NCBI RefSeq assembly: GCF_038396755.1 | Contig: NZ_CP149822.1 | Coordinates: forward strand, 3,906,001-3,970,000 | Source: Chitinophaga pollutisoli | GTDB lineage: Bacteria; Bacteroidota; Bacteroidia; Chitinophagales; Chitinophagaceae | Direction: 5' to 3' | DNA: 64,000 bases | Shown: positions 1-64,000 of the stretch, in pieces | Layout: each line of letters opens with the position of its first letter | How positions within the stretch are numbered: the first letter of the stretch is position 1 | Made by a program: the position numbers and the translations under genes | Notes under the pieces: generated by a model | Databases searched by the model: none | Told to the model about the DNA's origin: nothing | Seen by the model: the letters and a program-made list of their open reading frames with translations, nothing else

Positions 1-3000
1 TTGACGGGCGAGAAGTACACGCCGCCGCCGAAGCCGTTATGCCATTTGCCGGAGTCTTCGCCACGGTACCACACGCGCCCCACATCGTTGAAACCGATGA
101 GGCCCACAGAGCCAGGGAGGATATACGAAGTGAAGTCGAACAGTTTGACGCGCAGCTCCATGTTGTTGTAGAACATACCGTGCCCGGCGAAGCGGTTGTT
201 GCGGAAACCGCGGAGATTGGCCGTTCCCCCGAGCGACAGCGCCTGGAAGAATTCCGGGTTGCCCCAGGTATAACCGCCGCCGAAACGGGTAACCAGCACT
301 ACGTTGGGCGGCAGGCCGAGGGAGGCGTAAATGCTCATGTCCGACCGGACCTGCAACATGTTCCTGCTGGCGCCGTTGATTCCTTTGCTGCCCAGGATAT
401 ACGTATTCCAGAGGAGGCCGCGGGTGGCCACGAGCTTGTTGTCGCGCGTGTCGATGGCAAAGGCGCCGCGGAGGCCGGCGTAACTTTTCTTCGCATACAG
501 GCGAACGGAATCCCCTTTGTCGAATGCATCGAGGAATCTGCCGTAATTGTGTTCCGGTTCGAGAGAAGCGGCGGTGACAGACGGCCCTATGGCGAAACTG
601 ATGTTCTGCGCCAGGTTGGTGCGCAGCATCATTTCCGCGGAATAAATATTGAAGCGGCTGCGGTAGTAACGGATCGGCGGATCGGTGACGTTTTTATCGT
701 ACACCGTTTCGTTTCCGAAGCCGAAGAAATTGACCGTATTGTGTGGTGCGCGCGCCAGCCCGTACAGCAACAAGTCTGATTTGCCGATCACGTCGTTGAA
801 TTGTCCTTCGTACCGGAATTGCCAGGCTTCCGTTGCCAGGGCATGCATGCCCGTCAGCCGGTGGCGCACGGCAAAGGAATCTTTCCGGAACCCTTGCCCG
901 GTGTACTCCATGCCCACACCGAGGAGCAGCCCGTCGTCGAGGTTGAAGCCGCCGGTGACGAGGGGCATCAGTTTGTTATACTTAAACGCCATCCGGTTGT
1001 AACGGATTACATCCGGGTCGGAAGAAAGGCGCAGGCCCGCGCGGTTGCCTATGGCAAAGCTGTCTTCCTTGTGTTTCAGGTCGTAAATACGTGTTTTTTT
1101 ACCGCCGCCGGAAGCAACGCTGTCGATATACGTGTCTTTTTCCGCGCCCCCGATCAGCCGTACCCGGATGCGGGGATGGCCTTCTCCGGTGAGCACGAAA
1201 CGGTCTTGCCCGCCGAGGCCGTAGATTGCTACTTCCTTCGTATGCGCGGGATCGAAGGTGCGGTCGAAGAGTTTTTGCTCCAGGTCGCCCGATTTACTGA
1301 TCTTGCGCGACACCACGCGCACTTTCCCGTCGTCCAGCCGGGTGATGGTGAACTGTTCGTTCTTCTGCGAGCCGGTCACATCCACGCCTTTGGCAAGGAA
1401 GCGGTAATATTTGAGGGCTTCGCTTTTCATGATGCCCCGCCTGGCTTTCAGCCGTTCCAGCATCATATCGCCGGTGAGGCTGCGGATGGAATCGGGCAAC
1501 TGGCGCACGGCTTCTTCGATGGCTTCGTCGGTCATTTTCACCGTGAAGGATTCCGCTTCCTTCGCCCACTGTTGTTCGGACAGGTTGGTGAGGAAGTTGC
1601 GGTCGAAGTAGCGCGGGTTGAAGTTCAGCCCGTTGATGTTCGGGATATTTTTCCGGAAGCCCTGGATATTGGGCATGAGCCACGCGCGGCTTGCCATCCT
1701 AGGGATCACGCCTTCGTTGACGAAAAACGCCTGGTCGCGGTCGCGTGGGATCGGAAAGAATTCTTTCTTCTTCTTATCTTTTTCGGCCCACCAGCGCCAT
1801 TGATCGTCGTGCCGGTCCCAGTCGCCGATGAAGAAATCGAGCAGGCGCGCCTGCAACACGGCTTTCTGGTTCACGGAATTATCGTTGTCTTCGAGCAGGT
1901 TCTCGAGTACTTTCAGCGTGTTGTAGGTTTTGCTGGCAGTAACGGGCTCGCGTTCTTCGAAGAGGTAAACGCCGCCGGCGAAGTCGTGGCGGAAGATGCC
2001 CAGCGCGGTATCATCGGGGAGATAGACGAACGAGGGGTTGGTATGCGGCACGCCGGCTTTTTCCGCCAGGGATGAAACGACGAGCGGGGCGTATGGGTTG
2101 GAAGCGGAGATCTGGTCCTGCACGATCTCCCGCGCGAAGGTTTCGCGGAGCGCTTCGGGAACGGCGGACGTTGGGTTTTTCACCACCGACCTGAGCACCC
2201 ATTCCCTGCCGGAAGTATCTTCCAGCCGGAGGGAGCGCGTTTGCATCCCGCCCCCGCGCTTGGTGACTTTCAATCCGCCCTTCGTCGTGTCGATATCGAT
2301 CACGGGGAAAGTAAGGGGCGTAGCCCAGACTTTCCGGTAGTTTTCGCCGAGCATAAGCCGGTGGAAACCGTTGATGTTGACGTAGCGGGGATCTGCCGCC
2401 ATGGTCACACTGTCTGGCATGGGTTTGGCCGCTTCCTGCGCGAGCTTCTTCCGGTATCCGTTCAGGTCGAACATCTGACGCGAGAAGATAGGGGTGGATT
2501 CGTTTTCGTTATAGAAATCCACTTTCACGCTGCCATTTTTCATCACCGTGATCACACTGTATCCGTAGAATTTACTGGCGAACAAAGCGCCCGGGCCTTG
2601 CTTCACCCGGCTGTCTTTCGCGCCCGCGCCGCTCACCACGAAATAGCGGTGCCCTTCGTTGATGAGCTGCAAAGTATGCTCATGGCCCGCCACGAATACG
2701 GTGGGCGATTCCTTCGGGATAGCCGCTTCGATCCCGCGGATCAGGCGCTTGTATAACGGATGCGGGAGGTCTTCCCGCGTGCCGAATACGCCGCGTACCA
2801 ATGGGTAAATGCTGCCGATAACGGGCATGGGCACGTATAGGTAAGGTTTGGCGTCGGTAAGGGGGAAGATATGCTGTTTGATGGTGTAATACCCACCATG
2901 AATGCCGTAGCTGCGCAAAGGGTGGTGCGCGGCGAATACGAGCAGCTTCCCGGGATTGGCGGCCGCGATATCCTTGATCTCGGCCAGCACCTCGTCTTCC

Positions 3001-3548
3001 GTCTTCTGATCGCAGGACGATTCCAGCCCGGGTTTTGCGCCAGGGTACAGCCACCACTCGGAGTCCATCACAATCAACATGACGTCATCTCCCAACGGCA
3101 CGGCCAGCGGTCCGGGACAGCCATCTTTCGGTAAAAAGTCGACGTTGGGCAGTTTCAGCGAATCGATGTACTGTTGCTGGTTACGGATCTGCCGCCAGCC
3201 GTCGGGCCGGTGTTTGGACCAATCGTGGTTGCCGGGAATAAATATTCCTTTGGCGTTGGTGCCTCTCACGAGGTTGACCTGGTAATCGAGGATGGCGCGC
3301 GCTTCGGGGAAGTTCTTTGCCAGAGGGCTGGGCAACCCGAGCGGGTACACGTTGTCGCCGAGGAAGAGAACGGTGTTGGCGCCTTTATCCAGCGGGAAGT
3401 TGCGCTTCACCGCATCCACGACGGGGTTGATCCCGTTGCGCATTTCGCCGGCGTCACCGATGAGGATGATGCGCTGCTGTATGCTGTCTTCCTGCGCGGA
3501 TGCCCGCAGGGCGAGGCAAGCGAGGAAAAGGAATGCGAGGTATTTCAA
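1..3548 (-). CDS. Metallophosphoesterase with kinase-like middle region and C-terminal outer-membrane beta-barrel (3' end outside window)
   Basis: The frame stays open from a TTG at 3546-3548 to the left edge, so the C-terminus is missing. An in-frame TAA lies two codons upstream, and the TTG is followed at once by a clean signal peptide (MKYLAFLFLACLALRASAQ), so TTG is the only reasonable start. It overlaps the upstream stop as TTGA, which suggests translational coupling. The first ~300 residues carry calcineurin-type metal motifs (GDAG, GDNVY, GNHDW, AHHPL, GHEH). A middle region (about 1700-2260) has VLRSVVKNP, GDWDRH and PRDRDQAFF motifs resembling an atypical kinase fold. The remainder has alternating beta strands ending in FxGFG and LRGF motifs like BamA/TamA or patatin-type surface barrels. 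It is probably a periplasm-facing or surface-exposed phosphoesterase anchored in the outer membrane. The substrate is unknown. Confidence 0.88.
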   Translation of the reverse strand, partial: MKYLAFLFLACLALRASAQEDSIQQRIILIGDAGEMRNGINPVVDAVKRNFPLDKGANTVLFLGDNVYPLGLPSPLAKNFPEARAILDYQVNLVRGTNAKGIFIPGNHDWSKHRPDGWRQIRNQQQYIDSLKLPNVDFLPKDGCPGPLAVPLGDDVMLIVMDSEWWLYPGAKPGLESSCDQKTEDEVLAEIKDIAAANPGKLLVFAAHHPLRSYGIHGGYYTIKQHIFPLTDAKPYLYVPMPVIGSIYPLVRGVFGTREDLPHPLYKRLIRGIEAAIPKESPTVFVAGHEHTLQLINEGHRYFVVSGAGAKDSRVKQGPGALFASKFYGYSVITVMKNGSVKVDFYNENESTPIFSRQMFDLNGYRKKLAQEAAKPMPDSVTMAADPRYVNINGFHRLMLGENYRKVWATPLTFPVIDIDTTKGGLKVTKRGGGMQTRSLRLEDTSGREWVLRSVVKNPTSAVPEALRETFAREIVQDQISASNPYAPLVVSSLAEKAGVPHTNPSFVYLPDDTALGIFRHDFAGGVYLFEEREPVTASKTYNTLKVLENLLEDNDNSVNQKAVLQARLLDFFIGDWDRHDDQWRWWAEKDKKKKEFFPIPRDRDQAFFVNEGVIPRMASRAWLMPNIQGFRKNIPNINGLNFNPRYFDRNFLTNLSEQQWAKEAESFTVKMTDEAIEEAVRQLPDSIRSLTGDMMLERLKARRGIMKSEALKYYRFLAKGVDVTGSQKNEQFTITRLDDGKVRVVSRKISKSGDLEQKLFDRTFDPAHTKEVAIYGLGGQDRFVLTGEGHPRIRVRLIGGAEKDTYIDSVASGGGKKTRIYDLKHKEDSFAIGNRAGLRLSSDPDVIRYNRMAFKYNKLMPLVTGGFNLDDGLLLGVGMEYTGQGFRKDSFAVRHRLTGMHALATEAWQFRYEGQFNDVIGKSDLLLYGLARAPHNTVNFFGFGNETVYDKNVTDPPIRYYRSRFNIYSAEMMLRTNLAQNISFAIGPSVTAASLEPEHNYGRFLDAFDKGDSVRLYAKKSYAGLRGAFAIDTRDNKLVATRGLLWNTYILGSKGINGASRNMLQVRSDMSIYASLGLPPNVVLVTRFGGGYTWGNPEFFQALSLGGTANLRGFRNNRFAGHGMFYNNMELRVKLFDFTSYILPGSVGLIGFNDVGRVWYRGEDSGKWHNGFGGGVYFSPV

Positions 3549-4399
3549 TTTTTAGGGCTGTATTTGAATTTGAGAATATCGGCCGTATGGTCTTCATCGC
3601 CTTCGTTGGAAATATACATATCTCCGTTTGGCGCGAAGGTGATGCCTTCGGGCTGAGAGAAATGTTTCCTGGGCAGGCGGTGCGTTTCCTGTACGTTACC
3701 CTGAAGGTCGGTAATGACGAGCAGTTCATTCACCGAAGCCACGATATATACCCTGTTTTCGATGGGATGGACAGCTGCGCCGGAGGGCCTGAAGTGCTTG
3801 GAAGGACCTTCTTTCAGTCCGGGGATGTTGTCATTGAAAAAGCGCCAGGCGGGTTCGGGGTTCCAGGTCATCGAATCGGGGCTGAACGTGAATACGCTGG
3901 TCTGCTTTTGTCCTTTATCCACTTCGCAGGTTTTGCAGATGGCCACGATCCGGTTGGACTGGATATCATAATAAGCCGCTTCGAACTCGCGTTTCCAGTT
4001 GTGCGGGAAATGCGCGAGGGTGGAAGAGATGGTGTCGGTGAACATCCCGTCTATCCTGTACATGCTGCCGTTGCTTTTGAGCACGAACCAATCTTTGCCG
4101 GTGAACACGGTTTCTTCATAATCGCCGCCTTTCCCGAATTTCCAGGAGGGATAAGGAGCGGTAGCGCGGAGGTTGACCTGGAAGAGTTTTCCCTGTTCGT
4201 CGTTGTTGGCGATGAAGTGGGCTTCGTCGCGGTGGAACACGATGCCGGAGATTTCCTGCAACGACTCCCGGACGCGGAACCGTTCGTATTGTTCGAGCCG
4301 GTAGCCTTCCGGCGAGGTTTGGAGCCGTGCTTCATTTTGCCCCGCCAACTGGCAGGAAATGAGCATGATTGCAGGCAGCAGACAAGGAAACATCTTCAT
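3545..4399 (-). CDS. SdiA-regulated-family beta-propeller lipoprotein
   Basis: This 284-residue protein begins with a lipoprotein signal (LISC, Cys16), so it should be membrane-anchored outside the cytoplasm. The body shows repeated propeller-type motifs (EISGIVFH, FEAAYYD, SGAAVHP, QPEGITFAPNGDMYISNEG) typical of the SdiA-regulated family, whose members are six-bladed propellers of poorly known function. Its stop codon overlaps the TTG start of the downstream metallophosphoesterase, so the two are almost certainly co-translated and may act together on a surface phosphoester. The family assignment is fairly secure; no enzymatic role can be read from the sequence. Confidence 0.85.
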   Translation of the reverse strand: MKMFPCLLPAIMLISCQLAGQNEARLQTSPEGYRLEQYERFRVRESLQEISGIVFHRDEAHFIANNDEQGKLFQVNLRATAPYPSWKFGKGGDYEETVFTGKDWFVLKSNGSMYRIDGMFTDTISSTLAHFPHNWKREFEAAYYDIQSNRIVAICKTCEVDKGQKQTSVFTFSPDSMTWNPEPAWRFFNDNIPGLKEGPSKHFRPSGAAVHPIENRVYIVASVNELLVITDLQGNVQETHRLPRKHFSQPEGITFAPNGDMYISNEGDEDHTADILKFKYSPKN

Positions 4400-4470
4400 A
4401 AGCCATTCTTTATAGGATAAAATTAACGCAAAAAATGCCGTAATTTGGAATATAGTAAATACACCACCAG

Positions 4471-5694
4471 ATGGAAATTAGTTCAGTGTTAGCAGCCGCG
4501 CAGGCCTATGTGACCCGGCAATATGAATCGCACCCGGACCCGGTGCTGGTATACCACAACCTCGTGCATACCAGCCAGGTAGTGCAGGCGGCCGACCAGA
4601 TATCCGCCTATTACCGCCTTTCGGAAGCAGACCATCTGATCGTGATGCTGGCGGCCTGGTTCCATGATATGGGGTATCTTGAAGGCGAGCGATCCAGCCA
4701 CGAATCCGCCGGCGCCGATGCCGTGCGGGCATTCGCCAAAGCGCAGGGGCTCCCTGAAGCTACGGGCCGCGCCGCGGCGGATTGCGTGCTCGCCACCAAA
4801 ATGCCCCAGCAGCCAAATAACCTGCTGGAGCAGATCGTGTGCGATGCGGACCTTTTCCATCTCGGCAGCAAAGAATTTTCCAAACGCAACAAGCTCCTCC
4901 GCACGGAAGCCGAACTGGCCGCGGGCAAAAAGATCAGCAGCGTGGAATGGACGCGCACCACTATCCAGTTCCTCGAATCCCACCAATACCACACCGCTTA
5001 CTGCCGTACTCTGCTCAACCCGCAGAAAGAAGAAAATATTGAAAAGCTGAAAATAAAGCTGGAAGAAAAACAGCGGGAAGCGACGGCGGAAAAGCACGGA
5101 TTACAGCCGGAAAAGAAAGTGGAAAAAGTGAAGGAAGATAAGGAAGATAAGGGTGAGAAGAAGAAACCTGGCGTGGAAACGATGTTCCGCACCACCGGGA
5201 CCAATCACATCCGCCTCAGTTCTATGGCCGATTCCAAAGCGAATATCATGATTTCGGTGAATGCCATCATCATCTCCGTATTGTTATCGGTTTTGCTGCG
5301 GAAGCTGGAAGATTATCCCAATTTCATCCTGCCCGCCTTCATTTTCCTCGTCACCAGCGTTACTACCATCGTGTTCGCGGTTTTGGCCACACGGCCCAAT
5401 GTAACGAGCGGCCGCTTCACGGAAGAAGATATCAAAAACAAAAAAGCGAACCTCCTTTTCTTCGGCAACTTCCACCAGATGTCGTACCCCGAATATGAAG
5501 AGGGAATGGAAACCATCATCAAAAACCCGGATTACCTCTACAGCAACATGATCCATGATATATACAATCTGGGCGTGGTGCTGGGCCGGAAATACCGGTT
5601 GCTGCGCCTGGCGTACAATACCTTCATGTTCGGCATCGTGGCTTCCGTGATCGCATTCACGGTGGCGGCTATCTTTTTCCCGGTAAAAGGTTAG
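4471..5694 (+). CDS. HD-domain hydrolase fused to Pycsar-type (DUF5706) transmembrane effector domain
   Basis: A protein of 407 residues in three parts. Residues 1-180 form an HD phosphohydrolase: YHNLVH (His29, His33), HD at 65-66 and CDAD (Asp125, Asp127) match metal-binding positions. Residues 185-235 are a Lys/Glu-rich charged linker, probably coiled. Residues 240-405 match the DUF5706/PycTM family, with the signature SMADSKAN just before the first membrane helix (257-276), then helices near 285-305 and 384-404. In Pycsar defence, PycTM proteins respond to cyclic pyrimidine nucleotides made by PycC, but no PycC-like cyclase is visible nearby. The HD part may bind or hydrolyse a nucleotide signal. 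The gene lies 3 bases upstream of polyphosphate kinase, so a role in a stress or nucleotide pathway is as likely as defence. Domain calls are firm; function is inference. Confidence 0.86.
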   Translation: MEISSVLAAAQAYVTRQYESHPDPVLVYHNLVHTSQVVQAADQISAYYRLSEADHLIVMLAAWFHDMGYLEGERSSHESAGADAVRAFAKAQGLPEATGRAAADCVLATKMPQQPNNLLEQIVCDADLFHLGSKEFSKRNKLLRTEAELAAGKKISSVEWTRTTIQFLESHQYHTAYCRTLLNPQKEENIEKLKIKLEEKQREATAEKHGLQPEKKVEKVKEDKEDKGEKKKPGVETMFRTTGTNHIRLSSMADSKANIMISVNAIIISVLLSVLLRKLEDYPNFILPAFIFLVTSVTTIVFAVLATRPNVTSGRFTEEDIKNKKANLLFFGNFHQMSYPEYEEGMETIIKNPDYLYSNMIHDIYNLGVVLGRKYRLLRLAYNTFMFGIVASVIAFTVAAIFFPVKG

Positions 5695-5697
5695 GCA

Positions 5698-7695
5698 TTG
5701 GAGCAACAAACCATCCCCCTGAACGACCGCGACCTGAGCTGGCTGCACTTCAATTTCCGGGTGCTTTCCATGGCGGAGACGCCGGGTGTTCCGCTGTATG
5801 AGCGCGTGAAATTCCTGTCCATCTTCTCCTCGAACCTTGACGAGTTTTTCCGCGTACGCATGCCGGCGCTGCTGGCCCTGCACCAGTTGCATGAAGGCGA
5901 AAAAGGCGCCCTGTCCGCCGCGCAGCAGGAAATCGCCCGGCAGCTCAACGAATATGGGCGCATTTTCACGCAAGTGGTGATACCCGGGTTACAAGAGAAA
6001 GGCATCCGGTTGTATTACGGGGAATCCCCCGCACCGGAGCACTTCCCTGCCATCCGCGATTATTTCTTCAACACGATACTTGCCTACCTCCGCCCCGTGC
6101 GTCTCCGGCTGGGCGAACCGATGGAACTGTTCCTCGAAAACAACGCACTCTACCTCGTGGTGTGCCTGGAAGACGGCGGCACCGGGATCGTCAACATCCC
6201 ATCGGATCATTTGCCGCGTTTCCTCCGGCTCGCCGGCAACGATATCCTCTTCCTCGACGACGCCATCCGCCAGCACCTGGATTTCCTTTTCCCGCATGTG
6301 GGCATCAAAGCCGCGTACAGCATCAAGGTTACGCGGGACGCGGAGATCGACGTTGACGAGTTCAGCGGCCACCTGCTGCAAAAAGTAGAAGACATGCTGG
6401 TACAACGCCAGATGGGCGTGCCCACCCGTTTCCTGTACGACGCGGCCATGCCGGATGCGCTGCGCAACCAGCTGGCGGCTTATTTCCGCATCGCGCCGCC
6501 GGAATTGGCCACCGGGGGGCGGTACCACAACCTCCGCGACCTGTCCGACCTGCCGCTGCCTTCCGACGCTTCGGCGGAATATCCCAAAGCGCCGCCAGCG
6601 TACTGCAATGCCATCGATCCCGGCAGATCGCTGCTGGACCAGGTCCAGGAGCGCGACTTCTTGCTGCATGTGCCTTATCAATCCTACGATTACATTCTTC
6701 GATACTTCAATGAAGCCGCCACTGACCCCGAAGTGCGCGAGATTTATGTTACGCTGTACCGCGTGGCTTCCACCTCCCGCATCGCACATGCGCTCATGAG
6801 CGCCGCGCAAAACGGGAAGAAGGTGACGGTGATGGTGGAACTGAAGGCGCGTTTCGACGAGGCCAACAACATCCGCTGGGCCAAGCGCATGAAGGCCGCC
6901 GGCGTTAAGATACTGTACAGCATCCCAGGCCTGAAGGTGCATGCGAAAGTGGCCCTGGTGAAGCGCAAGCGCGGATTCTACTGGGATCATACCGCGCTGC
7001 TGGCTACCGGCAACTTCAACGAAAGCACCGCGCGGTTTTATGCCGATCACGTACTGCTCACCCGCCACCAGGCGCTCACGCAGGAGCTGGAGCTGCTGTT
7101 CATTTATATGCAGACCGGCATCCAGCCCGGGAAGTTCAATTTCATGCACTTCGAACATTTGCTGGTGGCGCAGTTCAACCTTGTCGAGCGGTTTAAAACG
7201 CTCATCCGCGGTGAAGCGGAGAACGCCCGCAACGGCAAGCCCGCGCGCATCACCATCAAACTGAACAACCTGCAGGAGAAAAGCATGATCGCCGAGCTGT
7301 ACGCAGCGGCAGACGCAGGGGTGGAGATCGATCTGATCGTCAGGAGCATCTGCTGCCTGGTGCCCCGCGAAGGCATCCGGGTACGCCGGATCGTGGACCG
7401 TTACCTGGAACATGCCCGTGTGTTCATTTTCCATAACGGTGGGAAAGAACTGATTTACATGGGTTCGGCCGACTGGATGAACCGCAACCTGCACCGCCGG
7501 ATCGAAGTGTGCTTCCCGGTGTATGACCCGGCAGGCCGGCAGCAGCTGAAAGATATTATCGCCTTGCAATTGGCGGATAATACAAATGCCGTAATATTGG
7601 GGGCCGATGCCCGCAACCTGCCGGTTCCGCGGGAAGCAGGCGCCCCCGGCATCAACGCTCAGCGAGATACTTACGCATACGTTCGGAAACTATAA
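5698..7695 (+). CDS. ppk1: Polyphosphate kinase 1
   Basis: This enzyme makes inorganic polyphosphate from ATP, reversibly. The 665 residues show the family order: N-terminal DLSWLHFNFRVL and FSSNLDEFFRVR, then the PLD-like catalytic halves with PYQSYDYILRYF, GLKVHAKVAL (His415, the expected phosphorylated His), LATGNFNEST, EHARVF (His572, second catalytic His) and MGSADWMNRN near the end. It is slightly shorter than the roughly 690-residue E. coli enzyme. The start is TTG at 5698: the only codon between it and the preceding gene's stop is GCA, and the first internal Met lies past the conserved N-terminal motif. It sits 3 bases after the HD-PycTM gene and 10 bases before the DUF4442 gene, which implies one transcript. 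Confidence 0.96.
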   Translation: MEQQTIPLNDRDLSWLHFNFRVLSMAETPGVPLYERVKFLSIFSSNLDEFFRVRMPALLALHQLHEGEKGALSAAQQEIARQLNEYGRIFTQVVIPGLQEKGIRLYYGESPAPEHFPAIRDYFFNTILAYLRPVRLRLGEPMELFLENNALYLVVCLEDGGTGIVNIPSDHLPRFLRLAGNDILFLDDAIRQHLDFLFPHVGIKAAYSIKVTRDAEIDVDEFSGHLLQKVEDMLVQRQMGVPTRFLYDAAMPDALRNQLAAYFRIAPPELATGGRYHNLRDLSDLPLPSDASAEYPKAPPAYCNAIDPGRSLLDQVQERDFLLHVPYQSYDYILRYFNEAATDPEVREIYVTLYRVASTSRIAHALMSAAQNGKKVTVMVELKARFDEANNIRWAKRMKAAGVKILYSIPGLKVHAKVALVKRKRGFYWDHTALLATGNFNESTARFYADHVLLTRHQALTQELELLFIYMQTGIQPGKFNFMHFEHLLVAQFNLVERFKTLIRGEAENARNGKPARITIKLNNLQEKSMIAELYAAADAGVEIDLIVRSICCLVPREGIRVRRIVDRYLEHARVFIFHNGGKELIYMGSADWMNRNLHRRIEVCFPVYDPAGRQQLKDIIALQLADNTNAVILGADARNLPVPREAGAPGINAQRDTYAYVRKL

Positions 7696-7705
7696 AATCC
7701 CCGGA

Positions 7706-8329
7706 ATGGCAACTACCCGCAGCGCATCCCAATTTTTCAACAGAGTGAACAACCGGTTCGCTTTCTCGTTGTTTCTCCTGTATAAACTCCCCAGCGCCTG
7801 GATCTCCGGTGTTCGCGCGGGCAGCGCTTCCGAGCTGTCGTGCACCACATCCGTCCCGTATCGCTGGCTTTCCCAGAACCCTTTCCGCAGCACGTATTTC
7901 GCCTGCCTGGCTATGGCCGCGGAAATGAGCAGCGGGATTCTCGCCATGGGGCACGTGTATGGCGCAACGGCTAAAGTATCGATGCTGGTCACCGGGATGG
8001 AAGGCATCTTTCTTAAAAAGGCAAAAAACAAGACATATTTCACCTGTGACGAAGGCGCCGCCATCCGCGACGCCATCGCGCAAACGATAGCAACCGGAGA
8101 ATCCGTGGCCCTGACGGTGGAAGTAACCGGCAGGAGCAAAGACAGCACGGAGATCGCAAGGTTCAGGATTACGTGGAGTTTTAAAAAGCATCATCATGAA
8201 AATCGCATTTCACGGAGCAGCACGCACGGTGACGGGGTCGAAGCACCTTATCACCCTGAAGAAAGGACTGAAGATTTTATTAGACTGCGGCATGTACCAG
8301 GGCATGGGCCGCGAAACCACCGCCCTTAA
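7706..8329 (+). CDS. DUF4442 hotdog-fold protein, C-terminus reads through into next gene (probable frame error)
   Basis: From the ATG at 7706 the protein matches the DUF4442 (PaaI/YiiD-like hotdog) family: an N-terminal FNRVNNRFAF helix, LPSAWISGVR, then GILAMGHVYG near the hotdog helix and a final strand ITWSF. Such proteins are usually about 155-165 residues and are presumed thioesterase-like or acyl-binding. Here the frame runs on to 8329, 134 bases into the nuclease gene, and the last ~45 residues are a meaningless read of another frame. One more A in the A5 run at 8183-8187 would end the protein at a TGA (8197-8199) overlapping the next ATG as ATGA, giving 164 residues. That is probably the true gene end. 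Confidence 0.82.
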   Translation: MATTRSASQFFNRVNNRFAFSLFLLYKLPSAWISGVRAGSASELSCTTSVPYRWLSQNPFRSTYFACLAMAAEMSSGILAMGHVYGATAKVSMLVTGMEGIFLKKAKNKTYFTCDEGAAIRDAIAQTIATGESVALTVEVTGRSKDSTEIARFRITWSFKKHHHENRISRSSTHGDGVEAPYHPEERTEDFIRLRHVPGHGPRNHRP

Positions 8330-9599
8330 CCTCGATTTCGGCTTCAATCCCGAAGAAATCGATGTTATGATCCTTTCGCATGCCCACATCGACCACTCCG
8401 GCCTCGTGCCGCGCCTCAGCAAACTGGGCTACCGGGGCAGCATCTATTGCACGCCGGCCACCAGGGACCTCACCGAAATCCTCCTGCTCGATTCCGCCGA
8501 GATCCAGGAAGATGATATTAAATACGTCAACAAGAAAAACGCGCGCGAAGGCAAACCTTACGTGGAGCCGTTATATAAACTGGAAGACGCCAAACGCGCC
8601 GTGGACCAGCTCGTGCCGGTGGCTTATGGGGAATGGTTCCGTATCGATGAAGACGTAGAAGTGCTCTTCACCGACGCAGGGCACATTATCGGCAGCGCCT
8701 GCGTGCACCTGAAGATCAACGAAGGCGGCAAAACGGAACATATCACGTTCAGTGGCGACATTGGCCGCTATGGTGATCCCATCCTGAAATCGCCGGAAGA
8801 ATTCCCGCAGGCGGATTACATCATCATGGAATCCACCTACGGCAGCAGCCTGCATCCCGATATCAAACCGGCCGACGAAGAACTGTTGCGCTATATCCAC
8901 GAAACCTGCGTCATGAAAAAAGGGAAACTCATTATTCCCGCCTTCAGCGTAGGCCGTACGCAGGAAATCCTCTATGCGCTCAACCGCGCGCAGCTGGCGG
9001 GAAAGCTTCCGACCGTGGACCTTTTCGTGGACAGTCCGCTGTCGCTCGAAGCCACCCAGGTGACCCGCATGCACCCGGAATGCTTCAACCGTAAAGTAGC
9101 CAAGCTTTTGGAAGTGGACGAAGACGTGTTCAGCTTCCCCGGTCTGCGTTACATTAAAACGGTGGAAGAATCGAAAATGCTCAACTTCCGCAAGGAACCC
9201 TGCGTTATTATTTCCGCTTCCGGCATGGCGGAAGCCGGCCGCGTGAAGCACCACATCGCCAATAACATCGAACAATGGAAGAACACGATTCTCATCGTGG
9301 GCTATTGCGAACCGCAATCCCTCGGCGGACGCCTCATGCGCGGCGCCACGGAGGTGTCTATCTATGGAGATAAATTCCAGGTGAAGGCGGAAGTGGGCGT
9401 GATACGCGCCCTGAGTGCGCATGGCGATTATGAGGATATGAGCCAGTGGCTCGCCTGCCAGAACCCACGCGACGTGAAGCGCCTCTTCCTCGTGCACGGC
9501 GAATATGAAGTGCAGACCGTTTTCCGCGACTGGCTCATCAAGAAAGGCTTCCAGGATATTGAAATCCCGACCCGGCATTTTGAGATTGGGTTGGGTTGA
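8196..9599 (+). CDS. MBL-fold beta-CASP ribonuclease-type protein
   Basis: A 467-residue metallo-beta-lactamase protein of the RNA-processing beta-CASP group (CPSF73/YSH1-like bacterial branch). It carries HAHIDH (zinc motif 2), the metal-binding His in AGHIIGSA, FSGDIGR (motif 4 Asp), the beta-CASP insert with ESTYGSS and the C-terminal SGMAEAGRVKHH, SAHGDYEDM and LVHGEYE motifs. Length is normal. It should act in the cytoplasm as an endo- or exonuclease on RNA, though bacterial members of this branch are little studied. It is the last gene of the set containing ppk1; its ATG probably overlaps the true DUF4442 stop. It faces the sensor kinase gene tail to tail with only 4 bases between stops. 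Confidence 0.9.
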   Translation: MKIAFHGAARTVTGSKHLITLKKGLKILLDCGMYQGMGRETTALNLDFGFNPEEIDVMILSHAHIDHSGLVPRLSKLGYRGSIYCTPATRDLTEILLLDSAEIQEDDIKYVNKKNAREGKPYVEPLYKLEDAKRAVDQLVPVAYGEWFRIDEDVEVLFTDAGHIIGSACVHLKINEGGKTEHITFSGDIGRYGDPILKSPEEFPQADYIIMESTYGSSLHPDIKPADEELLRYIHETCVMKKGKLIIPAFSVGRTQEILYALNRAQLAGKLPTVDLFVDSPLSLEATQVTRMHPECFNRKVAKLLEVDEDVFSFPGLRYIKTVEESKMLNFRKEPCVIISASGMAEAGRVKHHIANNIEQWKNTILIVGYCEPQSLGGRLMRGATEVSIYGDKFQVKAEVGVIRALSAHGDYEDMSQWLACQNPRDVKRLFLVHGEYEVQTVFRDWLIKKGFQDIEIPTRHFEIGLG

Positions 9600-9603
9600 C
9601 GGA

Positions 9604-12600
9604 CTAATCCTCCGTCAGCGGGAACCAGAGGTTCACCCGCGTTCCTGACGGACGGCCATTTTCATCTTTCAGATCTTCGATGTCGAAAGACGCATCCATA
9701 TTGTACCGGCTGTTGTAAATCTGCAGCCGGTCTTTTGTTATCTGTAGGCCCCGCGACACATGCGCGGGATGGCTTTGCTGCTTCAATACCGTAGCGGATT
9801 CACGGCCGATGCCGTCGTCTTCGATCACGCAGTGGATTTGTTGCCCTTCGCGCGTGAAGCCGATGTGCAGTTTGCCCGGCGCATTTTTATGTTGCAGCCC
9901 GTGCCAGATGGCGTTTTCGATAAACGGTTGCAGCACCATGGCGGGAATTTCCGTGAAATCCTGGTCCAGTTCCGGGTCGATGGAAATGGTATAATCGAAG
10001 CGCCCGTCGAGGCGGAGGCGCTCCAGTTCCAGGTAATTCTCCAGCATTTCCGTTTCCCGCGTGATGGAGATATTGTTGAGCTGCGAATGGTCGAGCACGT
10101 TACGGATGAGCTTCGCAAAGCGGCTGAGGTACGCCAGCGCAGTGTCCGTCTCGTTTTTTAACATGAAAGTCTGGATCGAATTGAGGGCGTTGAAGATGAA
10201 ATGCGGGTTCATCTGCGCGCGGAGCGCTTTCATTTCCAGCTGCGACAATTCTTCCCGGAAAGCTGCCTTGCTGCGCGCTTCCTTCTTCACCAGATACATC
10301 CTGAAACGGAAATAACCGTACACGAGCCCCGCCGCCAGCAGGATGAGCAGCGTCCTGAACCACCAGGTTTGCCAGAACGCCGGCAGGATCACGATGTGCA
10401 GGGAGGTAGTGTTGCGGGAGAATACGCCGGCCGTGTTCATGCTCTTTACATTGAACGTATACTCGCCCGGCGGGAGGTTGGTATACCGGGCCGAAAGCAC
10501 GTTTTCCGCCGGTAGCCAGTCTTTATCGAGCCCTTGCAGCTGGTAGAAATATTGCAGTTTCTCGCCGTGGTATTGCAGCGATTTGAAGTCGATGCCAAGG
10601 AAATTTTCATCATGGTGCAGTAGAAGCGGTTTGTTGAAGAACATCGCGGAATCCACCATCACCGGAATGTTCAGCACCCTGAATTCAACGATTGTTACGT
10701 CGGGCGGGGCGGGTTTTACTTCCAGTTTGTCGGGGGAGAAGGCGATGGCGTGATCGGTGGCGCCTACGAGCAGGCGGCCGTCCGCCATTTGCACAATGCT
10801 GCGCCGCACCATTCGTGCATCGGTGATGATGTCGTTATTTTGGACAAAGATGGAAAGCGTGCGGGTAGGGCCGTTCAGCCGGTAGAAGCCGGATTGGGTG
10901 GTGAGCCAGTAGCGGTTGTTGCCGGCTGGCGCCATCGACAGGATCCATTCGTTGAAGGGGCGGTTGTTGATCATGAGGGCTTCCCATCTTCCCGAAAAAG
11001 GGAAATAGAAATACACGCCATGATCGGTGCCGGCCAGCAACGTCGTATCGTTGACGGGGAGCAGCGCCGTAATGTTGCGTACCGTATCCTTGCCGCGCAT
11101 GAACATCACCGCTGAAGTAACTTTCCCCAGCGCTTTATTGAACCGCAACACGCCGCCCCTGCTCGACCCCAGCCACAACAGACTATCGCCGCCGGGAACG
11201 ATGGCGGTAACGGCGGTATTCCGGCGGATGAATTCCGTGATTTGCGGATAATTCATAAACTGGCCCGACATGGGGTTCCACCGCGACATGGCTTCTTTAT
11301 ACAACCCGATCCAGACGGTGGTATCGTTTTCCGGGAACATCGTGAGTACAGCCTGATCGTGGAGCGCCGGGGGCCTGTGATGGCGGAAGCGCTGCTTGAC
11401 CGGATCGTATTCGGAGATCATCCCGTTTTCCTGTCCCACCAGAATCGTTCCGGAAGGCAGTTCCGCGAGGCTCCAGACGAGGTTTCGTTCTTCGGTGAGG
11501 CCATCCGGTCCGTATGTATAATGCCGTACAGGGCTGAGATCGGGGCGGAGGTGCGAAAACCCTCCACCCCAGGATGCCATGTAAACATCCCCGTTCTTCG
11601 CCGTCAGCAAGCCCGTTACCTCCGCACCGGGACCCGGGTAAGTTGGCTGGTCGAGGCGGGTAAAACCTTCGTTGTGCAGACTGAGTATATTGACGCCCAC
11701 ATCCGTTCCCACCCAAAGGTGACCGTCGCGGTCGGGGACGAGGCAATTGGTTTCGTAATTGAGGTGCAGGCCCAGCGAGTCTTTCGTGGGTCCAATATGC
11801 AGCGAGAATTTATCCTGCAAATCGTTGTAACGGTACAGGCCGTTATCTTTCATCCCCGCCCAGATGTTGCCATGATGATCTTCCGCCAGCTCATACACCT
11901 GATCGGGTGGCTGGTTGCCGAACCGGAACTGGAACCGCCGCATGGCGCTGCTGTCGGGCGTCCAGCAAAGCAGCTCGTTGGTGATGCGCGTTGCCGCCCA
12001 GATGCGGCCCCGCTGGTCTTCCAGCATTTCTTTCACGCTCGCGAATACATTCAGCAGAGGGTAATTGTGCGGATTGTTGTAAGAGCTGAACAGTTGCTTC
12101 CTGTCTTGGGAAAGCATGTACATCTCCTTTTCTCCGCTGATCCAGAGGCGCCCGTGGGCGTCTTCCAGGATGGCCGACTGCATGTTCGTACTGATACTGT
12201 CGGGAATGTTTGCCGGCCTGCGGAACCTGCGATGTGTGGGATCGAGTTGCAGGAGCCCGGCCTCCGACGTCACATAGAGCTGGCCCTTGTGGTCCTGCAA
12301 AAAAGCATATACACCGATCTCCCTCCCGGCGGGTATGCCGGCCTCGATGGGAACAGTGGAAATGCGGGTGGTCACGGGATCGTATAACCGGATATTCTCC
12401 GGCGTACCGATCCAGATATGGCCCTGGCGGTCTTCGTACAGGGCGATGTCGTCGTAATAAATGGAACCAGGCAACCGGTCGAACTGGGTGATGGTGATAT
12501 AATTCTCACCGTCGAATCGCTGCAGTGCGTTGCTGGCGATCCAGATAAAACCTTTCTTATCCTGCAAAATGCCGGAAACGTGGTTGCCGGAAAGGCCGTT

Positions 12601-12699
12601 GTGGATGGTGAGATGGGAGAAAACATAAGCCTGCCGCGAAGACTGTGCTTTAACGGTGTAAACAGTGAACAAGAGTGCGGACAGGTACAGATACTTCAT
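9604..12699 (-). CDS. Two-component regulator propeller sensor histidine kinase (LytS-type)
   Basis: A 1031-residue sensor. After a signal peptide (ends ...VYTVKAQ) come repeated WIASN, WIGTPEN and VGTDVGVN blades of the two-component regulator propeller (Reg_prop, to about residue 650), then a Y_Y_Y domain (about 690-765), one membrane helix (about 780-798) and a LytS/His_kinase domain with MNPHFIFNAL (His833) and an ATPase part containing FIENAIWHG and DDGIGR. Such proteins sense ligands in the periplasm, often sugars, and phosphorylate a LytTR response regulator. No LytTR regulator lies beside it, and it has no fused receiver or DNA-binding part, so it differs from the classical hybrid systems and its partner must be elsewhere. 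The SMP-30-like gene lies 53 bases upstream on the same strand. Confidence 0.92.
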   Translation of the reverse strand: MKYLYLSALLFTVYTVKAQSSRQAYVFSHLTIHNGLSGNHVSGILQDKKGFIWIASNALQRFDGENYITITQFDRLPGSIYYDDIALYEDRQGHIWIGTPENIRLYDPVTTRISTVPIEAGIPAGREIGVYAFLQDHKGQLYVTSEAGLLQLDPTHRRFRRPANIPDSISTNMQSAILEDAHGRLWISGEKEMYMLSQDRKQLFSSYNNPHNYPLLNVFASVKEMLEDQRGRIWAATRITNELLCWTPDSSAMRRFQFRFGNQPPDQVYELAEDHHGNIWAGMKDNGLYRYNDLQDKFSLHIGPTKDSLGLHLNYETNCLVPDRDGHLWVGTDVGVNILSLHNEGFTRLDQPTYPGPGAEVTGLLTAKNGDVYMASWGGGFSHLRPDLSPVRHYTYGPDGLTEERNLVWSLAELPSGTILVGQENGMISEYDPVKQRFRHHRPPALHDQAVLTMFPENDTTVWIGLYKEAMSRWNPMSGQFMNYPQITEFIRRNTAVTAIVPGGDSLLWLGSSRGGVLRFNKALGKVTSAVMFMRGKDTVRNITALLPVNDTTLLAGTDHGVYFYFPFSGRWEALMINNRPFNEWILSMAPAGNNRYWLTTQSGFYRLNGPTRTLSIFVQNNDIITDARMVRRSIVQMADGRLLVGATDHAIAFSPDKLEVKPAPPDVTIVEFRVLNIPVMVDSAMFFNKPLLLHHDENFLGIDFKSLQYHGEKLQYFYQLQGLDKDWLPAENVLSARYTNLPPGEYTFNVKSMNTAGVFSRNTTSLHIVILPAFWQTWWFRTLLILLAAGLVYGYFRFRMYLVKKEARSKAAFREELSQLEMKALRAQMNPHFIFNALNSIQTFMLKNETDTALAYLSRFAKLIRNVLDHSQLNNISITRETEMLENYLELERLRLDGRFDYTISIDPELDQDFTEIPAMVLQPFIENAIWHGLQHKNAPGKLHIGFTREGQQIHCVIEDDGIGRESATVLKQQSHPAHVSRGLQITKDRLQIYNSRYNMDASFDIEDLKDENGRPSGTRVNLWFPLTED

Positions 12700-12712
12700 G
12701 CAGGTGTTGTAA

Positions 12713-12744
12713 CTGCCGGAAAGCGTTTGCTGGCTTTCCGGCAG
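12713..12744 (-). terminator. Hairpin between SMP-30-like gene and sensor kinase gene
   Basis: A perfect 12-bp stem (12713-12724 with 12733-12744) and 8-base loop lies just past the stop of the SMP-30-like gene and before the kinase start. There is no strong T-run on either side, so it may terminate weakly or stabilise the upstream message rather than stop transcription fully. Confidence 0.5.
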
Positions 12745-12752
12745 GATTAAAA

Positions 12753-13613
12753 TCAGTTGACGGTAAGCTTGTAAGCGGTTACATGGTTACCGAAGAAGGT
12801 GGGAATATAAACGATTTTCTTTTTCGGATCGTAGCCGATGTCGGCGGTCTGGAGTTTTTCGGCCTGGGTATCCAGGATTTTGTCGGCGGAGTTGTTTTTG
12901 ATATTCACATAATATACGTCGCCTTTCCAGCAGGAAACGATGTATTCGTCGCCTTTAACGTGTTCGATGCCGTCGGCGCCGTTGGAAGCGGGGGCTACTT
13001 TGGTGAGGGTGCCGTCGATCGCAGCGAGTTTCACCGAGCTGTCGTCGAGCACGAGGAGCCCTGCGGGGCCGGCGAGGATGCCGTTGGGGCCTTTCAGGCC
13101 GCTGCGGGCACTGTCGAGATAGGGGCCGCTATTCGTTTCCGGCACCACTACGTGCACGGTTTTTTTGCGGGAATCGGTAACGAGCACCTGTCCGTTCGGC
13201 GCCACGGTTACGTCGTTGAGTCCTTCGGCATTGGCGATGGCGATGCGTTTTTCGATGGCGCCTTTTTCAATGTCGATCACCACCACTTCGTTCAGATCGG
13301 CGACATACAGGCGGTTTTTATAGAGACCCATGCCTTTGGGGGCGTGGAGCCCTTCCACCCAGCGGAGCGAAACAATCTTACCGTCTTTCGGCGACACGCG
13401 GGAAACGAAGCCCTGTCCATCCTTCCCCCACGGCTGGCCGTCGATGTTGGTGACATAGAGGATATTGCGTTTGGCGTCGAAACACACGGATTCGGGCACC
13501 TTCAGCGTCGTGTCCGTCGACCATAACTTCGTGAGCGTGGCCTGCTGGGCCAGGGCGTCCAGGCAGGGCGCGCCGGCAAGGAAAAGACTTAGGATGGCAT
13601 ATTTCATTTTCAT
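12753..13613 (-). CDS. SMP-30/gluconolactonase-like secreted beta-propeller protein
   Basis: 286 residues with a signal peptide (cleavage probably after LDALAQ) and a propeller of SMP-30/LRE or NHL type: VPESVCFDAKRNILYVTN, PKGMGLYKNRLYVAD, LNDVTVAPNGQVLVTD and GPNGILAGPAGLLVLDD are successive blades. Family members include lactonases and sugar-sensing propellers, but the acidic calcium ligands of true gluconolactonases cannot be confirmed by eye, so enzymatic activity is open. It is transcribed in the direction of the sensor kinase and away from the phosphodiesterase gene at 13666. Confidence 0.8.
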   Translation of the reverse strand: MKMKYAILSLFLAGAPCLDALAQQATLTKLWSTDTTLKVPESVCFDAKRNILYVTNIDGQPWGKDGQGFVSRVSPKDGKIVSLRWVEGLHAPKGMGLYKNRLYVADLNEVVVIDIEKGAIEKRIAIANAEGLNDVTVAPNGQVLVTDSRKKTVHVVVPETNSGPYLDSARSGLKGPNGILAGPAGLLVLDDSSVKLAAIDGTLTKVAPASNGADGIEHVKGDEYIVSCWKGDVYYVNIKNNSADKILDTQAEKLQTADIGYDPKKKIVYIPTFFGNHVTAYKLTVN

Positions 13614-13665
13614 AACACGTAGATATTAGACTTTAAATTTAATAAATGTATTTTTAATCGGTATT

Positions 13666-14889
13666 ATGAAACAAATCCTGACGATCTGCCTCGCGCTGCT
13701 CACAGGCGCTGCAACTGCACAGCAGCGCAAAGCCGTTTTCATCATTGTGGACGGCATCTCCGCCGATGTGCTGGAAACACAGCCGGTCCCGAATCTTAGC
13801 AGCATCATCCAATCCGGCAGCTATCTGCGCGCCTATGTGGGCGGCGAAAAGGGCGGATATACCCAAACCCCTACCATCTCGGCCGTAGGTTACAACAGCG
13901 TGCTCACCGGCACCTGGGTGAACAAGCATAACGTGTGGGACAACGATATCAAAGACCCTAATTATCACTACTGGACCATCTTCCGGACCTTCAAATCCCA
14001 TTTCCCCCAAAAGAAAACCGCGATTTACAGTAGCTGGGAAGATAACCGCACCAAACTCGTGGGCGACCGCCTGGAAGCCACCGGCAATCTCGCCATCGAT
14101 ATCAAAGCCGACGGCTTCGAACTGGATACGGTCCGATTCCCGCACGATCGTAAAAAGGCCTACATGGAACGGATCGACGCGCATGTGGCCGATGTGGCCG
14201 CCAAATCCCTCCGTGAACACGCCCCCGACCTCAGCTGGGTGTACCTCGAATATACCGACGACATGGGCCATATGTACGGCGACAGCCCTGAGTTCATCGC
14301 TTCCATCCAAAAAATGGACGAAAAGGTGGGCCAGATCTGGAAAGCGGTGCAATACCGCCAGCAACGGTTCAAGGAAGAATGGCTGATTGTCATTACCACC
14401 GACCACGGCCGCGACGAAAACTCGGGTAAGCATCATGGCGGGCAGTCGTTCCGCGAGCGCTCCGGCTGGATCATTTCCAATATCAAACAACCGAATACCT
14501 ACGCGAAAATATCCTACCCCGGTGTGGTGGATATCATGCCTACCATCGCACGATTCCTGCAACTGCCGCTGCCGCAGCATGTAGCCCGCGAGTCCGACGG
14601 GATCGCGTTGTCGGGGAAGATTTCCGTAGCGCATCCCCAGGTGCATCACTACAACGGCACGCTGGATATTTCCTGGGTGAGCCCCGATCCCGGCGGTAAC
14701 GTGAAAATCTGGGTGGCTACCACCAACGCATACAAAACCGGCGGCACCGACGAATACCGCCTCCTGGCGGAAGTGCCCGCCGCGCAGCGGCATGCCGTTG
14801 TGAATGTGAAAGACCTGCCTTCGGAATTCTACAAAGTAGTGCTGGAAGGGAAGGAAAATACGATCAACCGCTGGTGGCTGAAGAATTAA
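13666..14889 (+). CDS. Secreted alkaline phosphatase-family protein (type I phosphodiesterase/nucleotide pyrophosphatase)
   Basis: 407 residues with a Sec signal (ends TGAATAQQ). The core is the alkaline phosphatase superfamily: IIVDGISADV (metal-binding Asp), TQTPTISAVGYNSVLTG where a Thr should be the nucleophile, YTDDMGHMYG, and the second metal site TTDHGRDENSGKHHGG. This order fits nucleotide pyrophosphatase/phosphodiesterase-like enzymes. The last ~90 residues look like a small beta domain. It is exported and probably splits phosphodi- or monoesters in the periplasm. It is divergent from the SMP-30-like gene across a 52-base gap and is followed by the long inverted repeat at 15011-15100. 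Confidence 0.87.
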   Translation: MKQILTICLALLTGAATAQQRKAVFIIVDGISADVLETQPVPNLSSIIQSGSYLRAYVGGEKGGYTQTPTISAVGYNSVLTGTWVNKHNVWDNDIKDPNYHYWTIFRTFKSHFPQKKTAIYSSWEDNRTKLVGDRLEATGNLAIDIKADGFELDTVRFPHDRKKAYMERIDAHVADVAAKSLREHAPDLSWVYLEYTDDMGHMYGDSPEFIASIQKMDEKVGQIWKAVQYRQQRFKEEWLIVITTDHGRDENSGKHHGGQSFRERSGWIISNIKQPNTYAKISYPGVVDIMPTIARFLQLPLPQHVARESDGIALSGKISVAHPQVHHYNGTLDISWVSPDPGGNVKIWVATTNAYKTGGTDEYRLLAEVPAAQRHAVVNVKDLPSEFYKVVLEGKENTINRWWLKN

Positions 14890-15010
14890 GCTTCTTCCTT
14901 CTTTCCAAAATTAGGTGGAAAGACGGTACGTTGGCAAAAAATGTGGCGTCATGTATATAAACCTGGGGTGAGCATTGAAGAAACCTGGGGTGAAATGCAG
15001 ATCATTCATC

Positions 15011-15100
15011 CATCCTTCAATGATCCTTCAGTCATCCTTCAGGCAAACACCCTCAAACTCAAGCCAGCATTGGAGGAGCTTGGAGGATCATTGAAGGATG
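15011..15100. repeat. Long inverted repeat between convergent genes
   Basis: The arm 15011-15027 is perfectly complementary to 15084-15100 (17 bp). The pairing extends to 20 positions (15011-15030 with 15081-15100) with one G-T mismatch, leaving a 50-base centre. Within the left arm and centre the octamer ATCCTTCA occurs three times, and its complement appears in the right arm. It lies between the stops of two convergent genes, so it could be a bidirectional terminator, a small RNA or a remnant of a short mobile repeat. There is no T-run. No gene is seen elsewhere in the 240-base gap 14890-15129. Confidence 0.7.
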
Positions 15101-15129
15101 TCAGCAGGATGTCAGTAGCGGTTCAGTCG

Positions 15130-17184
15130 TTATTCCCTGATTTTCAGCATCCCGGCATTAATGGCCACCACGATGGTGGAAATACTCATCAGCACGGCAC
15201 CCGCTGCGGGGCTGAGCAAAATCCCTGCGCCCGACAATACCCCCGCGGCCAGGGGCATCGCGATCACGTTGTAGCCCGTGGCCCAGGCGAGGTTCTGTAT
15301 CATTTTCCTGTAAGTGGCTTTGCCGAACAAGACGAGGCTGGCGACGTCTTTGGGGTTGCTGTTAACGAGGATGATGTCCGCCGTTTCGGCGGCCACGTCG
15401 CTGCCCGAGCCAACAGCAATGCCTACGTCGGCTTTGGCGAGGGCGGGCGCGTCGTTCACGCCGTCTCCCGTCATGGCTACGAATTCACCTGATTTTTGCA
15501 GCTGTGCGATTTTTTCGAGTTTCTGGTGAGGGAGCACTTCGGCGAAGAACTGGTCCATGCCGAGGCTGCGCGCCACGTCTTCCGCCACCACTTTGTTATC
15601 GCCGGTGAGGAGTACGGTTTTGATGTGCTGCGCGTGCAGCGTGCGGATGGCCTCGGCGGATTCCGGCCGCACCTGGTCGGAGAGGGCGATGAAGCCCACA
15701 GGAGTATCATTGCGCAATACATATACCAATGTTTCGCCGGCGCGGATCTTCTCCGGCGGGTGCTGCAGCGCATTGGGGCTCACCACGGCGATGGCGGCGC
15801 CGTTCAGGTCGGCCGTAATCCCTTTCCCAGTGATGGCGGTAATGTTACCGGCGGGGTCCGCCGGAAGACCCAGTTCTTTTGCTTTTGCCACGATCCCCGT
15901 GGCGATGGGGTGCTCAGAGCTCTGTTCGAGCGCGTAGGCGAAGCGGAGGATGTCGTTGTCCTGCAAATCCGGCGTGAGTGAAGCATACCGCGCTACGGCG
16001 AATTCGCCAACGGTCAGCGTGCCTGTTTTATCGAAAACAAGCGTTGTGATCTTGCGGGCGTTTTCGAAAGCGGTCCTGTTGCGGATGAGGAGCCCGTTGC
16101 GCGCGGCAAGCGCCGTGGATTTGGCCACTACCAGCGGGATGGCGAGCCCCAATGCGTGCGGGCAGCAGATCACGATCACGGTTACCATCCGCTCGATGGC
16201 GAATGCCAGGGAGCTCCCGCTCCAATACCAGGCGAAAAATGTGGCGAGGCCGGCAACGATGGCAACCAACGTGAGCCAGCGCGCGGCTTTGTCAGCCAGC
16301 AGCTGCGTACGCGACTTGTCCTGCTGCGCTTCGTTCACCAGCTGGATCACTTGTTGCAGGTACGATTCCTTGCTGCCGTGCGTCACCTGGATGCGCAAGG
16401 CGCCGTTGCCGTTGATGGAGCCGGCGATCACCTTGCCGGCGGGTTGCTTCTCCACCGGCTTCGATTCGCCGGTTAGCATGGATTCATTCACCGCGCTTTC
16501 GCCTTCGGTAATAATACCATCAGCCGCGATCTTCTCGCCGGGCTTCACGAGGATAAGGTCGCCTTTCTGCAACTGATCGGTCGGTATTTCGGAAATATCT
16601 CCGTTGCGGATGAGGTGGGCGGTGGAAGGCATCAGCCTGACGAGCGCTTCCAGTTCGCGCGATGCGCCGGCAACGGAGGTCATCTCGATCCAGTGGCCCA
16701 GCAGCATAATGAGGATTAATGTAGCCAGTTCCCAGAAAAAGTCCATGCCTTCCAGCCCGAACACGGTGGCGGCGCTGTAGATGTAAGCCACGCTGATGGC
16801 GAACCCGATGAGGGTCATCATGCCCGGGTTACGGGATTTCATTTCATTCACCCAGCCTTTGAGAAAGGGCCAGCCGCCATACACGAAAATGATGGTCGAC
16901 AGTGCGAACAGCAGTTTGTCCGAATAGGGGAATTGCCAGTCTACCCCCATCCAATGCTGGATCATGGGGGAAAGTAACAGTACGGGGATGGTGAGTATCA
17001 GCGTAGCGTAGAATCTTTTTTTGAAATCCCCGATCATGCCGTGATGGTCGTGACCGCCATGACCGGCATCTGCGGCATGATCGTGCATGGGCGCGGTTTT
17101 CGGTGCGGCGTGATGTACGTGTGTATGGTCTGCCGGGTGGTGGTGGTGTTCCGGGTGATGTGGAGAGGATTCGCCAGGCTTCAT
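15130..17184 (-). CDS. copB: Copper/heavy-metal-translocating P-type ATPase, CopB type
   Basis: 684 residues. The N-terminus (1-50) is strikingly His-rich with repeated HH and HDH clusters and no CXXC domain. After paired membrane helices come the TGES loop, the membrane motif C341-P342-H343, the phosphorylation site DKTGT (Asp385), and TGDN and GDGVNDAPALAKAD hinge motifs. CPH with a His-rich N-terminus identifies the P1B-3 (CopB) group, which exports copper or silver from the cytoplasm. It stands alone: no CopZ, CueR-type regulator or CusA efflux gene is next to it. Flanked by the inverted repeat on one side and the hybrid kinase on the other. Confidence 0.93.
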   Translation of the reverse strand: MKPGESSPHHPEHHHHPADHTHVHHAAPKTAPMHDHAADAGHGGHDHHGMIGDFKKRFYATLILTIPVLLLSPMIQHWMGVDWQFPYSDKLLFALSTIIFVYGGWPFLKGWVNEMKSRNPGMMTLIGFAISVAYIYSAATVFGLEGMDFFWELATLILIMLLGHWIEMTSVAGASRELEALVRLMPSTAHLIRNGDISEIPTDQLQKGDLILVKPGEKIAADGIITEGESAVNESMLTGESKPVEKQPAGKVIAGSINGNGALRIQVTHGSKESYLQQVIQLVNEAQQDKSRTQLLADKAARWLTLVAIVAGLATFFAWYWSGSSLAFAIERMVTVIVICCPHALGLAIPLVVAKSTALAARNGLLIRNRTAFENARKITTLVFDKTGTLTVGEFAVARYASLTPDLQDNDILRFAYALEQSSEHPIATGIVAKAKELGLPADPAGNITAITGKGITADLNGAAIAVVSPNALQHPPEKIRAGETLVYVLRNDTPVGFIALSDQVRPESAEAIRTLHAQHIKTVLLTGDNKVVAEDVARSLGMDQFFAEVLPHQKLEKIAQLQKSGEFVAMTGDGVNDAPALAKADVGIAVGSGSDVAAETADIILVNSNPKDVASLVLFGKATYRKMIQNLAWATGYNVIAMPLAAGVLSGAGILLSPAAGAVLMSISTIVVAINAGMLKIRE

Positions 17185-17301
17185 GGTCGTCAGGTTTGGA
17201 AAATGAAAACAAGTTTACTGGGGAGAATGTTCAAATCCCTTGCCAGTATTGGCTTTTGCCAAAATTGTATAACAGAAAACCGGAATGATGTAAATCGGTG
17301 G

Positions 17302-19023
17302 TTACGGCTGATGGAGGTGTTTTTCCAGCACGTGGCCGAGCGCGGTGAACTCGATAGGCTTCACGACGTAATCGCTCGCGCCTTCGCGGCGGAACCGTTC
17401 GGCGGATTCGGTGAATGCGTCACCGGAAGCGATGATGACGGGTATATGTTGCAGGATGGGATCGCTTTTAAGGTGCCGGAGCATTTCGCTGCCGTTCATG
17501 GTGGGCATATGCGAGTCGAGAATGATGAGATGCGGTGTTTTCTCCCGGGCGATGGCCAGCCCGTCGGTCCCGTTTTCCGCCGCAAGCACGTGAATGCCTT
17601 GCGAGAGGAGGAAGTTGCGGAGGATGATCTGGTTCATGCGGTCGTCTTCCACCACCAGCACCGTACTGCCCGCGAACCGTGGAGCCTTGGTTTTTACTTC
17701 TTCGCAAACGGGGAGCACCGCGCCTTCCGGAATGGGGAAAGATACGGTAAACGTCGTGCTTTGGCCCACCACGCTGCTTACTTCAACGCGCCCGCCCAGC
17801 TGCCTGGCGAAAAGCTGGGTGATGTACAATCCCAGGCCGGTTCCTTCCACGAACGTCTTCTTCACCGACACAAACGGCTCAAAAATTATCTCCTGCTTGT
17901 CTTCGGATATCCCACCGCCCTGGTCGGTGACGCTGATAAACCATTCATCTCCCGTTACCCCGCCATGCACATCGATCACGGAATCGTTGTTGGTGAACTT
18001 GATGGCGTTGGTGAGCAGGTTGTTCAATATCTGCGACAGTTTTACTTCATCGGTACGGACCGTCTGCGGCAGGCGCGGCGAAATGTGCAGGCGGATGGAA
18101 ACGGATTTGGCCTGGGCGAGCAATTCGTATATACGGATGATGTTATGCAGAAAGGGCTGCGTCTTCACATCGCGGAGCTGCAATGCATCCGTTTGCCCCG
18201 ATTCGATGCGCGACAATTCCAGCACATTGTTGATGATGTCTTTTACATTGAAACTGGCCACATACAAATGGTCTACCAGCCCCGCCATGGTTTCGGGTGA
18301 GCGTCCGTTCTGGATATCCATCCGCATGAGCTGCACGATGCCGAAGATGGCGTTCAGCGGATTGCGGATTTCGTGGCTCGTTTCCTGAAGGAACAGTTTC
18401 CTGGAATTATTGGATTTCTCCAGTTCGTCTTTTTTATGCCGCAATTCCGCGAGCAATGCGTTGTAAGATTTCTTGTAATGATAGATGCAAAGCAATGGAA
18501 CGCTGACATGCCAGGCGATGTTGGTCCACCGCAGCGACCGGATGACGCTGTCGGATAAGAGGAGGTAGGGCGGTTTTCCGTTCAGCAGGTGCCATTCCAT
18601 CATCACGATGGCCAGGCTGAGCATGACCACGGCCAGTATCTGCCGGAAATGATTTTCGATGGTGAGGTAAGTGAGGCTGATCATCGACATGCAGGCGATC
18701 ATGAAGATCACGCCGGGGCCCAGCAGCCAGTCGAAATAAACTGCCCATACGGATTGGAGGAATACAAGCCACATGGTGGCGGCCTGCAGTTTGCCGAAAT
18801 GATTTATTAGCATAACCGAGCTGAAGCAGAGCAAAGCCGCGGTATTGCCAAAGAAGGTGATGGGCGCGCCACTGATGAAAAAATAAATCACGCCGAGCGC
18901 AAAGAGGCTCGTGCCGATGGCGATGGCGAGGGAATTAATGATCCTCAACTGGCAGTGTTTTTCTTCAGGAACCCGCTTGACTCCTGTATCCATCAGTCGG
19001 GTGATTGCGGCGGTGATTTTCAT
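17302..19023 (-). CDS. Membrane hybrid histidine kinase with C-terminal receiver
   Basis: 573 residues. Residues ~25-190 hold about six membrane helices with no recognisable sensor domain. A short coiled linker leads to HisKA with TSHEIRNPLNA (His217), then an HATPase with LLTNAIKF (N box), DQGGGI and GTGLGLYI. The receiver starts near residue 445 with VVEDDRMNQ and has the phospho-acceptor in LDSHMP (Asp503) and the conserved Lys in VVKP. It should pass phosphate from the kinase to its own receiver; an Hpt partner is not seen here. No DNA-binding part is present, so the output is unknown. Confidence 0.92.
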   Translation of the reverse strand: MKITAAITRLMDTGVKRVPEEKHCQLRIINSLAIAIGTSLFALGVIYFFISGAPITFFGNTAALLCFSSVMLINHFGKLQAATMWLVFLQSVWAVYFDWLLGPGVIFMIACMSMISLTYLTIENHFRQILAVVMLSLAIVMMEWHLLNGKPPYLLLSDSVIRSLRWTNIAWHVSVPLLCIYHYKKSYNALLAELRHKKDELEKSNNSRKLFLQETSHEIRNPLNAIFGIVQLMRMDIQNGRSPETMAGLVDHLYVASFNVKDIINNVLELSRIESGQTDALQLRDVKTQPFLHNIIRIYELLAQAKSVSIRLHISPRLPQTVRTDEVKLSQILNNLLTNAIKFTNNDSVIDVHGGVTGDEWFISVTDQGGGISEDKQEIIFEPFVSVKKTFVEGTGLGLYITQLFARQLGGRVEVSSVVGQSTTFTVSFPIPEGAVLPVCEEVKTKAPRFAGSTVLVVEDDRMNQIILRNFLLSQGIHVLAAENGTDGLAIAREKTPHLIILDSHMPTMNGSEMLRHLKSDPILQHIPVIIASGDAFTESAERFRREGASDYVVKPIEFTALGHVLEKHLHQP

Positions 19024-19161
19024 GTTGTCAGGGTTAATAGCTCCGGCATCAGGAATCTTTATTTTTCAGGGTGTTTTTCTTCTTTCGGACCAGCTCTTTT
19101 CAAATGTAATCATTCCATCCATGCAGGCAAAAACTTAATATCCACGCCAATTTGTTTGTGT

Positions 19162-19192
19162 AAATAAAGAAAGGCCGCCCTTGCGGACGGCC
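19162..19192 (-). terminator. Terminator after ankyrin-repeat gene
   Basis: Read on the minus strand, an 8-bp GC stem (one G-T pair) closed by a GCAA tetraloop is followed by a CTTTCTTTATTT tract. It lies about 35 bases past the ankyrin gene stop and fits a Rho-independent terminator. Confidence 0.75.
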
Positions 19193-19227
19193 CTCTTCTT
19201 CTTTCCTCGCCTATCACGCTAAGTCGT

Positions 19228-19911
19228 TTATTTCGCACCCGCCTTTTCGAGCAGGCGGATGATTTCGGTCTGTCTTTTTTGCCGCGCATGTTGCAGCGTT
19301 GTAACGCCATCTTTGTCAGCGATATTCAGGTCGGCGCCCGCATCAATGAGTAATTGCACGATTTTGATATGGTTTTCGCCCCCATTGCCCAGGATCACCG
19401 CTTCCAGCAGGCCCGTCCATCCGAGTCGGTTGATGTGGTCGATGGGGAATGTTTTGTCTTCCAGCAGCGCAATCACCGTTTCCACATGCCCGCGCTCGCA
19501 GGCGGGAATGAGGGCGGAACCGCCATAACGGTTATAGACGGTGTAATCCGCGCCGGCTTTCATGCACATCCGCACAATGTCGGTCATCCCTTCGGCGCCG
19601 GCGTACAGAAACGGGGAATTCAGGATTTTGTCCTGTGCATTCACGTTTGCGCCTGCGTCGATGAGCGCCTGCGCGGCCTGTGACTGGTACTTATAAACGG
19701 CGGTCATCAGCGGCGTGCGGCCTTCGGCATCGCGCGATTCGATTTGCGCGCCGGCACGGAGCGCAAATCGAATCGCGGCGGTGTCGCCTTTGGCGGCGGC
19801 GGTTTGTAATTGCTTGTTTGCGCTGTTGTCCATTTTGCTCGTCTCTTTTTCTTGCTGCGCGCAGGCAGGCATTGTAAGGCCCAGTGCGAGCGCCAGTAAA
19901 ATTGTCTTCAT
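19228..19911 (-). CDS. Exported ankyrin-repeat protein
   Basis: The start at 19911 is chosen because a signal sequence begins there (MKTILLALALGLTMPAC); the frame is open further upstream but that part overlaps the AraC gene and has no protein character. The 227-residue product may be a lipoprotein (MPAC, Cys17). It carries about five ankyrin repeats: DTAAIRFALRAGAQIESRD, TPLMTAVYKYQSQAAQALIDAGANVN, then copies ending ...KAGADYTVYN and ...IDAGADLNIADK. Ankyrin proteins bind partner proteins; exported ones in bacteria sometimes guard the periplasm against oxidants or toxins. The partner is not evident. Confidence 0.88.
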   Translation of the reverse strand: MKTILLALALGLTMPACAQQEKETSKMDNSANKQLQTAAAKGDTAAIRFALRAGAQIESRDAEGRTPLMTAVYKYQSQAAQALIDAGANVNAQDKILNSPFLYAGAEGMTDIVRMCMKAGADYTVYNRYGGSALIPACERGHVETVIALLEDKTFPIDHINRLGWTGLLEAVILGNGGENHIKIVQLLIDAGADLNIADKDGVTTLQHARQKRQTEIIRLLEKAGAK

Positions 19912-19963
19912 TATCCGAAGTTGAATATCAAAATTACCGGCAAAAGGAGGAGCGGGAGGGGGA

Positions 19964-20836
19964 TTATTGTGGAGATTCGGGTACTTTCTGAAACTGTTGC
20001 CGGAAGGCGAGGGGAGACTGGCCGGAATACCGGCGGAAAAAACGGGAGAAATAGGACGTGTCGGAGAACCCCAGTTCATACGCGATCTCTTTCACATCCT
20101 GCGTGGTGAGCGTGAGCAGGCGGCGCGCTTCCAGCAACAGTCTCCGCCGGATCAGGTTGCCCGCTGTAATGCCGGTTTCCTTGCGGCAAACGATGTTGAG
20201 GTATTGCGGCGTTACGTGCAGTTGCGCGGCGTAGTATTCCACCGTGGCATTTTCGCGGTAATGCTTTTCCAGCAGCGAAAGGAACTGCTTCACGAGGCGC
20301 TGCACCGGTGGCTGGTTAGGCGTGGGATGTGCATCTTCGTAAAATCGTTCCAGCATCGTCAGCAACGCGAGCAGCCGGTACGTAATGATACGGACCGACA
20401 GGAAATCCGCCACTGCATATTCTTCCAGGATGCTTTCCAACTCCCGGACTACCGCGGCGAAGGGCTTCGGCGGCAAGGCCAGGTGTGGATTGGCGGAGAA
20501 AGAAAAGAATGGCCATTGCAACGTGTCGCCCGTTAGAAAATCCCTGCCGAACATCAGCTGGAAACCTTTCGTTCCGGGCGATAGTTTCCAGTCGTGCGGC
20601 TGCCCCGGCGCCAGGAAGTACACGGAGCCGGCTTTTACAGGGTAAGGGGTAAAATCGATGGTATGGGTGCCGCTGCCGCGAATCACCACCAGTAACATGT
20701 AGAAGTCGTGTTTGTGCGGCTGCGGAAGGCTCGCCCGGCCCTGCTCTTCATGGCGGAAAATACTGAATACCTCCGCTTTGAGGGGTATGCAAATATCCTG
20801 TATGCGGATAACGGGCAGGTGGTGCTTCGAAGCCAT
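19964..20836 (-). CDS. AraC-family transcriptional regulator with cupin N-terminus
   Basis: 290 residues. The N-terminal 120 residues look like an AraC-type cupin sensing domain (PHKHDFYMLLVV, FLAPGQPHDW). The C-terminal 100 residues hold the two helix-turn-helix motifs: YYAAQLHVTPQYLNIVCRK and VKEIAYELGFSDTSYFSRFF followed by SPLAFR. It probably activates a nearby or distant sugar or stress gene in response to a small ligand. Its direction runs toward the ankyrin gene, 52 bases downstream, which may share its transcript. The large adhesin-like gene upstream ends 15 bases from its start. Confidence 0.92.
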   Translation of the reverse strand: MASKHHLPVIRIQDICIPLKAEVFSIFRHEEQGRASLPQPHKHDFYMLLVVIRGSGTHTIDFTPYPVKAGSVYFLAPGQPHDWKLSPGTKGFQLMFGRDFLTGDTLQWPFFSFSANPHLALPPKPFAAVVRELESILEEYAVADFLSVRIITYRLLALLTMLERFYEDAHPTPNQPPVQRLVKQFLSLLEKHYRENATVEYYAAQLHVTPQYLNIVCRKETGITAGNLIRRRLLLEARRLLTLTTQDVKEIAYELGFSDTSYFSRFFRRYSGQSPLAFRQQFQKVPESPQ

Positions 20837-20851
20837 ATGCGAATATAAGCG

Positions 20852-23482
20852 TTATCGCAACAGGGTGGCCGTGCCGGTCAGGAAGAAGTCGGCGCCGAGA
20901 TAATCCACCGCGCTCACTTGCCAAACGAACGTGCCGCTGCCCTGCAACTGCCCGTTGATGCGCCCGTCCCACCCGCGATTGTTTTCCTGGCCGCTGTAAA
21001 CAAGTTGCCCCCAGCGGTTATACACCCTGAAGAACCGGATCTCCCGGATCCCCGCGCCGATGGGCCGCAGCCAGTCGTTGATGCCATCGCCGTTGGGCGT
21101 GAAACCTGTGGGCACAAACACCTGCGGCAATGTATTGTACACCTTCACGGTCATGAAAGCCGAATCCGCGCAACCCGCCTGGTCCGTAACCAGCACCTTC
21201 AATCGGATGCCCGTGCCGGGCCTGTGGTACGCCGCTACCGGATCGGCGATGCCAGGGTTGGAAAGCCCCGCGCCCGGCGACCACTGGTAACCGCTGCCGC
21301 CGGAAGCGTACAGCTGCAAAGGTTGCCCCACCACCACCGACGTGTCGCGCCCGGCGAATGCCTGCACTTTCGGTAATACGGTTACCAATACCGTATCCCG
21401 CGCGGGTTTGGGGCATCCGCGCGTGTCGGTGGCCGTAAAAATGTACGCGGTGGTAGCGGCAGGCCTTATCACGGGGTCCAGTGTGCCGGGCAACAGGGGC
21501 GACCAGCTGAAGGCGCTCCCGTCTGTCGCCGCATGCAATTGCGCTTCCGTGCCGAAGCAAATCATCGTATCCGCGCCCGCCCTGGCGATGGGATAGGGTA
21601 CCGTCCGCACCCAAACGCTCCCGTTCGCCGTGCAAGCGCTTACGCTGGCGGTGAGCAGGTAGCGCGTATCGCCCGGAGGCCGCACCAGCGGAGCCGGCGC
21701 GCCGGGAGACAACAGCCCAGTACCCGGCGACCAGTTATACACCAGTCCGTTCGATTGCGGCCGCAGCCGGATGGTGTCGCCGAGGCAAATCAGTGTGTCG
21801 GCGGGCATTTGCAACGTTACCTGGTTGGTAGTGCGGATCAGCACGGAATCGCGGTTCAGGCAGCCGTTTTGGTCGAGGTCGACGTAATATTTCGTTTCGC
21901 CCGTTACGTTCACCCGCGGCGTCGCCGTTTGCGCGCCGGTCATGTTCACCGCCGGCGACCAGGTGAAGATCCCGGTTCCGGTGGCTTGCAACGTGAGCGG
22001 GTCGGGCGGGCAGATGAGCGTATCGCGGAACGTCAGCCCTATAGGCGGTTTGTCGAGTATGGTGACCGTTTGCCGGAGGGTATCCTTGCAGCCCACGGAG
22101 TTGTGGGCGATGAGCGTAACGGTGAACGGGCCGGAGGAAGGGTACGTCCAGCTGGTGTTTTGCTGGTCTGCGTTGTCTGTCATCACGTTCGGCTGCCCGA
22201 AATCCCAATACCAGTAATTCACCGATCCGAAATTGGTGGTGGTTTGGTCGGTGAAGGAAACGGGTTTGCTGATGCAGCTGCCGGTGGTAGTAAATGCGGG
22301 GTTAAAACCGGGATACACGAGCGCGAGGGCTTCCGTGGAGTCCGGGCATTGCATGCCGCGGTTGGTAGTGAGCTTCACGGTATAGGTGCCCGGTTGCACG
22401 AACGTGAAATCCGCCGTGGGGTTGGTGCCGGTGTAAACGAGCTGGCCGGCGGCGTTGCGAAACTCCCAGTCCCACCGCGCAATGAGCGGGCTGTTGGAGC
22501 GGTTGGCCACGACCAGTTGCTGCGAATTGCCGCATAGCATGTATTCGGGCTGGAGTGTGGCGGTAGCGAGGGTGCAGCCGGTGATGTTGATCTGGAGGTC
22601 CTTCCGTTGTGTGGCGATCACGATGCCGTTCCTGATTTCCTGGACGCAAACGGTAACCACATAGATCCCCGTTTCCGGCGCGATGCCGGTGATGAGGCCG
22701 GTCATGGCATCGATGTTGACGCGCACGCCCAGGGGGGCATCTCCGCTGAACTGGCCGCCGTATGGCACGCTGGTATATGGCGGCGCCAGGGGTGGCTCGC
22801 TGTTATTGGCTCCGCCTCCGCCGGGGCCGCCGCCTCCGCCGCTGCTATAGCCCGCGGTCAGGTAGGCGTCGCAGAAGAAATACCGGAGCTCGTCGCCATC
22901 GGGATCGGTGGCGGCGAAGCTGTAGTCGAATGGATTTTCGGCGCACACGGTCACCAGGTCGCTGCCCGTGAATTGCGCGCTGCGGTTATCGGGAGCGGTG
23001 GCGAGTTGCGCGGTGCCGGGGATTTCGGCGGTGTAGGTAGCGCCGATGCGGCCGTAGCCCGCCATCAGGTTACTGATCAGATCTACCCGGTTCGTTACCT
23101 GCGAAGTGATGATGTACCCATCCGGCGAATCGGGGAGGGTGACGGAGAATACCCAGTAGCCGACGTAGTAGCAAACCAGCGGTGGACGGGTGATGCAGGG
23201 ATCGGTGCTGGTGTGGCTGATCTGCTCCTCCCGGTTGAGAGGTATGCGCAGCATCTGGTATTCCGAATTATTGCCGCGCCTGAAAACGCCGATGTAGATG
23301 GGGTCGTAGAACTGCCGGCCGGGAGTGCCGCAGCTGCGGAATTGTTTGAGCGTTACCTGGTAAGTGGTGCCGCCGTTGCTCCTGGATAATACCGTATAAT
23401 ACATTTCCCCGCCGGTGATATGGTCCGCGCGCAGGCCGGTGAAAAAAGCCAGCAAAAAGATCAGGAGCGACAGTTGCTTCAT
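20852..23482 (-). CDS. Large secreted PKD-domain protein with T9SS type B (gliding-motility-like) C-terminal domain
   Basis: The start at 23482 gives a signal peptide (MKQLSLLIFLLAFFTGLRA) that precedes mature DHITGGEMYY, a common N-terminal motif of such cargo; an upstream in-frame extension is unsupported. The 876 residues include an N-terminal domain to ~300 with a Gly-rich loop (GGGGGPGGGG), then PKD/Ig-like repeats with WDWEF, WYWDFG and repeated motifs like CLGDTIRLRPQSNG and YNWSPGTGLLSPG. The last ~85 residues (VFVPTGFTPNGDGINDWLRP ... NRWGQLVYSG ... GTFVWQVSA) are the CHU_C domain, used as a type IX secretion signal. It is a cell-surface or secreted protein, likely adhesive or structural. 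Confidence 0.92.
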   Translation of the reverse strand: MKQLSLLIFLLAFFTGLRADHITGGEMYYTVLSRSNGGTTYQVTLKQFRSCGTPGRQFYDPIYIGVFRRGNNSEYQMLRIPLNREEQISHTSTDPCITRPPLVCYYVGYWVFSVTLPDSPDGYIITSQVTNRVDLISNLMAGYGRIGATYTAEIPGTAQLATAPDNRSAQFTGSDLVTVCAENPFDYSFAATDPDGDELRYFFCDAYLTAGYSSGGGGGPGGGGANNSEPPLAPPYTSVPYGGQFSGDAPLGVRVNIDAMTGLITGIAPETGIYVVTVCVQEIRNGIVIATQRKDLQINITGCTLATATLQPEYMLCGNSQQLVVANRSNSPLIARWDWEFRNAAGQLVYTGTNPTADFTFVQPGTYTVKLTTNRGMQCPDSTEALALVYPGFNPAFTTTGSCISKPVSFTDQTTTNFGSVNYWYWDFGQPNVMTDNADQQNTSWTYPSSGPFTVTLIAHNSVGCKDTLRQTVTILDKPPIGLTFRDTLICPPDPLTLQATGTGIFTWSPAVNMTGAQTATPRVNVTGETKYYVDLDQNGCLNRDSVLIRTTNQVTLQMPADTLICLGDTIRLRPQSNGLVYNWSPGTGLLSPGAPAPLVRPPGDTRYLLTASVSACTANGSVWVRTVPYPIARAGADTMICFGTEAQLHAATDGSAFSWSPLLPGTLDPVIRPAATTAYIFTATDTRGCPKPARDTVLVTVLPKVQAFAGRDTSVVVGQPLQLYASGGSGYQWSPGAGLSNPGIADPVAAYHRPGTGIRLKVLVTDQAGCADSAFMTVKVYNTLPQVFVPTGFTPNGDGINDWLRPIGAGIREIRFFRVYNRWGQLVYSGQENNRGWDGRINGQLQGSGTFVWQVSAVDYLGADFFLTGTATLLR

Positions 23483-23579
23483 GCAAAGGTATTTGGACAA
23501 TCGGAATACGGAATTTCCGCACAAGCAGTTGCTTGTTTGCATGTAGTCAGGCTGATGGCGGGTGCGTCGCGAATGATGA

Positions 23580-23978
23580 TTAGCGCGTGGCGGGATAAAG
23601 CAGGCTATGGAGCATGCTCACCAGTTCAGAGAACTTCTCCGGTTTGGTGTAAAACTGGAAAGCGCCCAGTTCCAGGGCTTGCCGGATGGTTTGCTGGTCG
23701 GACGCGGTAGAATAGATGACGACGGGGACGTTCTTCGCGCGGTGACTGCCTTTCAATTCCTGCAAAAACTGCATGCCGTTCATGACGGGCATGTTGAGGT
23801 CCAGGAAAATGATGTCGGGCAAGGAGGCTGATACATTCAGGTGATCGATGCCTTCCTGCCCGTTGGCGGCAAGCGAACACCGGATCTGGTTATCGATGAA
23901 AGCCAGGGCCGACAGGAAGATCTCCTGATCGTCCGTATCATCGTCGATCAGCAAAATGTTGGGTAGAGTTGTCGTCAT
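23580..23978 (-). CDS. Single-domain response regulator
   Basis: 132 residues forming only a receiver domain: acidic pocket DDD (12-14), phospho-acceptor Asp60 in FLDLNMPVMNG, the switch Thr/Ser in YSTAS and the conserved Lys in FYTKPE. No output domain. Variants with DDDTDDQ near the N-terminus are typical of Bacteroidota receivers paired with hybrid or phytochrome-like kinases, acting through protein contacts or phosphorelay. It stands alone, divergent from the sulfatase gene, and might exchange phosphate with the hybrid kinase at 17302-19023; that is speculation. Confidence 0.93.
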   Translation of the reverse strand: MTTTLPNILLIDDDTDDQEIFLSALAFIDNQIRCSLAANGQEGIDHLNVSASLPDIIFLDLNMPVMNGMQFLQELKGSHRAKNVPVVIYSTASDQQTIRQALELGAFQFYTKPEKFSELVSMLHSLLYPATR

Positions 23979-24127
23979 ACGAATAGCACAATTTCAAATG
24001 ACAAATGTCGCATGAGGAAATAAATGCATGTATTTTATCGCCCGCCGCATATCCCTATCAAATTAATCATTTTAAGTTGAATTATGCGGAATTATTGAGT
24101 AAGATTGCGCGGAACAATCCTATCCGC

Positions 24128-25636
24128 ATGAAACGGTTACTCTTTATGTTATTATGCGGCTGTCTGGCGGGTGAAGCGAACGCCCAGCGGCGGCCGAATG
24201 TCATTATTATTTATGCCGATGATGTGGGTTACGGCGACCTGAGTTGTTACGGCGCCACGCAGGTGCAAACGCCCCATCTCGACGCCCTGGCCAAAAGCGG
24301 TATCCGCTTCACCAACGGGCGCACCACTTCCGCTACCTGCACGCCTTCGCGGTTTGCGTTACTCACCGGCCGGTATCCCTGGCGCAAGAAAGGCACGGGC
24401 GTGCTGCCCGGCAATGCGGCCATGATCATCCCGCCGGGTTCCCCCACGCTCGCATCCCTCATGCAGCAAGCCGGGTACCAGACCGCGCTGGTCGGCAAGT
24501 GGCACCTCGGGCTGGGGGATGGTTCCCCCATCAACTGGAACGCCGACATCAAGCCGGGGCCCAATGAAGTAGGATTTCATTACGCCTTTTTCTTCCCCGC
24601 AACGGCCGACCGCGTGCCCACCGTGTTCGTAGAAAACCGGAAAATCATCGGGGCAGACGCCAACGATCCCATCGAAGTCAACTACCAGGAGAAAACCGGC
24701 AACGAACCCACCGGCAAAGAAAACCCGGAACTGCTCAAAATGCCCGCCTCACACGGGCATAACAATACGATCGTCAACGGTATCGGCCGCATCGGCTGGA
24801 TGAAAGGCGGCACCCGCGCACGGTGGACCGACGAGGAAATCGCATACGCCTTCACCGACAAGGCGATTGAATTCATGGAGCACAACCGCAAAAAGCCCTT
24901 CTTCCTCTGTTTCAACCTCAGCGATATCCACGTGCCCCGCATGCCGGCGACCGCATTCAAAGGTAAGAGCAGTATGGGATACAGGGGCGACGCGATCCTG
25001 CAAATGGACTGGAGCGTGGGGAAGATCATGGATAAGCTTCGCCAGCTGGGACTGGAAAAAAATACGATCGTCATTTTCTCGAGCGACAACGGCCCCGTGC
25101 TCGACGACGGATATGTGGACGGCGCGGTAACGCAACAGAATGGCCACCAGCCGGCCGGTCCGTTCAGGGGCGGGAAGTACAGCGCTTTTGAAGGCGGCAC
25201 CCGCGTGCCCTGGATCGTCAGCTGGCCGGGTACGATCAAAGGTGGCGGTACTTCGGACGCACTCATCAGCCAGGTGGATCTCTACGCGTCTTTCGCGAAA
25301 TTGACCGGGCAGCAAATAGCGCCCGGCGCGGCGCCCGACAGCCATGATATGCTGCCGGCGATGCTGGGGAAGAAGGCGGAAGGCCGCTCCTGGGTGGTGT
25401 TGCAGGGCGGATCGCTTTCACTGGTGCAGGGCGACTGGAAGTATATTTCGCCTTCCAGGGGCGTGAAACTGATGAAAGAAGTGAACATCGAATCCGGGAA
25501 CGACGAATCGCCCCAGTTGTATAACCTCCGCAGCGATCAGGGGGAACGGCAAAACTTGGCGGCGCAGCATCCCGATAAAGTAAAAGCCATGGCGGCGGAA
25601 CTGGAACGGCTGAAGGCGGCGGACCAGACGCGGTGA
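24128..25636 (+). CDS. Secreted arylsulfatase-family sulfatase
   Basis: The start at 24128 is picked because a signal peptide follows (MKRLLFMLLCGCLAGEANAQ); the frame is open for 41 more codons upstream but these lack coding character. The 502 residues show metal-site IIIYADDVGYGDL and the formylglycine signature CTPSRFALLTG (Cys71), so a Cys-type maturase (anSME or FGE) is needed, and none is adjacent. KWHLGLG and FSSDNGPVLDDG complete the active site. It should remove sulfate from a sulfated glycan or aryl ester in the periplasm. No SusC/D gene is adjacent, so the substrate cannot be read from context. Confidence 0.93.
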   Translation: MKRLLFMLLCGCLAGEANAQRRPNVIIIYADDVGYGDLSCYGATQVQTPHLDALAKSGIRFTNGRTTSATCTPSRFALLTGRYPWRKKGTGVLPGNAAMIIPPGSPTLASLMQQAGYQTALVGKWHLGLGDGSPINWNADIKPGPNEVGFHYAFFFPATADRVPTVFVENRKIIGADANDPIEVNYQEKTGNEPTGKENPELLKMPASHGHNNTIVNGIGRIGWMKGGTRARWTDEEIAYAFTDKAIEFMEHNRKKPFFLCFNLSDIHVPRMPATAFKGKSSMGYRGDAILQMDWSVGKIMDKLRQLGLEKNTIVIFSSDNGPVLDDGYVDGAVTQQNGHQPAGPFRGGKYSAFEGGTRVPWIVSWPGTIKGGGTSDALISQVDLYASFAKLTGQQIAPGAAPDSHDMLPAMLGKKAEGRSWVVLQGGSLSLVQGDWKYISPSRGVKLMKEVNIESGNDESPQLYNLRSDQGERQNLAAQHPDKVKAMAAELERLKAADQTR

Positions 25637-25653
25637 TGTGTCAGATAAAATGG

Positions 25654-25689
25654 AAACGGCCCGGGATGCAATGCGCTCCGGGCCGTTTT
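25654..25689 (+). terminator. Terminator after sulfatase gene
   Basis: An 11-bp perfect stem (25654-25664 with 25678-25688), 13-base loop and TTTT at 25686-25689. It is GC-rich in the centre and starts about 17 bases after the sulfatase stop. Confidence 0.85.
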
Positions 25690-25813
25690 GTATGGGAATC
25701 AGCGATGGAACCGCGCCGGGTTTGGACTGATGTTTGCGGGCATGGGTAGCAATTTATGCCGCTAAAACTTAGATTGCAGGTAAATTTTTTACACACATAA
25801 CAAATCCATCCCA

Positions 25814-26794
25814 ATGAAAATCTTCATCACCCGACATATTCCTGAACCCGGATTGCAGTTGCTGCGCGAAGCGGGGATTGCATTCACGGAGCATACCGAG
25901 AAGCGCAACCTTACGCTGGAAGAATTGATCGAAGGTTGTAAAGGCATGGATGCGTTACTGAGCGTGGGCGGCAATAAGCTGAACGCGGAATTTTTACAGG
26001 CGAGCAGGCATTTGAAAGTGATCGCCCTCATGTCTGCCGGGTACGACAATCTCGATGTGGATACGGCCACCGCGCTGGGGATTCCCGTCGGCAATACGCC
26101 CGGCGTGCTGAGCAATGCCACGGCTGATACGGCTTTTTTGCTGATGCTGGCGGTTTCGCGGAAGGCGTTTTTCATGCATAAGATGATTGAAAAGGGAGAC
26201 TGGGGCTTCTTCGACCCCACGGCCAACCTCGGCATGGAGCTTAACGGGCGCACGCTGGGGATTTTCGGGATGGGCAGCATCGGCACGGCGCTGGCCCGCA
26301 AATGCCGCGGCGCTTTCGATATGCCGGTGATCTACCACAACCGCAGCCGGAACGAAGCGGCGGAAAAGGAACTGGGCGCGAAATACGTAAGCTTCGATGA
26401 ATTGCTGGAACAAAGCGACGTGCTTAGCGTGCATGCCGCGCTGACGCCGCAAACAGAAGGCGTTTTCAACGCGGCCGCTTTCCGGAAGATGAAACCTAAA
26501 GCGATTTTTGTGAACGCCGCACGGGGCGCCATGCACAACGAAAACGACCTCCTGGAAGCCCTGCGCAGCCACCGGATATGGGGCGCGGGACTGGATGTCA
26601 CCAACCCCGAGCCGATGGACAAGCACAACCTGCTGCTGCAAATGCCCAATGTGGCGGTACTGCCCCACATCGGATCGGCAACGGAAGAAGCGCGCGGCGG
26701 CATGGCGCGCATGGCGGCGGAGAATATCATCGCGGGACTGAAAGGCCTGCCCCTTCCGCATCCCATCAACAAAGTGATCCCGCGCACAAGCTGA
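25814..26794 (+). CDS. 2-hydroxyacid dehydrogenase (glyoxylate/hydroxypyruvate reductase-like)
   Basis: 326 residues of the D-isomer-specific 2-hydroxyacid dehydrogenase family. The nucleotide site is GIFGMGSIG, and the catalytic triad is Arg237 (NAARG), Glu266 (NPEP) and His285 (LPHIGS). The N-terminal catalytic half contains LKVIALMSAGYDNLDV. The pattern is closest to glyoxylate/hydroxypyruvate or 2-ketogluconate reductases, which reduce a 2-keto acid with NAD(P)H in the cytoplasm. The exact substrate cannot be told from sequence. It follows the sulfatase terminator, so it has its own promoter in the ~120-base gap upstream, and is 62 bases before the Tat-exported protein. Confidence 0.92.
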   Translation: MKIFITRHIPEPGLQLLREAGIAFTEHTEKRNLTLEELIEGCKGMDALLSVGGNKLNAEFLQASRHLKVIALMSAGYDNLDVDTATALGIPVGNTPGVLSNATADTAFLLMLAVSRKAFFMHKMIEKGDWGFFDPTANLGMELNGRTLGIFGMGSIGTALARKCRGAFDMPVIYHNRSRNEAAEKELGAKYVSFDELLEQSDVLSVHAALTPQTEGVFNAAAFRKMKPKAIFVNAARGAMHNENDLLEALRSHRIWGAGLDVTNPEPMDKHNLLLQMPNVAVLPHIGSATEEARGGMARMAAENIIAGLKGLPLPHPINKVIPRTS

Positions 26795-26856
26795 CGGCGG
26801 CGTTATGACGGTAACGGGGATTTTTGTATTATGGAGCAAGATTCCACGTTCCCGCT

Positions 26857-29136
26857 ATGTCACACCTTATTGCCCGGAGGAAATTCCTCGGAAATCTGTC
26901 GCTGGCCGCCGCCGGCTTTTTATTGAACCGGCAACGCGCATTCGCCGCCATGCCGCCGCTTACGGACAAGGCAGCGCTCGTGCTGCCGCATTTTCCGGAT
27001 ACTTATCACGCCTTTGTATGGCGCAACTGGTCGCTGGTGCCGCATGAAACGCTCGCGCGTATTTCTGGAACCACGAAAGAGAACATCCTGGCCTCCGGGC
27101 TGGCGATGGGCTTGCAGCGCCCTGCGGTGGTCAGCAAGCTGGCCTGGGAGCGGAGTTACATAACGATCATCCGCAGAAACTGGCATTTGTTACCGCGCAC
27201 GCAGCTGATGGCGTTGTTGGGATGGGATGAGAAGAAGCTGGATTTTACGCTGCGCGAAGATGATTTTTTATATGAGAAACTGGGCAGCTTCAAGCCCTCC
27301 TGCGCGCCGGTGCAATACCAGTCGCCGTCGGCCGCTACGGCAAAAATCGGCGAAGTGATGCAGCGCGAATTCCCGGAAGGGATGCCCCGTGTGACTGAGC
27401 CGCTGTTTCATTTTATCAGCGAGTTGTCGGCCCCTGAGCCCGATATCCCCGATGTGCCATCCGGCGGTTTTTCGCCGCGGTTGGGTTATTCTTATTTCGC
27501 TTTGTACGGCGATCCTTTGCTGGATGCATCTTCCGATCCTTATCCGGACCATTACCTGTCGCGCCTCGCGGCCTGCGGGATGGACAGCGTATGGATCCAT
27601 ATCGTGTTGCACAAGCTGGTGCCGTTTCCCTGGGATGCGTCGCAGAGTGCTGGTCACGGGAAGCGGCTGCACAATTTGCGGAAGCTGGTGGCGCGCGCGG
27701 CGAAGCAAGGGGTGAAGATCATGTTGTACCTGAACGAGCCGAGGACCTGGCCATCGTCTTTTTTCGCGAAGCATCCCCGGCTGAAGGGGGCGGATGCGGG
27801 GGAAGCGGCGAGTTTGTGCACGAGCCATCCGGAGGTGCAGGCGTACCTGCGCAACGGGGTGGCGGCGATAACGGCGGCGGTTCCGGGGCTGGGTGGGTTC
27901 TTTTCCATTACGGCGTCGGAGAACCGGACCAATTGCTGGTCGCACGGCCAGGGTGCGGTGTGCCCGCGTTGCGGTCCGAGGAATGCGCCGGCGGTGATCG
28001 CGGAGCTGAACCACCAGTATGCGAAAGGGATACGGAAAGGGATGGAAAAGCATGGGGAAGGAGTGGCGGCGCCGCAGTTGATCGTTTGGGACTGGGGATG
28101 GCGTGCGGGATGGGGGGAGCAGATCATTGCGGGTTTGCCGAAAGAGGCGATGTTGATGAGCGTGTCGGAATGGGATGTGCAGATTGAAAGGGGCGGCGTG
28201 AAGAGCAGTATCGGCGAATATTCGATATCGGCGACAGGCCCGGGGCCGCGGGCGCGGGCGCATTGGGAGGCGGCGCGGCGCGCGGGTATCCGGACGGTGG
28301 CGAAGATCCAGGCAGGCAATACCTGGGAGATCGCGGCGGTGCCATGGATACCGGCGTTGCGGAACGTGGCGGAGCATGCGGTGAAGCTGCGGGAGGAGCG
28401 GGTAGACGGGCTGATGCTGGGCTGGACGCTCGGCGGATATCCATCTCCCAACCTGGCGGTGGTGGCTTTGATCGGGAGCGATGGGAAAATGGGGGTGGAA
28501 GAAGCGTTGAGCCGGGTGGCGGAATCGCGGTATGGCGTGGCGGCGGGCGCGGTGGTACGGGCCTGGGAAAGGTTCAGTACCGCGTTCAGCGAGTTCCCGT
28601 TTGGGGGAGGATTGTATTTTTCCCCGATGCAGACGGGGCCGGCGAATTTGTTGTGGGCGCGGGAAACGGGGTATCATGCCACGATGGTGGGTTTCCCTTA
28701 CGATGACCTGCAGCGCTGGCGGGGGCATTACCCGCAGGAGGCTTACGTAAAGCAATTGCGGAAGATTGCGGACGGGTTTGCGGATGGGTTGGAGGATTTG
28801 AAGCAAGAGACGAAAGGGCTCGGGCTGGGCGCGGCGGAACGGAAGCGGCTGGAGCGGGAGATGGAGGTGGCGGAAACGGTGGCGGTGCATTTCCGGAGTG
28901 CGGCGAACCAGTGCGCATATATTGCGGTGCGTGGAGACATGGGGCGCGGGGAGCAGGTGGCGGCTTTGCTGACGGATGAATTGCGGCTGGCGAAGCGGAT
29001 GCTGGCGTTGCAGCGGAGGAACTCCACATTGGGGTTCGAGGCGTCGAATCATTATTTTTATGTGGGGGAGGATTTGGCGGAGAAGGTGTTGAATTGCCGG
29101 TTTTTGCTGGATGCGATGGCGGGCAGGGGCAGCTAA
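26857..29136 (+). CDS. Tat-exported putative TIM-barrel glycoside hydrolase-like protein
   Basis: Starting at 26857, the N-terminus MSHLIARRKFLGNLSLAAAG is a twin-arginine signal; the open frame begins 11 codons earlier without support. The mature part (759 residues in total with the signal) begins with an unassigned ~150-residue region, then SYFALYGDPLLD, MDSVWIHIVLHKLVPFPW, KIMLYLNEPRTWP and GLGGFFSITASENRTNCWSH, which read like successive strands of a TIM barrel of the GH20/GH-A type. A CPRCGP pair of cysteines follows. The C-terminal ~120 residues are helical. I do not recognise a named family; a sugar-active secreted enzyme is the best guess. Codon use in the 3' half is strongly G-rich compared with neighbours. 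Confidence 0.7.
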   Translation: MSHLIARRKFLGNLSLAAAGFLLNRQRAFAAMPPLTDKAALVLPHFPDTYHAFVWRNWSLVPHETLARISGTTKENILASGLAMGLQRPAVVSKLAWERSYITIIRRNWHLLPRTQLMALLGWDEKKLDFTLREDDFLYEKLGSFKPSCAPVQYQSPSAATAKIGEVMQREFPEGMPRVTEPLFHFISELSAPEPDIPDVPSGGFSPRLGYSYFALYGDPLLDASSDPYPDHYLSRLAACGMDSVWIHIVLHKLVPFPWDASQSAGHGKRLHNLRKLVARAAKQGVKIMLYLNEPRTWPSSFFAKHPRLKGADAGEAASLCTSHPEVQAYLRNGVAAITAAVPGLGGFFSITASENRTNCWSHGQGAVCPRCGPRNAPAVIAELNHQYAKGIRKGMEKHGEGVAAPQLIVWDWGWRAGWGEQIIAGLPKEAMLMSVSEWDVQIERGGVKSSIGEYSISATGPGPRARAHWEAARRAGIRTVAKIQAGNTWEIAAVPWIPALRNVAEHAVKLREERVDGLMLGWTLGGYPSPNLAVVALIGSDGKMGVEEALSRVAESRYGVAAGAVVRAWERFSTAFSEFPFGGGLYFSPMQTGPANLLWARETGYHATMVGFPYDDLQRWRGHYPQEAYVKQLRKIADGFADGLEDLKQETKGLGLGAAERKRLEREMEVAETVAVHFRSAANQCAYIAVRGDMGRGEQVAALLTDELRLAKRMLALQRRNSTLGFEASNHYFYVGEDLAEKVLNCRFLLDAMAGRGS

Positions 29137-29231
29137 AATTTTTTTTCATTCCCAGTGAGGGATTTTCCTCCCGCAAACGAATACTTGGCAGGATCGGGTG
29201 ATTTTGATTACCTTAATAGTGTTATCATTGT

Positions 29232-29735
29232 ATGAAGCCTGTTTACGTTACCCTGATATGTTTGCTATTCACGTTATTTTACGGTTGTCGTAAGAAAGAC
29301 GACGCGGCTCCGCCGTCATCCGGTAAGAAGGAGATGGTGGAAGGTACCTGGAAGCAGAAGGACCTGGTGATCGCGGTGAGCGTGAAGCTGGGCGGCAATA
29401 ATATTCCTGCCGGAACGAGTATGATGGTGCTGGCGCCGATGTTGGGTCCGGGAGGGGCTTTGATCACCTGTACGAAGGACAATACCTATAGTTTTAATAA
29501 GGACAATACGATGAAGGTGGCGGGTTGTACGGAACTTCTTTTCCCGGTGACGGGGGCGGAGGGGACGTGGTCCCTGGATATCTATGATGCCGTGTTGTTG
29601 TTGAAGTCGGCGGAAGGTAAAGCGGATCCGCATTGGATAGATGATTTAACGGCGACAACTATGAAGATTTCTATAACGGCAGTTATTCCGAATGTGGCAA
29701 CGGTACCGTTGACATTGATTCTCGAGAAATCGTGA
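29232..29735 (+). CDS. Small lipoprotein, lipocalin-like
   Basis: 167 residues with a clear lipoprotein signal (LFYGC, Cys19) followed by a charged, Pro/Ser-rich spacer. The rest (VEGTWKQKDL ... NKDNTMKVAGCTELL ... GTWSLD ... ILEKS) has the strand pattern and GTW motifs of Bacteroidota lipocalin-like proteins that often accompany SusC/D genes. No enzymatic motif. It precedes the sigma factor by 43 bases and shares its G-rich composition, so it may belong to the same transcript. Function unknown. Confidence 0.75.
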   Translation: MKPVYVTLICLLFTLFYGCRKKDDAAPPSSGKKEMVEGTWKQKDLVIAVSVKLGGNNIPAGTSMMVLAPMLGPGGALITCTKDNTYSFNKDNTMKVAGCTELLFPVTGAEGTWSLDIYDAVLLLKSAEGKADPHWIDDLTATTMKISITAVIPNVATVPLTLILEKS

Positions 29736-29778
29736 CATGAATCTTGACATGAAATCCGGTTGATATTATTGAATTCAT

Positions 29779-30297
29779 ATGCGATACACCGCGCAGGATA
29801 TCAGGCTTGGTAATATGGCTGCTTTCAGGATGGTATATCAGATGTACCATCAGAAGTTGTATTTCTTCACGCTGCGGCATGTACAATCGTCGTATGTGGC
29901 GGAGGAGACGGTGCAGCTGACGTTTATCCGGTTATGGGAGCGGCGGGAGTCGTTATCGCCGGATGTGCCGCTGGGGCAGCAGGTTTTCCGTATTGCGAAG
30001 AGCATCATGATTGATTTGTTGCGGAAGCAATATGTGCGGGAGCGGCATACGGGGATGTTGTCGGAGGGGATGGAGCGTGAGCAGCCGGCATTTGATCTGG
30101 ACCGGAAGCAGGAGTTGGAGCGGGTGTATTTGTGCATAGAGAATTTGTCGCCGGTGCGGCGGCATGTGTTCCGGATGAGCCGGCTGGAGGGGTGGACGCA
30201 TAAGCAGATCGCGGAAGCTTTGTCGATATCCCCGCGGACGGTGGAGAATCATATCCTCCGGGCGGTGCACCAGTTGCGAAAGGCATTGATGCTATGA
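29779..30297 (+). CDS. ECF RNA polymerase sigma-70 factor
   Basis: 172 residues. Region 2 spans about 10-85 with YHQKLYFFTLRHV, AEETVQLTFIRLWERR and QVFRIAKSIMIDLLRK; region 4 is at the C-terminus with LSPVRRHVFRMSRLEGWTHKQIAEAL and SISPRTVENHILRAV. This is the Bacteroidota ECF type that works with a FecR anti-sigma factor and a TonB-dependent receptor. The FecR gene follows after a 328-base gap, then SusC and SusD. Here the FecR frame is broken, so control of this sigma factor may be altered. Confidence 0.92.
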   Translation: MRYTAQDIRLGNMAAFRMVYQMYHQKLYFFTLRHVQSSYVAEETVQLTFIRLWERRESLSPDVPLGQQVFRIAKSIMIDLLRKQYVRERHTGMLSEGMEREQPAFDLDRKQELERVYLCIENLSPVRRHVFRMSRLEGWTHKQIAEALSISPRTVENHILRAVHQLRKALML

Positions 30298-30305
30298 TGT
30301 TAGTT

Positions 30306-30459
30306 GATGCAAGATTTTTTTAAATAAACGTTCGATACGAATAGGCCGCGAATCGGAGTGTCAGCAAATCGTGCGCTACACATGGATGGCAATGCTGGAT
30401 GGGAAGATGTTGATGATTTTGATAATAAATGATGCAAGATATTTAAGTAGGCATTCGAT
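30306..30459 (+). repeat. Degenerate direct repeat in the sigma-FecR gap
   Basis: The 328-base gap 30298-30625 has no convincing gene. It contains two similar ~30-base units, 30306-30337 and 30430-30459, each starting GATGCAAGAT and ending TTCGATA and spaced about 124 bases. A weaker third TTCGA element sits near 30609, just before the FecR start. They may be binding sites for the sigma system or remains of a duplicated segment. Confidence 0.5.
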
Positions 30460-30625
30460 AAGTGAGGACCCGCAAACGGCACATCCTGAAATGGAGATGC
30501 ATAGCAACGTGGCCGGTGCTTGTGGGCTTGCATATTGAATGCCGGATGCAGGAAAGAATAATGGAAAATGAACGCGCCGCATCCATGAAACCAGCAAATC
30601 AATCAGACATTCGACAGAACAGATA

Positions 30626-31641
30626 ATGGAAATTACAACCCATATGATCCAGCGATACTTCCGGAGCGAAGGCTCCGAAGAAGAATCAGCTATCGTGCGG
30701 GAGTGGTTGGCGCAACATCCCGAAGCGCTGGACCACTACCTGACCGAAGCGCATTGGGACCAATTCCAACAGGAAAACGATCTGCCGGAATCCATTTCCG
30801 CATCGATGTACGGGCAAATCGAAGCACATATTCTCGACCGGCCGAAACGCACCGGTTGGCGCATCCCCGCGGTAGCAGCCATGCTGGCGGTTGCTGCGGC
30901 CATTTGGTTCATGACGCGCCCGGCAACACCCTCGCCCCCGTGGCGCAGGCGCCACGGGAAATGCCCCTGGAAGTCCTCCATAACACTACCGGCAAACCCC
31001 TCGAACACCGCCTCCCCGACGGGTCAGACGTACTCCTCCAACCAGGCGCCTCCCTCCAATACCCGATTCCCTTCAACACCAACACCAGAAATATCACCCT
31101 CTCCGGTAAAGCCCGCTTCGATGTCGCCAAAAATCCCGCGCCATTCACCGTCTCCGCCGGAAAAACAAACACCACCGCCCTCGGGACCGTCTTCGAAATC
31201 ACGTCCCTCCCCGGCACCCCCACCACCGTACTCCTCATCAGCGGGAAAGTGAAAGTCCAGACCGGCAACAGCAAAGACGTCATCCTCCGCCCCGGCGAAC
31301 AACTCCGCTACGACGCTTCCCTGCACACCGTGGAAGTCACCCGCCCGGAGACTCCCGCCCGTAAAACCCCCGCCGTCGCACAAATCCCGCCACCCAAAGA
31401 AACTATTCCTACATCCGCTATAATACATTTCGATAACACCCCGCTGACAACACTCTTCCGGCAAATCGAAGCCCGCGAAAATCTGCAGGTCATCTGCGAC
31501 CCCGCAACCCTACGCGACCGTTACTTCACCGGATCATACAACAGCGGCAAAGAATCCCTGGACAATTTCCTGCAGACGATCGCCGTGCTGAATAACCTGC
31601 AGATACGCCTATCGGGCGACAGCTTGCTCGTCTCCCCCTGA
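30626..31641 (+). pseudogene. FecR-family anti-sigma factor, broken by a one-base frameshift
   Basis: The N-terminal part (frame from 30626) holds the FecR cytoplasmic helices (HMIQRYFRSEGSEEE, REWLAQHPEALDHY) and a membrane helix (AVAAMLAVAAAIWFM). The rest lies in another frame up to 31641 and contains the FecR core (LPDGSDVLLQPGASLQYP, ISGKVKVQTG, LRPGEQLRYD) and a C-terminal DUF4974-like domain (IIHFDNTPLTTLFRQIEA ... IRLSGDSLLVSP). One extra C in the C5 run at 30935-30939 joins them into a 338-residue protein of normal length. FecR proteins hold an ECF sigma factor at the membrane and release it when the TonB receptor is loaded. If the shift is real, this sigma factor is uncontrolled or FecR is truncated after its membrane helix. 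Confidence 0.85.
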
Positions 31642-31713
31642 TTTTACCGGTTCCCGCCCCCTTTTGCGATACACCACGCATGGGTGCTACCTATACTTTA
31701 AAACATCACCGAT

Positions 31714-34700
31714 ATGAGATTACGAATGCGCGTTGTTTCGGGAAAGGCCTGCCTATTACTCCTCCTGTGCGGGTATGGCCACGCATCCGCACAAAACAAC
31801 ACCTCCCCCTCCGTGACAGGCATCGTCCGGAACGAGGCCATGCAACCTGTAGAAGGCGTTGCCGTAGAACTGTTCAGTGAATCCTCCCGCGCTGTCACAC
31901 AAGCCGTCTCCAATGAAAAAGGCGTGTTCGTGATGACGAAAGTCCCCGCCGGAGGACCGTACTTCTTCGTCTTCTCCCACGTCGCCTACATCCGCGATAC
32001 CCTCCGGAATTACAACGTGCAGGAAGGCGCCAGGGCCACGCTTTCCTTTACACTCCGGGAAAAAAGCCGCGAACTGGGCGCCGTAACCGTTACCGCCCTC
32101 GGCATCCGAAGGGCCACCCGGTCGCTGGGGTATTCCGTCGAAGAACTTAACGGCCGGGAATTCAACCGCGTAACACAGGAAAACTTCCTCAACGCCATGT
32201 CCGGCAAAATGGCCGGCGTCAACATCAGCAGCACCGGGGGGACCGGCTCCTCCGTGAATATGGTCATCCGCGGCGCCACCTCCCTCAGCAGCGACAATCA
32301 GCCGCTATTCGTCATCGACGGCGTACCCCTTGCCAATACGCTCAACAATATCAGCGAAATCGGCAGTAACAATAAAGTGGACTACGGCAACGCGATCTCC
32401 GATATCAATATGGATAACATCGAAAGCGTGACCGTCCTCAAAGGCCCCAGCGCCGCGGCCCTTTACGGTTCCCGGGCGGGCAACGGCGTGGTGCTCATCA
32501 CCACCAAAACCGGCCGCAGGGTCGACCGGCTGACCGTCAACGCCACGCAAAACGTAGTGTTCGACATCCCATATAAATACCTCCAGTGGCAAACGAAATT
32601 CGGGTCGGGCCAGTTTTCCGCCATTCCCGTTTCGCGCAGCGGCAACATGCTCACCAATCCCTTCGGCTCCCTGGTGGTCGAAAACCTCGACGCCACCTAC
32701 GGCGCCCAACTGGATATGGGATATGAAGAAGTGCAATGGAACAGCCCAACGGGGGCCGATGGCAAGAAGATCCCCATGCCGCTGGTTTCCCACAAAAACA
32801 ACGCGAAGGATTTCGTGAATACCGGCATCACTTCCGCTTCCAATATTTCCATCGCCAATAACAACGACCTGATCGCCTACCGCATGTCGTACGCGAACAT
32901 GACCAACAAAGGCATCATCCCGAATACGGATCTCTTCCGCAATTCCCTCAACCTTAACGCCACGATGCGCCTCCACTCCAAATTCACGGTAAGCGCCAAC
33001 GTGGATTACAGCCGCAGTCATTCCAATAACCGCCCCGCCGGCGACCGCGGCACCAACCCGCTGCAATGGCTGTACAGCCTGAGCCCACATATCAATATCA
33101 ACGACCTGCGCGACTACTGGATGCCGGGGCAGGAAGGCATCCAACAGCGAACGCAGGCCAATGGCGTCTTCAATAATCCCTGGTTCCTGGCGTATGAAGT
33201 GAATAACGGCTTCGTACGCGATCGTGTTTTCGGGAATGTGCATGCTGACTGGCAGATCACGCCGCGCCTCAGCCTGATGGTCCGCTATGCGCTGGACAAC
33301 TACAAGGAGGAACGCGAAACCAAAATCGCCAACAGCTACCTCGATTCCCGGAACGGCGCATACGGGATCATCGGTATCAGCCATATGGAACGCAATGCGG
33401 ATGCGTTGCTAACCTATAAACAACGCGCCGGTAAATTCGATTTCTCCGTATCCGCCGGCGGCAACCTGCGCTACCAAACAGGCAAAACCGTCAGCAATAC
33501 CAATAAAGCCGGTACGGGTCTCATCGTTCCCGGTGTTTTCACTTTACAGAACATACTCCCCGAAAATCTCGACGCCTGGACGTCTCGTTATGAGAAAGGC
33601 GTACACAGTGTGTACGGAACCGCCAACATCGGCTTCCGCGATATGGTTTATCTCGATATTACCGGCCGCACCGACTGGTCGAGTACGCTGCCCAATGCGG
33701 AGCCGTACTTCTATCCCAGTACCTCGCTGAGTGTGCTGGCCGATAAAGTGGCAGGTATCAACCACCCGAACATCAATATGATCAAGCTGCGGGGCGGTAT
33801 TGCCAAAGTGGGCAACGACGCATCGCCCTACCAGCTGCAGGCGGTGCTCGCCAATGCGGGCGCGTGGGGCAACATCCCGAGGCTCACGACTTCCGGCACG
33901 CTCCTTAACCCTTTCCTCAAACCGGAAATCGCAACTTCATATGAAGGCGGTGCGGACGTGGTGCTTTTTAAAGACAGGTTGCGCTTCAATTTTACTTACT
34001 ACGTCGTTGAAAATAAAAACCAGATCTTCTCCACCAAGATTCCCCCGTCCTCCGGTTTCTCCAGCAAGAACATCAACGCCGGACTCCTCCGCAGCCGCGG
34101 CGTGGAAATCACCCTGGGCGGCACGCCGGTGCTGAAAAAGGATTTCCGGTGGGATGTGAATGTCAACCTTACGCGCAACAGGACCCGCATCGTGAGCCTC
34201 ACGGAAGACATGCCTTATTACGTGCTCTGGGAAGAAGGGCGTGGCGGGGCATGGACGTATGTGGGAGAGGATATCGGGGATATTTATGATGCGGAACTGG
34301 TAACGGTGAAGGACGAGAAATCTCCGTATTACGGATATCCTATCCTCGACGCCGTCGGCAAATGGCAGGCGATCGATGCGCAAAATTCCCGGAACAAGAT
34401 CGGCAACTTCAACCCGGATTTCATTCTTGGCGGTCAAACCACGATCAGCTACAAACGATTTAGCCTGGCGATGACCTTCGACTGGCGGAATGGCGGTGAC
34501 TTCGTTTCGCAGACTTACCGTTATGGTGAAGAACATGGCAATTCACAGCGTTTCCTCGACAAGCTGATCAATCCCGGCAATATGAAAGGGGAGGACCTGG
34601 CCAATTACCTGAAAGCGAACCAGGACCAGCTGATACGCGTCAACGGGAATTATTTCCCGCTGGTGGGCGGGCCAACGCCGGAATACAACGGTTATCCCTT

Positions 34701-35154
34701 TACCTACGGTCCTTACACGCTGCCCTACGGCGGTGTGTTCATTCCCGGTGTGCGGCCTACAGGATTCGATCCGCAGGGCAATCCCACGGGATATGCGGAG
34801 AACCTGGGCGGACCCGGGACACTCACGCTACCGTATGCGGGCAGTACCACCTGGTCGTTCACCCGTGCGTTCCTGTTTCCGGCATCTTACCTTAAACTGC
34901 GGGAAGTGGCGCTCTCTTACGACATCCCTTCGAACATTGTGAAGCGCATCGGGGCGAGGAGCGCGGGCTTTTCCATTTACAGCCGCAACATTATTTTATG
35001 GACCGCCGCCAAAATCGGGGTGGATCCCGAGCAGGCATACCAGCCCGCGGCGGGCGTTCAAGGCTCGGGCATACAGTTCAAACAGGGCATTGAACGGTAT
35101 AACGTGACGCCCTGGTCTATTCCGCTGGGTTTCAAACTTAACCTGACATTCTAA
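31714..35154 (+). CDS. SusC/RagA-family TonB-linked outer-membrane receptor without STN domain
   Basis: 1146 residues. A signal peptide (ends GHASAQ) is followed by a carboxypeptidase-regulatory-like beta-sandwich (VTGIVRNEAMQPVEGVAVEL), then the plug with GAVTVTALGI, VNMVIRGATSLSS, PLFVIDGVPL, VLKGPSAAALYGSRAGNGVVLITTK, and a long barrel ending in FKLNLTF with a terminal aromatic. SusC imports oligosaccharides or similar nutrients across the outer membrane using TonB energy. There is no N-terminal STN signalling domain, although sigma and FecR genes precede it, unlike the second SusC in this window. The SusD-like gene begins 10 bases downstream. Confidence 0.95.
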   Translation: MRLRMRVVSGKACLLLLLCGYGHASAQNNTSPSVTGIVRNEAMQPVEGVAVELFSESSRAVTQAVSNEKGVFVMTKVPAGGPYFFVFSHVAYIRDTLRNYNVQEGARATLSFTLREKSRELGAVTVTALGIRRATRSLGYSVEELNGREFNRVTQENFLNAMSGKMAGVNISSTGGTGSSVNMVIRGATSLSSDNQPLFVIDGVPLANTLNNISEIGSNNKVDYGNAISDINMDNIESVTVLKGPSAAALYGSRAGNGVVLITTKTGRRVDRLTVNATQNVVFDIPYKYLQWQTKFGSGQFSAIPVSRSGNMLTNPFGSLVVENLDATYGAQLDMGYEEVQWNSPTGADGKKIPMPLVSHKNNAKDFVNTGITSASNISIANNNDLIAYRMSYANMTNKGIIPNTDLFRNSLNLNATMRLHSKFTVSANVDYSRSHSNNRPAGDRGTNPLQWLYSLSPHININDLRDYWMPGQEGIQQRTQANGVFNNPWFLAYEVNNGFVRDRVFGNVHADWQITPRLSLMVRYALDNYKEERETKIANSYLDSRNGAYGIIGISHMERNADALLTYKQRAGKFDFSVSAGGNLRYQTGKTVSNTNKAGTGLIVPGVFTLQNILPENLDAWTSRYEKGVHSVYGTANIGFRDMVYLDITGRTDWSSTLPNAEPYFYPSTSLSVLADKVAGINHPNINMIKLRGGIAKVGNDASPYQLQAVLANAGAWGNIPRLTTSGTLLNPFLKPEIATSYEGGADVVLFKDRLRFNFTYYVVENKNQIFSTKIPPSSGFSSKNINAGLLRSRGVEITLGGTPVLKKDFRWDVNVNLTRNRTRIVSLTEDMPYYVLWEEGRGGAWTYVGEDIGDIYDAELVTVKDEKSPYYGYPILDAVGKWQAIDAQNSRNKIGNFNPDFILGGQTTISYKRFSLAMTFDWRNGGDFVSQTYRYGEEHGNSQRFLDKLINPGNMKGEDLANYLKANQDQLIRVNGNYFPLVGGPTPEYNGYPFTYGPYTLPYGGVFIPGVRPTGFDPQGNPTGYAENLGGPGTLTLPYAGSTTWSFTRAFLFPASYLKLREVALSYDIPSNIVKRIGARSAGFSIYSRNIILWTAAKIGVDPEQAYQPAAGVQGSGIQFKQGIERYNVTPWSIPLGFKLNLTF

Positions 35155-35164
35155 ATCATCCGAC

Positions 35165-36862
35165 ATGAAAAGCAGACTGATTCTCTCCATATGTTGTCTT
35201 TTGCTGTTGATGGGGCCCTCGTGCAAGAAGCACCTCATGTCGCTCAACGAGAACCCTAACGGCGCCAACCCTGACGATACCAATCCCGGCTTCGTGTTAT
35301 CTACCGTGCTGACGGAAACCGGCAAAAACTACGTCAACCTCGGGTTCCAGGATCTCGCGGGCGTGATGCAGCATACGCAGAAAGACGGCTGGGTGGGCAC
35401 GCATAACGAATACGACTGGGGCGGCAGCAACAGCTGGACGCCCTATTACGATATCCTCCGTAACAACCAGCTGGTGCACGACAAGGCCAAAGCCGCGGGG
35501 TTTGAACTGCATGAAGGCGTTTCCCTCGTAATGAAAGCCATGCTGTTCGGCCTGTTGACGGATTTGTACGGAGACGTACCTTACAGCCAGGCGCTCCGTG
35601 GCGACCAGGAAGGCGCCGGCAACGCGGCTCCCGCCTGCGATCCGCAACAAGCGGTGTATACCGGCATCCTGGCGGACCTCGAACGTGCGAACCAGCTTCT
35701 TTCCAAACCGAAAAATCAATACACGGCCCCCATCGACGCCGTGGACGTCTATTACCAGGGCGACCCCGCCAAATGGCGTAAAATGGCCAACTCCCTGGCG
35801 CTCCGCTACTACATGCGCCTTGCCGAGAAGCTGCCCGCCGTGGCCCGCCCCGGCATCGAAAAGATCGTGGCCGACCCGGCGCAGTATCCCCTCATCCTCA
35901 GCGCCGCCGACGATGCCACCATGGCTTTCGTGGGCACCAGCGACGCGGACTCCTGGCCTTCCAACGCCACTTACGACCGCGAAGCGGGCAGCCGCTACCG
36001 TCGCATTAAAATGTGCAGTACATTCGTAAATAAACTGCAATCGCTTGGTGATCCCCGGCTCGGCGTATGGGCCCGGAAAGTGGAGTGCTTCCTGCTGGTT
36101 GATGATACCAAACCCTCAGGCACAGGCAACGTCTACCAGCCCCGCGATACCATCGTAAACGGCGAGCCCCGGAAAGTGCGTTACCTCTCGCCCGATGTGC
36201 TGTCCTCCCGGGGCCTCACGGTGGCAGACATCAACCAGGACCAGGACTATGTGGGCCTGCCGCCCGCGCTCGCAGGGCCTGCCGTGTACAACATGAGCAA
36301 CGACGCGGCGCAGGCTTCCACGAACGCGCATGTGTCGTGGTTGAATGATATTTATAAGGAAGCGAAAGGCCCGCTGTTGAAGGCCCGCTTTATTTCCGCG
36401 GCTGAAGTTCATTTCATTCTGTCCGAAGCCGCGCTGAAAGGCTGGGCGGCCGGTGATGCGGAAACGCACTACCGTAAAGGGATTGAGTCCTCCTTCGTAG
36501 CCTGGGGCATTGGCGCGCAATTGGGTGCGTATATGGCCGGCCCTGCCGGAACCTTCCAGGGCACGCAGCGGCAGATTGTAGAACAGAAATGGATCGCGGC
36601 GTGGACGAATGCCACAGAGGCCTGGGCCGATTACAAAAGAACAGGCTTCCCGGTGCTGAGTGCCGGGCCGAATGCGAAAGGGCCCGTAGTGCCTGTACGC
36701 TTCTATTATATGCTCGACGAAAGAAACCTGAACAATACCAATATCATGGCCGCCGCCGCCAAACTGGAAGTAACGACGTATTCCGCATTCGGCGCCAACG
36801 GCCCGCAGAACAGCCCCTGGTCGAAGCCCTGGGTGATCAGCGGAACGGGCAAACCATGGTAA
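35165..36862 (+). CDS. SusD/RagB-type nutrient-binding outer-membrane lipoprotein (SusD-like_2)
   Basis: 565 residues with a lipoprotein signal (GPSC, Cys20). The sequence follows the SusD-like_2 group: LNENPNGANPDDTNPGFVLS, MKAMLFGLLTDLYGDVPYSQAL, then paired TPR-like helices (KWRKMANSLALRYYMRLAEK), RFISAAEVHFILSEAALKGW and VEQKWIAAWTNATEAWADYKR near the end. The lipoprotein sits as a lid over the SusC barrel and binds the substrate. Its gene is 10 bases after susC and 24 bases before the PqaA-type gene. Substrate unknown. Confidence 0.94.
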   Translation: MKSRLILSICCLLLLMGPSCKKHLMSLNENPNGANPDDTNPGFVLSTVLTETGKNYVNLGFQDLAGVMQHTQKDGWVGTHNEYDWGGSNSWTPYYDILRNNQLVHDKAKAAGFELHEGVSLVMKAMLFGLLTDLYGDVPYSQALRGDQEGAGNAAPACDPQQAVYTGILADLERANQLLSKPKNQYTAPIDAVDVYYQGDPAKWRKMANSLALRYYMRLAEKLPAVARPGIEKIVADPAQYPLILSAADDATMAFVGTSDADSWPSNATYDREAGSRYRRIKMCSTFVNKLQSLGDPRLGVWARKVECFLLVDDTKPSGTGNVYQPRDTIVNGEPRKVRYLSPDVLSSRGLTVADINQDQDYVGLPPALAGPAVYNMSNDAAQASTNAHVSWLNDIYKEAKGPLLKARFISAAEVHFILSEAALKGWAAGDAETHYRKGIESSFVAWGIGAQLGAYMAGPAGTFQGTQRQIVEQKWIAAWTNATEAWADYKRTGFPVLSAGPNAKGPVVPVRFYYMLDERNLNNTNIMAAAAKLEVTTYSAFGANGPQNSPWSKPWVISGTGKPW

Positions 36863-36886
36863 ACGAACCGAAAAAAATGAAGCATT

Positions 36887-38236
36887 ATGAGATACAGCAT
36901 GTTGAAACCTTTCATCCTTTTTGTGGCGATCCTGCTTTCCGCAGCCGCCTCCCGCGCGCAGGTAACGCCTGAAACGGCACTCCGCGCCTATCTCGGCAAC
37001 GGCGATAAATCCTATCAATGGAGTGTGAAAGATTCCTTTGTAGTAGGCGATATCACTGCGTATTCCCTTGCCCTCGTTTCCCAGCAATGGCGCGAGCACA
37101 CCTGGAAACACCAGCTCATGGTATTTGTGCCGAAAAACATTAAGCACAACGGCGCATTGCTGTTCATCACCGGCGGCTCGCTGAAAGATGGAGAGCCCCG
37201 CTGGACGGGCGCCAACGATGGATTATATCGCGCCATTGGCACCATCGCCCACGACCGGCAAGCCATCACGGCCGTTCTCCGCCAGACGCCGAACCAGCCG
37301 CTGTACAACGATCTTACCGAAGACGCGCTGATTTCCTTCACCCTCCACAACTTCAAACAATCGAAAGATTATTCCTGGCCGCTGCTCTTCCCGATGGTGA
37401 AAAGCGCCGTCCGCGCGATGGACGCCGTACAGGAACTTTCGCAACAAAAAGCCGCCAAACCGGTTAGTCAGTTCGTGGTGGCTGGGGCTTCCAAACGCGG
37501 CTGGACCACCTGGCTCACCGGCGCCAACGATCCCCGCGTGAAAGCCATCGCACCCATGGTAATTGACATCCTCAATATGCCCAAAAGCCTCGATTACCAG
37601 ATCGAAACCTGGAAAGAATACAGCATCCAGATCGAAGATTATGTAAAGCTGGGCATCCCGCAGCAAACAGGCACCCCGGAAGGCAAAGCCATCACCACTA
37701 TGGTGGATCCCTACAGCTATCGCAAATCGCTCGATATGCCGAAAATGCTTTTTATGGGCACCAACGACGAATACTGGGTAGTGGATAACGTCAAAAATTA
37801 TATCAACGACATTCCCGGAAAATACCTGCTCAATTACGTTCCCAACGCCGGCCACAATATGGGCGACGGCAAACAGGTGATGAACGGGCTGAGCGCTTTC
37901 TTCGGCATCACTTTCAACGGGCAGCATTATCCCGAATGCAGCTATACCATTAAAAAGAAAGGGAAAAACGTAAATGTTGACATCAAAGCGACGTCAGATA
38001 AGCTGGAAGATGTGGTGATCTGGTCGGCGGATTCGCCGGATCTGGATTTCCGGAACGATAAGTGGTCGTCGCGCAGCCTGGGTATTTCCGGCAAATCGAA
38101 TGTATCGGTTTCGCAACCGTTGCCGTCGGCCGGGTATTCCGCTTTTTATGTGGATTTGAAATACAGCCAGGAAAACGGGCAGCCTTACACGGTAAGCACC
38201 CGCGTGTTCCTCACCGATACTGAAAAAGTGAGATAA
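36887..38236 (+). CDS. PhoPQ-activated pathogenicity-related (PqaA-type) secreted alpha/beta hydrolase
   Basis: 449 residues with a signal peptide (ends SAAASRAQ). The Met four codons further in (36899) is an equally good start. The body matches the PhoPQ-regulated PqaA family: TPETALRAYLGNGD, VSQQWREHTWKHQLMVFVP, the nucleophile elbow GASKRGW (Ser202), VKAIAPMVIDILNMP and PNAGHNMGDG, which should give the catalytic His. These proteins are serine-hydrolase-like and exported; substrates are not established. Being the last gene of a SusC/SusD operon suggests it cleaves an ester or peptide in the imported nutrient. A terminator follows within 30 bases. Confidence 0.88.
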   Translation: MRYSMLKPFILFVAILLSAAASRAQVTPETALRAYLGNGDKSYQWSVKDSFVVGDITAYSLALVSQQWREHTWKHQLMVFVPKNIKHNGALLFITGGSLKDGEPRWTGANDGLYRAIGTIAHDRQAITAVLRQTPNQPLYNDLTEDALISFTLHNFKQSKDYSWPLLFPMVKSAVRAMDAVQELSQQKAAKPVSQFVVAGASKRGWTTWLTGANDPRVKAIAPMVIDILNMPKSLDYQIETWKEYSIQIEDYVKLGIPQQTGTPEGKAITTMVDPYSYRKSLDMPKMLFMGTNDEYWVVDNVKNYINDIPGKYLLNYVPNAGHNMGDGKQVMNGLSAFFGITFNGQHYPECSYTIKKKGKNVNVDIKATSDKLEDVVIWSADSPDLDFRNDKWSSRSLGISGKSNVSVSQPLPSAGYSAFYVDLKYSQENGQPYTVSTRVFLTDTEKVR

Positions 38237-38265
38237 CGCCGAGACAAACACATGGACGAAGCATC

Positions 38266-38294
38266 AGGCCCCGCGTTTGCGGGGCTTTCGTTTT
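38266..38294 (+). terminator. Terminator after SusC/SusD/PqaA operon
   Basis: A GC-rich stem (38266-38274 with 38279-38287, one G-T pair) with a GTTT loop, followed by CGTTTT. It lies about 30 bases past the PqaA-type stop. Confidence 0.82.
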
Positions 38295-38303
38295 AGGTGG
38301 GAA

Positions 38304-39020
38304 TCATGTCAGCAACTCCGACCAAAGCATCCCTTCGGGCAGTGCCTGGTTGCTGAACTCGATATGAATGACGCGCCTGCGGCGACCGTTGGTGGTTCGT
38401 CCGGATGCGTGAAGGAGCAACGGCCGCATGAGCATGACGCCGCCTTTAGGTACCAGGCAGGCCGTTTCTGTTTCGTGTTGCCAATCGATCGTTTCTGATC
38501 GGTAAATACCTCTTTGGTGAGATCCTGGAACTACCCTCAGGGCGCCATTCTCGCCATTTGTGTCATCAAGATGAATGCGTAAAGTGATATTTTTTTCTAA
38601 AATGGATAGCGGAGGTTGTACGGCGAATTGACCTGGTTTGGTAGTCCAGGGACCGAAGCCTTCCGCTGCTGTTTTACGGTTAACCGAAATGGTGAGATCC
38701 TGGTGATAGGACACGAACCAATTGGATTCCGGTGGTTTGTCGAAATAGATGGATTTGACAGGAACGTAATCCTTCCCGGCAAAGGTTTCCACTATCTGCA
38801 TTAGTTCCTTTGTGAGTACAAGCGGCTGAATGCAGGGGATTTCGTGCAGGAAGCGCCTGACGGCAAAAAGGTCCGCGGATTTCCGGAAGGTGGAAGAAGA
38901 TGTGTCGGCCGAGGCAATGGCTTTGGTGATAGCTTGTATCTGACCGTCAGAAAATACTTGCGGAACAACGGCAAAACCGTTTTCGGCGAATTGTTCGTTG
39001 GAGGGATAACCGGGATGCAT
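38304..39020 (-). CDS. Phytanoyl-CoA dioxygenase-family (PhyH) protein
   Basis: 238 residues of the Fe(II)/2-oxoglutarate-dependent PhyH family. The metal site reads YHQDLTI (HxD) with a distal His in LLLHASGRT, and the 2-oxoglutarate-binding Arg is probably in the following RRRR stretch. GENGALRVVPGSHQRG is the typical core strand and turn. Family members hydroxylate lipids, amino acids, ectoine or natural products; the substrate here is not inferable. No signal peptide, so cytoplasmic. It converges with the PqaA operon and is not clearly in an operon with the VOC gene upstream. Confidence 0.9.
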   Translation of the reverse strand: MHPGYPSNEQFAENGFAVVPQVFSDGQIQAITKAIASADTSSSTFRKSADLFAVRRFLHEIPCIQPLVLTKELMQIVETFAGKDYVPVKSIYFDKPPESNWFVSYHQDLTISVNRKTAAEGFGPWTTKPGQFAVQPPLSILEKNITLRIHLDDTNGENGALRVVPGSHQRGIYRSETIDWQHETETACLVPKGGVMLMRPLLLHASGRTTNGRRRRVIHIEFSNQALPEGMLWSELLT

Positions 39021-39090
39021 GTGTTAAAAATACAGCTTTGCCATCAATCCGCCCATAACGACCGGGTGGTACCGATAAATAGGGGTAGTA

Positions 39091-39127
39091 AAAGAGCAGC
39101 CGGTCCCAGGGGAACCGGCTGCTCTTT
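39091..39127 (-). terminator. Terminator after the VOC gene
   Basis: A perfect 14-bp stem (39091-39104 with 39114-39127) and 9-base loop begins 3 bases past the VOC stop. On the minus strand it ends in CTTTT followed by a pyrimidine-rich stretch, as a terminator should. Confidence 0.82.
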
Positions 39128-39129
39128 AC

Positions 39130-39591
39130 TTACTGCGCTGGCGGCGCGTATGTCACGATATCGATCCCGATGCCGTTGGGGTCCTGGATGGCGAAGTGGC
39201 GATCACCCCAGGGCTCGTCGCGTAATTCGATTTTGATGGGAACACCCTTCGCCTGTATCGCTTTGTACACTTTATCGACGTCTTCCACTTCGATGGTCAG
39301 GTACATGCCCTGTCCTCCGAACGGTTGTTGGAACAGCGGCTGCTGCGAAGGGTGTTTCGGCAGCAGGAAGCTGATCTCCGAAGCCTCCCCGGGCGTGTGC
39401 ATCAGCAGGTAGAATTCATTCTCGAACGTTACGCCGAAGCCCAGGGTTTCGGTGTAGAATTTTTTTGTTTCGGCGAGTTTGGCGGTGATGATGCCGGCAT
39501 TCATTTTCATGGTCGAAGGTTTTGCGGTTTGTTGAGCGAATAACGGAAAGGAGAAGAGCAGGAAAGCCGCGAGGGCGATATGTTTTTTCAT
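39130..39591 (-). CDS. Exported VOC (glyoxalase/bleomycin-resistance fold) protein
   Basis: The start at 39591 gives a signal peptide (MKKHIALAAFLLFSFPLFAQ) followed by one VOC domain: MNAGIITAKLAETKKFYTET, LGFGVTFENEFYLLM, MYLTIEVEDVDKVYKAIQAKG and HFAIQDPNGIGIDIV. Total 153 residues. Most VOC proteins are cytoplasmic, so a secreted one is uncommon and might bind or degrade a small molecule in the periplasm. The open frame extends 19 codons upstream without support. It is followed by a strong terminator and preceded by an AraC gene on the same strand. Confidence 0.88.
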   Translation of the reverse strand: MKKHIALAAFLLFSFPLFAQQTAKPSTMKMNAGIITAKLAETKKFYTETLGFGVTFENEFYLLMHTPGEASEISFLLPKHPSQQPLFQQPFGGQGMYLTIEVEDVDKVYKAIQAKGVPIKIELRDEPWGDRHFAIQDPNGIGIDIVTYAPPAQ

Positions 39592-39668
39592 GATGTATGT
39601 CCGTTTATGATGACAATACAAAGGTCGGCAGCCGGGCTCCCGGAACATAGTACAAAACGGACATAATG

Positions 39669-40484
39669 CTACCTGCCCCAGGCCTGGCCGGGCGTTTGGC
39701 CATAGAACCGCCTGAATTCGCGGATGAAATGCGACTGGTCGTAATAACCGGCGTCGAAGAATAATTTGCTTTCCCGCAGGCTGCGGGAGGAGGGTTTTGC
39801 CTGTAATATCCGCTGGAAGCGGACGATACTGCTGAAGGCTTTGGGCGTGTCGCCGATGTATTGCCCGAACAACCGCCGGAGCTGGCGCGGGCTGATCCCC
39901 GTTTGCACTTCCTTTTCTACCTGGATGGTGCCGCTGTGGCGAAGGATGAGGTCGAGGGCGTCGTAAAACCGCCCGTCGGGACTAATCGTTTTCGCGGCGA
40001 TGAGCGACAGGAAAATCTCATCCAGCAACAGGCACATCGCTTCCGGATGTTGAATGCCGGCGCAGCGGTGGACCAGGGTATCGGCTAATTGCGGATCGAT
40101 GTGCCGGAGGTTTTCCGTGCGGCCGGTTAAAGTTTCGGCGGAAAGATGATACAGCTGCGGGAAGATGCCCGGCAGGAACCGGATGCCCGCATATTGGAAG
40201 TCACCCGTCAGCGGAAACTCCGTATACGCATCGGCGATGCCCATTACCCAGGTTTCGGCGGGGTTGCCGGGTTCGAAGAAAATATCCATGCATCCGTCGG
40301 CCACCACGCGATACGGAAAGGGTTCCGTGGCGGGTGCGTTCGTTTTCAACTGCCAGTAACAATAAATATAAGGTTGCAACGCGGGGCAGGGGAGCAGCTC
40401 CACATAGGAAACCGCTTCGCCAGTGGCGGGAACGGCGGGCTGGATGGGCTTGTACAGGTCCCGGATATGGGAGAAGGCTTGCAT
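39669..40484 (-). CDS. AraC-family transcriptional regulator (DUF6597-type N-terminus)
   Basis: 271 residues. The N-terminal ~160 residues (PCPALQPYIYCYWQLK, ADGCMDIFFEPG, AGIRFLPGIFPQLYHL) match the sensor half of the DUF6597 AraC group. The C-terminus has the helix-turn-helix pair: EVQTGISPRQLRRLFGQYIG and LFFDAGYYDQSHFIREFRR followed by YGQTPGQ. It may control the adjacent VOC gene (77 bases downstream) or the rhamnosidase gene that diverges from it across 138 bases. Confidence 0.9.
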   Translation of the reverse strand: MQAFSHIRDLYKPIQPAVPATGEAVSYVELLPCPALQPYIYCYWQLKTNAPATEPFPYRVVADGCMDIFFEPGNPAETWVMGIADAYTEFPLTGDFQYAGIRFLPGIFPQLYHLSAETLTGRTENLRHIDPQLADTLVHRCAGIQHPEAMCLLLDEIFLSLIAAKTISPDGRFYDALDLILRHSGTIQVEKEVQTGISPRQLRRLFGQYIGDTPKAFSSIVRFQRILQAKPSSRSLRESKLFFDAGYYDQSHFIREFRRFYGQTPGQAWGR

Positions 40485-40622
40485 GTACCGGTGTCGTCAG
40501 GTTCCCGGAAAGGTACGCAATTTCCCGGAAGCCGCCGCTATGGCGATGCCCGCACCATACCGGACAGTTCAGGACGGTTCCTTCAATTTCTTTTACCATC
40601 TTGGAACCCTGAATTCCGCGTT

Positions 40623-42935
40623 ATGAAAACTATCGTCATGATATTTGCGCTGCTGCTGACTGTTACGGCCCTCCGCGCACAGGAGCTTCCGCCCGCGCAG
40701 TGGATCACCACCACCCGCAGCCAGAGCGCCACCAACACCTGGATCGCCTATCGCAAAACCGTTCAACTCAGCGCCGCGCCCGCCAAAGCCCTCGCTTCCA
40801 TCGCGGCCGACAGCAAATACTGGCTCTGGATCAATGGCAAGCTCGTTGTGTTCGAAGGCGCGCTCAAACGCGGCCCCAATCCGCAGGACACTTATGTAGA
40901 TGAAGTGGACCTCGCGCCATATCTCCGGCAAGGCGAAAACACCATCGCTATTCTGTTGTGCTATTTCGGGAAAGACGGCTTCTCGCATAAAAGCAGCGGC
41001 CGTGCCGCGCTGTATTTCGACTGTATGGCTGGCAACACGCCCATCCGCAGCAACCGCGACTGGAAAACAGCGCTCATGAATGCTTACCAGGCCGCAGGTG
41101 CGCCTTATCCCAACTGGCGCCTGTCGGAGCCGAACTTGTTGTTTGACGCCCGCAGCGAGCGGAAAGGCTGGGAGCAACCCGGTGCAGACGTGAGATGGAT
41201 GGAAGGCGCCAAGGAACTGGGGCTCGCAGGCGTCTATCCCTGGAACCGCCTCATTACGCGGCCCATCCCGCAATGGAAAGATTACGGAATGAAGGCGTAC
41301 CGCAACGCCGCGGCCATCCCTGCCGTTTCCTCCGGCGATACCATCGTTTGCGAACTGCCTTACAATGCACAAGTGACGCCTTATTTCGAAATCGAAGCCG
41401 AAGCAGGCGGGCATGTGCAGATCTTTACGGATAACTACTACCCCTTCAATGGCGCCGAATCCAATATCCGAGGCGAGTACATCACCCGCGCCGGCGTACA
41501 AGCCTACGAACACCTGCTATGGATGAACGGGCATAAAGTATTTTATGTGTTTCCCAAGGGTGTGAAGATCAAATCCCTCCGGTACCGCGAAACCGGCTAC
41601 AATACAGCGTTCTCAGGTGCATTCGAATGTTCGGACCCTTTCTTCAACCGTCTCCGCGAAAAAGCGCTGCGCACCCTCTACGTGACGATGCGCGATAATT
41701 TTATGGATTGTCCGGAGCGGGAAAGGGCGCAATGGACCGGCGATGCCGTAAATGAAGCAGGGGAAGTGTTCTATGCCATGTCGCCTTCCGCGCACCAGCT
41801 GATCCGCAAATGGCTGCATGAAGTCGTGAGCTGGCAGCAACCCGACGGGAAAATCTACGCGCCCGTTCCGGCCGGCAACTGGTTCGACGAACTTCCCTGC
41901 CAGGTGCTTTCCACCCTCGGTTATTATGGCATCTGGACGTACTACCTCAATACCGGCGACAAAGCCACCATCGCCGATCTCTACGACGGCGCGAAAAAAT
42001 ACCTCATGCTCTGGGAGCCCGATGGCACCGGGCTGATGAAGTTCCGCGGCGGCGACTGGACCTGGGGCGACTGGGGCGATAACCGCGACCTGCTGCCCAT
42101 GTACAATCTCTGGTACTATATCGCGCTCGACGGCATGGAGCGGATGGCCCGCGAGCTGAACAAGCCGGCCGACGCGGCGCGGTTCGGAGCCGACCGGGCG
42201 AGATTCCATACTGCCTTCAACGCCCGATTCTGGAACGGCGCCGCCTACCGCGATCCTGCGTACAAAGGCAAAACCGACGACCGCACGCAGGCACTGGCGG
42301 TAGTGTCGGGGATTGCCGGACGGGAAAAATATACCGCTATCATGAAGATTTTCGCGGAAGAACAACATGCGAGCCCCTACATGGAGAAATATGTGTTCGA
42401 AGCCATGTTCAGGATGGGCTACCCGGACGAGGCGCTGGCCCGCCACAAGGCGCGTTTTTCAGACATGGTGGGCGACGATCGCTTTACGACGCTGTTTGAA
42501 GGATGGGGGATCGGGGAGAAGGGATTTGGCGGCGGAACGGTGAACCACGCCTGGAGCGGCGGCGGGTTAACGGTGTTGAGCCAATACCTCTGCGGCATTG
42601 AGCCCTTAAGCCCTGGTTACGATACTATCCGGATCATGCCCCGCCCCGGCAAGATGGAACAGGCTTCTGCGGTGGTGCCTTCAGTGAAGGGGATGATCCG
42701 TTCTGCATTCACGAACCGTAATGGGCGGTTCCTGCTGGATGCGGAAACACCGGCGGCCTCTGCCACAGTGATCGCGATCCCGGCGGCGGGAGTGAAGAAG
42801 ATCAAGATGAATAACAAAATCGCCTGGGCCAACGGCGCTTACGCCAAATCCGGCGTGAAGGCGTTCGGTACGGAGGACGGTTATGTCCGTTTCCTGGTAG
42901 GACCAGGGAAATACCGGTTCGAGGCGGAGAAATAG
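40623..42935 (+). CDS. Secreted alpha-L-rhamnosidase (GH78)
   Basis: Starting at 40623 the 770 residues begin with a signal peptide (ends TALRAQ); the frame is open 159 codons further upstream but that part overlaps the AraC gene on the other strand. The N-terminal lectin-like beta domain (WIAYRKTVQLSA, SKYWLWINGKLVVFEG) and the catalytic (alpha/alpha)6 barrel DCPERERAQWTGDA, GDWTWGDWGDN and FEGWGIGEKGFGGG match GH78 rhamnosidases, with the acid residues in the DCPERE and GDW regions. It should cleave terminal alpha-L-rhamnose from plant or bacterial glycans in the periplasm. A terminator follows directly. Confidence 0.9.
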   Translation: MKTIVMIFALLLTVTALRAQELPPAQWITTTRSQSATNTWIAYRKTVQLSAAPAKALASIAADSKYWLWINGKLVVFEGALKRGPNPQDTYVDEVDLAPYLRQGENTIAILLCYFGKDGFSHKSSGRAALYFDCMAGNTPIRSNRDWKTALMNAYQAAGAPYPNWRLSEPNLLFDARSERKGWEQPGADVRWMEGAKELGLAGVYPWNRLITRPIPQWKDYGMKAYRNAAAIPAVSSGDTIVCELPYNAQVTPYFEIEAEAGGHVQIFTDNYYPFNGAESNIRGEYITRAGVQAYEHLLWMNGHKVFYVFPKGVKIKSLRYRETGYNTAFSGAFECSDPFFNRLREKALRTLYVTMRDNFMDCPERERAQWTGDAVNEAGEVFYAMSPSAHQLIRKWLHEVVSWQQPDGKIYAPVPAGNWFDELPCQVLSTLGYYGIWTYYLNTGDKATIADLYDGAKKYLMLWEPDGTGLMKFRGGDWTWGDWGDNRDLLPMYNLWYYIALDGMERMARELNKPADAARFGADRARFHTAFNARFWNGAAYRDPAYKGKTDDRTQALAVVSGIAGREKYTAIMKIFAEEQHASPYMEKYVFEAMFRMGYPDEALARHKARFSDMVGDDRFTTLFEGWGIGEKGFGGGTVNHAWSGGGLTVLSQYLCGIEPLSPGYDTIRIMPRPGKMEQASAVVPSVKGMIRSAFTNRNGRFLLDAETPAASATVIAIPAAGVKKIKMNNKIAWANGAYAKSGVKAFGTEDGYVRFLVGPGKYRFEAEK

Positions 42936-42962
42936 CTTTTTTTAAACCCGTAATGAGCAAGT

Positions 42963-42991
42963 AGGCGCCTCCGCATGGGGGCGCTTTTTTT
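42963..42991 (+). terminator. Terminator after rhamnosidase gene
   Basis: A 10-bp stem (42963-42972 with 42977-42986, including two G-T pairs) with a GCAT loop, followed by a T7 run at 42985-42991. Strong intrinsic terminator, 28 bases past the stop. Confidence 0.85.
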
Positions 42992-42998
42992 GTAGCTT

Positions 42999-43312
42999 TC
43001 AGCTAAAATATATGGAAACGTTGACTTTGCCGCCCAGGCCTGCTTCAACGATTTCGCATAATGTAGAAAGCCGTACTACTTTCACATCATTTTCAATTTT
43101 GGATATGTAAGATTTGTTTTTTCCCCACCCTGGAAGCCAACTCTTCCTGCGTCAATCCCCTTGATAATCTTGCCTCCTGCAGTAAAGAGCCAAGTTTAAA
43201 ATTTTCATAGCCTTCTTCAAACGCCTCGCGTTTTTGGCTTCCTCGTTTACCATATTCTTTATCAACAAATTCGTCGAGGGAAGTTAAATGGTTATTTGTT
43301 TTTCTGTTTCAT
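42999..43312 (-). pseudogene. Broken XRE-family HTH antitoxin-like gene
   Basis: Read on the minus strand in pieces of different frames, the segment spells an XRE regulator of the HigA-like type: SLDEFVDKEYGKRGSQKREA, then FEEGYENFKLGSLLQEARLS, RGLTQEELASRVGKN, KSYISKIENDVKVVRLSTLC and EIVEAGLGGKVNVSIYFS. Two single-base excesses, in T-runs 43299-43303 and 43117-43122, break the frame; removing one base from each gives a 103-residue protein starting MKQKTNNH at 43312. No RelE/HigB toxin remains upstream. The surrounding 650 bases (42936-43585) are AT-rich compared with the window, consistent with a transferred and decayed module. Apart from the terminator and two small palindromes (43321-43344 and 43370-43409), nothing else is seen there. 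Confidence 0.75.
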
Positions 43313-43585
43313 AATCTCTTTTGATTCTCATTATCAAGAATCAATTTACTTTTTAACTGAATCGGTTTTTTTTGCCCAATAATTTTTGTGATGATATAAT
43401 TGGGCAAAAGCGGTCTGTTTTAATTGTCATGATAAACCGAAAATTGTCATTTTGCGGGATGGATGATGGGAATGGGGTTGATAATCAGTCGCCTATTTAT
43501 GCAATTCACCCGGAAAAAAGTTCTGCGGCAATTATTGAAATGTCGATAAATTTGTCTTGCTCAATTTTTAAGGGGATCACACACG

Positions 43586-44185
43586 TTGTCTACGTCTATT
43601 CAATACGAGAAAGAATGGCTGCACATGGCTGCAGATGGGGATGAACTGGCTTTTACCCATCTTTTTCACGCCTATAAGTTCAAGCTCTACGGTTTTATCG
43701 CCAGGCTGACCGGTTCTCCGGACACGGCGGAAGACGTGGTGCAAGACGTATTCCTTAAACTCTGGAAAGAGCGGAAGTCCCTCCGCGAAGTGGATGCCTT
43801 CGGCAGCTATTTGTTCCGCATGGCCCAGAACCACGCCATCAACGGCTTCCGGAAAATGGCCCGGGAAGAAGTGATGCGCAGGGAAATTTCCGCCGGAGAC
43901 CTCCCCGCCTACAGCACCCCGCAATCCGAAATAGCCCTCAAAGAAACCCGGGAAATCCTTCATAAAGCCATTCAGCAGCTCCCGCCCCGGCAGAAGGCCA
44001 TCTACCTCCTCAGCCGGGAGGAGGGCGTCAAGCATGAAGAAATCGCCAGGCGCCTCCGCATCACCACCGGCACCGTGAAAAACCACATGATCCAGGCACT
44101 GCGCACCCTGCGCGAACAACTCAGCCAGCACCCCCATTCCCTGGAAATTATCCTCCTTCCCTGCCTCGTGTTTCCTTTTTGTTAA
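43586..44185 (+). CDS. ECF RNA polymerase sigma-70 factor
   Basis: 199 residues from TTG at 43586, with AGGGG about 10 bases upstream; the first internal Met (43625) is a possible later start. Region 2 has FHAYKFKLYGFIARLTG, AEDVVQDVFLKLWKER and FRMAQNHAINGFRKMARE; region 4 has LPPRQKAIYLLSREEGVKHEEIA and ITTGTVKNHMIQALRTL. The last ~20 residues are hydrophobic. It is followed by FecR (96-base gap), SusC and SusD, the full canonical order for substrate-induced uptake genes. Confidence 0.92.
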   Translation: MSTSIQYEKEWLHMAADGDELAFTHLFHAYKFKLYGFIARLTGSPDTAEDVVQDVFLKLWKERKSLREVDAFGSYLFRMAQNHAINGFRKMAREEVMRREISAGDLPAYSTPQSEIALKETREILHKAIQQLPPRQKAIYLLSREEGVKHEEIARRLRITTGTVKNHMIQALRTLREQLSQHPHSLEIILLPCLVFPFC

Positions 44186-44281
44186 ATTTTTTTTCGGGGC
44201 GACTATGCCTATCCCTTTTACCAGGTGTCTTTATCTGTAGCAACGCTATGGCGGGCTCACGTTATTTAAATATTCAACCAT

Positions 44282-45448
44282 ATGTCTAACGCAAGGATCC
44301 ACTATCTCGTCAACCGCTTTATGGAAGGGGCCTGTTCCGGCGATGAGCGCCGGGAGCTGGCGGAATGGGTGAACCAATCCGGATCCGATACCGCCGTTCA
44401 GGCCGTATTGGAAGAAGCCTGGCGTAATTACGAGCCCGCGGATGCCGACCGCCAGGCTGGCGCCGCCGCCATGGACCGCGTATATGCAAGACTATCGAAA
44501 GAAACGGACCGATCCCGCCACCACATCGCCTGGTGGAAGCCGGCCGCCGCCGCTGCCGTTTTATTGCTGGCGGGGCTGGGCATCTGGCAGGGAACGAAAT
44601 CCCCGCCGCTGCCCATCGCCCAGGCGCAACAAGACCATACGGACGATGCCATGCCTGGCGGTGAAAAAGCAGTGCTTACCCTTTCCAATGGCCGGCAGAT
44701 CGTGCTCGACAGCGCGGCCGATGGCCTCCTGGCGCAACAAGGCGGCGCTACGATCAATAAATTATCGAACGGGCAGCTGGTGTACGACGACGGCGAAGCG
44801 CCCGGAGCGGGAGAAGTGATGTACAATACCATGACGACCCCGCGCGGCGGCCAATACCGCCTCACCTTGCCCGACGGTACCAAAGCCTGGCTCAATTCCG
44901 CCTCCTCCGTCACTTTCCCCACCGCATTCGTGGAAAATACCCGCAGCATCAACATTACGGGCGAAGTATTCCTGGAAGTTGCCAGGGATGAGAAGAAACC
45001 CTTCACCGTGAAAGCCAACGGCGTCGAAATAGCCGTACTTGGCACGCATTTCAACGTTAATGCTTATCCGGAAGAAGGCGCCGTGCGCACCACGCTCATC
45101 GAAGGAAAGGTGAAAGTCTCCTCGGCCGCGGGCGCCCGCACCATAGCGCCCGGCGAACAGGTGCAGGCCGGCGCCGGAAAGCTGGAGGTACGCCGCAACG
45201 TGAACCTGGATGAAGTAACCGGCTGGAAAAACGGCCGGTTCGTATTCGAAGGAGCGTCCATCACCCAGGTTATGCACCAGCTTTCCCGCTGGTACGACAT
45301 GGAAACGGATGGCGCCAACCCCGTCGACGACCGCTTCTACCTCGACGTCCCCCGCAGCAAGAAACTCTCCGACGTATTGAAAGCACTTGAACTTACAGGT
45401 AAAGTCAAATTCAAAATAGAAGGCAAAAAAATAATCGTTATGAAGTAA
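44282..45448 (+). CDS. FecR-family anti-sigma factor
   Basis: 388 residues, intact. Cytoplasmic N-terminus (HYLVNRFMEGACSGDERREL) with helices that should hold the sigma factor, one membrane helix (AAAAAVLLLAGLGIW, about 95-110), then the periplasmic FecR beta domain (TPRGGQYRLTLPDGTKAWLN, ITGEVFLEVA, VEIAVLGTHFNVNAY, LIEGKVKVS, IAPGEQVQAG) and the C-terminal DUF4974 (GRFVFEGASITQVMHQLSRW). It inhibits and on signal activates the upstream sigma factor through contact with the STN domain of the downstream SusC. Confidence 0.95.
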   Translation: MSNARIHYLVNRFMEGACSGDERRELAEWVNQSGSDTAVQAVLEEAWRNYEPADADRQAGAAAMDRVYARLSKETDRSRHHIAWWKPAAAAAVLLLAGLGIWQGTKSPPLPIAQAQQDHTDDAMPGGEKAVLTLSNGRQIVLDSAADGLLAQQGGATINKLSNGQLVYDDGEAPGAGEVMYNTMTTPRGGQYRLTLPDGTKAWLNSASSVTFPTAFVENTRSINITGEVFLEVARDEKKPFTVKANGVEIAVLGTHFNVNAYPEEGAVRTTLIEGKVKVSSAAGARTIAPGEQVQAGAGKLEVRRNVNLDEVTGWKNGRFVFEGASITQVMHQLSRWYDMETDGANPVDDRFYLDVPRSKKLSDVLKALELTGKVKFKIEGKKIIVMK

Positions 45449-45463
45449 AAAAAGCCACGTAGA

Positions 45464-45509
45464 TGGCGCCGGACAAAGAAAAACGCCCTGCCTGGTCCGC
45501 AGGGCGCCA
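45464..45509 (+). promoter_or_regulatory. Two competing hairpins between fecR and susC
   Basis: Two mutually exclusive stems can form: 45464-45474 with 45495-45509, and the tighter 45484-45491 with 45499-45506. They share the same right-hand bases, as in an attenuator. There is no T-run. They lie 16 bases after the fecR stop and 70 before the chosen susC start. The role is a guess. Confidence 0.35.
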
Positions 45510-45578
45510 ATGCCTGAGCGTCGAAAAACAGTCCACTCTGATAGAAAGTTTATTGAATCACTCAAACTATGCAAATCT

Positions 45579-48500
45579 ATGCATTTAAAGCTCCTTTGCG
45601 CCTTCTTGCCGGAAGGTATTAACAAAAAAATGCGGATAATGAAACTCACCGCTCTGCTCTTATTGTCGGCCTGCATGTGCGTGAGCGCCAAAACGCTCAG
45701 CCAGCAGGTAACCATATCCGAGAAAAACGCTCCCCTGGAAAAGGTGTTCCGGGAAATCAAGCGTCAGACCGGTTATTCATTCGTGTACACCGCCAAACAG
45801 CTCGAGAAAGCCGCGCCGGTTACGCTTGCCGTTAAAAACAGCCACATCCGCGAGGTGCTGGAAGCTTGTTTCCGGAATCAGCCGCTGGTGTACACCCTGC
45901 TCGACGATATGGTGATCGTGAAGGAGAAAATGCCTGCGATCCCCCGCTTCGACCTGCCCGACGCACCGCCGCCGGTAAAGGTGAAAGGGAAGATCGCCGA
46001 CGAAAAAGGCCAGCCGCTCCCCGGCGCCAGCGTGCAGATCAAGGGCACGCAACGTGGAACGGTATCCGACGGGGAAGGGAACTTCCTGCTGGATGCCGAA
46101 TCCGGACAAGTGCTCGTGATCTCGCTCATGGGTTTCGAATCCACAGAAATGCCCGTGGCCGAAAACATGAACGTACTCCTCAAAGTAAAACAATCCGACC
46201 TGGAAGCCGTTGTGGTGGTAGGTTATGGAACGCAGAAGAAAGTAAACCTCACCGGTTCGGTAGCTTCCGTCAGCTCCAAGCAACTCGCAGACCGCCCCGT
46301 GACCAGCGTCGCCAACGCGCTGCAAGGTACGATGGCCGGCGTAGCGGTAACGGCAGCCAGCAGCGGCCAGCCCGGTAAAGATGGCGGCATCATCCGCGTG
46401 CGCGGCATCGGTACCATGAACAACGCCAACGCCATGGTGGTGGTGGATGGTGTGATTTCATCCATGAACAATGTTAACCCTGACGATATCGAAACTATTT
46501 CCGTATTGAAAGACGCGGCTTCCGCGGCCATTTACGGCTCCCGCGCCGCCAACGGCGTGGTACTCATCACCACCAAGAAAGGCAAAAAAGGTGTTCCCCA
46601 GGTCGTGTTTAATTCCTACATCGGCAAGCAAAGCGCCACCGCGCTCCCCGACTTCCTGCCCTCCTGGCAGGCGGCTTCCCTGTATAATCAGGCACTCGTG
46701 AACGAAGGCGGCCAGCCCCGTTACTCTCAGGAAGAAATCAACAAGTTCCGCGACGGATCCGATCCTTATAAATATCCGAACACCGACTGGCTCGATATCG
46801 CCTACCAGGGCAGCGGCCTCCAGCAGAATTATTACCTCGGCGTAAGCGGCGGCACTGATAAAAGCCAGTACGCTTTCTCGCTCGGTATGTTCGACCAGGA
46901 CGGCTTGATGGAAAAGACCAATTCCAAACGTTATACCACCCGTTTCAATATTTCGCAGCAAATCAACAGCCGCCTGACGCTCAACGGGAACCTGGCTTAC
47001 ACGCTGAGCCGCATGAAAGAACCGCAATCGAGCTACTCCGGCGTTCCCGCGTATACGCAGATCGTGCGCCAGTTCAACCGCATTTCACCCATTGTTCCTT
47101 ATAAACATGCCAACGGCAAATACGGCTACATCGGCGACGGCAGTCCGGCCGCCTGGCTGGAATCCCCGAGCCTCCGGAACGAGGATTACAGTGATTTGTT
47201 AGGTAACGTGGGCGCAGACCTGGAGATCGTAAAAGGATTGCACTTCCGTCCGTCTTTGGCCATTACCCAGCGTTTCGGGCAAACGAAGGCATTCGTTTCC
47301 GAGATCCAGTATTACACCGCCAGCGGTTCCAAGGGCATGTACCAGGGCCCCACCAGCGTCACTGACGGGCAAACGACTAATATGGTCATCACGCACCAGG
47401 ACCTGCTGGAATATGGCACTTCCTTCGGCAAGCATAACCTGAAAGCCCTCGCCGGGTATTTCCAGGAATATACCAAGTACACCTGGAACGAAGGGTTCCG
47501 CAAGAATCTCCTCAACAACGTGCTCGACCAGGTGAACCTCGGTTCCCCCGATGGCCAAACCGGCAAGGGGTATGCTTATGAAGGCGCGCTGCAATCATTC
47601 TTCGGCCGTATCAATTACGATTACGACGGCAAATATCTGCTCGAAGCCAATATCCGCCGCGACGGTTCGAGCCGCTTCAGCCCGAAGAACCGCTGGGGAA
47701 CATTCCCTTCGTTCTCCGCAGGCTGGAACATCGACCGTGAGCAGTTCTTTATTCCGCTGAAAGAAGTAGTGAGCGCCCTGAAGCTGCGCGCTTCCTGGGG
47801 TGAGCTGGGCAACCAGACGATGAGCGACGATGCGGACTTCCCGTCTTCGCCCTACTATCGTTACCTGCCGATGTATTACACCAACCAGAACTACACCTTC
47901 GGCGGCCTGAGCCCCATCGTTGCGCCAGGTTTGGCCATGGTGAACGGTTACAACGCAGACATCCTCTGGGAAACCACGGCTGAGACGAACTTCGGCCTGG
48001 ACGCGTCTCTCTTTGGCGGCAAGGTAACGCTGACGGCAGACTGGTTCAACAAGCGCACCCGCGACATCCTCATCGAAGTGCCCGTGGGCGCGGTATACGG
48101 TCTGGAGCCGCCTACCCAGAACGCCGGAATCGTGAGCAACAAAGGCTGGGAATTCACGGCAGGGTATAACGATAGCAAAGGCGATTTCTCCTACAGCGTA
48201 AATGCCAATGCTTCGTTCATCAAAAATAATATCGAGAAGTTCATTTCTCCGGGTCCCGACGGCTATACCATCCGCCAGGAAGGGTTGCCTATCAACGCAC
48301 TGTGGGGTTATATCGCGGAAGGGCTTTTCCAGTCGAAGGAAGAAATCGCCGCACATGCGAAACAGGCGGTGAACACTGCGCCGGGTGATATCAAATACAA
48401 AGACCTCAACGGCGACGGGGAGATCAATACCAAAGACAAGACTTACATCGGCAATTATTATCCGAAGATGACGTATGGCCTTACCATGAACGGTTCCTGG

Positions 48501-48947
48501 AAGAATATCGATCTCACAATTTTCGTGCAGGGCGCGGCCGGTGTTAAAACCTACATCGACCAGGGCAAGATCGGCCAGATCAGCACTTCCGCAGGCAAGC
48601 CCACTTCCGGCATGCTCGACAGCTGGACGCCTGAGAACCGCGACGCATCGCTGCCCCGCGCGCTGTATACCTGGAAGATGAACGACCAGGCCAGCATGCC
48701 TTCGTCCTTCTGGGTCGACGACGCTTCGTACCTGCGCCTCAAGAACCTGCAGGTAGGGTATACTTTACCGAAAGCGTGGCTGGACCGGGTAGGGATCAAA
48801 CGCGCGCGCCTTTTCTACAGCGGCCAGAATCTGCTTACGTTCAGCGGGCTGTACAAATGGATCGATCCGGAAGCGCCGAGCACCAGTTCGATTTACTACT
48901 ACCCGCAGGTCAAAATCAACACATTGGGCCTGAACGTGACATTCTAA
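45579..48947 (+). CDS. SusC/RagA-family TonB-linked receptor with STN signalling domain
   Basis: The start at 45579 gives the usual long N-terminal leader with a signal sequence (KLTALLLLSACMCVSAKTLSQ), 1122 residues in total; the frame is open 23 codons further upstream. Domains: STN (VTISEKNAPLEKVFREIKRQ ... VLEACFRNQPLVYTLL), carboxypeptidase-regulatory-like domain (VKGKIADEKGQPLPGASVQI), plug (VVVVGYGTQKKVNLTGSVA, RVRGIGTMNNANAMVVVDGV, AIYGSRAANGVVLITTKKG) and a barrel ending GLNVTF. It imports a nutrient via TonB and signals its binding to the periplasmic part of FecR through STN. SusD follows after 27 bases. Confidence 0.96.
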   Translation: MHLKLLCAFLPEGINKKMRIMKLTALLLLSACMCVSAKTLSQQVTISEKNAPLEKVFREIKRQTGYSFVYTAKQLEKAAPVTLAVKNSHIREVLEACFRNQPLVYTLLDDMVIVKEKMPAIPRFDLPDAPPPVKVKGKIADEKGQPLPGASVQIKGTQRGTVSDGEGNFLLDAESGQVLVISLMGFESTEMPVAENMNVLLKVKQSDLEAVVVVGYGTQKKVNLTGSVASVSSKQLADRPVTSVANALQGTMAGVAVTAASSGQPGKDGGIIRVRGIGTMNNANAMVVVDGVISSMNNVNPDDIETISVLKDAASAAIYGSRAANGVVLITTKKGKKGVPQVVFNSYIGKQSATALPDFLPSWQAASLYNQALVNEGGQPRYSQEEINKFRDGSDPYKYPNTDWLDIAYQGSGLQQNYYLGVSGGTDKSQYAFSLGMFDQDGLMEKTNSKRYTTRFNISQQINSRLTLNGNLAYTLSRMKEPQSSYSGVPAYTQIVRQFNRISPIVPYKHANGKYGYIGDGSPAAWLESPSLRNEDYSDLLGNVGADLEIVKGLHFRPSLAITQRFGQTKAFVSEIQYYTASGSKGMYQGPTSVTDGQTTNMVITHQDLLEYGTSFGKHNLKALAGYFQEYTKYTWNEGFRKNLLNNVLDQVNLGSPDGQTGKGYAYEGALQSFFGRINYDYDGKYLLEANIRRDGSSRFSPKNRWGTFPSFSAGWNIDREQFFIPLKEVVSALKLRASWGELGNQTMSDDADFPSSPYYRYLPMYYTNQNYTFGGLSPIVAPGLAMVNGYNADILWETTAETNFGLDASLFGGKVTLTADWFNKRTRDILIEVPVGAVYGLEPPTQNAGIVSNKGWEFTAGYNDSKGDFSYSVNANASFIKNNIEKFISPGPDGYTIRQEGLPINALWGYIAEGLFQSKEEIAAHAKQAVNTAPGDIKYKDLNGDGEINTKDKTYIGNYYPKMTYGLTMNGSWKNIDLTIFVQGAAGVKTYIDQGKIGQISTSAGKPTSGMLDSWTPENRDASLPRALYTWKMNDQASMPSSFWVDDASYLRLKNLQVGYTLPKAWLDRVGIKRARLFYSGQNLLTFSGLYKWIDPEAPSTSSIYYYPQVKINTLGLNVTF

Positions 48948-48974
48948 GGTTGGCATCACTTAAAAAAACTGAAC

Positions 48975-50555
48975 ATGAAAAAGAGCTTATTCATATTAAC
49001 AGCGATCGCGGTGGGCAGCATCTTCTCGGCTTGTACCAAAGACTTCCTCGACCGGGAACCGCTGGATGCATATAACGACGAAAACATCTGGAGGAACGAA
49101 AACGACCTCCTTGCCGCTCTGAACGGCTGCTACAAAGGGTGGGAAGATATCTATAACATCATGTACATGGATTGTGCGACTGACAACGGGTACAACCAAT
49201 GGCCCTGGGAAGGTTACACCAGCATCGGCAACGGTACGGTGACGGCTTCCGATGTGGATGCCGCCAACCGTTGGAACTACACCACCATCCAGAAGTGCAA
49301 CACCTTCCTCGAGAATGCGGACAAGGCGGAAGCCGACGCGGCGAAGAAGGATCGTATGAAAGCGGAAGCCCGATTTCTGCGCGCGTATCAGTATTTCACT
49401 TTGACACAGCTATACGGCAACGTTCCGCTGGTAACAAAAACGGTTACCATGGCGGAAGCGAACACAATCAAACAAACCCCCATCGCGGAGGTGCGCCAGT
49501 TTATCCTGGATGAACTGGCGGCCATCGCGCCCCAGCTCGACGTGTCGTATTCCGGCAGCGATGTCGGCCGCATCACCCGTGGCGCCGCCCTCGCACTGCG
49601 CGCCCGTCTCAATCTTTACATGAAGAAATGGGACGACGCCATCACCGACAGCCGCGCCGTGATGCAACTCGGCTACAAGCTCGACACCAGCTACGCCAAT
49701 GTTTTCCGCATCAAATTTGAAAATAATACCGAAGTAATCCTCGACGTGCAGTACATGGAAAACATCGTGCCCAACGAATGGCTGGGCATCATGCCTTCGC
49801 GCGGTTATGGTGGATGGGGTTCCGTAGTGCCTTCGCAGGCGCTGGTAGACGCTTATGAAATGGCAAATGGCAAACCGATCACCGATCCTGCTTCCGGTTA
49901 TAACCCCGACGATCCGTACACCAACCGCGACCCGCGCCTGCAGGCCAGCATCGTTACCCCCGGCCAGCGCTACAACGGCAGGATTTACGATCCGCTGGAC
50001 CCGGAATCCGAAGATTATTACCTGGGCGACAACAACTCCAAAACCGGCTACCTCTATAAAAAGTGGACCTCCGATTTCAGCGATTACGCCAATATCTGGA
50101 ACACCGGCCTCAACGCCATCGTGATCCGTTACCCCGAAGTGCTGCTTACCTACGCCGAAGCGATGATCGAGAAAGGTACGATCGACAACACGGTATATGA
50201 CGCGATCGACGAAGTGCGCAAACGCGCGAAGATGCCCGTTACCGACCGCACCGTGTATACCGGCCAGGTGAAAATGCGCGAACTGGTACGCCGCGAAAGA
50301 AGGGTGGAACTGGCGCTGGAAGGCCTTCGCTGGAACGACATTAAACGCTGGGAGATCGGGCCCGCTGTGCGCAACGGCAAACTGTTCGGGATGCGCACCG
50401 GCTCGGTGGACCCTGTAACGGGCAAACTCACACTCACCGGCGATCATGTGGAAGTGGAAAACCGTCTTTTCGACGCTTCGAAGAATTATGTGTGGCCCGT
50501 TCCGCAAAAAGAGCTGGATGTGAACAAGCACCTTGACCAGAATCCGAATTATTGA
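48975..50555 (+). CDS. SusD/RagB-family nutrient-binding outer-membrane lipoprotein
   Basis: 526 residues with a lipoprotein signal (FSAC, Cys20). Typical SusD features: DFLDREPLDAYNDENIWRNE at the N-terminus, AEARFLRAYQYFTLTQLYGNVPLVT, TRGAALALRARLNLYMKKWDDAI (TPR part), IRYPEVLLTYAEAMIE and RRERRVELALEGLRWNDIKRW near the C-terminus, ending in NKHLDQNPNY. It binds the ligand at the cell surface with the preceding SusC. No enzyme gene sits inside this operon, so the substrate cannot be deduced. A strong terminator follows. Confidence 0.96.
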   Translation: MKKSLFILTAIAVGSIFSACTKDFLDREPLDAYNDENIWRNENDLLAALNGCYKGWEDIYNIMYMDCATDNGYNQWPWEGYTSIGNGTVTASDVDAANRWNYTTIQKCNTFLENADKAEADAAKKDRMKAEARFLRAYQYFTLTQLYGNVPLVTKTVTMAEANTIKQTPIAEVRQFILDELAAIAPQLDVSYSGSDVGRITRGAALALRARLNLYMKKWDDAITDSRAVMQLGYKLDTSYANVFRIKFENNTEVILDVQYMENIVPNEWLGIMPSRGYGGWGSVVPSQALVDAYEMANGKPITDPASGYNPDDPYTNRDPRLQASIVTPGQRYNGRIYDPLDPESEDYYLGDNNSKTGYLYKKWTSDFSDYANIWNTGLNAIVIRYPEVLLTYAEAMIEKGTIDNTVYDAIDEVRKRAKMPVTDRTVYTGQVKMRELVRRERRVELALEGLRWNDIKRWEIGPAVRNGKLFGMRTGSVDPVTGKLTLTGDHVEVENRLFDASKNYVWPVPQKELDVNKHLDQNPNY

Positions 50556-50590
50556 TAAACCCCGTTAGTTGCTACTCTTTGTTACATGTA

Positions 50591-50617
50591 AGCCCGCCGG
50601 AACCGGCGGGTTTTTTT
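50591..50617 (+). terminator. Terminator after second SusC/SusD operon
   Basis: A palindromic GC stem (50593-50600 with 50603-50610) flanked by AG/TT pairing and a T7 run at 50611-50617, 36 bases past the SusD stop. Confidence 0.9.
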
Positions 50618-50660
50618 ATGCCGCCGGTACATGAAAACAGCCGTATGTCCGCACGATAAG

Positions 50661-50689
50661 TTGACATCGGGCCGCATTTCCTATATTTA
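50661..50689 (+). promoter_or_regulatory. Probable Bacteroidota-type promoter of the CBM9-like gene
   Basis: TTG at 50661-50663 and TATATTTA at 50682-50689 (seven of eight positions of TAnnTTTG) are spaced 18 bases. The ATG at 50695 follows the -7 box by only 5 bases, so either the message is leaderless or a later start is used. Confidence 0.45.
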
Positions 50690-50694
50690 GTCCA

Positions 50695-51765
50695 ATGCAG
50701 CGTTTCCAACAATATTTCATGTGGATGGCGGCCGCCCTGGCGATGGCGCCCCTGTTGTTGCGCGGCCAAAGCTTCACGGAGCAGTCGCGCGTATTCACCG
50801 ATACACCCCGCCATTATGTTTGCCAGCGTGCTACCATGCCGCTTGTGATCGACGGCCGCGATACCGAGAATGCCTGGCAACAGGCGGAATGGACGGATGA
50901 TTTCACCGACATCGAAGGCGCGAAGAAGCCCGCGCCGTTGTTCCGTACGCGGGTGAAAATGTTATGGGATGATGAAAAACTATACGTTTTCGCCGAACTG
51001 AAGGAACCGCACGTTTGGGCGACACTCCGGCAGGCCGATACTATTATTTATTACGACAATGATTTCGAAATGTTCCTCGACCCGCCGGGCAACTCGCGGG
51101 AATATTTCGAGATAGAAGTGAACGCCCATAACACGGTGATGGACCTGTTCATGCCGCGCGCTTACCGTGCGGGCGGAAAGGCCATGCTGTCGTGGGATGT
51201 GAAAGGACTGCAAACTGCGGTGCATGTGAAAGGAACGCTGAATAACCCCCGCGACAAGGATACTTCCTGGACGGTGGAAATGGCGATCCCTTTCCGCGCG
51301 CTCGCCGCTTATCATACCCGTTCCATTCCCCGCAACGGCGACACCTGGCGCGTGAATTTCTCGCGGGTGCAGTGGCAGTATGAGATCGAAGGAAATGCCT
51401 ACCGCAAACGCCCGAAAACGCCGGAGTACAATTGGGTATGGTCGCCGCAGGGGATAGTAGACATGCACGCCCCCGAGCGCTGGGGCTTCCTGCAATTCTC
51501 GGCGCAGCCGGCGGGGGAGCGGGTTGCGTACAAAACACCGGAATACGTGGAAGCGGAAAAGTTCCTTTGGGAATTGTATTACCGCCAACATCAATACCGC
51601 CGCGCCAACGGCAAATACACAGCGGATTTGACCGCGCTGAAACTGGATAAGCATTCATTTGATTTTAATATGGAAGCCACCGGGCGGCAGTTCTCCGCTG
51701 TCATCCGGCAGGGCAGCAGAACTATCATCATCGATCACGAAGGAAAAATCATCCGATATGAATAA
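50695..51765 (+). CDS. Secreted CBM9-like carbohydrate-binding protein
   Basis: 356 residues with a signal sequence (about 24 residues, ending LLLRGQ). Residues 45-265 match the carbohydrate-binding family 9-like domain used widely in Bacteroidota: LVIDGRDTENAWQQAEWTDDF, VKMLWDDEKLYVFAELKEPHVW, YYDNDFEMFLDPPG, FEIEVNAHNTVMDLFM and WTVEMAIPFRAL. The C-terminal ~70 residues are charged and unassigned. It probably binds sugars in the periplasm or on the surface. Its stop (51763-51765) overlaps the next gene by 8 bases, so the two products are coupled. Confidence 0.88.
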   Translation: MQRFQQYFMWMAAALAMAPLLLRGQSFTEQSRVFTDTPRHYVCQRATMPLVIDGRDTENAWQQAEWTDDFTDIEGAKKPAPLFRTRVKMLWDDEKLYVFAELKEPHVWATLRQADTIIYYDNDFEMFLDPPGNSREYFEIEVNAHNTVMDLFMPRAYRAGGKAMLSWDVKGLQTAVHVKGTLNNPRDKDTSWTVEMAIPFRALAAYHTRSIPRNGDTWRVNFSRVQWQYEIEGNAYRKRPKTPEYNWVWSPQGIVDMHAPERWGFLQFSAQPAGERVAYKTPEYVEAEKFLWELYYRQHQYRRANGKYTADLTALKLDKHSFDFNMEATGRQFSAVIRQGSRTIIIDHEGKIIRYE

Positions 51766-52840
51766 ACGTCATTTTCTGAAGTCGCTCGGGCTGGGAAGCC
51801 TCGCGCTCGCAACACCGTCGCTGGCCATGGCTGGCATGCAGGGGGAAGCTAAAAAGATCGCCGGGCCGGTGCGCCACCGTATCTGGATCAACCCCAGCGC
51901 CAAAGATACCGACGCCGAACTGAAGAAACGTTACGCGGATTACCGTGCCGCGGGTATCGGGGTGATTTATTTCGAGGAAGACAGCGAGCGCCACTTCCGC
52001 GCCGCCAAAGCCGCCGGCATAGAAGCGCACCGCTGGTTCTGGACGATGAACCGCAACGAAAAGGAGCTCCGCGAACAGCATCCCGAACTGTTTTCCGTGA
52101 ACCGGAAAGGCGAATCCTGCGCTACCAAACCGCCGTATGTGGGGTATTACCGCTTTCTCTGCCCGAACCAGCCCGGCACCTTGCAGTACCTGAAATCCAA
52201 AGCGGAAGAACAGGTGGCGAAGGATTATATCGACGGGCTGCATCTCGATTATGTCCGCTTCGTGGACGTGATCCTGCCCGTGAATTTGTGGGATAACTAT
52301 AAAATTGATCAGTCGAAGGAATTGCCGGAGTACGACTTCTGCTACTGCAAAACCTGCCGCGATAAGTATGCCGGTATTTACGGGAAAGATCCGCTGGAAA
52401 TGGAGCATCCCGATCAAAGCCCTTCCTGGCGCAAGTTCCGGTACGACAGTATCACGCACATCGTCCGCAATTTATCGGAGGTGGCCCACGCGAAAAAGAA
52501 ACCCATTACGGCGGCGGTATTTCCCACGCCGGAGATCGCGAAGCGGATTGTGCGGCAGGATTGGGTAAACTGGCCCCTCGACGCCGTGTGTCCCATGATC
52601 TATCACGGTTTCTACCGCGAAGGTGTGCAATGGATCGGCGACGCGGTGGCGGAAGGGGTGAACGCCCTGAACGGGAAATTCCCGCTATACGCCGGCCTCT
52701 ACCTGCCGGATTTCAACGGCAATCACGACGATATCCGCAAAGCCATCCGCCTCGCGCTCGACAACGGCGCGGCCGGCGCTTCCATTTTCGGATCCGTAAC
52801 GCCGCAGCTCCTCGGCATCCTCCGCGAAACGGCGGGTTAA
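51758..52840 (+). CDS. Secreted family-10-like glycoside hydrolase (GHL10-type)
   Basis: From ATG 51758 the 360-residue protein starts with an export signal (MNKRHFLKSLGLGSLALATP, Tat-like but with only KR). The body resembles the GHL10 TIM-barrel group: HRIWINPSAKDT, AAGIGVIYFEEDSERHF, AHRWFWTMNRNEKELREQHP, DGLHLDYVRFVD, YCKTCRDKYAG and DAVCPMIYHGFYREGVQW. LDYVRF is the conserved strand at the active-site mouth. It should act on oligosaccharides or bacterial wall glycans; no substrate is known. It overlaps the CBM9-like gene by 8 bases. Confidence 0.8.
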   Translation: MNKRHFLKSLGLGSLALATPSLAMAGMQGEAKKIAGPVRHRIWINPSAKDTDAELKKRYADYRAAGIGVIYFEEDSERHFRAAKAAGIEAHRWFWTMNRNEKELREQHPELFSVNRKGESCATKPPYVGYYRFLCPNQPGTLQYLKSKAEEQVAKDYIDGLHLDYVRFVDVILPVNLWDNYKIDQSKELPEYDFCYCKTCRDKYAGIYGKDPLEMEHPDQSPSWRKFRYDSITHIVRNLSEVAHAKKKPITAAVFPTPEIAKRIVRQDWVNWPLDAVCPMIYHGFYREGVQWIGDAVAEGVNALNGKFPLYAGLYLPDFNGNHDDIRKAIRLALDNGAAGASIFGSVTPQLLGILRETAG

Positions 52841-52857
52841 CGTCGCTTACATCTCAT

Positions 52858-53517
52858 TTACGGCGCCGGAGTCACCGCTTCCAGCTGCGTGAGCGCATCG
52901 CGGAACTGCCGGTTGCTCACCGAATCGAGGCGGTTGGCCGGGTTCGAAAGAAAAGTGTGGAGCGCCTGGCGATACTCTTCCCGGAAGGATTCGTTGGCAG
53001 GACTGGCAGATAGCTGGTTGCGGGCCTTGTCTACCAGCTCGCGGTTGGCGGCAATGATGCGCATCTTGCCGAAAGTAGATTCGTCGGCCATGATCACGAT
53101 GTTTTCTTCGTAACCAGGAACGTAGCGCGTAACAAAGACTTGTCCGGCCGGAGGGATGAGCACTTCATTCCGGATGGGCCAGATAGGTGCCGACATGCTG
53201 GTGAAGGAGGTTTTCACATCTTTCCCCTGCGCTTTGGCAATCACCGCGTATTCGAAGATATATTGATCGTTGAGCGTGGAATTGGTTTGCGTGGCCTGGA
53301 TCACGACGGCGGTTCCCGGAGTGCCCCAGGCCTGGAGGAACCAGGCGTTCAGCATGGAAGCCGTGAAGATATTGGCCATCGCCAAAAGGAATCCCGGAAC
53401 GAGGAGCCACAAACGGCGGGTAAGCACGGCGATGCCGGCGAAGATGGCGAGAATGATAAAGAAAGACCAGGCCGGATGCTGGCTGAGAAAAAACAAAACT
53501 GCAGATATGGCTTTCAT
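52858..53517 (-). CDS. Membrane protein of unknown function
   Basis: 219 residues. Residues 15-33 and 37-58 are hydrophobic helices (AWSFFIILAIFAGIAVL, LWLLVPGFLLAMANIFTASM). The rest is a soluble part rich in beta strands (GTAVVIQATQTNSTLNDQYI, EVLIPPAGQVFVTRYVPGYE) and ends in a helical stretch (RQALHTFLSNPANRLD). No family was recognised. It is read against its neighbours, converging with the GHL10 gene (17-base gap) and divergent from the oxidoreductase gene. Confidence 0.75.
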   Translation of the reverse strand: MKAISAVLFFLSQHPAWSFFIILAIFAGIAVLTRRLWLLVPGFLLAMANIFTASMLNAWFLQAWGTPGTAVVIQATQTNSTLNDQYIFEYAVIAKAQGKDVKTSFTSMSAPIWPIRNEVLIPPAGQVFVTRYVPGYEENIVIMADESTFGKMRIIAANRELVDKARNQLSASPANESFREEYRQALHTFLSNPANRLDSVSNRQFRDALTQLEAVTPAP

Positions 53518-53652
53518 TTTTGTACGGTTTTTCGGTCAGTGAAGGACGCATTCCCCCGCGCCCGTGTAATTTTTTCTCCTTTCATGCAAAAACTGTGCGA
53601 ATACTGGATTTTATTTCTGTATCTTGTTTTTGCAATCGAATGAAATTCTGAT

Positions 53653-55083
53653 ATGATGAACAACGACTATTCCCGGAGGAGGTTCCTCCAACAGGCCATG
53701 CTGGCCTCTGCAGCACTTGCCACGCCCGGTTTTTTGATGGCCCGCGGCATGGCAGCCCCCCGGAAGATCGGGGCCAACGAAAAAGTGAACCTGGCGGTGA
53801 TCGGAATCGGTAACCGCGGCGGTGAAATCATCCGTGAATTGTATAAAACAGGCCTCTGCAACATCGTAGCACTTTGCGACGTGGATATGGGCGCTCCCCA
53901 TACCCTGGAAATTATGAAAATGTTCCCGGACGTTCCCAGATTCCAGGATTTCCGTAAGATGTTCGACAAGATGGGCAAGCAAATCGATGCGGTGTCTGTC
54001 GGCGTCCCCGACTTCGCGCATTTCCCCATCACCATGATGGCTATCGGTCTCGGCATCCACGTATATGTGGAAAAACCGATGGCGCGTACTTTCCAGGAAG
54101 TGGAACTGATGATGAAAGCTGCCGCGAAAAACCCGAAAGTTGTTACCCAAATGGGCAACCAGGGCCACTCCGAAGCCAATTACTTCCAGTTCAAAGCCTG
54201 GACGGAAGCGGGCATCATCAAAGACGTGACCAACATCACCGCGCACATGAACTCGCCCCGCCGCTGGCACGGGTGGGATACGAATATCAAATCCTTCCCG
54301 AAAGCGGAACCCAAACCCGACACCCTCGACTGGGATGTTTGGCAGATGCAGACCAAAGGACATGAATATAATAAGGACTTCGTCAACGGCCAATGGCGTT
54401 GCTGGTTCGACTTTGGTATGGGCGCCCTCGGCGACTGGGGCGCGCACATCCTCGACACCGCGCATCAGTTCCTCGACCTGGGCCTGCCCACGGAAGTAAA
54501 CCCCGTGAAGCTCACCGGGCATAATAATTTCTTCTACCCGACTTCAACGACCCTTTCCTTTAAATTCCCCGAGCGCCGGCAAATGCCCGCGGTGGAAATA
54601 ATGTGGTACGACGGCGTTGATAACCTGCCCCCGATCCCGGCCGGCTACGGTGTTTCCGGCCTCGATCCGAACATCCCGCCGCCGAGCACCGGCGCCATCA
54701 AACCCGCGAAACTGAACCCGGGCAAGATCATCTACAGCAAAGACCTCACCTTCAAAGGCGGCTCCCACGCTTCCACGCTCTCCATCATCCCCGAAGAGAA
54801 AGCCAAAGCCATGGCGGGCAAGCTCCCCGAAGTGCAGAAGACGCCTTCCAACCACTACGCCAACTTCCTGCTGGCGTGCAAAGGCCAGGAAAAAGCGCGT
54901 TCTTCTTTCGATATCGCCGGGCCGCTCAGCCAGGTGTTCTGCCTAGGTGTGCTCGCGCAATGGACTGGCCGCAAGATCGAGTTCGACCGCGAGAAAAAGA
55001 TTATCACCAACGACAAAAAAGCCAACCAGCTGCTCGTGGGCCCGCCCCCGCGCAAAGGTTGGGAACAATACTACAAAGTGTAA
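53653..55083 (+). CDS. Tat-exported Gfo/Idh/MocA-family oxidoreductase
   Basis: 476 residues with a twin-arginine signal (SRRRFLQQAMLASAALATPG). The Rossmann domain shows NLAVIGIGNRGG and VALCDVDMG; VEKPM is the signature Lys-containing loop; the C-terminal half has GALGDWGAHILDTAHQFLDLG and the large insertion typical of exported Bacteroidota members, some related to GH109 N-acetylgalactosaminidases that use NAD as a cofactor. It folds with its cofactor in the cytoplasm before export and oxidises or epimerises a sugar, or cleaves a glycoside, in the periplasm. A hairpin follows. Confidence 0.92.
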   Translation: MMNNDYSRRRFLQQAMLASAALATPGFLMARGMAAPRKIGANEKVNLAVIGIGNRGGEIIRELYKTGLCNIVALCDVDMGAPHTLEIMKMFPDVPRFQDFRKMFDKMGKQIDAVSVGVPDFAHFPITMMAIGLGIHVYVEKPMARTFQEVELMMKAAAKNPKVVTQMGNQGHSEANYFQFKAWTEAGIIKDVTNITAHMNSPRRWHGWDTNIKSFPKAEPKPDTLDWDVWQMQTKGHEYNKDFVNGQWRCWFDFGMGALGDWGAHILDTAHQFLDLGLPTEVNPVKLTGHNNFFYPTSTTLSFKFPERRQMPAVEIMWYDGVDNLPPIPAGYGVSGLDPNIPPPSTGAIKPAKLNPGKIIYSKDLTFKGGSHASTLSIIPEEKAKAMAGKLPEVQKTPSNHYANFLLACKGQEKARSSFDIAGPLSQVFCLGVLAQWTGRKIEFDREKKIITNDKKANQLLVGPPPRKGWEQYYKV

Positions 55084-55088
55084 CGCGC

Positions 55089-55116
55089 AGAGAGACGGCC
55101 CCCGGGCCGTCTCTCT
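55089..55116 (+). terminator. Hairpin terminator after the oxidoreductase gene
   Basis: A 12-bp stem (55089-55100 with 55105-55116) and CCCG loop starts 6 bases after the stop. It lacks a clear T-run, so it is a weaker terminator call. A second small hairpin (55174-55179 with 55186-55191) followed by CTTTT lies before the next gene. Confidence 0.6.
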
Positions 55117-55238
55117 CATTTCCGGGGCTCCGTATTCAAACGAGTAAGGCACCGGCGCAGGGGAGCCTGCCACACTACTGTAATGAGTAGTCTTTTGAGG
55201 CGTGCCAATGCGCTAATTTCCCGGTTGCAAAAACCGAT

Positions 55239-56575
55239 ATGCAGCTGCGGAGAATTTTGACATGGATAGGGGCCTTCGTGGCTTTGACGGCAGTAGCGGC
55301 CTGGGCGGTGCCATTGCTGAACGGCGGCATAGTGGCGGAACCTTTGCGCCACCGGGGCAAGGTGCATATCCGGAAAGACGGCGGGAAGTACACGCTCATC
55401 CGCAACGGCAAACCGTTTTTTGTGCAAGGCGCCTCCGGCCGGGGGACCTCGCCTTCCTCGCCGCATCCGGCGGAAATACTGTGAGAACTTACGACACCAT
55501 CGGCCTCGCGGCCTTCCTCGACGAAGCGCAGCGCCTCGGCATCGCGGTGATCGCAGGGTTGCCGGTGCCTTCGAGCGCGTATGAAAAATTCTTTTACCGT
55601 AATGGAAAGAAGACGGATGCTTTATTGGAAAGCATCCGCAGCGCGGTACTGCGGTACCGGCATCATCCCGCGCTACTCATGTGGTGCCTGGGGAACGAGC
55701 CGGTGATGACGTGGAAGCCCGGGCACAAGGGGTTTTATTCCACCTTCAACCGCCTGCTCGCCACAATACACCAGCTCGATCCGGAACACCCCGTCACCAC
55801 CACCATTCCCAATTTCAATATTGTCCAGATCTGGATGACGCGTCAAAAAGTGCCCGGCCTCGACCTGATTTCTTTCAATACATTCGGGCAGCTGAACAAG
55901 CTGAGCGCCCGGCTGGAGCGGTTTTCCCGTATTTGGGACGGGCCTTTCCTCGTGGCGGAATGGGGTACTCTCGGGCCCTGGGAATCCGACATCACAGCCT
56001 GGCAGGCGCCCGTCGAAAATACAAGTAGCAAGAAGGCCGAACAGTTGCGGAAGATGCACGCCGCTGATCTTCCCCTTCACAACCCCCGCTGCCTCGGCGC
56101 CCTCGCTTTCTACTGGGGCCACCGCCAGGAAGCCACCGGCACCTGGTTCAGCCTGTTCTCAGAATCCGGGCAGCCTACCGAATCAGTAGCCGCGCTCCGC
56201 GAAGTATGGGGAAAGCCCACGCACAACGACGCCTGGCCCAAAGTGAATTACATGCTGCTTGGCGGCAAAGGCGCCCGCGATAATATTTTACTTGCGTCCG
56301 GCGCGCAGTATACGGCCTCGCTGCTCCTGGATACCAGCAACACTGCGCTCATCGAAACCTTGCGGTGGCGCGTGGCGCAGGAAGACTGGTACCAATATCC
56401 CGGGCGGAGGAATCGTCCGCAGCCCCTGCTGGATACGGTTATCCGTGCGGTAGACGGGCTGGAGCTGGCTTTCGCGGTGCCGCGGCGGGGAGGTCCGTAC
56501 CGGATTTTTGTGGAAGTCAATGCCCGGAACGGAAACATCGCCAACGCCAACACGCCATTTTATGTTGTTGAATAA
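55239..56575 (+). pseudogene. Clan A (GH2/GH5-like) glycoside hydrolase, frame broken by one base
   Basis: The N-terminal part (from 55239) is a membrane or signal anchor (ILTWIGAFVALTAVAAW) and the start of a TIM barrel (IRKDGGKYTLIRNGKPFFVQ). The rest lies in another frame to 56575: GGNTVRTYDTIGLAAF, LMWCLGNEPVMTW (acid/base Glu154, corrected numbering), LDLISFNTFGQL and PFLVAEWGTLGPW (nucleophile Glu241), then a C-terminal beta domain (FAVPRRGGPYRIFVEV ... ANANTPFYV). One extra G in the G5 run at 55441-55445 restores a 445-residue protein (GASGRGDLAFL). Both catalytic Glu are present, so if intact it is an active glycosidase. It lies 3 bases before the glycosyltransferase gene and resembles that protein's C-terminal domain. 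Confidence 0.85.
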
Positions 56576-56578
56576 CCG

Positions 56579-57787
56579 ATGGGGGATTTGAAACAAGCGC
56601 CACAACCCACCCGGAGCGATATGCTCTCGCTGCGCCTGATGATCGCCATCGGTACGCTGGGACTCTGCTTTTTCCTGTTTTGCCTGCTCAACCCCCTTCA
56701 CATCGGGCATCCTGTGTTGTACTGGATGCTGGTGAGCGCTACGGTATTCTCCTGCCTGCGGGTGCTGCACGAATGGTATCATTACCTGTTCATCTCCATT
56801 CCCACACCTAAATCCGGGAATAAGCGGTTCACCGTCGATATCCTGACGACCTTCTGTCCGGGGGAGCCTTACGAAATGATCGTGGAAACCCTCGAAGCCA
56901 TGCAGGCCGTCACCTACCCGCATACCTCCTGGCTCTGCGATGAAGCCGGTGACCCCTACCTGAAAGAAATCTGCCGTAAACTCGGCGTGCGGCACATAAC
57001 GCGCAACCACCGCACCAACGCCAAGGCAGGTAACATCAATAACGCACTGCAATACGCCACCGGAGAACTTTGCGTGGTGCTCGACCCGGATCATATACCG
57101 GCGCCGAATCTCCTCGACCCCATCATTCCTTTCTTCAACGACGAAAAAATTGGTTATGTACAGATTGTGCAGGCGTATTACAACCTGGGCGACAGCCTGA
57201 TCGCCAAAGGCGCGGCGCAGCAAACATTCCATTTCTACGGGCCGATGATGATGACCATGAACCGCTATGGAACCGTGCCCGCCATCGGGGCCAACTGCAC
57301 GTTCAGACGCAGCGCGCTGGACGCCATCGGTGGGCATGCGGCGGGACTGGCGGAAGATATGCACACTGCGATGCAGCTGCACGCCAAAGGCTGGAAGTCC
57401 GCTTACCTGCCCGCGGTGCTCACGGAAGGAAGGGTGCCTTCGACACTTTCTGCCTATTACAAGCAACAACTGAAGTGGTCGCGCGGCTGCCTGGAATTGT
57501 TGTTCGTCACCTATCCGAAACTGTTTAAAAACTTCACCTGGGCGCAACGCTTCCATTACGGCACGGCTCCGCTGCATTATTTATCCGGCCTGATTTTCCT
57601 GTTGAACTTCATCGTGCCGGTGGTATCGCTTTCGATGGGGATTATTCCGTTTAAGATGGATCTCGTCTTATTTGGATTGGCGGGATTGCCTTTCCTGGTG
57701 AGTATCCTGGCTATCCGGCATTTTGTGCAGCAATGGGTAATGGGCCGGGGGAAAGGGGGAATCATGTGCTGGGGGGCTTCCTGCTGA
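56579..57787 (+). CDS. Membrane family 2 glycosyltransferase (cellulose synthase-like), first half of a frame-split fusion
   Basis: Two N-terminal membrane helices (21-40, 45-62) precede the catalytic domain: TFCPGEPYEMI, CDEAGDPY (Asp121, Asp125), NHRTNAKAGNINNAL, VVLDPDH (Asp169, Asp171), AEDMHTAM (Asp260) and QQLKW (296-300), the D,D,D,Q(Q/R)xxW-type set of processive polysaccharide synthases. Then helices near 325-348 and 356-376. The frame ends at 57787 after junk residues, but the family's remaining helices continue in the next frame. One extra G in the G5 run at 57747-57751 joins this to the ORF ending at 60333 (1251 residues overall). It should polymerise a UDP- or GDP-sugar at the inner membrane. 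Confidence 0.88.
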   Translation: MGDLKQAPQPTRSDMLSLRLMIAIGTLGLCFFLFCLLNPLHIGHPVLYWMLVSATVFSCLRVLHEWYHYLFISIPTPKSGNKRFTVDILTTFCPGEPYEMIVETLEAMQAVTYPHTSWLCDEAGDPYLKEICRKLGVRHITRNHRTNAKAGNINNALQYATGELCVVLDPDHIPAPNLLDPIIPFFNDEKIGYVQIVQAYYNLGDSLIAKGAAQQTFHFYGPMMMTMNRYGTVPAIGANCTFRRSALDAIGGHAAGLAEDMHTAMQLHAKGWKSAYLPAVLTEGRVPSTLSAYYKQQLKWSRGCLELLFVTYPKLFKNFTWAQRFHYGTAPLHYLSGLIFLLNFIVPVVSLSMGIIPFKMDLVLFGLAGLPFLVSILAIRHFVQQWVMGRGKGGIMCWGASC

Positions 57788-60333
57788 TCGGGACGTGGTG
57801 GGTGCACATCCTGGGATTGGTGTATACGGTCATCCGGAAGAAAGTACCCTACATCCCCACGCCGAAAGACGATCGTGAAAAAGACAACTGGCTGCTCAAC
57901 CTGCCGAATATCGTGGTGGCAGCGTGTTCGCTTGCGGCGATCGTGTTTGGCTTGTACATCGACTGGAACCCTTACACCTGGATCATGGCGGGCATCGCGG
58001 GGATTAACTTCGCGGTGATGGTGTTCAATATCGCCATCAGCCGGCAGAAAGACGTGCAGGAGGTACGGGCGCGGTTCAGGGTGCTGCGCAATAGTTTTTC
58101 GTATTACAGAATGCTGAAACAATATTTCTGGAACTTCCGGCACGGCATTTACGCCGGGCTGCGGCAGTTCGCTTTCCCGATCATGTTGCTGATGGCCATT
58201 TCGACGCTGTATTTGTTCAGCAGCATGCGCCGTGGCAATGTTTCCGGAGGGTTGGGAGAACAGCGGGAGGAAGTTTTTTATACCGGTGTTTTCCAGCCTT
58301 CGGAACCGGGCGGCATTACGGAGAAAGCAGGGTGGGAAGATTTTCAGCGGCGCTTTGCCGTACATGCGGATATCGTTTCGGTGTACATTCCCTGGGGTGA
58401 CGGGCCCCGGTCGGAAGTGCCGCTGCAACTGGCGGAAGCGATATACAGAAACGGCTCGTCGCCCATGATCACCTGGGAGCCCTGGGCTTCGGGGTTTACT
58501 TTTTCCGCCAACGATCCCGAGCTCAGCCGCGAAAGGAAGGTCATGGCCCGGATCGTGGCCGGCGTGTTCGACGGTTATGTGAGGAAATTCGCGCGGCAGG
58601 TGAAGGCGCTCAACCGGCCGGTGTTCCTGCGCTTCGCGCATGAGGCCGATAATCCTGGTTATCCCTGGTCTGCCACCGGTGGGAATACACCCGAAGAAAT
58701 GAAAAACGCCTGGCGGCGTGTGCATGCCATTTTCCTCTCCGAACGCGCCTACAATGCCGTGTGGGTCTGGAACCCCTGGAAGCCCGAAGCTGTGGAGCCC
58801 TACTTCCCGGGCCGCAGGTACGTAGATTGGATCGGCGTAACGATGCTCAACTATGATTCGCTGGCCGCGGAAAAGGAATACGCATTCGCGGAATTGTATG
58901 CTCCCTTCCACCGCAAACCCATCTTCCGCTCCGGCCTCCCCGTAATGGTGGCGGAAGGCGGATCGTTGCGGACCGCCCACCAGCGTAAATGGATGGAGGA
59001 CGCCGCACGCGCCATTTCCACGAGCTGCCGGGAGGTGCAGGCCTTCGTGGTTTTCCATTCCGCCTTCGACCGGAATGTACCGCCCGGCGCCGGCGTGCCC
59101 ATGCTCGACTGGCGGATTGCCGACGCGGGAAATTTCTTCAGGGTCACCGGCGGAATTAAAAAAACAGGTGCCGCTCCCCTGAAGCAGTTGCGCTACATCA
59201 CGCCGCCGGCGCCTGCGGTACGCCCCCGGTGGACCGACACGCTGCGCGGCATGGAGTACCAGAAAGGCGGCAACTGGTTCCGCAACCTGCATGCGCTTAC
59301 GCGCGCGGAGGTGATACAGGATTTCCATGCGATGCGGGAAACGGGCGTTAATACCGTACGCCGCTACGGTCCCGGCGCATACGACCGCAACGTACTGGCC
59401 GCTGCGCGGGAATCGTCGCTGGGGTTGCATTACGGGTTCTGGCTCCCGCCCGTGTCCGACGCGGTTGCCGGGGAGGCGATGTTGCGGGAGAAGGCTGCGG
59501 AAATCGTTGCGGAAGTGAAGCGGTTGAGGCTTCATCCCGAAATCAAAGCCTGGAGTATTGCCAACACGTCTTTCAAATTCCTGCAATACCGTTTCGTGAA
59601 ACCCGGTTACCTCTACCAGCAAAAAGCCTATACGCAATGGCTGCGGCAGCTGGTACAGGAAATCCGGAAGGCGGATGCTTCCCGCCCGGTGACCATCGAT
59701 GTGGACGCAAACAGCCAGATAGCGGGGCTTTTGCAATACCTGTACGATGAAATTCCGCAGGTTGCTGCGTTTGGCGTGGTACTGCCGCCCGACGGCGAAG
59801 GGCTCGTGCAGCTGGCAGATGTAACGGCGCCGTATTTTATCAGCCGCGCACCGGTAAGTTTATATGCTACGGCAGGACCAACGCGCAACGGGGTTTTCAT
59901 TACTTCCTGGCAAGATGAAGAAGCCACCAACCGCATAACTTTCGACGGGCTGTTGGATACCGACGGCCGCCGGAAACCGGACTGGCACCGGTTGCACGCG
60001 ATCTGGAAAGGCGGCGGGGAAAAGGAGTCCGTGCCGGAGATCAGCATCCTGCGGCCCGCCATAGCAGCGCGGGAAGGCAAAACGCTGGAATACCGCGCGC
60101 TGCTCCGGGAAAACGGGAACTGGCAATATGCTTCTGAGGGTGATATTGCTTTTGAGTGGAGCCTCGTGCGGCTGGACCGGCAAGGGAAAGCCATCCGGCG
60201 GGACAAATTGGGCAATGGCGCGGTGATCCGTGTGGAGATACCTTTCAACCCGGCATCGTACCGGTTGCATGTGTCTGCAGCAAGGGGAGGTGATGTGTCT
60301 GTAGCGATGGCAACGCTCAACACGCCCTTGTGA
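57733..60333 (+). CDS. Second half of the synthase fusion: membrane helices, GH26-like domain and degenerate GH-like domain
   Basis: In corrected numbering, helices at about 399-419, 443-460, 469-487 and 529-548 complete the transferase membrane part. A GH26-like TIM barrel follows (about 565-865) with VSVYIPWGDGP, PMITWEPWASG, FLRFAHEADN (His688, Glu689, acid/base) and VMVAEGGS (Glu793, nucleophile). The last ~370 residues form another barrel (GMEYQKGGNWFRNL, FHAMRETGVNTVRRYGPGAY, KAWSIANTS) where the usual NE pair is Asn996-Thr997 and no nucleophile Glu is visible, so it is probably a binding domain; a C-terminal beta part (ASYRLHVSAARGG) resembles that of the preceding hydrolase. The Met at 57733 is unlikely to be a real start because it falls inside the transferase. 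Confidence 0.85.
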   Translation: MGNGPGERGNHVLGGFLLIGTWWVHILGLVYTVIRKKVPYIPTPKDDREKDNWLLNLPNIVVAACSLAAIVFGLYIDWNPYTWIMAGIAGINFAVMVFNIAISRQKDVQEVRARFRVLRNSFSYYRMLKQYFWNFRHGIYAGLRQFAFPIMLLMAISTLYLFSSMRRGNVSGGLGEQREEVFYTGVFQPSEPGGITEKAGWEDFQRRFAVHADIVSVYIPWGDGPRSEVPLQLAEAIYRNGSSPMITWEPWASGFTFSANDPELSRERKVMARIVAGVFDGYVRKFARQVKALNRPVFLRFAHEADNPGYPWSATGGNTPEEMKNAWRRVHAIFLSERAYNAVWVWNPWKPEAVEPYFPGRRYVDWIGVTMLNYDSLAAEKEYAFAELYAPFHRKPIFRSGLPVMVAEGGSLRTAHQRKWMEDAARAISTSCREVQAFVVFHSAFDRNVPPGAGVPMLDWRIADAGNFFRVTGGIKKTGAAPLKQLRYITPPAPAVRPRWTDTLRGMEYQKGGNWFRNLHALTRAEVIQDFHAMRETGVNTVRRYGPGAYDRNVLAAARESSLGLHYGFWLPPVSDAVAGEAMLREKAAEIVAEVKRLRLHPEIKAWSIANTSFKFLQYRFVKPGYLYQQKAYTQWLRQLVQEIRKADASRPVTIDVDANSQIAGLLQYLYDEIPQVAAFGVVLPPDGEGLVQLADVTAPYFISRAPVSLYATAGPTRNGVFITSWQDEEATNRITFDGLLDTDGRRKPDWHRLHAIWKGGGEKESVPEISILRPAIAAREGKTLEYRALLRENGNWQYASEGDIAFEWSLVRLDRQGKAIRRDKLGNGAVIRVEIPFNPASYRLHVSAARGGDVSVAMATLNTPL

Positions 60334-60335
60334 GC

Positions 60336-60563
60336 TCAGCTCAGGCGTGCCGCGTAATTCTTTTTCACGAATTGATTGATGAACGTGTTTAACCCGAGGC
60401 CCTTCCGGGCGAGGGATTTCATTTCTTCCACCGGCGCAACGCCCGGCACTATGTAATTGTAATGATACGCTGTACCGTCTTTAAAGTGGACATTGATATA
60501 CCGCTCGTCAATTTCATAATACCGGACGCCGGAAACGCCGCTGAGATTTTTGTACGGCTGCAT
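60336..60563 (-). CDS. KTSC-domain small protein
   Basis: 75 residues from ATG 60563, a typical KTSC length: NLSGVSGVRYYEIDERYINV, KDGTAYHYNYI and KSLARKGLGLNTFINQFVKKNY. KTSC domains are small and of unknown biochemical role, sometimes linked to RNA or lysyl-tRNA synthetase partners. An alternative GTG start at 60626 would overlap the stop of the NTF2-like gene as GTGA and add 21 residues with no homology character; coupling makes that possible. Confidence 0.8.
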   Translation of the reverse strand: MQPYKNLSGVSGVRYYEIDERYINVHFKDGTAYHYNYIVPGVAPVEEMKSLARKGLGLNTFINQFVKKNYAARLS

Positions 60564-60622
60564 GAAGACGTGGTTTTGGTGTGAATAATAGATACCGGGA
60601 GGGAATGGAAGGGTGAAAAAAT

Positions 60623-61060
60623 TCACTTTCCGTCGAGCCGGGTTACATGCGCCGCGATGGCTATCCAGCGGCCGTCGCGCTTTTCGTAGACATCCATATA
60701 GTTGTTTTTGACGGTTGTTTCTTTCCCGTTTTGGGTCATGGTGAATTCCACCACGGCCACCACGATCCCGATATTTCCTTTCACGGTGATCTCCACATTG
60801 TCGATCATGGCGGAGGTAATGGGCATGGCGGGTTTCGCTACATTTTTGATGAGGTCTTTTTTGCTGATGCGCGCGCCGGCAGCGTTGATCATCACGAGAT
60901 CATCGGCCACGATGCGGTGGATGGTGGCGGTATCTTTTTCAGGGTACGCCTGGATCCAGTCGGCATTGTGGTTGCGGAGGGCGTTGTGGTCTGCGTCTTG
61001 CGCACGGGCGGATAAAACGGAGAGCAGTGAAAAGGCGGCAAGCAGGATGGGGAGTTGCAT
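60623..61060 (-). CDS. Exported SnoaL/NTF2-like (DUF4440) protein
   Basis: 145 residues with a signal peptide (LLSVLSARAQ). The remaining ~120 residues have the cone-shaped NTF2-like fold: NHNADWIQAYPEKDTATIHR, IVADDLVMINAAGARISKKDL, VEITVKGNIGIVVAVVEFTM and NYMDVYEKRDGRWIAIAAH. Such proteins bind or isomerise small molecules, or are simple dimer scaffolds; no catalytic residues can be assigned. Probably in one transcript with the KTSC gene. Confidence 0.88.
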   Translation of the reverse strand: MQLPILLAAFSLLSVLSARAQDADHNALRNHNADWIQAYPEKDTATIHRIVADDLVMINAAGARISKKDLIKNVAKPAMPITSAMIDNVEITVKGNIGIVVAVVEFTMTQNGKETTVKNNYMDVYEKRDGRWIAIAAHVTRLDGK

Positions 61061-61188
61061 AACAGGGGATTTAACTGGAATTATTCACTGAATGTACGAA
61101 ATTCCCCTGCATCCGGGAGGTATTTTTCTTGATAAAATAGAATTTAAATAACTGATTATCAAAGCATTAAAACCCTTCATCAAATTAG

Positions 61189-61219
61189 TTGACAAAAGCA
61201 ACTATATTTTGTAGATTTG
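61189..61219 (+). promoter_or_regulatory. Bacteroidota-type promoter of the GNAT gene
   Basis: TTG at 61189-61191 and TAGATTTG at 61212-61219, an exact TAnnTTTG box, with 20 bases between. The GNAT ATG at 61227 is 7 bases past the box, so transcription would start at or next to the start codon, giving a leaderless message. Confidence 0.6.
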
Positions 61220-61226
61220 AAGCACC

Positions 61227-61700
61227 ATGCAAGCAGCCATTACTTTCCAAACCGCCACTACGCCGGAACAATACCAATCCGCTTGTGGTATTTTCCGTGC
61301 TTACGCCCGGTCGCTGGATTTTGACTTGCAATTCCAGGGTTTTGAGGCGGAACTGGAGCATATCCATGAGCAATACGGCGCCCCGGATGGCGCACTCATC
61401 CTGGCTTACAACGGCAACCGGGTAGTGGGTTGCATCGCGGTGCGGAAATTTGCCGAAGGGGAATCCGAACTGAAAAGGATGTTCGTGCTCCCGGAGTTCC
61501 GCGGCCACCGGCTAGGCGAAACCCTGCTCCAGCAAGCCCTCGGGGCCGCCAAAGCCCTGGGCTACCGCAATGTCAAACTGGATACCCTGCCCAATATGAC
61601 CTCCGCCATCAAACTCTACGAAGCGCATGGCTTCAAAAAAATCGCGCCTTACAGGTTCAATCCCATGCAAGGCGCGATCTTTATGGAAGCGGATCTGTAA
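61227..61700 (+). CDS. GNAT-family N-acetyltransferase
   Basis: 157 residues with the GNAT core: LILAYNGNRVVGCIAVRKF, SELKRMFVLPEFRGHRLGETLLQQAL (acetyl-CoA pyrophosphate loop RGHRLG) and NVKLDTLPNMTSAIKLYEAHGFKKI. It transfers an acetyl group from acetyl-CoA to an unknown amine in the cytoplasm. It converges with the GH92 gene (6-base gap) and has an own promoter upstream. Confidence 0.93.
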   Translation: MQAAITFQTATTPEQYQSACGIFRAYARSLDFDLQFQGFEAELEHIHEQYGAPDGALILAYNGNRVVGCIAVRKFAEGESELKRMFVLPEFRGHRLGETLLQQALGAAKALGYRNVKLDTLPNMTSAIKLYEAHGFKKIAPYRFNPMQGAIFMEADL

Positions 61701-61706
61701 ACTTTT

Positions 61707-63857
61707 TTATTTCGTTTCGACCACTATTTCCCCTCCCAGCTGGAAAAGGCTATGCGGCACAAACCATCCCTGCTGCAACTTCCCGTTCACCCGAACGCCC
61801 GCCAGGTCGCGGCTTTTGCCCTGCCTGCGGATCGTGAGCCATTTGCCGTTTTCCGCTTTCCAGCGCACTTCGTCGAATAAGGGCACGGTGGCCAGGTATT
61901 CCGGATCGGTGGCGGAAAATGTGTATAACCCCGCCGCGCAGAAAACATACCACGCCGACATTTCCCCCGCGTCATCCATCCCGCAAAGCGCATTGCCAAA
62001 CTCACCGATGCCGTACAGGTGGTTCAGGATCGTATCGATGACTTTTTGCGACTTCTCCGGTTTATTGATGAAGTAATATGAGAACGGCGCCTCATGGTCG
62101 GGCTGGTTGCCGTGGCAATACTGACCGATCATCGATTCCACGTTCCGCGCGATGTGATTCGGGTTCCAGGGAACGGTGAACAGCGAGTCCAGCTTGGATT
62201 CGAAACCCGCCGGGCCACCGTATAATTCAATCAGCCCGGGCATATCGTGCGGGGCGTAAAACGAAACCTGCCAGGCGTTCGCTTCGCGGTACATGTATTC
62301 GTAATACGGATATTGCGGGTCGAAGGGCGTGATCCAATCGCCGTTTTCCAGTCGCCCGCGCATGAACCGCGTGGAAGGATCGAACATGTTGCGGTAATTT
62401 TGCGAGCGTTGCATAAGCGTGCGATAGTTGGCCGAATCGCCCAGTGCGCGGGCCAGCTGCGCCAGGGAATAATCGTCGTACGCGTATTCCAGCGTTTTGG
62501 AAACACCCGCTTTGGCCTTGGTTTCCACGTGCGGTTTTTCAATATGCGGATCGGAGATAAACCCTTTCTCGATATATTCCTTCACATGCGGACGGGCGCC
62601 GGGTTCCATGTTCGCATTCTTCAGCAGGATTTCATACGTTCCCTTCACATCGAAATCGTTAATACCGCGCAAATAAGCACCCGCAATGGTGGAAGCGCCG
62701 TGGTCGCCATGGAAGAAAGTGGGGATGAAACCGCGTTTGTCGCCCACGTCTTTCATCGACCTGATCACATCCAGCGCCACATCAGGCGCAAGCAATCCGA
62801 GCAGTACATCTTTATTGCGATATGTATCCCAGAGTGAAGGTTCAGTGTAATACCGGAAGCCTTTATTGTCTTTCTGGCGTTTGGCGTCGGTGAAATCTCC
62901 GTTCACATCGCTGCGCAGGGCGGGCCAGAGGAAGGAGCGGTAGAGGCTGGAGTAGAAAAGGCTGCGTTGTTTTTCGGTACCGCCTTTCACTTCCACTTTC
63001 GACAGCAGCTTTTCCCATTCCGCTTTGGCGGCGGCCCGGATGGCCGCGAAGGATTTGCCGCCGATTTCCTTGTCCAGGTTCTGTTTGGCATTTTCAGCGC
63101 TCACGAACGAAATCCCGATTTTCATTTCCACGGGTTTCTTGCCGTCTTCTAGCCACACCATTGCATGGCCGGAGCGTTTGCCCTCTTCTGATTTGTCAAG
63201 TTTTTTGATGTTCGTATTGAGGACGGCATAGAAATAAATACGCTCGCCCGTCTGCTGGTAGCCTTGCAGCACGTTCTTGCCCGTTTGCTCGATTCTCCAG
63301 TCGCTCACGCGGTTGTTGGATTTGGCGAGATCGAACAGGATGCGGCGGTTGGCGGGATGTTGATAGTCGTATTGATGGAAGCCCGCGCGGAGGGTGGAGG
63401 TGAGTTTCACATCCACGTTGTAATCGCTGAGGTATACCTGGTAAAACCCGGGTTCGGCGGATTCGCGCTGGTGGGAATAGCGCGACCCCGTGGCGGGGGC
63501 GCTTCCGGAAACGGGCAGCACGGGAATGTTGCAGAGGTTCCAGTGGCCTTTGTTGGTGTGGGTGAATGAGAGAATGACGGAGTCCTCGTATTCGTATCCC
63601 GCGCCGGAGCCGTATTCGGTCATCGGGCTGAGCTGCACCATGGCGTTGGGCAGCGAACTGCCGGGAAAGGTGAGCCCGGCCCAGGAACGCCAGCCTTCCG
63701 GCAGGTGGTAACCTACAATGGCGGAGTCGGTCAGCGGTTCGGTGCCGAGGAAAGTGTTCACGTACTTTGTAAAATTCCCGGCGGATTGTCCATATCCTTC
63801 ATTTGCCTGCATCATCAGCATGCCGGCAAGGCAGATCATGAGCCTTTTCATCATCAT
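61707..63857 (-). CDS. Secreted GH92 family alpha-mannosidase
   Basis: 716 residues with a signal peptide (ends EGYGQ). The N-terminal beta-sandwich (FTKYVNTFLGTEP, GLTFPGSSLPNAMVQLSP, SFTHTNKGHWNLCN) is joined to the (alpha/alpha)6 barrel with YTEPSLWDTYRNKDVLLGLL, EANAWQVSFYAPHDM, CHGNQPDHEAPFSYYF and CGMDDAGEMSAWYVF, the usual GH92 motifs that hold calcium and the acid and base. GH92 enzymes are calcium-dependent exo-alpha-mannosidases acting on N-glycans or mannans. The region 63858-64000 upstream has no gene that can be supported. Confidence 0.95.
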   Translation of the reverse strand: MMMKRLMICLAGMLMMQANEGYGQSAGNFTKYVNTFLGTEPLTDSAIVGYHLPEGWRSWAGLTFPGSSLPNAMVQLSPMTEYGSGAGYEYEDSVILSFTHTNKGHWNLCNIPVLPVSGSAPATGSRYSHQRESAEPGFYQVYLSDYNVDVKLTSTLRAGFHQYDYQHPANRRILFDLAKSNNRVSDWRIEQTGKNVLQGYQQTGERIYFYAVLNTNIKKLDKSEEGKRSGHAMVWLEDGKKPVEMKIGISFVSAENAKQNLDKEIGGKSFAAIRAAAKAEWEKLLSKVEVKGGTEKQRSLFYSSLYRSFLWPALRSDVNGDFTDAKRQKDNKGFRYYTEPSLWDTYRNKDVLLGLLAPDVALDVIRSMKDVGDKRGFIPTFFHGDHGASTIAGAYLRGINDFDVKGTYEILLKNANMEPGARPHVKEYIEKGFISDPHIEKPHVETKAKAGVSKTLEYAYDDYSLAQLARALGDSANYRTLMQRSQNYRNMFDPSTRFMRGRLENGDWITPFDPQYPYYEYMYREANAWQVSFYAPHDMPGLIELYGGPAGFESKLDSLFTVPWNPNHIARNVESMIGQYCHGNQPDHEAPFSYYFINKPEKSQKVIDTILNHLYGIGEFGNALCGMDDAGEMSAWYVFCAAGLYTFSATDPEYLATVPLFDEVRWKAENGKWLTIRRQGKSRDLAGVRVNGKLQQGWFVPHSLFQLGGEIVVETK

Positions 63858-64000
63858 AACGTTTGCTAAATCGATTCAGTAAATCGGGTGAACGCACAAT
63901 ATAGGCATCGCAGTTTGGAAATGAATCCCGAAACTGGATCAACGGTAAAGCGACGGGCGGAAAAAAAGCGAAGATTGTACCGACCGGGTTCAAATTAGTA

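Follow-up and report, generated by a model that had tools for sequence, protein, structure and literature searches.

The window, a stretch of 64,000 nucleotides from Chitinophaga pollutisoli (contig NZ_CP149822.1, positions 3,906,001 to 3,970,000), carries two adjacent genes between 55239 and 60333. The upstream gene encodes a free glycosidase of family GH158, the downstream gene a family 2 glycosyltransferase (GT2) followed by a GH26 domain and a third barrel. Order, strand and the gap of 3 bases given in the initial annotation were confirmed: the stop codon of the free gene ends at 56575 and the synthase starts at 56579. The host is described as a soil-type bacterium. The following features were located:

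55239..55448, forward strand: N-terminal membrane anchor/signal part of the free GH158, matching residues 1-71 of the homologues L005 and L006
55441..55447, forward strand: frameshift site of the free GH158 gene at a G run, one base short against L005/L006 in the DNA alignment
55442..56575, forward strand: barrel and Ig-like domain of the free GH158, including the stop codon (Pfam GH2_C-type barrel; PDB matches)
56579..57787, forward strand: GT2 part of the synthase (Pfam GT2 families; cellulose synthase chains, E 8.4e-36)
57733..60333, forward strand: remainder of the synthase with helices, GH26 and third barrel, 866 aa (ORF list)
57747..57759, forward strand: frameshift site of the synthase between two G runs (near 57750), one base short against L004, L005 and L006
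57844..57867, forward strand: gating-loop motif VPYIPTPK (L005 homologue aligned to E. coli BcsA)
58168..58224, forward strand: last hydrophobic helix, preceded by a positively charged loop (mean hydropathy and charge of 64 homologues)
58258..59169, forward strand: GH26 domain (Pfam PF02156, 35.2 bits against a cut-off of 20.2)
59191..60330, forward strand: third barrel and Ig-like tail (hhalign against the free GH158, probability 99.8, E 1.4e-27)

The two ORFs of the synthase, 56579-57787 and 57733-60333, lie in different frames and overlap by 55 bases. The first encodes two N-terminal helices, the GT2 domain with its DxD, ED and QQLKW motifs, and further helices before the frameshift ends it early; the motifs and numerous hydrophobic helices noted in the initial annotation were thus recovered. 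Among 78 fused ORFs from the best 80 of 158 relatives (contig ends truncate L004, L046, L063 and L077, and the barrel of L082 is split over two ORFs), the DxD aspartates were conserved in 77 (one gap) and ED and Q-KW in all. VPYIPTPK is the counterpart of the BcsA motif FxVTxK (FNVTAK in the alignment), and its T and K are invariant in 64 aligned homologues (64 of the 73 listed fused references). Judged by its sequence, the synthase is a BcsA-like or cellulose-synthase-like GT2. An identity as cellulose synthase was ruled out by score and missing parts: L005, an intact protein of 1251 aa from C. deserti, reached 157 bits against the TIGR03030 (BcsA) equivalog cut-off of 699.1, no PilZ domain was found in the Pfam scan of the synthase, and no BcsB, BcsC or BcsZ gene in the neighbourhood scanned.

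The GH26-like domain was verified, and both expected catalytic glutamates (acid/base and nucleophile) are encoded, at 58642-58644 and 58954-58956. Both are kept in 78/78 fused ORFs from the best 80 of 158 relatives; an active GH26 is not family-wide, one or both residues being absent from 5/5 C-type proteins and from L103. The closest solved structure was Endoglucanase H (E 1.4e-17), which we take to be the mixed-linkage glucanase CtLic26A, followed by a beta-1,3-xylanase. The mannanases ranked behind these two, so that a beta-mannanase is not favoured; with GH158 as the partner, the suggested beta-mannan product is only weakly indicated. The family of a glycoside hydrolase does not settle its substrate; GH26 takes in mannanases and xylanases. 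The degenerate third barrel proposed to follow GH26 was also found, with T and R at the two catalytic positions. In an alignment of the window with 60 of 72 listed barrel stretches, both glutamates were kept in 6 of 61 sequences, and 55 had lost one or both. The dead barrels formed one clade with a support of 100 in a tree of 39 hand-picked sequences. By alignment, the third barrel is a paralogue of GH158 that is catalytically dead.

For the free gene, a separate clan A glycosidase had been annotated. Clan A was confirmed and the enzyme is GH158-like, but the frame is not intact: one base is missing near 55441-55447, which places anchor and barrel in different frames. Chain 9oro, which bears the name GH158(Pro), was the best PDB match (E 2e-49), ahead of 6pal (E 2e-39), listed only as 'Uncharacterized protein' and presumably BuGH158. 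For the L005 homologue, the alignment to the GH158 chain spans the barrel and the Ig-like domain. A GH2-type galactosidase or glucuronidase, as suggested by Pfam GH2_C, was rejected because GH158 chains score far better. The N-E acid/base and E nucleophile are present, and the two glutamates are found in 76/77 (one gap) and 77/77 homologues, respectively; an alignment of free genes comprised 28 of the 77. These positions correspond to the catalytic-site residues N136, E137 and E220 of BuGH158, and GH158 is characterised as a beta-1,3-glucanase (PMC7157763).

In relatives the fusion is real, since a single ORF with GT2, GH26 and third barrel was present in 77 of 80 homologous loci (best 80 of 158 relatives). 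In 70 of these 80 cases the free GH158 gene preceded the synthase gene in the same orientation, at a median gap of -4 bases. The loci were retrieved with words taken from the TM/GH26/barrel region of the window itself and are therefore biased to this architecture; the draw over the phylum is less biased, and the search for the same domain order there gave a patchy picture with 15 of 395 Bacteroidota genomes matching, 8 of them with the full order. The protein search scored 8000 candidates, with 120 of 1210 listed. Partner distances correlated (r = 0.89, 17 loci, 0/2000 permutations), much of which shared ancestry alone would give. Beyond the two genes, no wider conserved operon was found; the commonest neighbour family reached 12 of 81 gene sets. 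In L102, L104 and L105 transferase and hydrolase are encoded apart, but this is not the rule, so that the objection that they might always be separate fails. The placing of transferase and hydrolase on one polypeptide is supported in relatives; the continuation of the transferase into GH26 and third barrel is in one ORF there and frameshifted in the window.

The broken frames may be artefacts or real. The genome has two copies of the cassette, and all four cassette genes found lack one base at a G/C run; the break positions differ between the copies, and the free genes are affected too. That sequencing or assembly errors interrupt genes intact in the living strain is, in our estimate, somewhat probable. 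Indels in G/C runs are a common long-read error, and errors would fit the position of all four breaks, the single ORF in relatives and the purifying selection seen to either side of the breaks (dN/dS 0.04-0.15; 0.04 for a GH92 control). There is also a precedent in L059, a complete genome of the same genus whose assembly is riddled with frameshifts. The coding statistics of the host genome, however, resemble the reference loci and not L059, and G/C runs of six occur almost as often as in relatives. A generally frameshift-prone assembly is unsupported by these statistics, the SusC genes and the run counts; errors limited to G/C runs may nevertheless be present.

A cassette that is dying or was recently switched off, by real one-base deletions in both copies (selected loss or slippage-type on/off switching), is a serious contender to which we give a little less than even weight. 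It would account for the breaks falling on all four cassette genes while seven flanking genes each keep a single frame in the comparison with relatives (this control leaves out an ORF match of L075 at 60599-61129, which runs antisense to the likely gene there) and 53 of the 56 SusC genes scored have their full length, although these 56 of 182 candidates are perhaps the best ones. Fisher's Exact Test of 4/4 broken genes gave p = 1.0e-5 against 1/56, 7.2e-5 against 3/56 and 0.003 against 0/7. Fourteen G/C runs of at least six bases sit well inside long ORFs; on the other hand, the window has no G/C run of seven, against 2.8 per 100 kb in relatives, and every break lies at a G/C run. As dN/dS is low on both sides of the breaks, any loss would be very recent. 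Programmed frameshifting, by which the 55-base overlap would join the two synthase ORFs, is most improbable and was rejected because the relatives read through in one frame; the break sites also differ between the copies and occur in the free genes.

Regarding topology, eight hydrophobic peaks were seen in the hydropathy average of 64 homologues. Three more hydrophobic helices follow the gating loop before GH26, and a positive loop (+3.2) precedes the last of them. The gating loop is cytosolic in BcsA, and we infer that the last helix carries GH26 into the periplasm, in agreement with the prior expectation that this domain lies outside the cytoplasm. If the peak at residue 406 of L005 were a full helix and the N-terminus cytosolic, GH26 would instead be inside; only the gating loop and the charge oppose this count, and 406 may alternatively be an interface helix. 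For export across the outer membrane, the unfused relatives (D type) hold GT2, GH26 and a TPR/outer-membrane-type protein. This TPR protein was found in 3/3 unfused genomes (one being the query's own) and in 0/9 fused genomes searched (G000 and eight others, with six genomes of B or C types outside the search); an unrelated channel or porin would escape a search with the D-type protein. Because no dedicated outer-membrane channel turned up alongside the fused synthase, its product is likely to be short and periplasmic, or to take another way out.

With GH26 placed in the periplasm, the locus may represent a two-gene Bacteroidota module for synthesis and processing of a beta-glycan, with a tethered GH26, an anchored GH158 and periplasmic trimming, a reading that we hold at about even odds. 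Working from a cytoplasmic sugar nucleotide, the GT2 part would build the chain and, like BcsA, push it through a membrane channel of its own. By way of one extra helix, GH26 and the dead GH158 domain would come to lie in the periplasm and meet the emerging chain, which GH26 would cut or transglycosylate. The dead GH158 would most likely serve as chain holder, and the free, membrane-anchored GH158 encoded just upstream would finish the trimming. A polymer with beta-1,3-glucosyl links, whether linear, mixed-linkage or cyclic, is most likely. A more speculative extension, which we regard as rather unlikely, is a self-contained synthase, evolved independently of Pseudomonas, that makes and remodels (perhaps cyclises) a periplasmic beta-1,3-rich glucan. 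It would have arisen from a D-type-like set of GT2, GH26 and channel by fusion of the glycanase and loss of the channel, the tethered GH158 decaying into a chain holder while the coupled free copy stayed active. If true, it would be a counterpart of the osmoregulated periplasmic glucans in Bacteroidota, for which no such system was found in the literature searched.

Equally doubtful, in our view, is an exported surface polysaccharide like the arabinose-containing polysaccharide (APS) of Sinorhizobium meliloti, which would be no plain glucan and whose hydrolases would maintain the solubility of the secreted chain or control its length, in a GT2 and GH26 pair like ApsS/ApsE. The Sinorhizobium GH26 (L120) shares 30% identity with the GH26 of the window (E 7e-21), and the TPR protein of the unfused relatives would fit such export; its absence from the nine fused genomes does not. 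With 21-24% identity to ApsS and 20-24% to BcsA, the GT2 does not stand nearer to ApsS (the GT2 tree used a hand-picked subset of 22 sequences). No sugar-nucleotide or DUF995 gene occurs among the seven neighbouring genes scanned, and neither uxs1, uxe nor DUF995 genes were found among the window genes scanned from 50695 to 63857. The free partner, moreover, belongs to a family characterised as beta-1,3-glucanase (PMC7157763).

Under the two-gene module, GH26 and GH158, usually read as degradative, would be tied to synthesis; Bacteroidota genes of such families are readily counted as glycan-utilisation genes. The locus thereby offers a concrete candidate for a Bacteroidota glucan still to be characterised. 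Within one synthase lineage the hydrolases are separate, fused in part or fused completely and the barrels live or dead, and this variety makes the role of the tethered domain testable by comparison. The expectation that the architecture is little described was borne out in the literature searched, where no description of a GT2-GH26-GH158-type fusion was found.

Coupling of a GT2 to glycosidases is already known, fused in the GH17-GT2 synthases of Pseudomonas and separate in ApsS/ApsE of Sinorhizobium. The earlier statement that known systems use separate hydrolases is not supported (PMC10237404); a search for NdvC with GH17 returned no paper. The fusion of GT2 and glycosidase that marks the GH17-GT2 synthases is present in relatives and broken by the frameshift in the window. 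In the APS operon, a GT2 synthase (ApsS) likewise stands beside a related GH26 (ApsE), but these are separate proteins, and the operon has UDP-pentose and DUF995 genes and lacks GH158. BcsA shares the GT2 fold, the motifs, the gating loop and the helices behind the transferase, whereas the sequences of BcsA type compared have QxxRW in place of QQLKW. Among solved structures, Endoglucanase H has the GH26 nearest to the fused domain; it is degradative and without synthase tether, whereas GH26 is here part of the synthase chain. BuGH158 (PMC7157763) and GH158(Pro) (PDB 9oro) are of the same family as the free partner and have the same N-E and E residues, but BuGH158 works in glucan degradation within a utilisation locus, whereas the free GH158 is here coupled to a synthase. 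Comparable in layout are the GH17-GT2 'Orphan'/NdvB cyclic beta-glucan synthases, in which a BcsA-like GT2 without PilZ is fused to a periplasm-placed glycosidase-type barrel and synthesis plus processing is proposed for one polypeptide (PMC10237404). Theirs is a single N-terminal GH17 barrel, whereas here GH26 and a dead GH158 are C-terminal and a separate, active-looking GH158 accompanies the synthase.

The cassette occupied two adjacent genes on the forward strand, separated by three bases:

55239-56575, + strand: gene A, GH158-type glycosidase (PDB chain matches)
56579-60333, + strand: gene B, GT2 synthase, helices, GH26 domain and third barrel (PDB and Pfam matches)

The best PDB match of gene A was 9oro, named GH158(Pro) (E 2e-49); 6pal, an entry named uncharacterized which we take to be BuGH158, was also matched (E 2e-39). 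In gene B, a BcsA-like GT2 part matching cellulose synthase chains (E 8.4e-36) is followed by helices, a GH26 domain (Pfam 35.2 bits, cut-off 20.2; Endoglucanase H, E 1.4e-17) and the C-terminal third barrel, which was GH158-like across 317 columns including an Ig-like tail in a profile comparison (probability 99.8, E 1.4e-27). Because T and R occupy its two catalytic positions, this barrel is dead in the window. Directly upstream of the cassette (45510-55083) lie genes for SusC, a likely SusD (by eye), a CBM9 protein, a GHL10 glycosidase and a Gfo/Idh/MocA oxidoreductase; the order oxidoreductase-cassette-GH92 is kept in C. deserti (L005) and in L006.

In the initial annotation, the synthase and the two glycosidase-type domains that follow it appeared to be on one polypeptide. 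This holds for the relatives, in which the fusion is real: among the best 80 of 158 relatives, 77 loci carried the GT2, GH26 and barrel parts on one ORF (78 ORFs), the exceptions being L059, L075 and L080. It does not hold for the window as read, since the frame of gene B changes near 57750, where one base is missing at a G run compared to relatives. Counting the window, 70 of 80 cases had the free GH158 upstream and co-directional; it was on the opposite strand in six, downstream in one and outside the covered sequence in three. No conserved neighbourhood was found outside the two cassette genes when the gene sets of the loci were compared. The loci belong to Bacteroidota and to Balneolia or Balneolaceae; Chitinophaga japonensis (L007) carries a tandem pair of complete cassettes. 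In the protein database, at least 1210 proteins matched at E ≤ 1e-3 (8000 candidates scored), and the names among the 120 matches listed were mostly glycosyltransferase (family 2) or cellulose-synthase-like, with one 'beta-mannanase'.

Gene A likewise lacks one base within a G run (frame change near 55445), and both genes of a second cassette in the same genome lack one at a G/C run (L109, G000:C1, about 5.938-5.943 Mb; 45% identity over the GH26/barrel part). Hence, all four cassette genes found in this genome are broken as read. Seven flanking genes were in one frame compared to relatives, four in the window and three beside the second cassette, one of the latter being cut by the locus end. 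Full-length SusC genes numbered 53 of the 56 scored (out of 182 candidates); two of the others begin near profile position 86 and one ends at 788. Coding statistics resembled those of reference loci, unlike those of the frameshift-ridden L059. G/C runs of six occurred at 9.4-9.8 per 100 kb in this genome versus 13.2 in relatives; for runs of seven, the values were 0 in the window, 1.9 in genome samples and 2.8 in relatives. The dN/dS values either side of the breaks were 0.04-0.15 (GH92 control, 0.04), so selection acted on the cassette genes until very recently. L059 itself (Chitinophaga sp. E66, CP079103.1) is a complete genome with many frameshifts in the cassette region and zero G/C runs of ≥ 6 in the 18.6 kb covered, a pattern expected of uncorrected long reads.

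At E ≤ 1e-80, matches were found in 15 of 395 Bacteroidota genomes (phylum sample) and in 5 of 117 Chitinophagaceae genomes (family sample). Four arrangements were distinguished among the loci read:

Type A: GT2-GH26-barrel protein and free GH158
Type B: GT2-barrel protein, free GH158 and separate double-GH26 protein (L100, L101)
Type C: GT2 with degenerate GH26 only, free GH158 in opposite orientation (L095-L099)
Type D: GT2 alone, next to an unfused GH26 and to a TPR protein whose C-terminus is beta-barrel-like (L102, L104, L105)

The phylum sample comprised eight genomes of type A (five of them, G080, G103, G122, G171 and G336, called from match coverage and an open frame alone), two of B, four of C and one of D. 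In the family sample, the genome of the window (G000) and G399 were of type A (GT2-GH26-barrel), G462 and G480 of type D, and in G424 the parts were fused in this order, the GH26 being degenerate (L103). One or both Glu were absent from the GH26 of all five type C loci. The additional proteins of types B and D were:

L100 3472-5148, - strand, and L101 7991-9676, + strand: double-GH26 protein, ~560 residues, two GH26-like halves
L102 3384-5003; L104 6467-8374, - strand; L105 2887-4431, - strand: TPR protein (TPR by Pfam, barrel by eye)

By eye, the first half of both double-GH26 proteins appeared dead and the second retained both Glu; a Pfam scan of the two gave no match. A protein family of this size was present in 12 of 81 gene sets. 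The TPR proteins of L104 and L105 had weak PgaA/BcsC-type TPR matches, and type D probably represents an uncharacterised synthase-dependent export system of Bacteroidota, combining unfused GT2 and GH26 with a TPR/likely outer-membrane barrel protein.

In a GT2 tree of 22 sequences, types A-D were grouped with a support of 98, D with 100 and A-C with 93; B was nested in A (100), C was not one clade and the inner order was weak. QQ[LI]KW was present in all 19 Bacteroidota sequences, versus QxxRW in two BcsA-type sequences. Third barrels were split from free GH158 with a support of 100, each group being a clade. Among the barrels, the dead ones formed a single clade (100) on a long branch, and the six with both Glu had short branches in weakly supported order (43, 54). 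The partner trees agreed with each other across 17 loci (r = 0.89; 0 of 2000 permutations). In the simplest reading, an active GH158 would have been fused and its activity then lost once, with the free copy staying active.

Averaging 64 homologues gave eight hydrophobic peaks in the synthase. The segment VPYIPTPK, with invariant T and K, aligns with FNVTAKG of the BcsA gating loop, which is cytosolic. As three helices connect this segment to GH26, the last behind a strongly positive loop, the GH26 domain is predicted to be periplasmic by homology and charge. Of 77 free GH158 sequences sorted by crude rules, 27 had a lipobox and 42 another hydrophobic N-terminus; the other eight had neither of these or were partial at that end. 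The GT2 chain would leave the membrane beside GH26 and the GH158-like domain, and the dead barrel may hold it; the product could be beta-1,3-linked and retained in the periplasm. The TPR/outer-membrane-type protein of type D was found in three of three D genomes versus none of nine fused genomes searched, and we therefore lean to a fused form whose product would be short or periplasmic.

The GT2-GH26-GH158 architecture was not found described among the papers listed on GH158, GT2 fusions, GH26 exopolysaccharides, APS, bgsA and cyclic glucans, with partial coverage of subscription journals; GH158 biology follows PMC7157763. In S. meliloti ABS7 pSymB (L123), the sequence downstream of a periplasmic adaptor gene (about 15379-17650), the expected place of a BgsA-type synthase, is unannotated; its GT2 motifs lie in a late-starting ORF, and the gene may be broken in the record or the ORF misread. 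The nearest gene pair to GT2 plus GH26 is S. meliloti ApsS/ApsE: in the matched locus (L120), six genes follow each other as in the APS operon (PMC7902896), and the two names were assigned by this order. The nearest architecture to gene B is that of the Pseudomonas GH17-GT2 proteins (PMC10237404).
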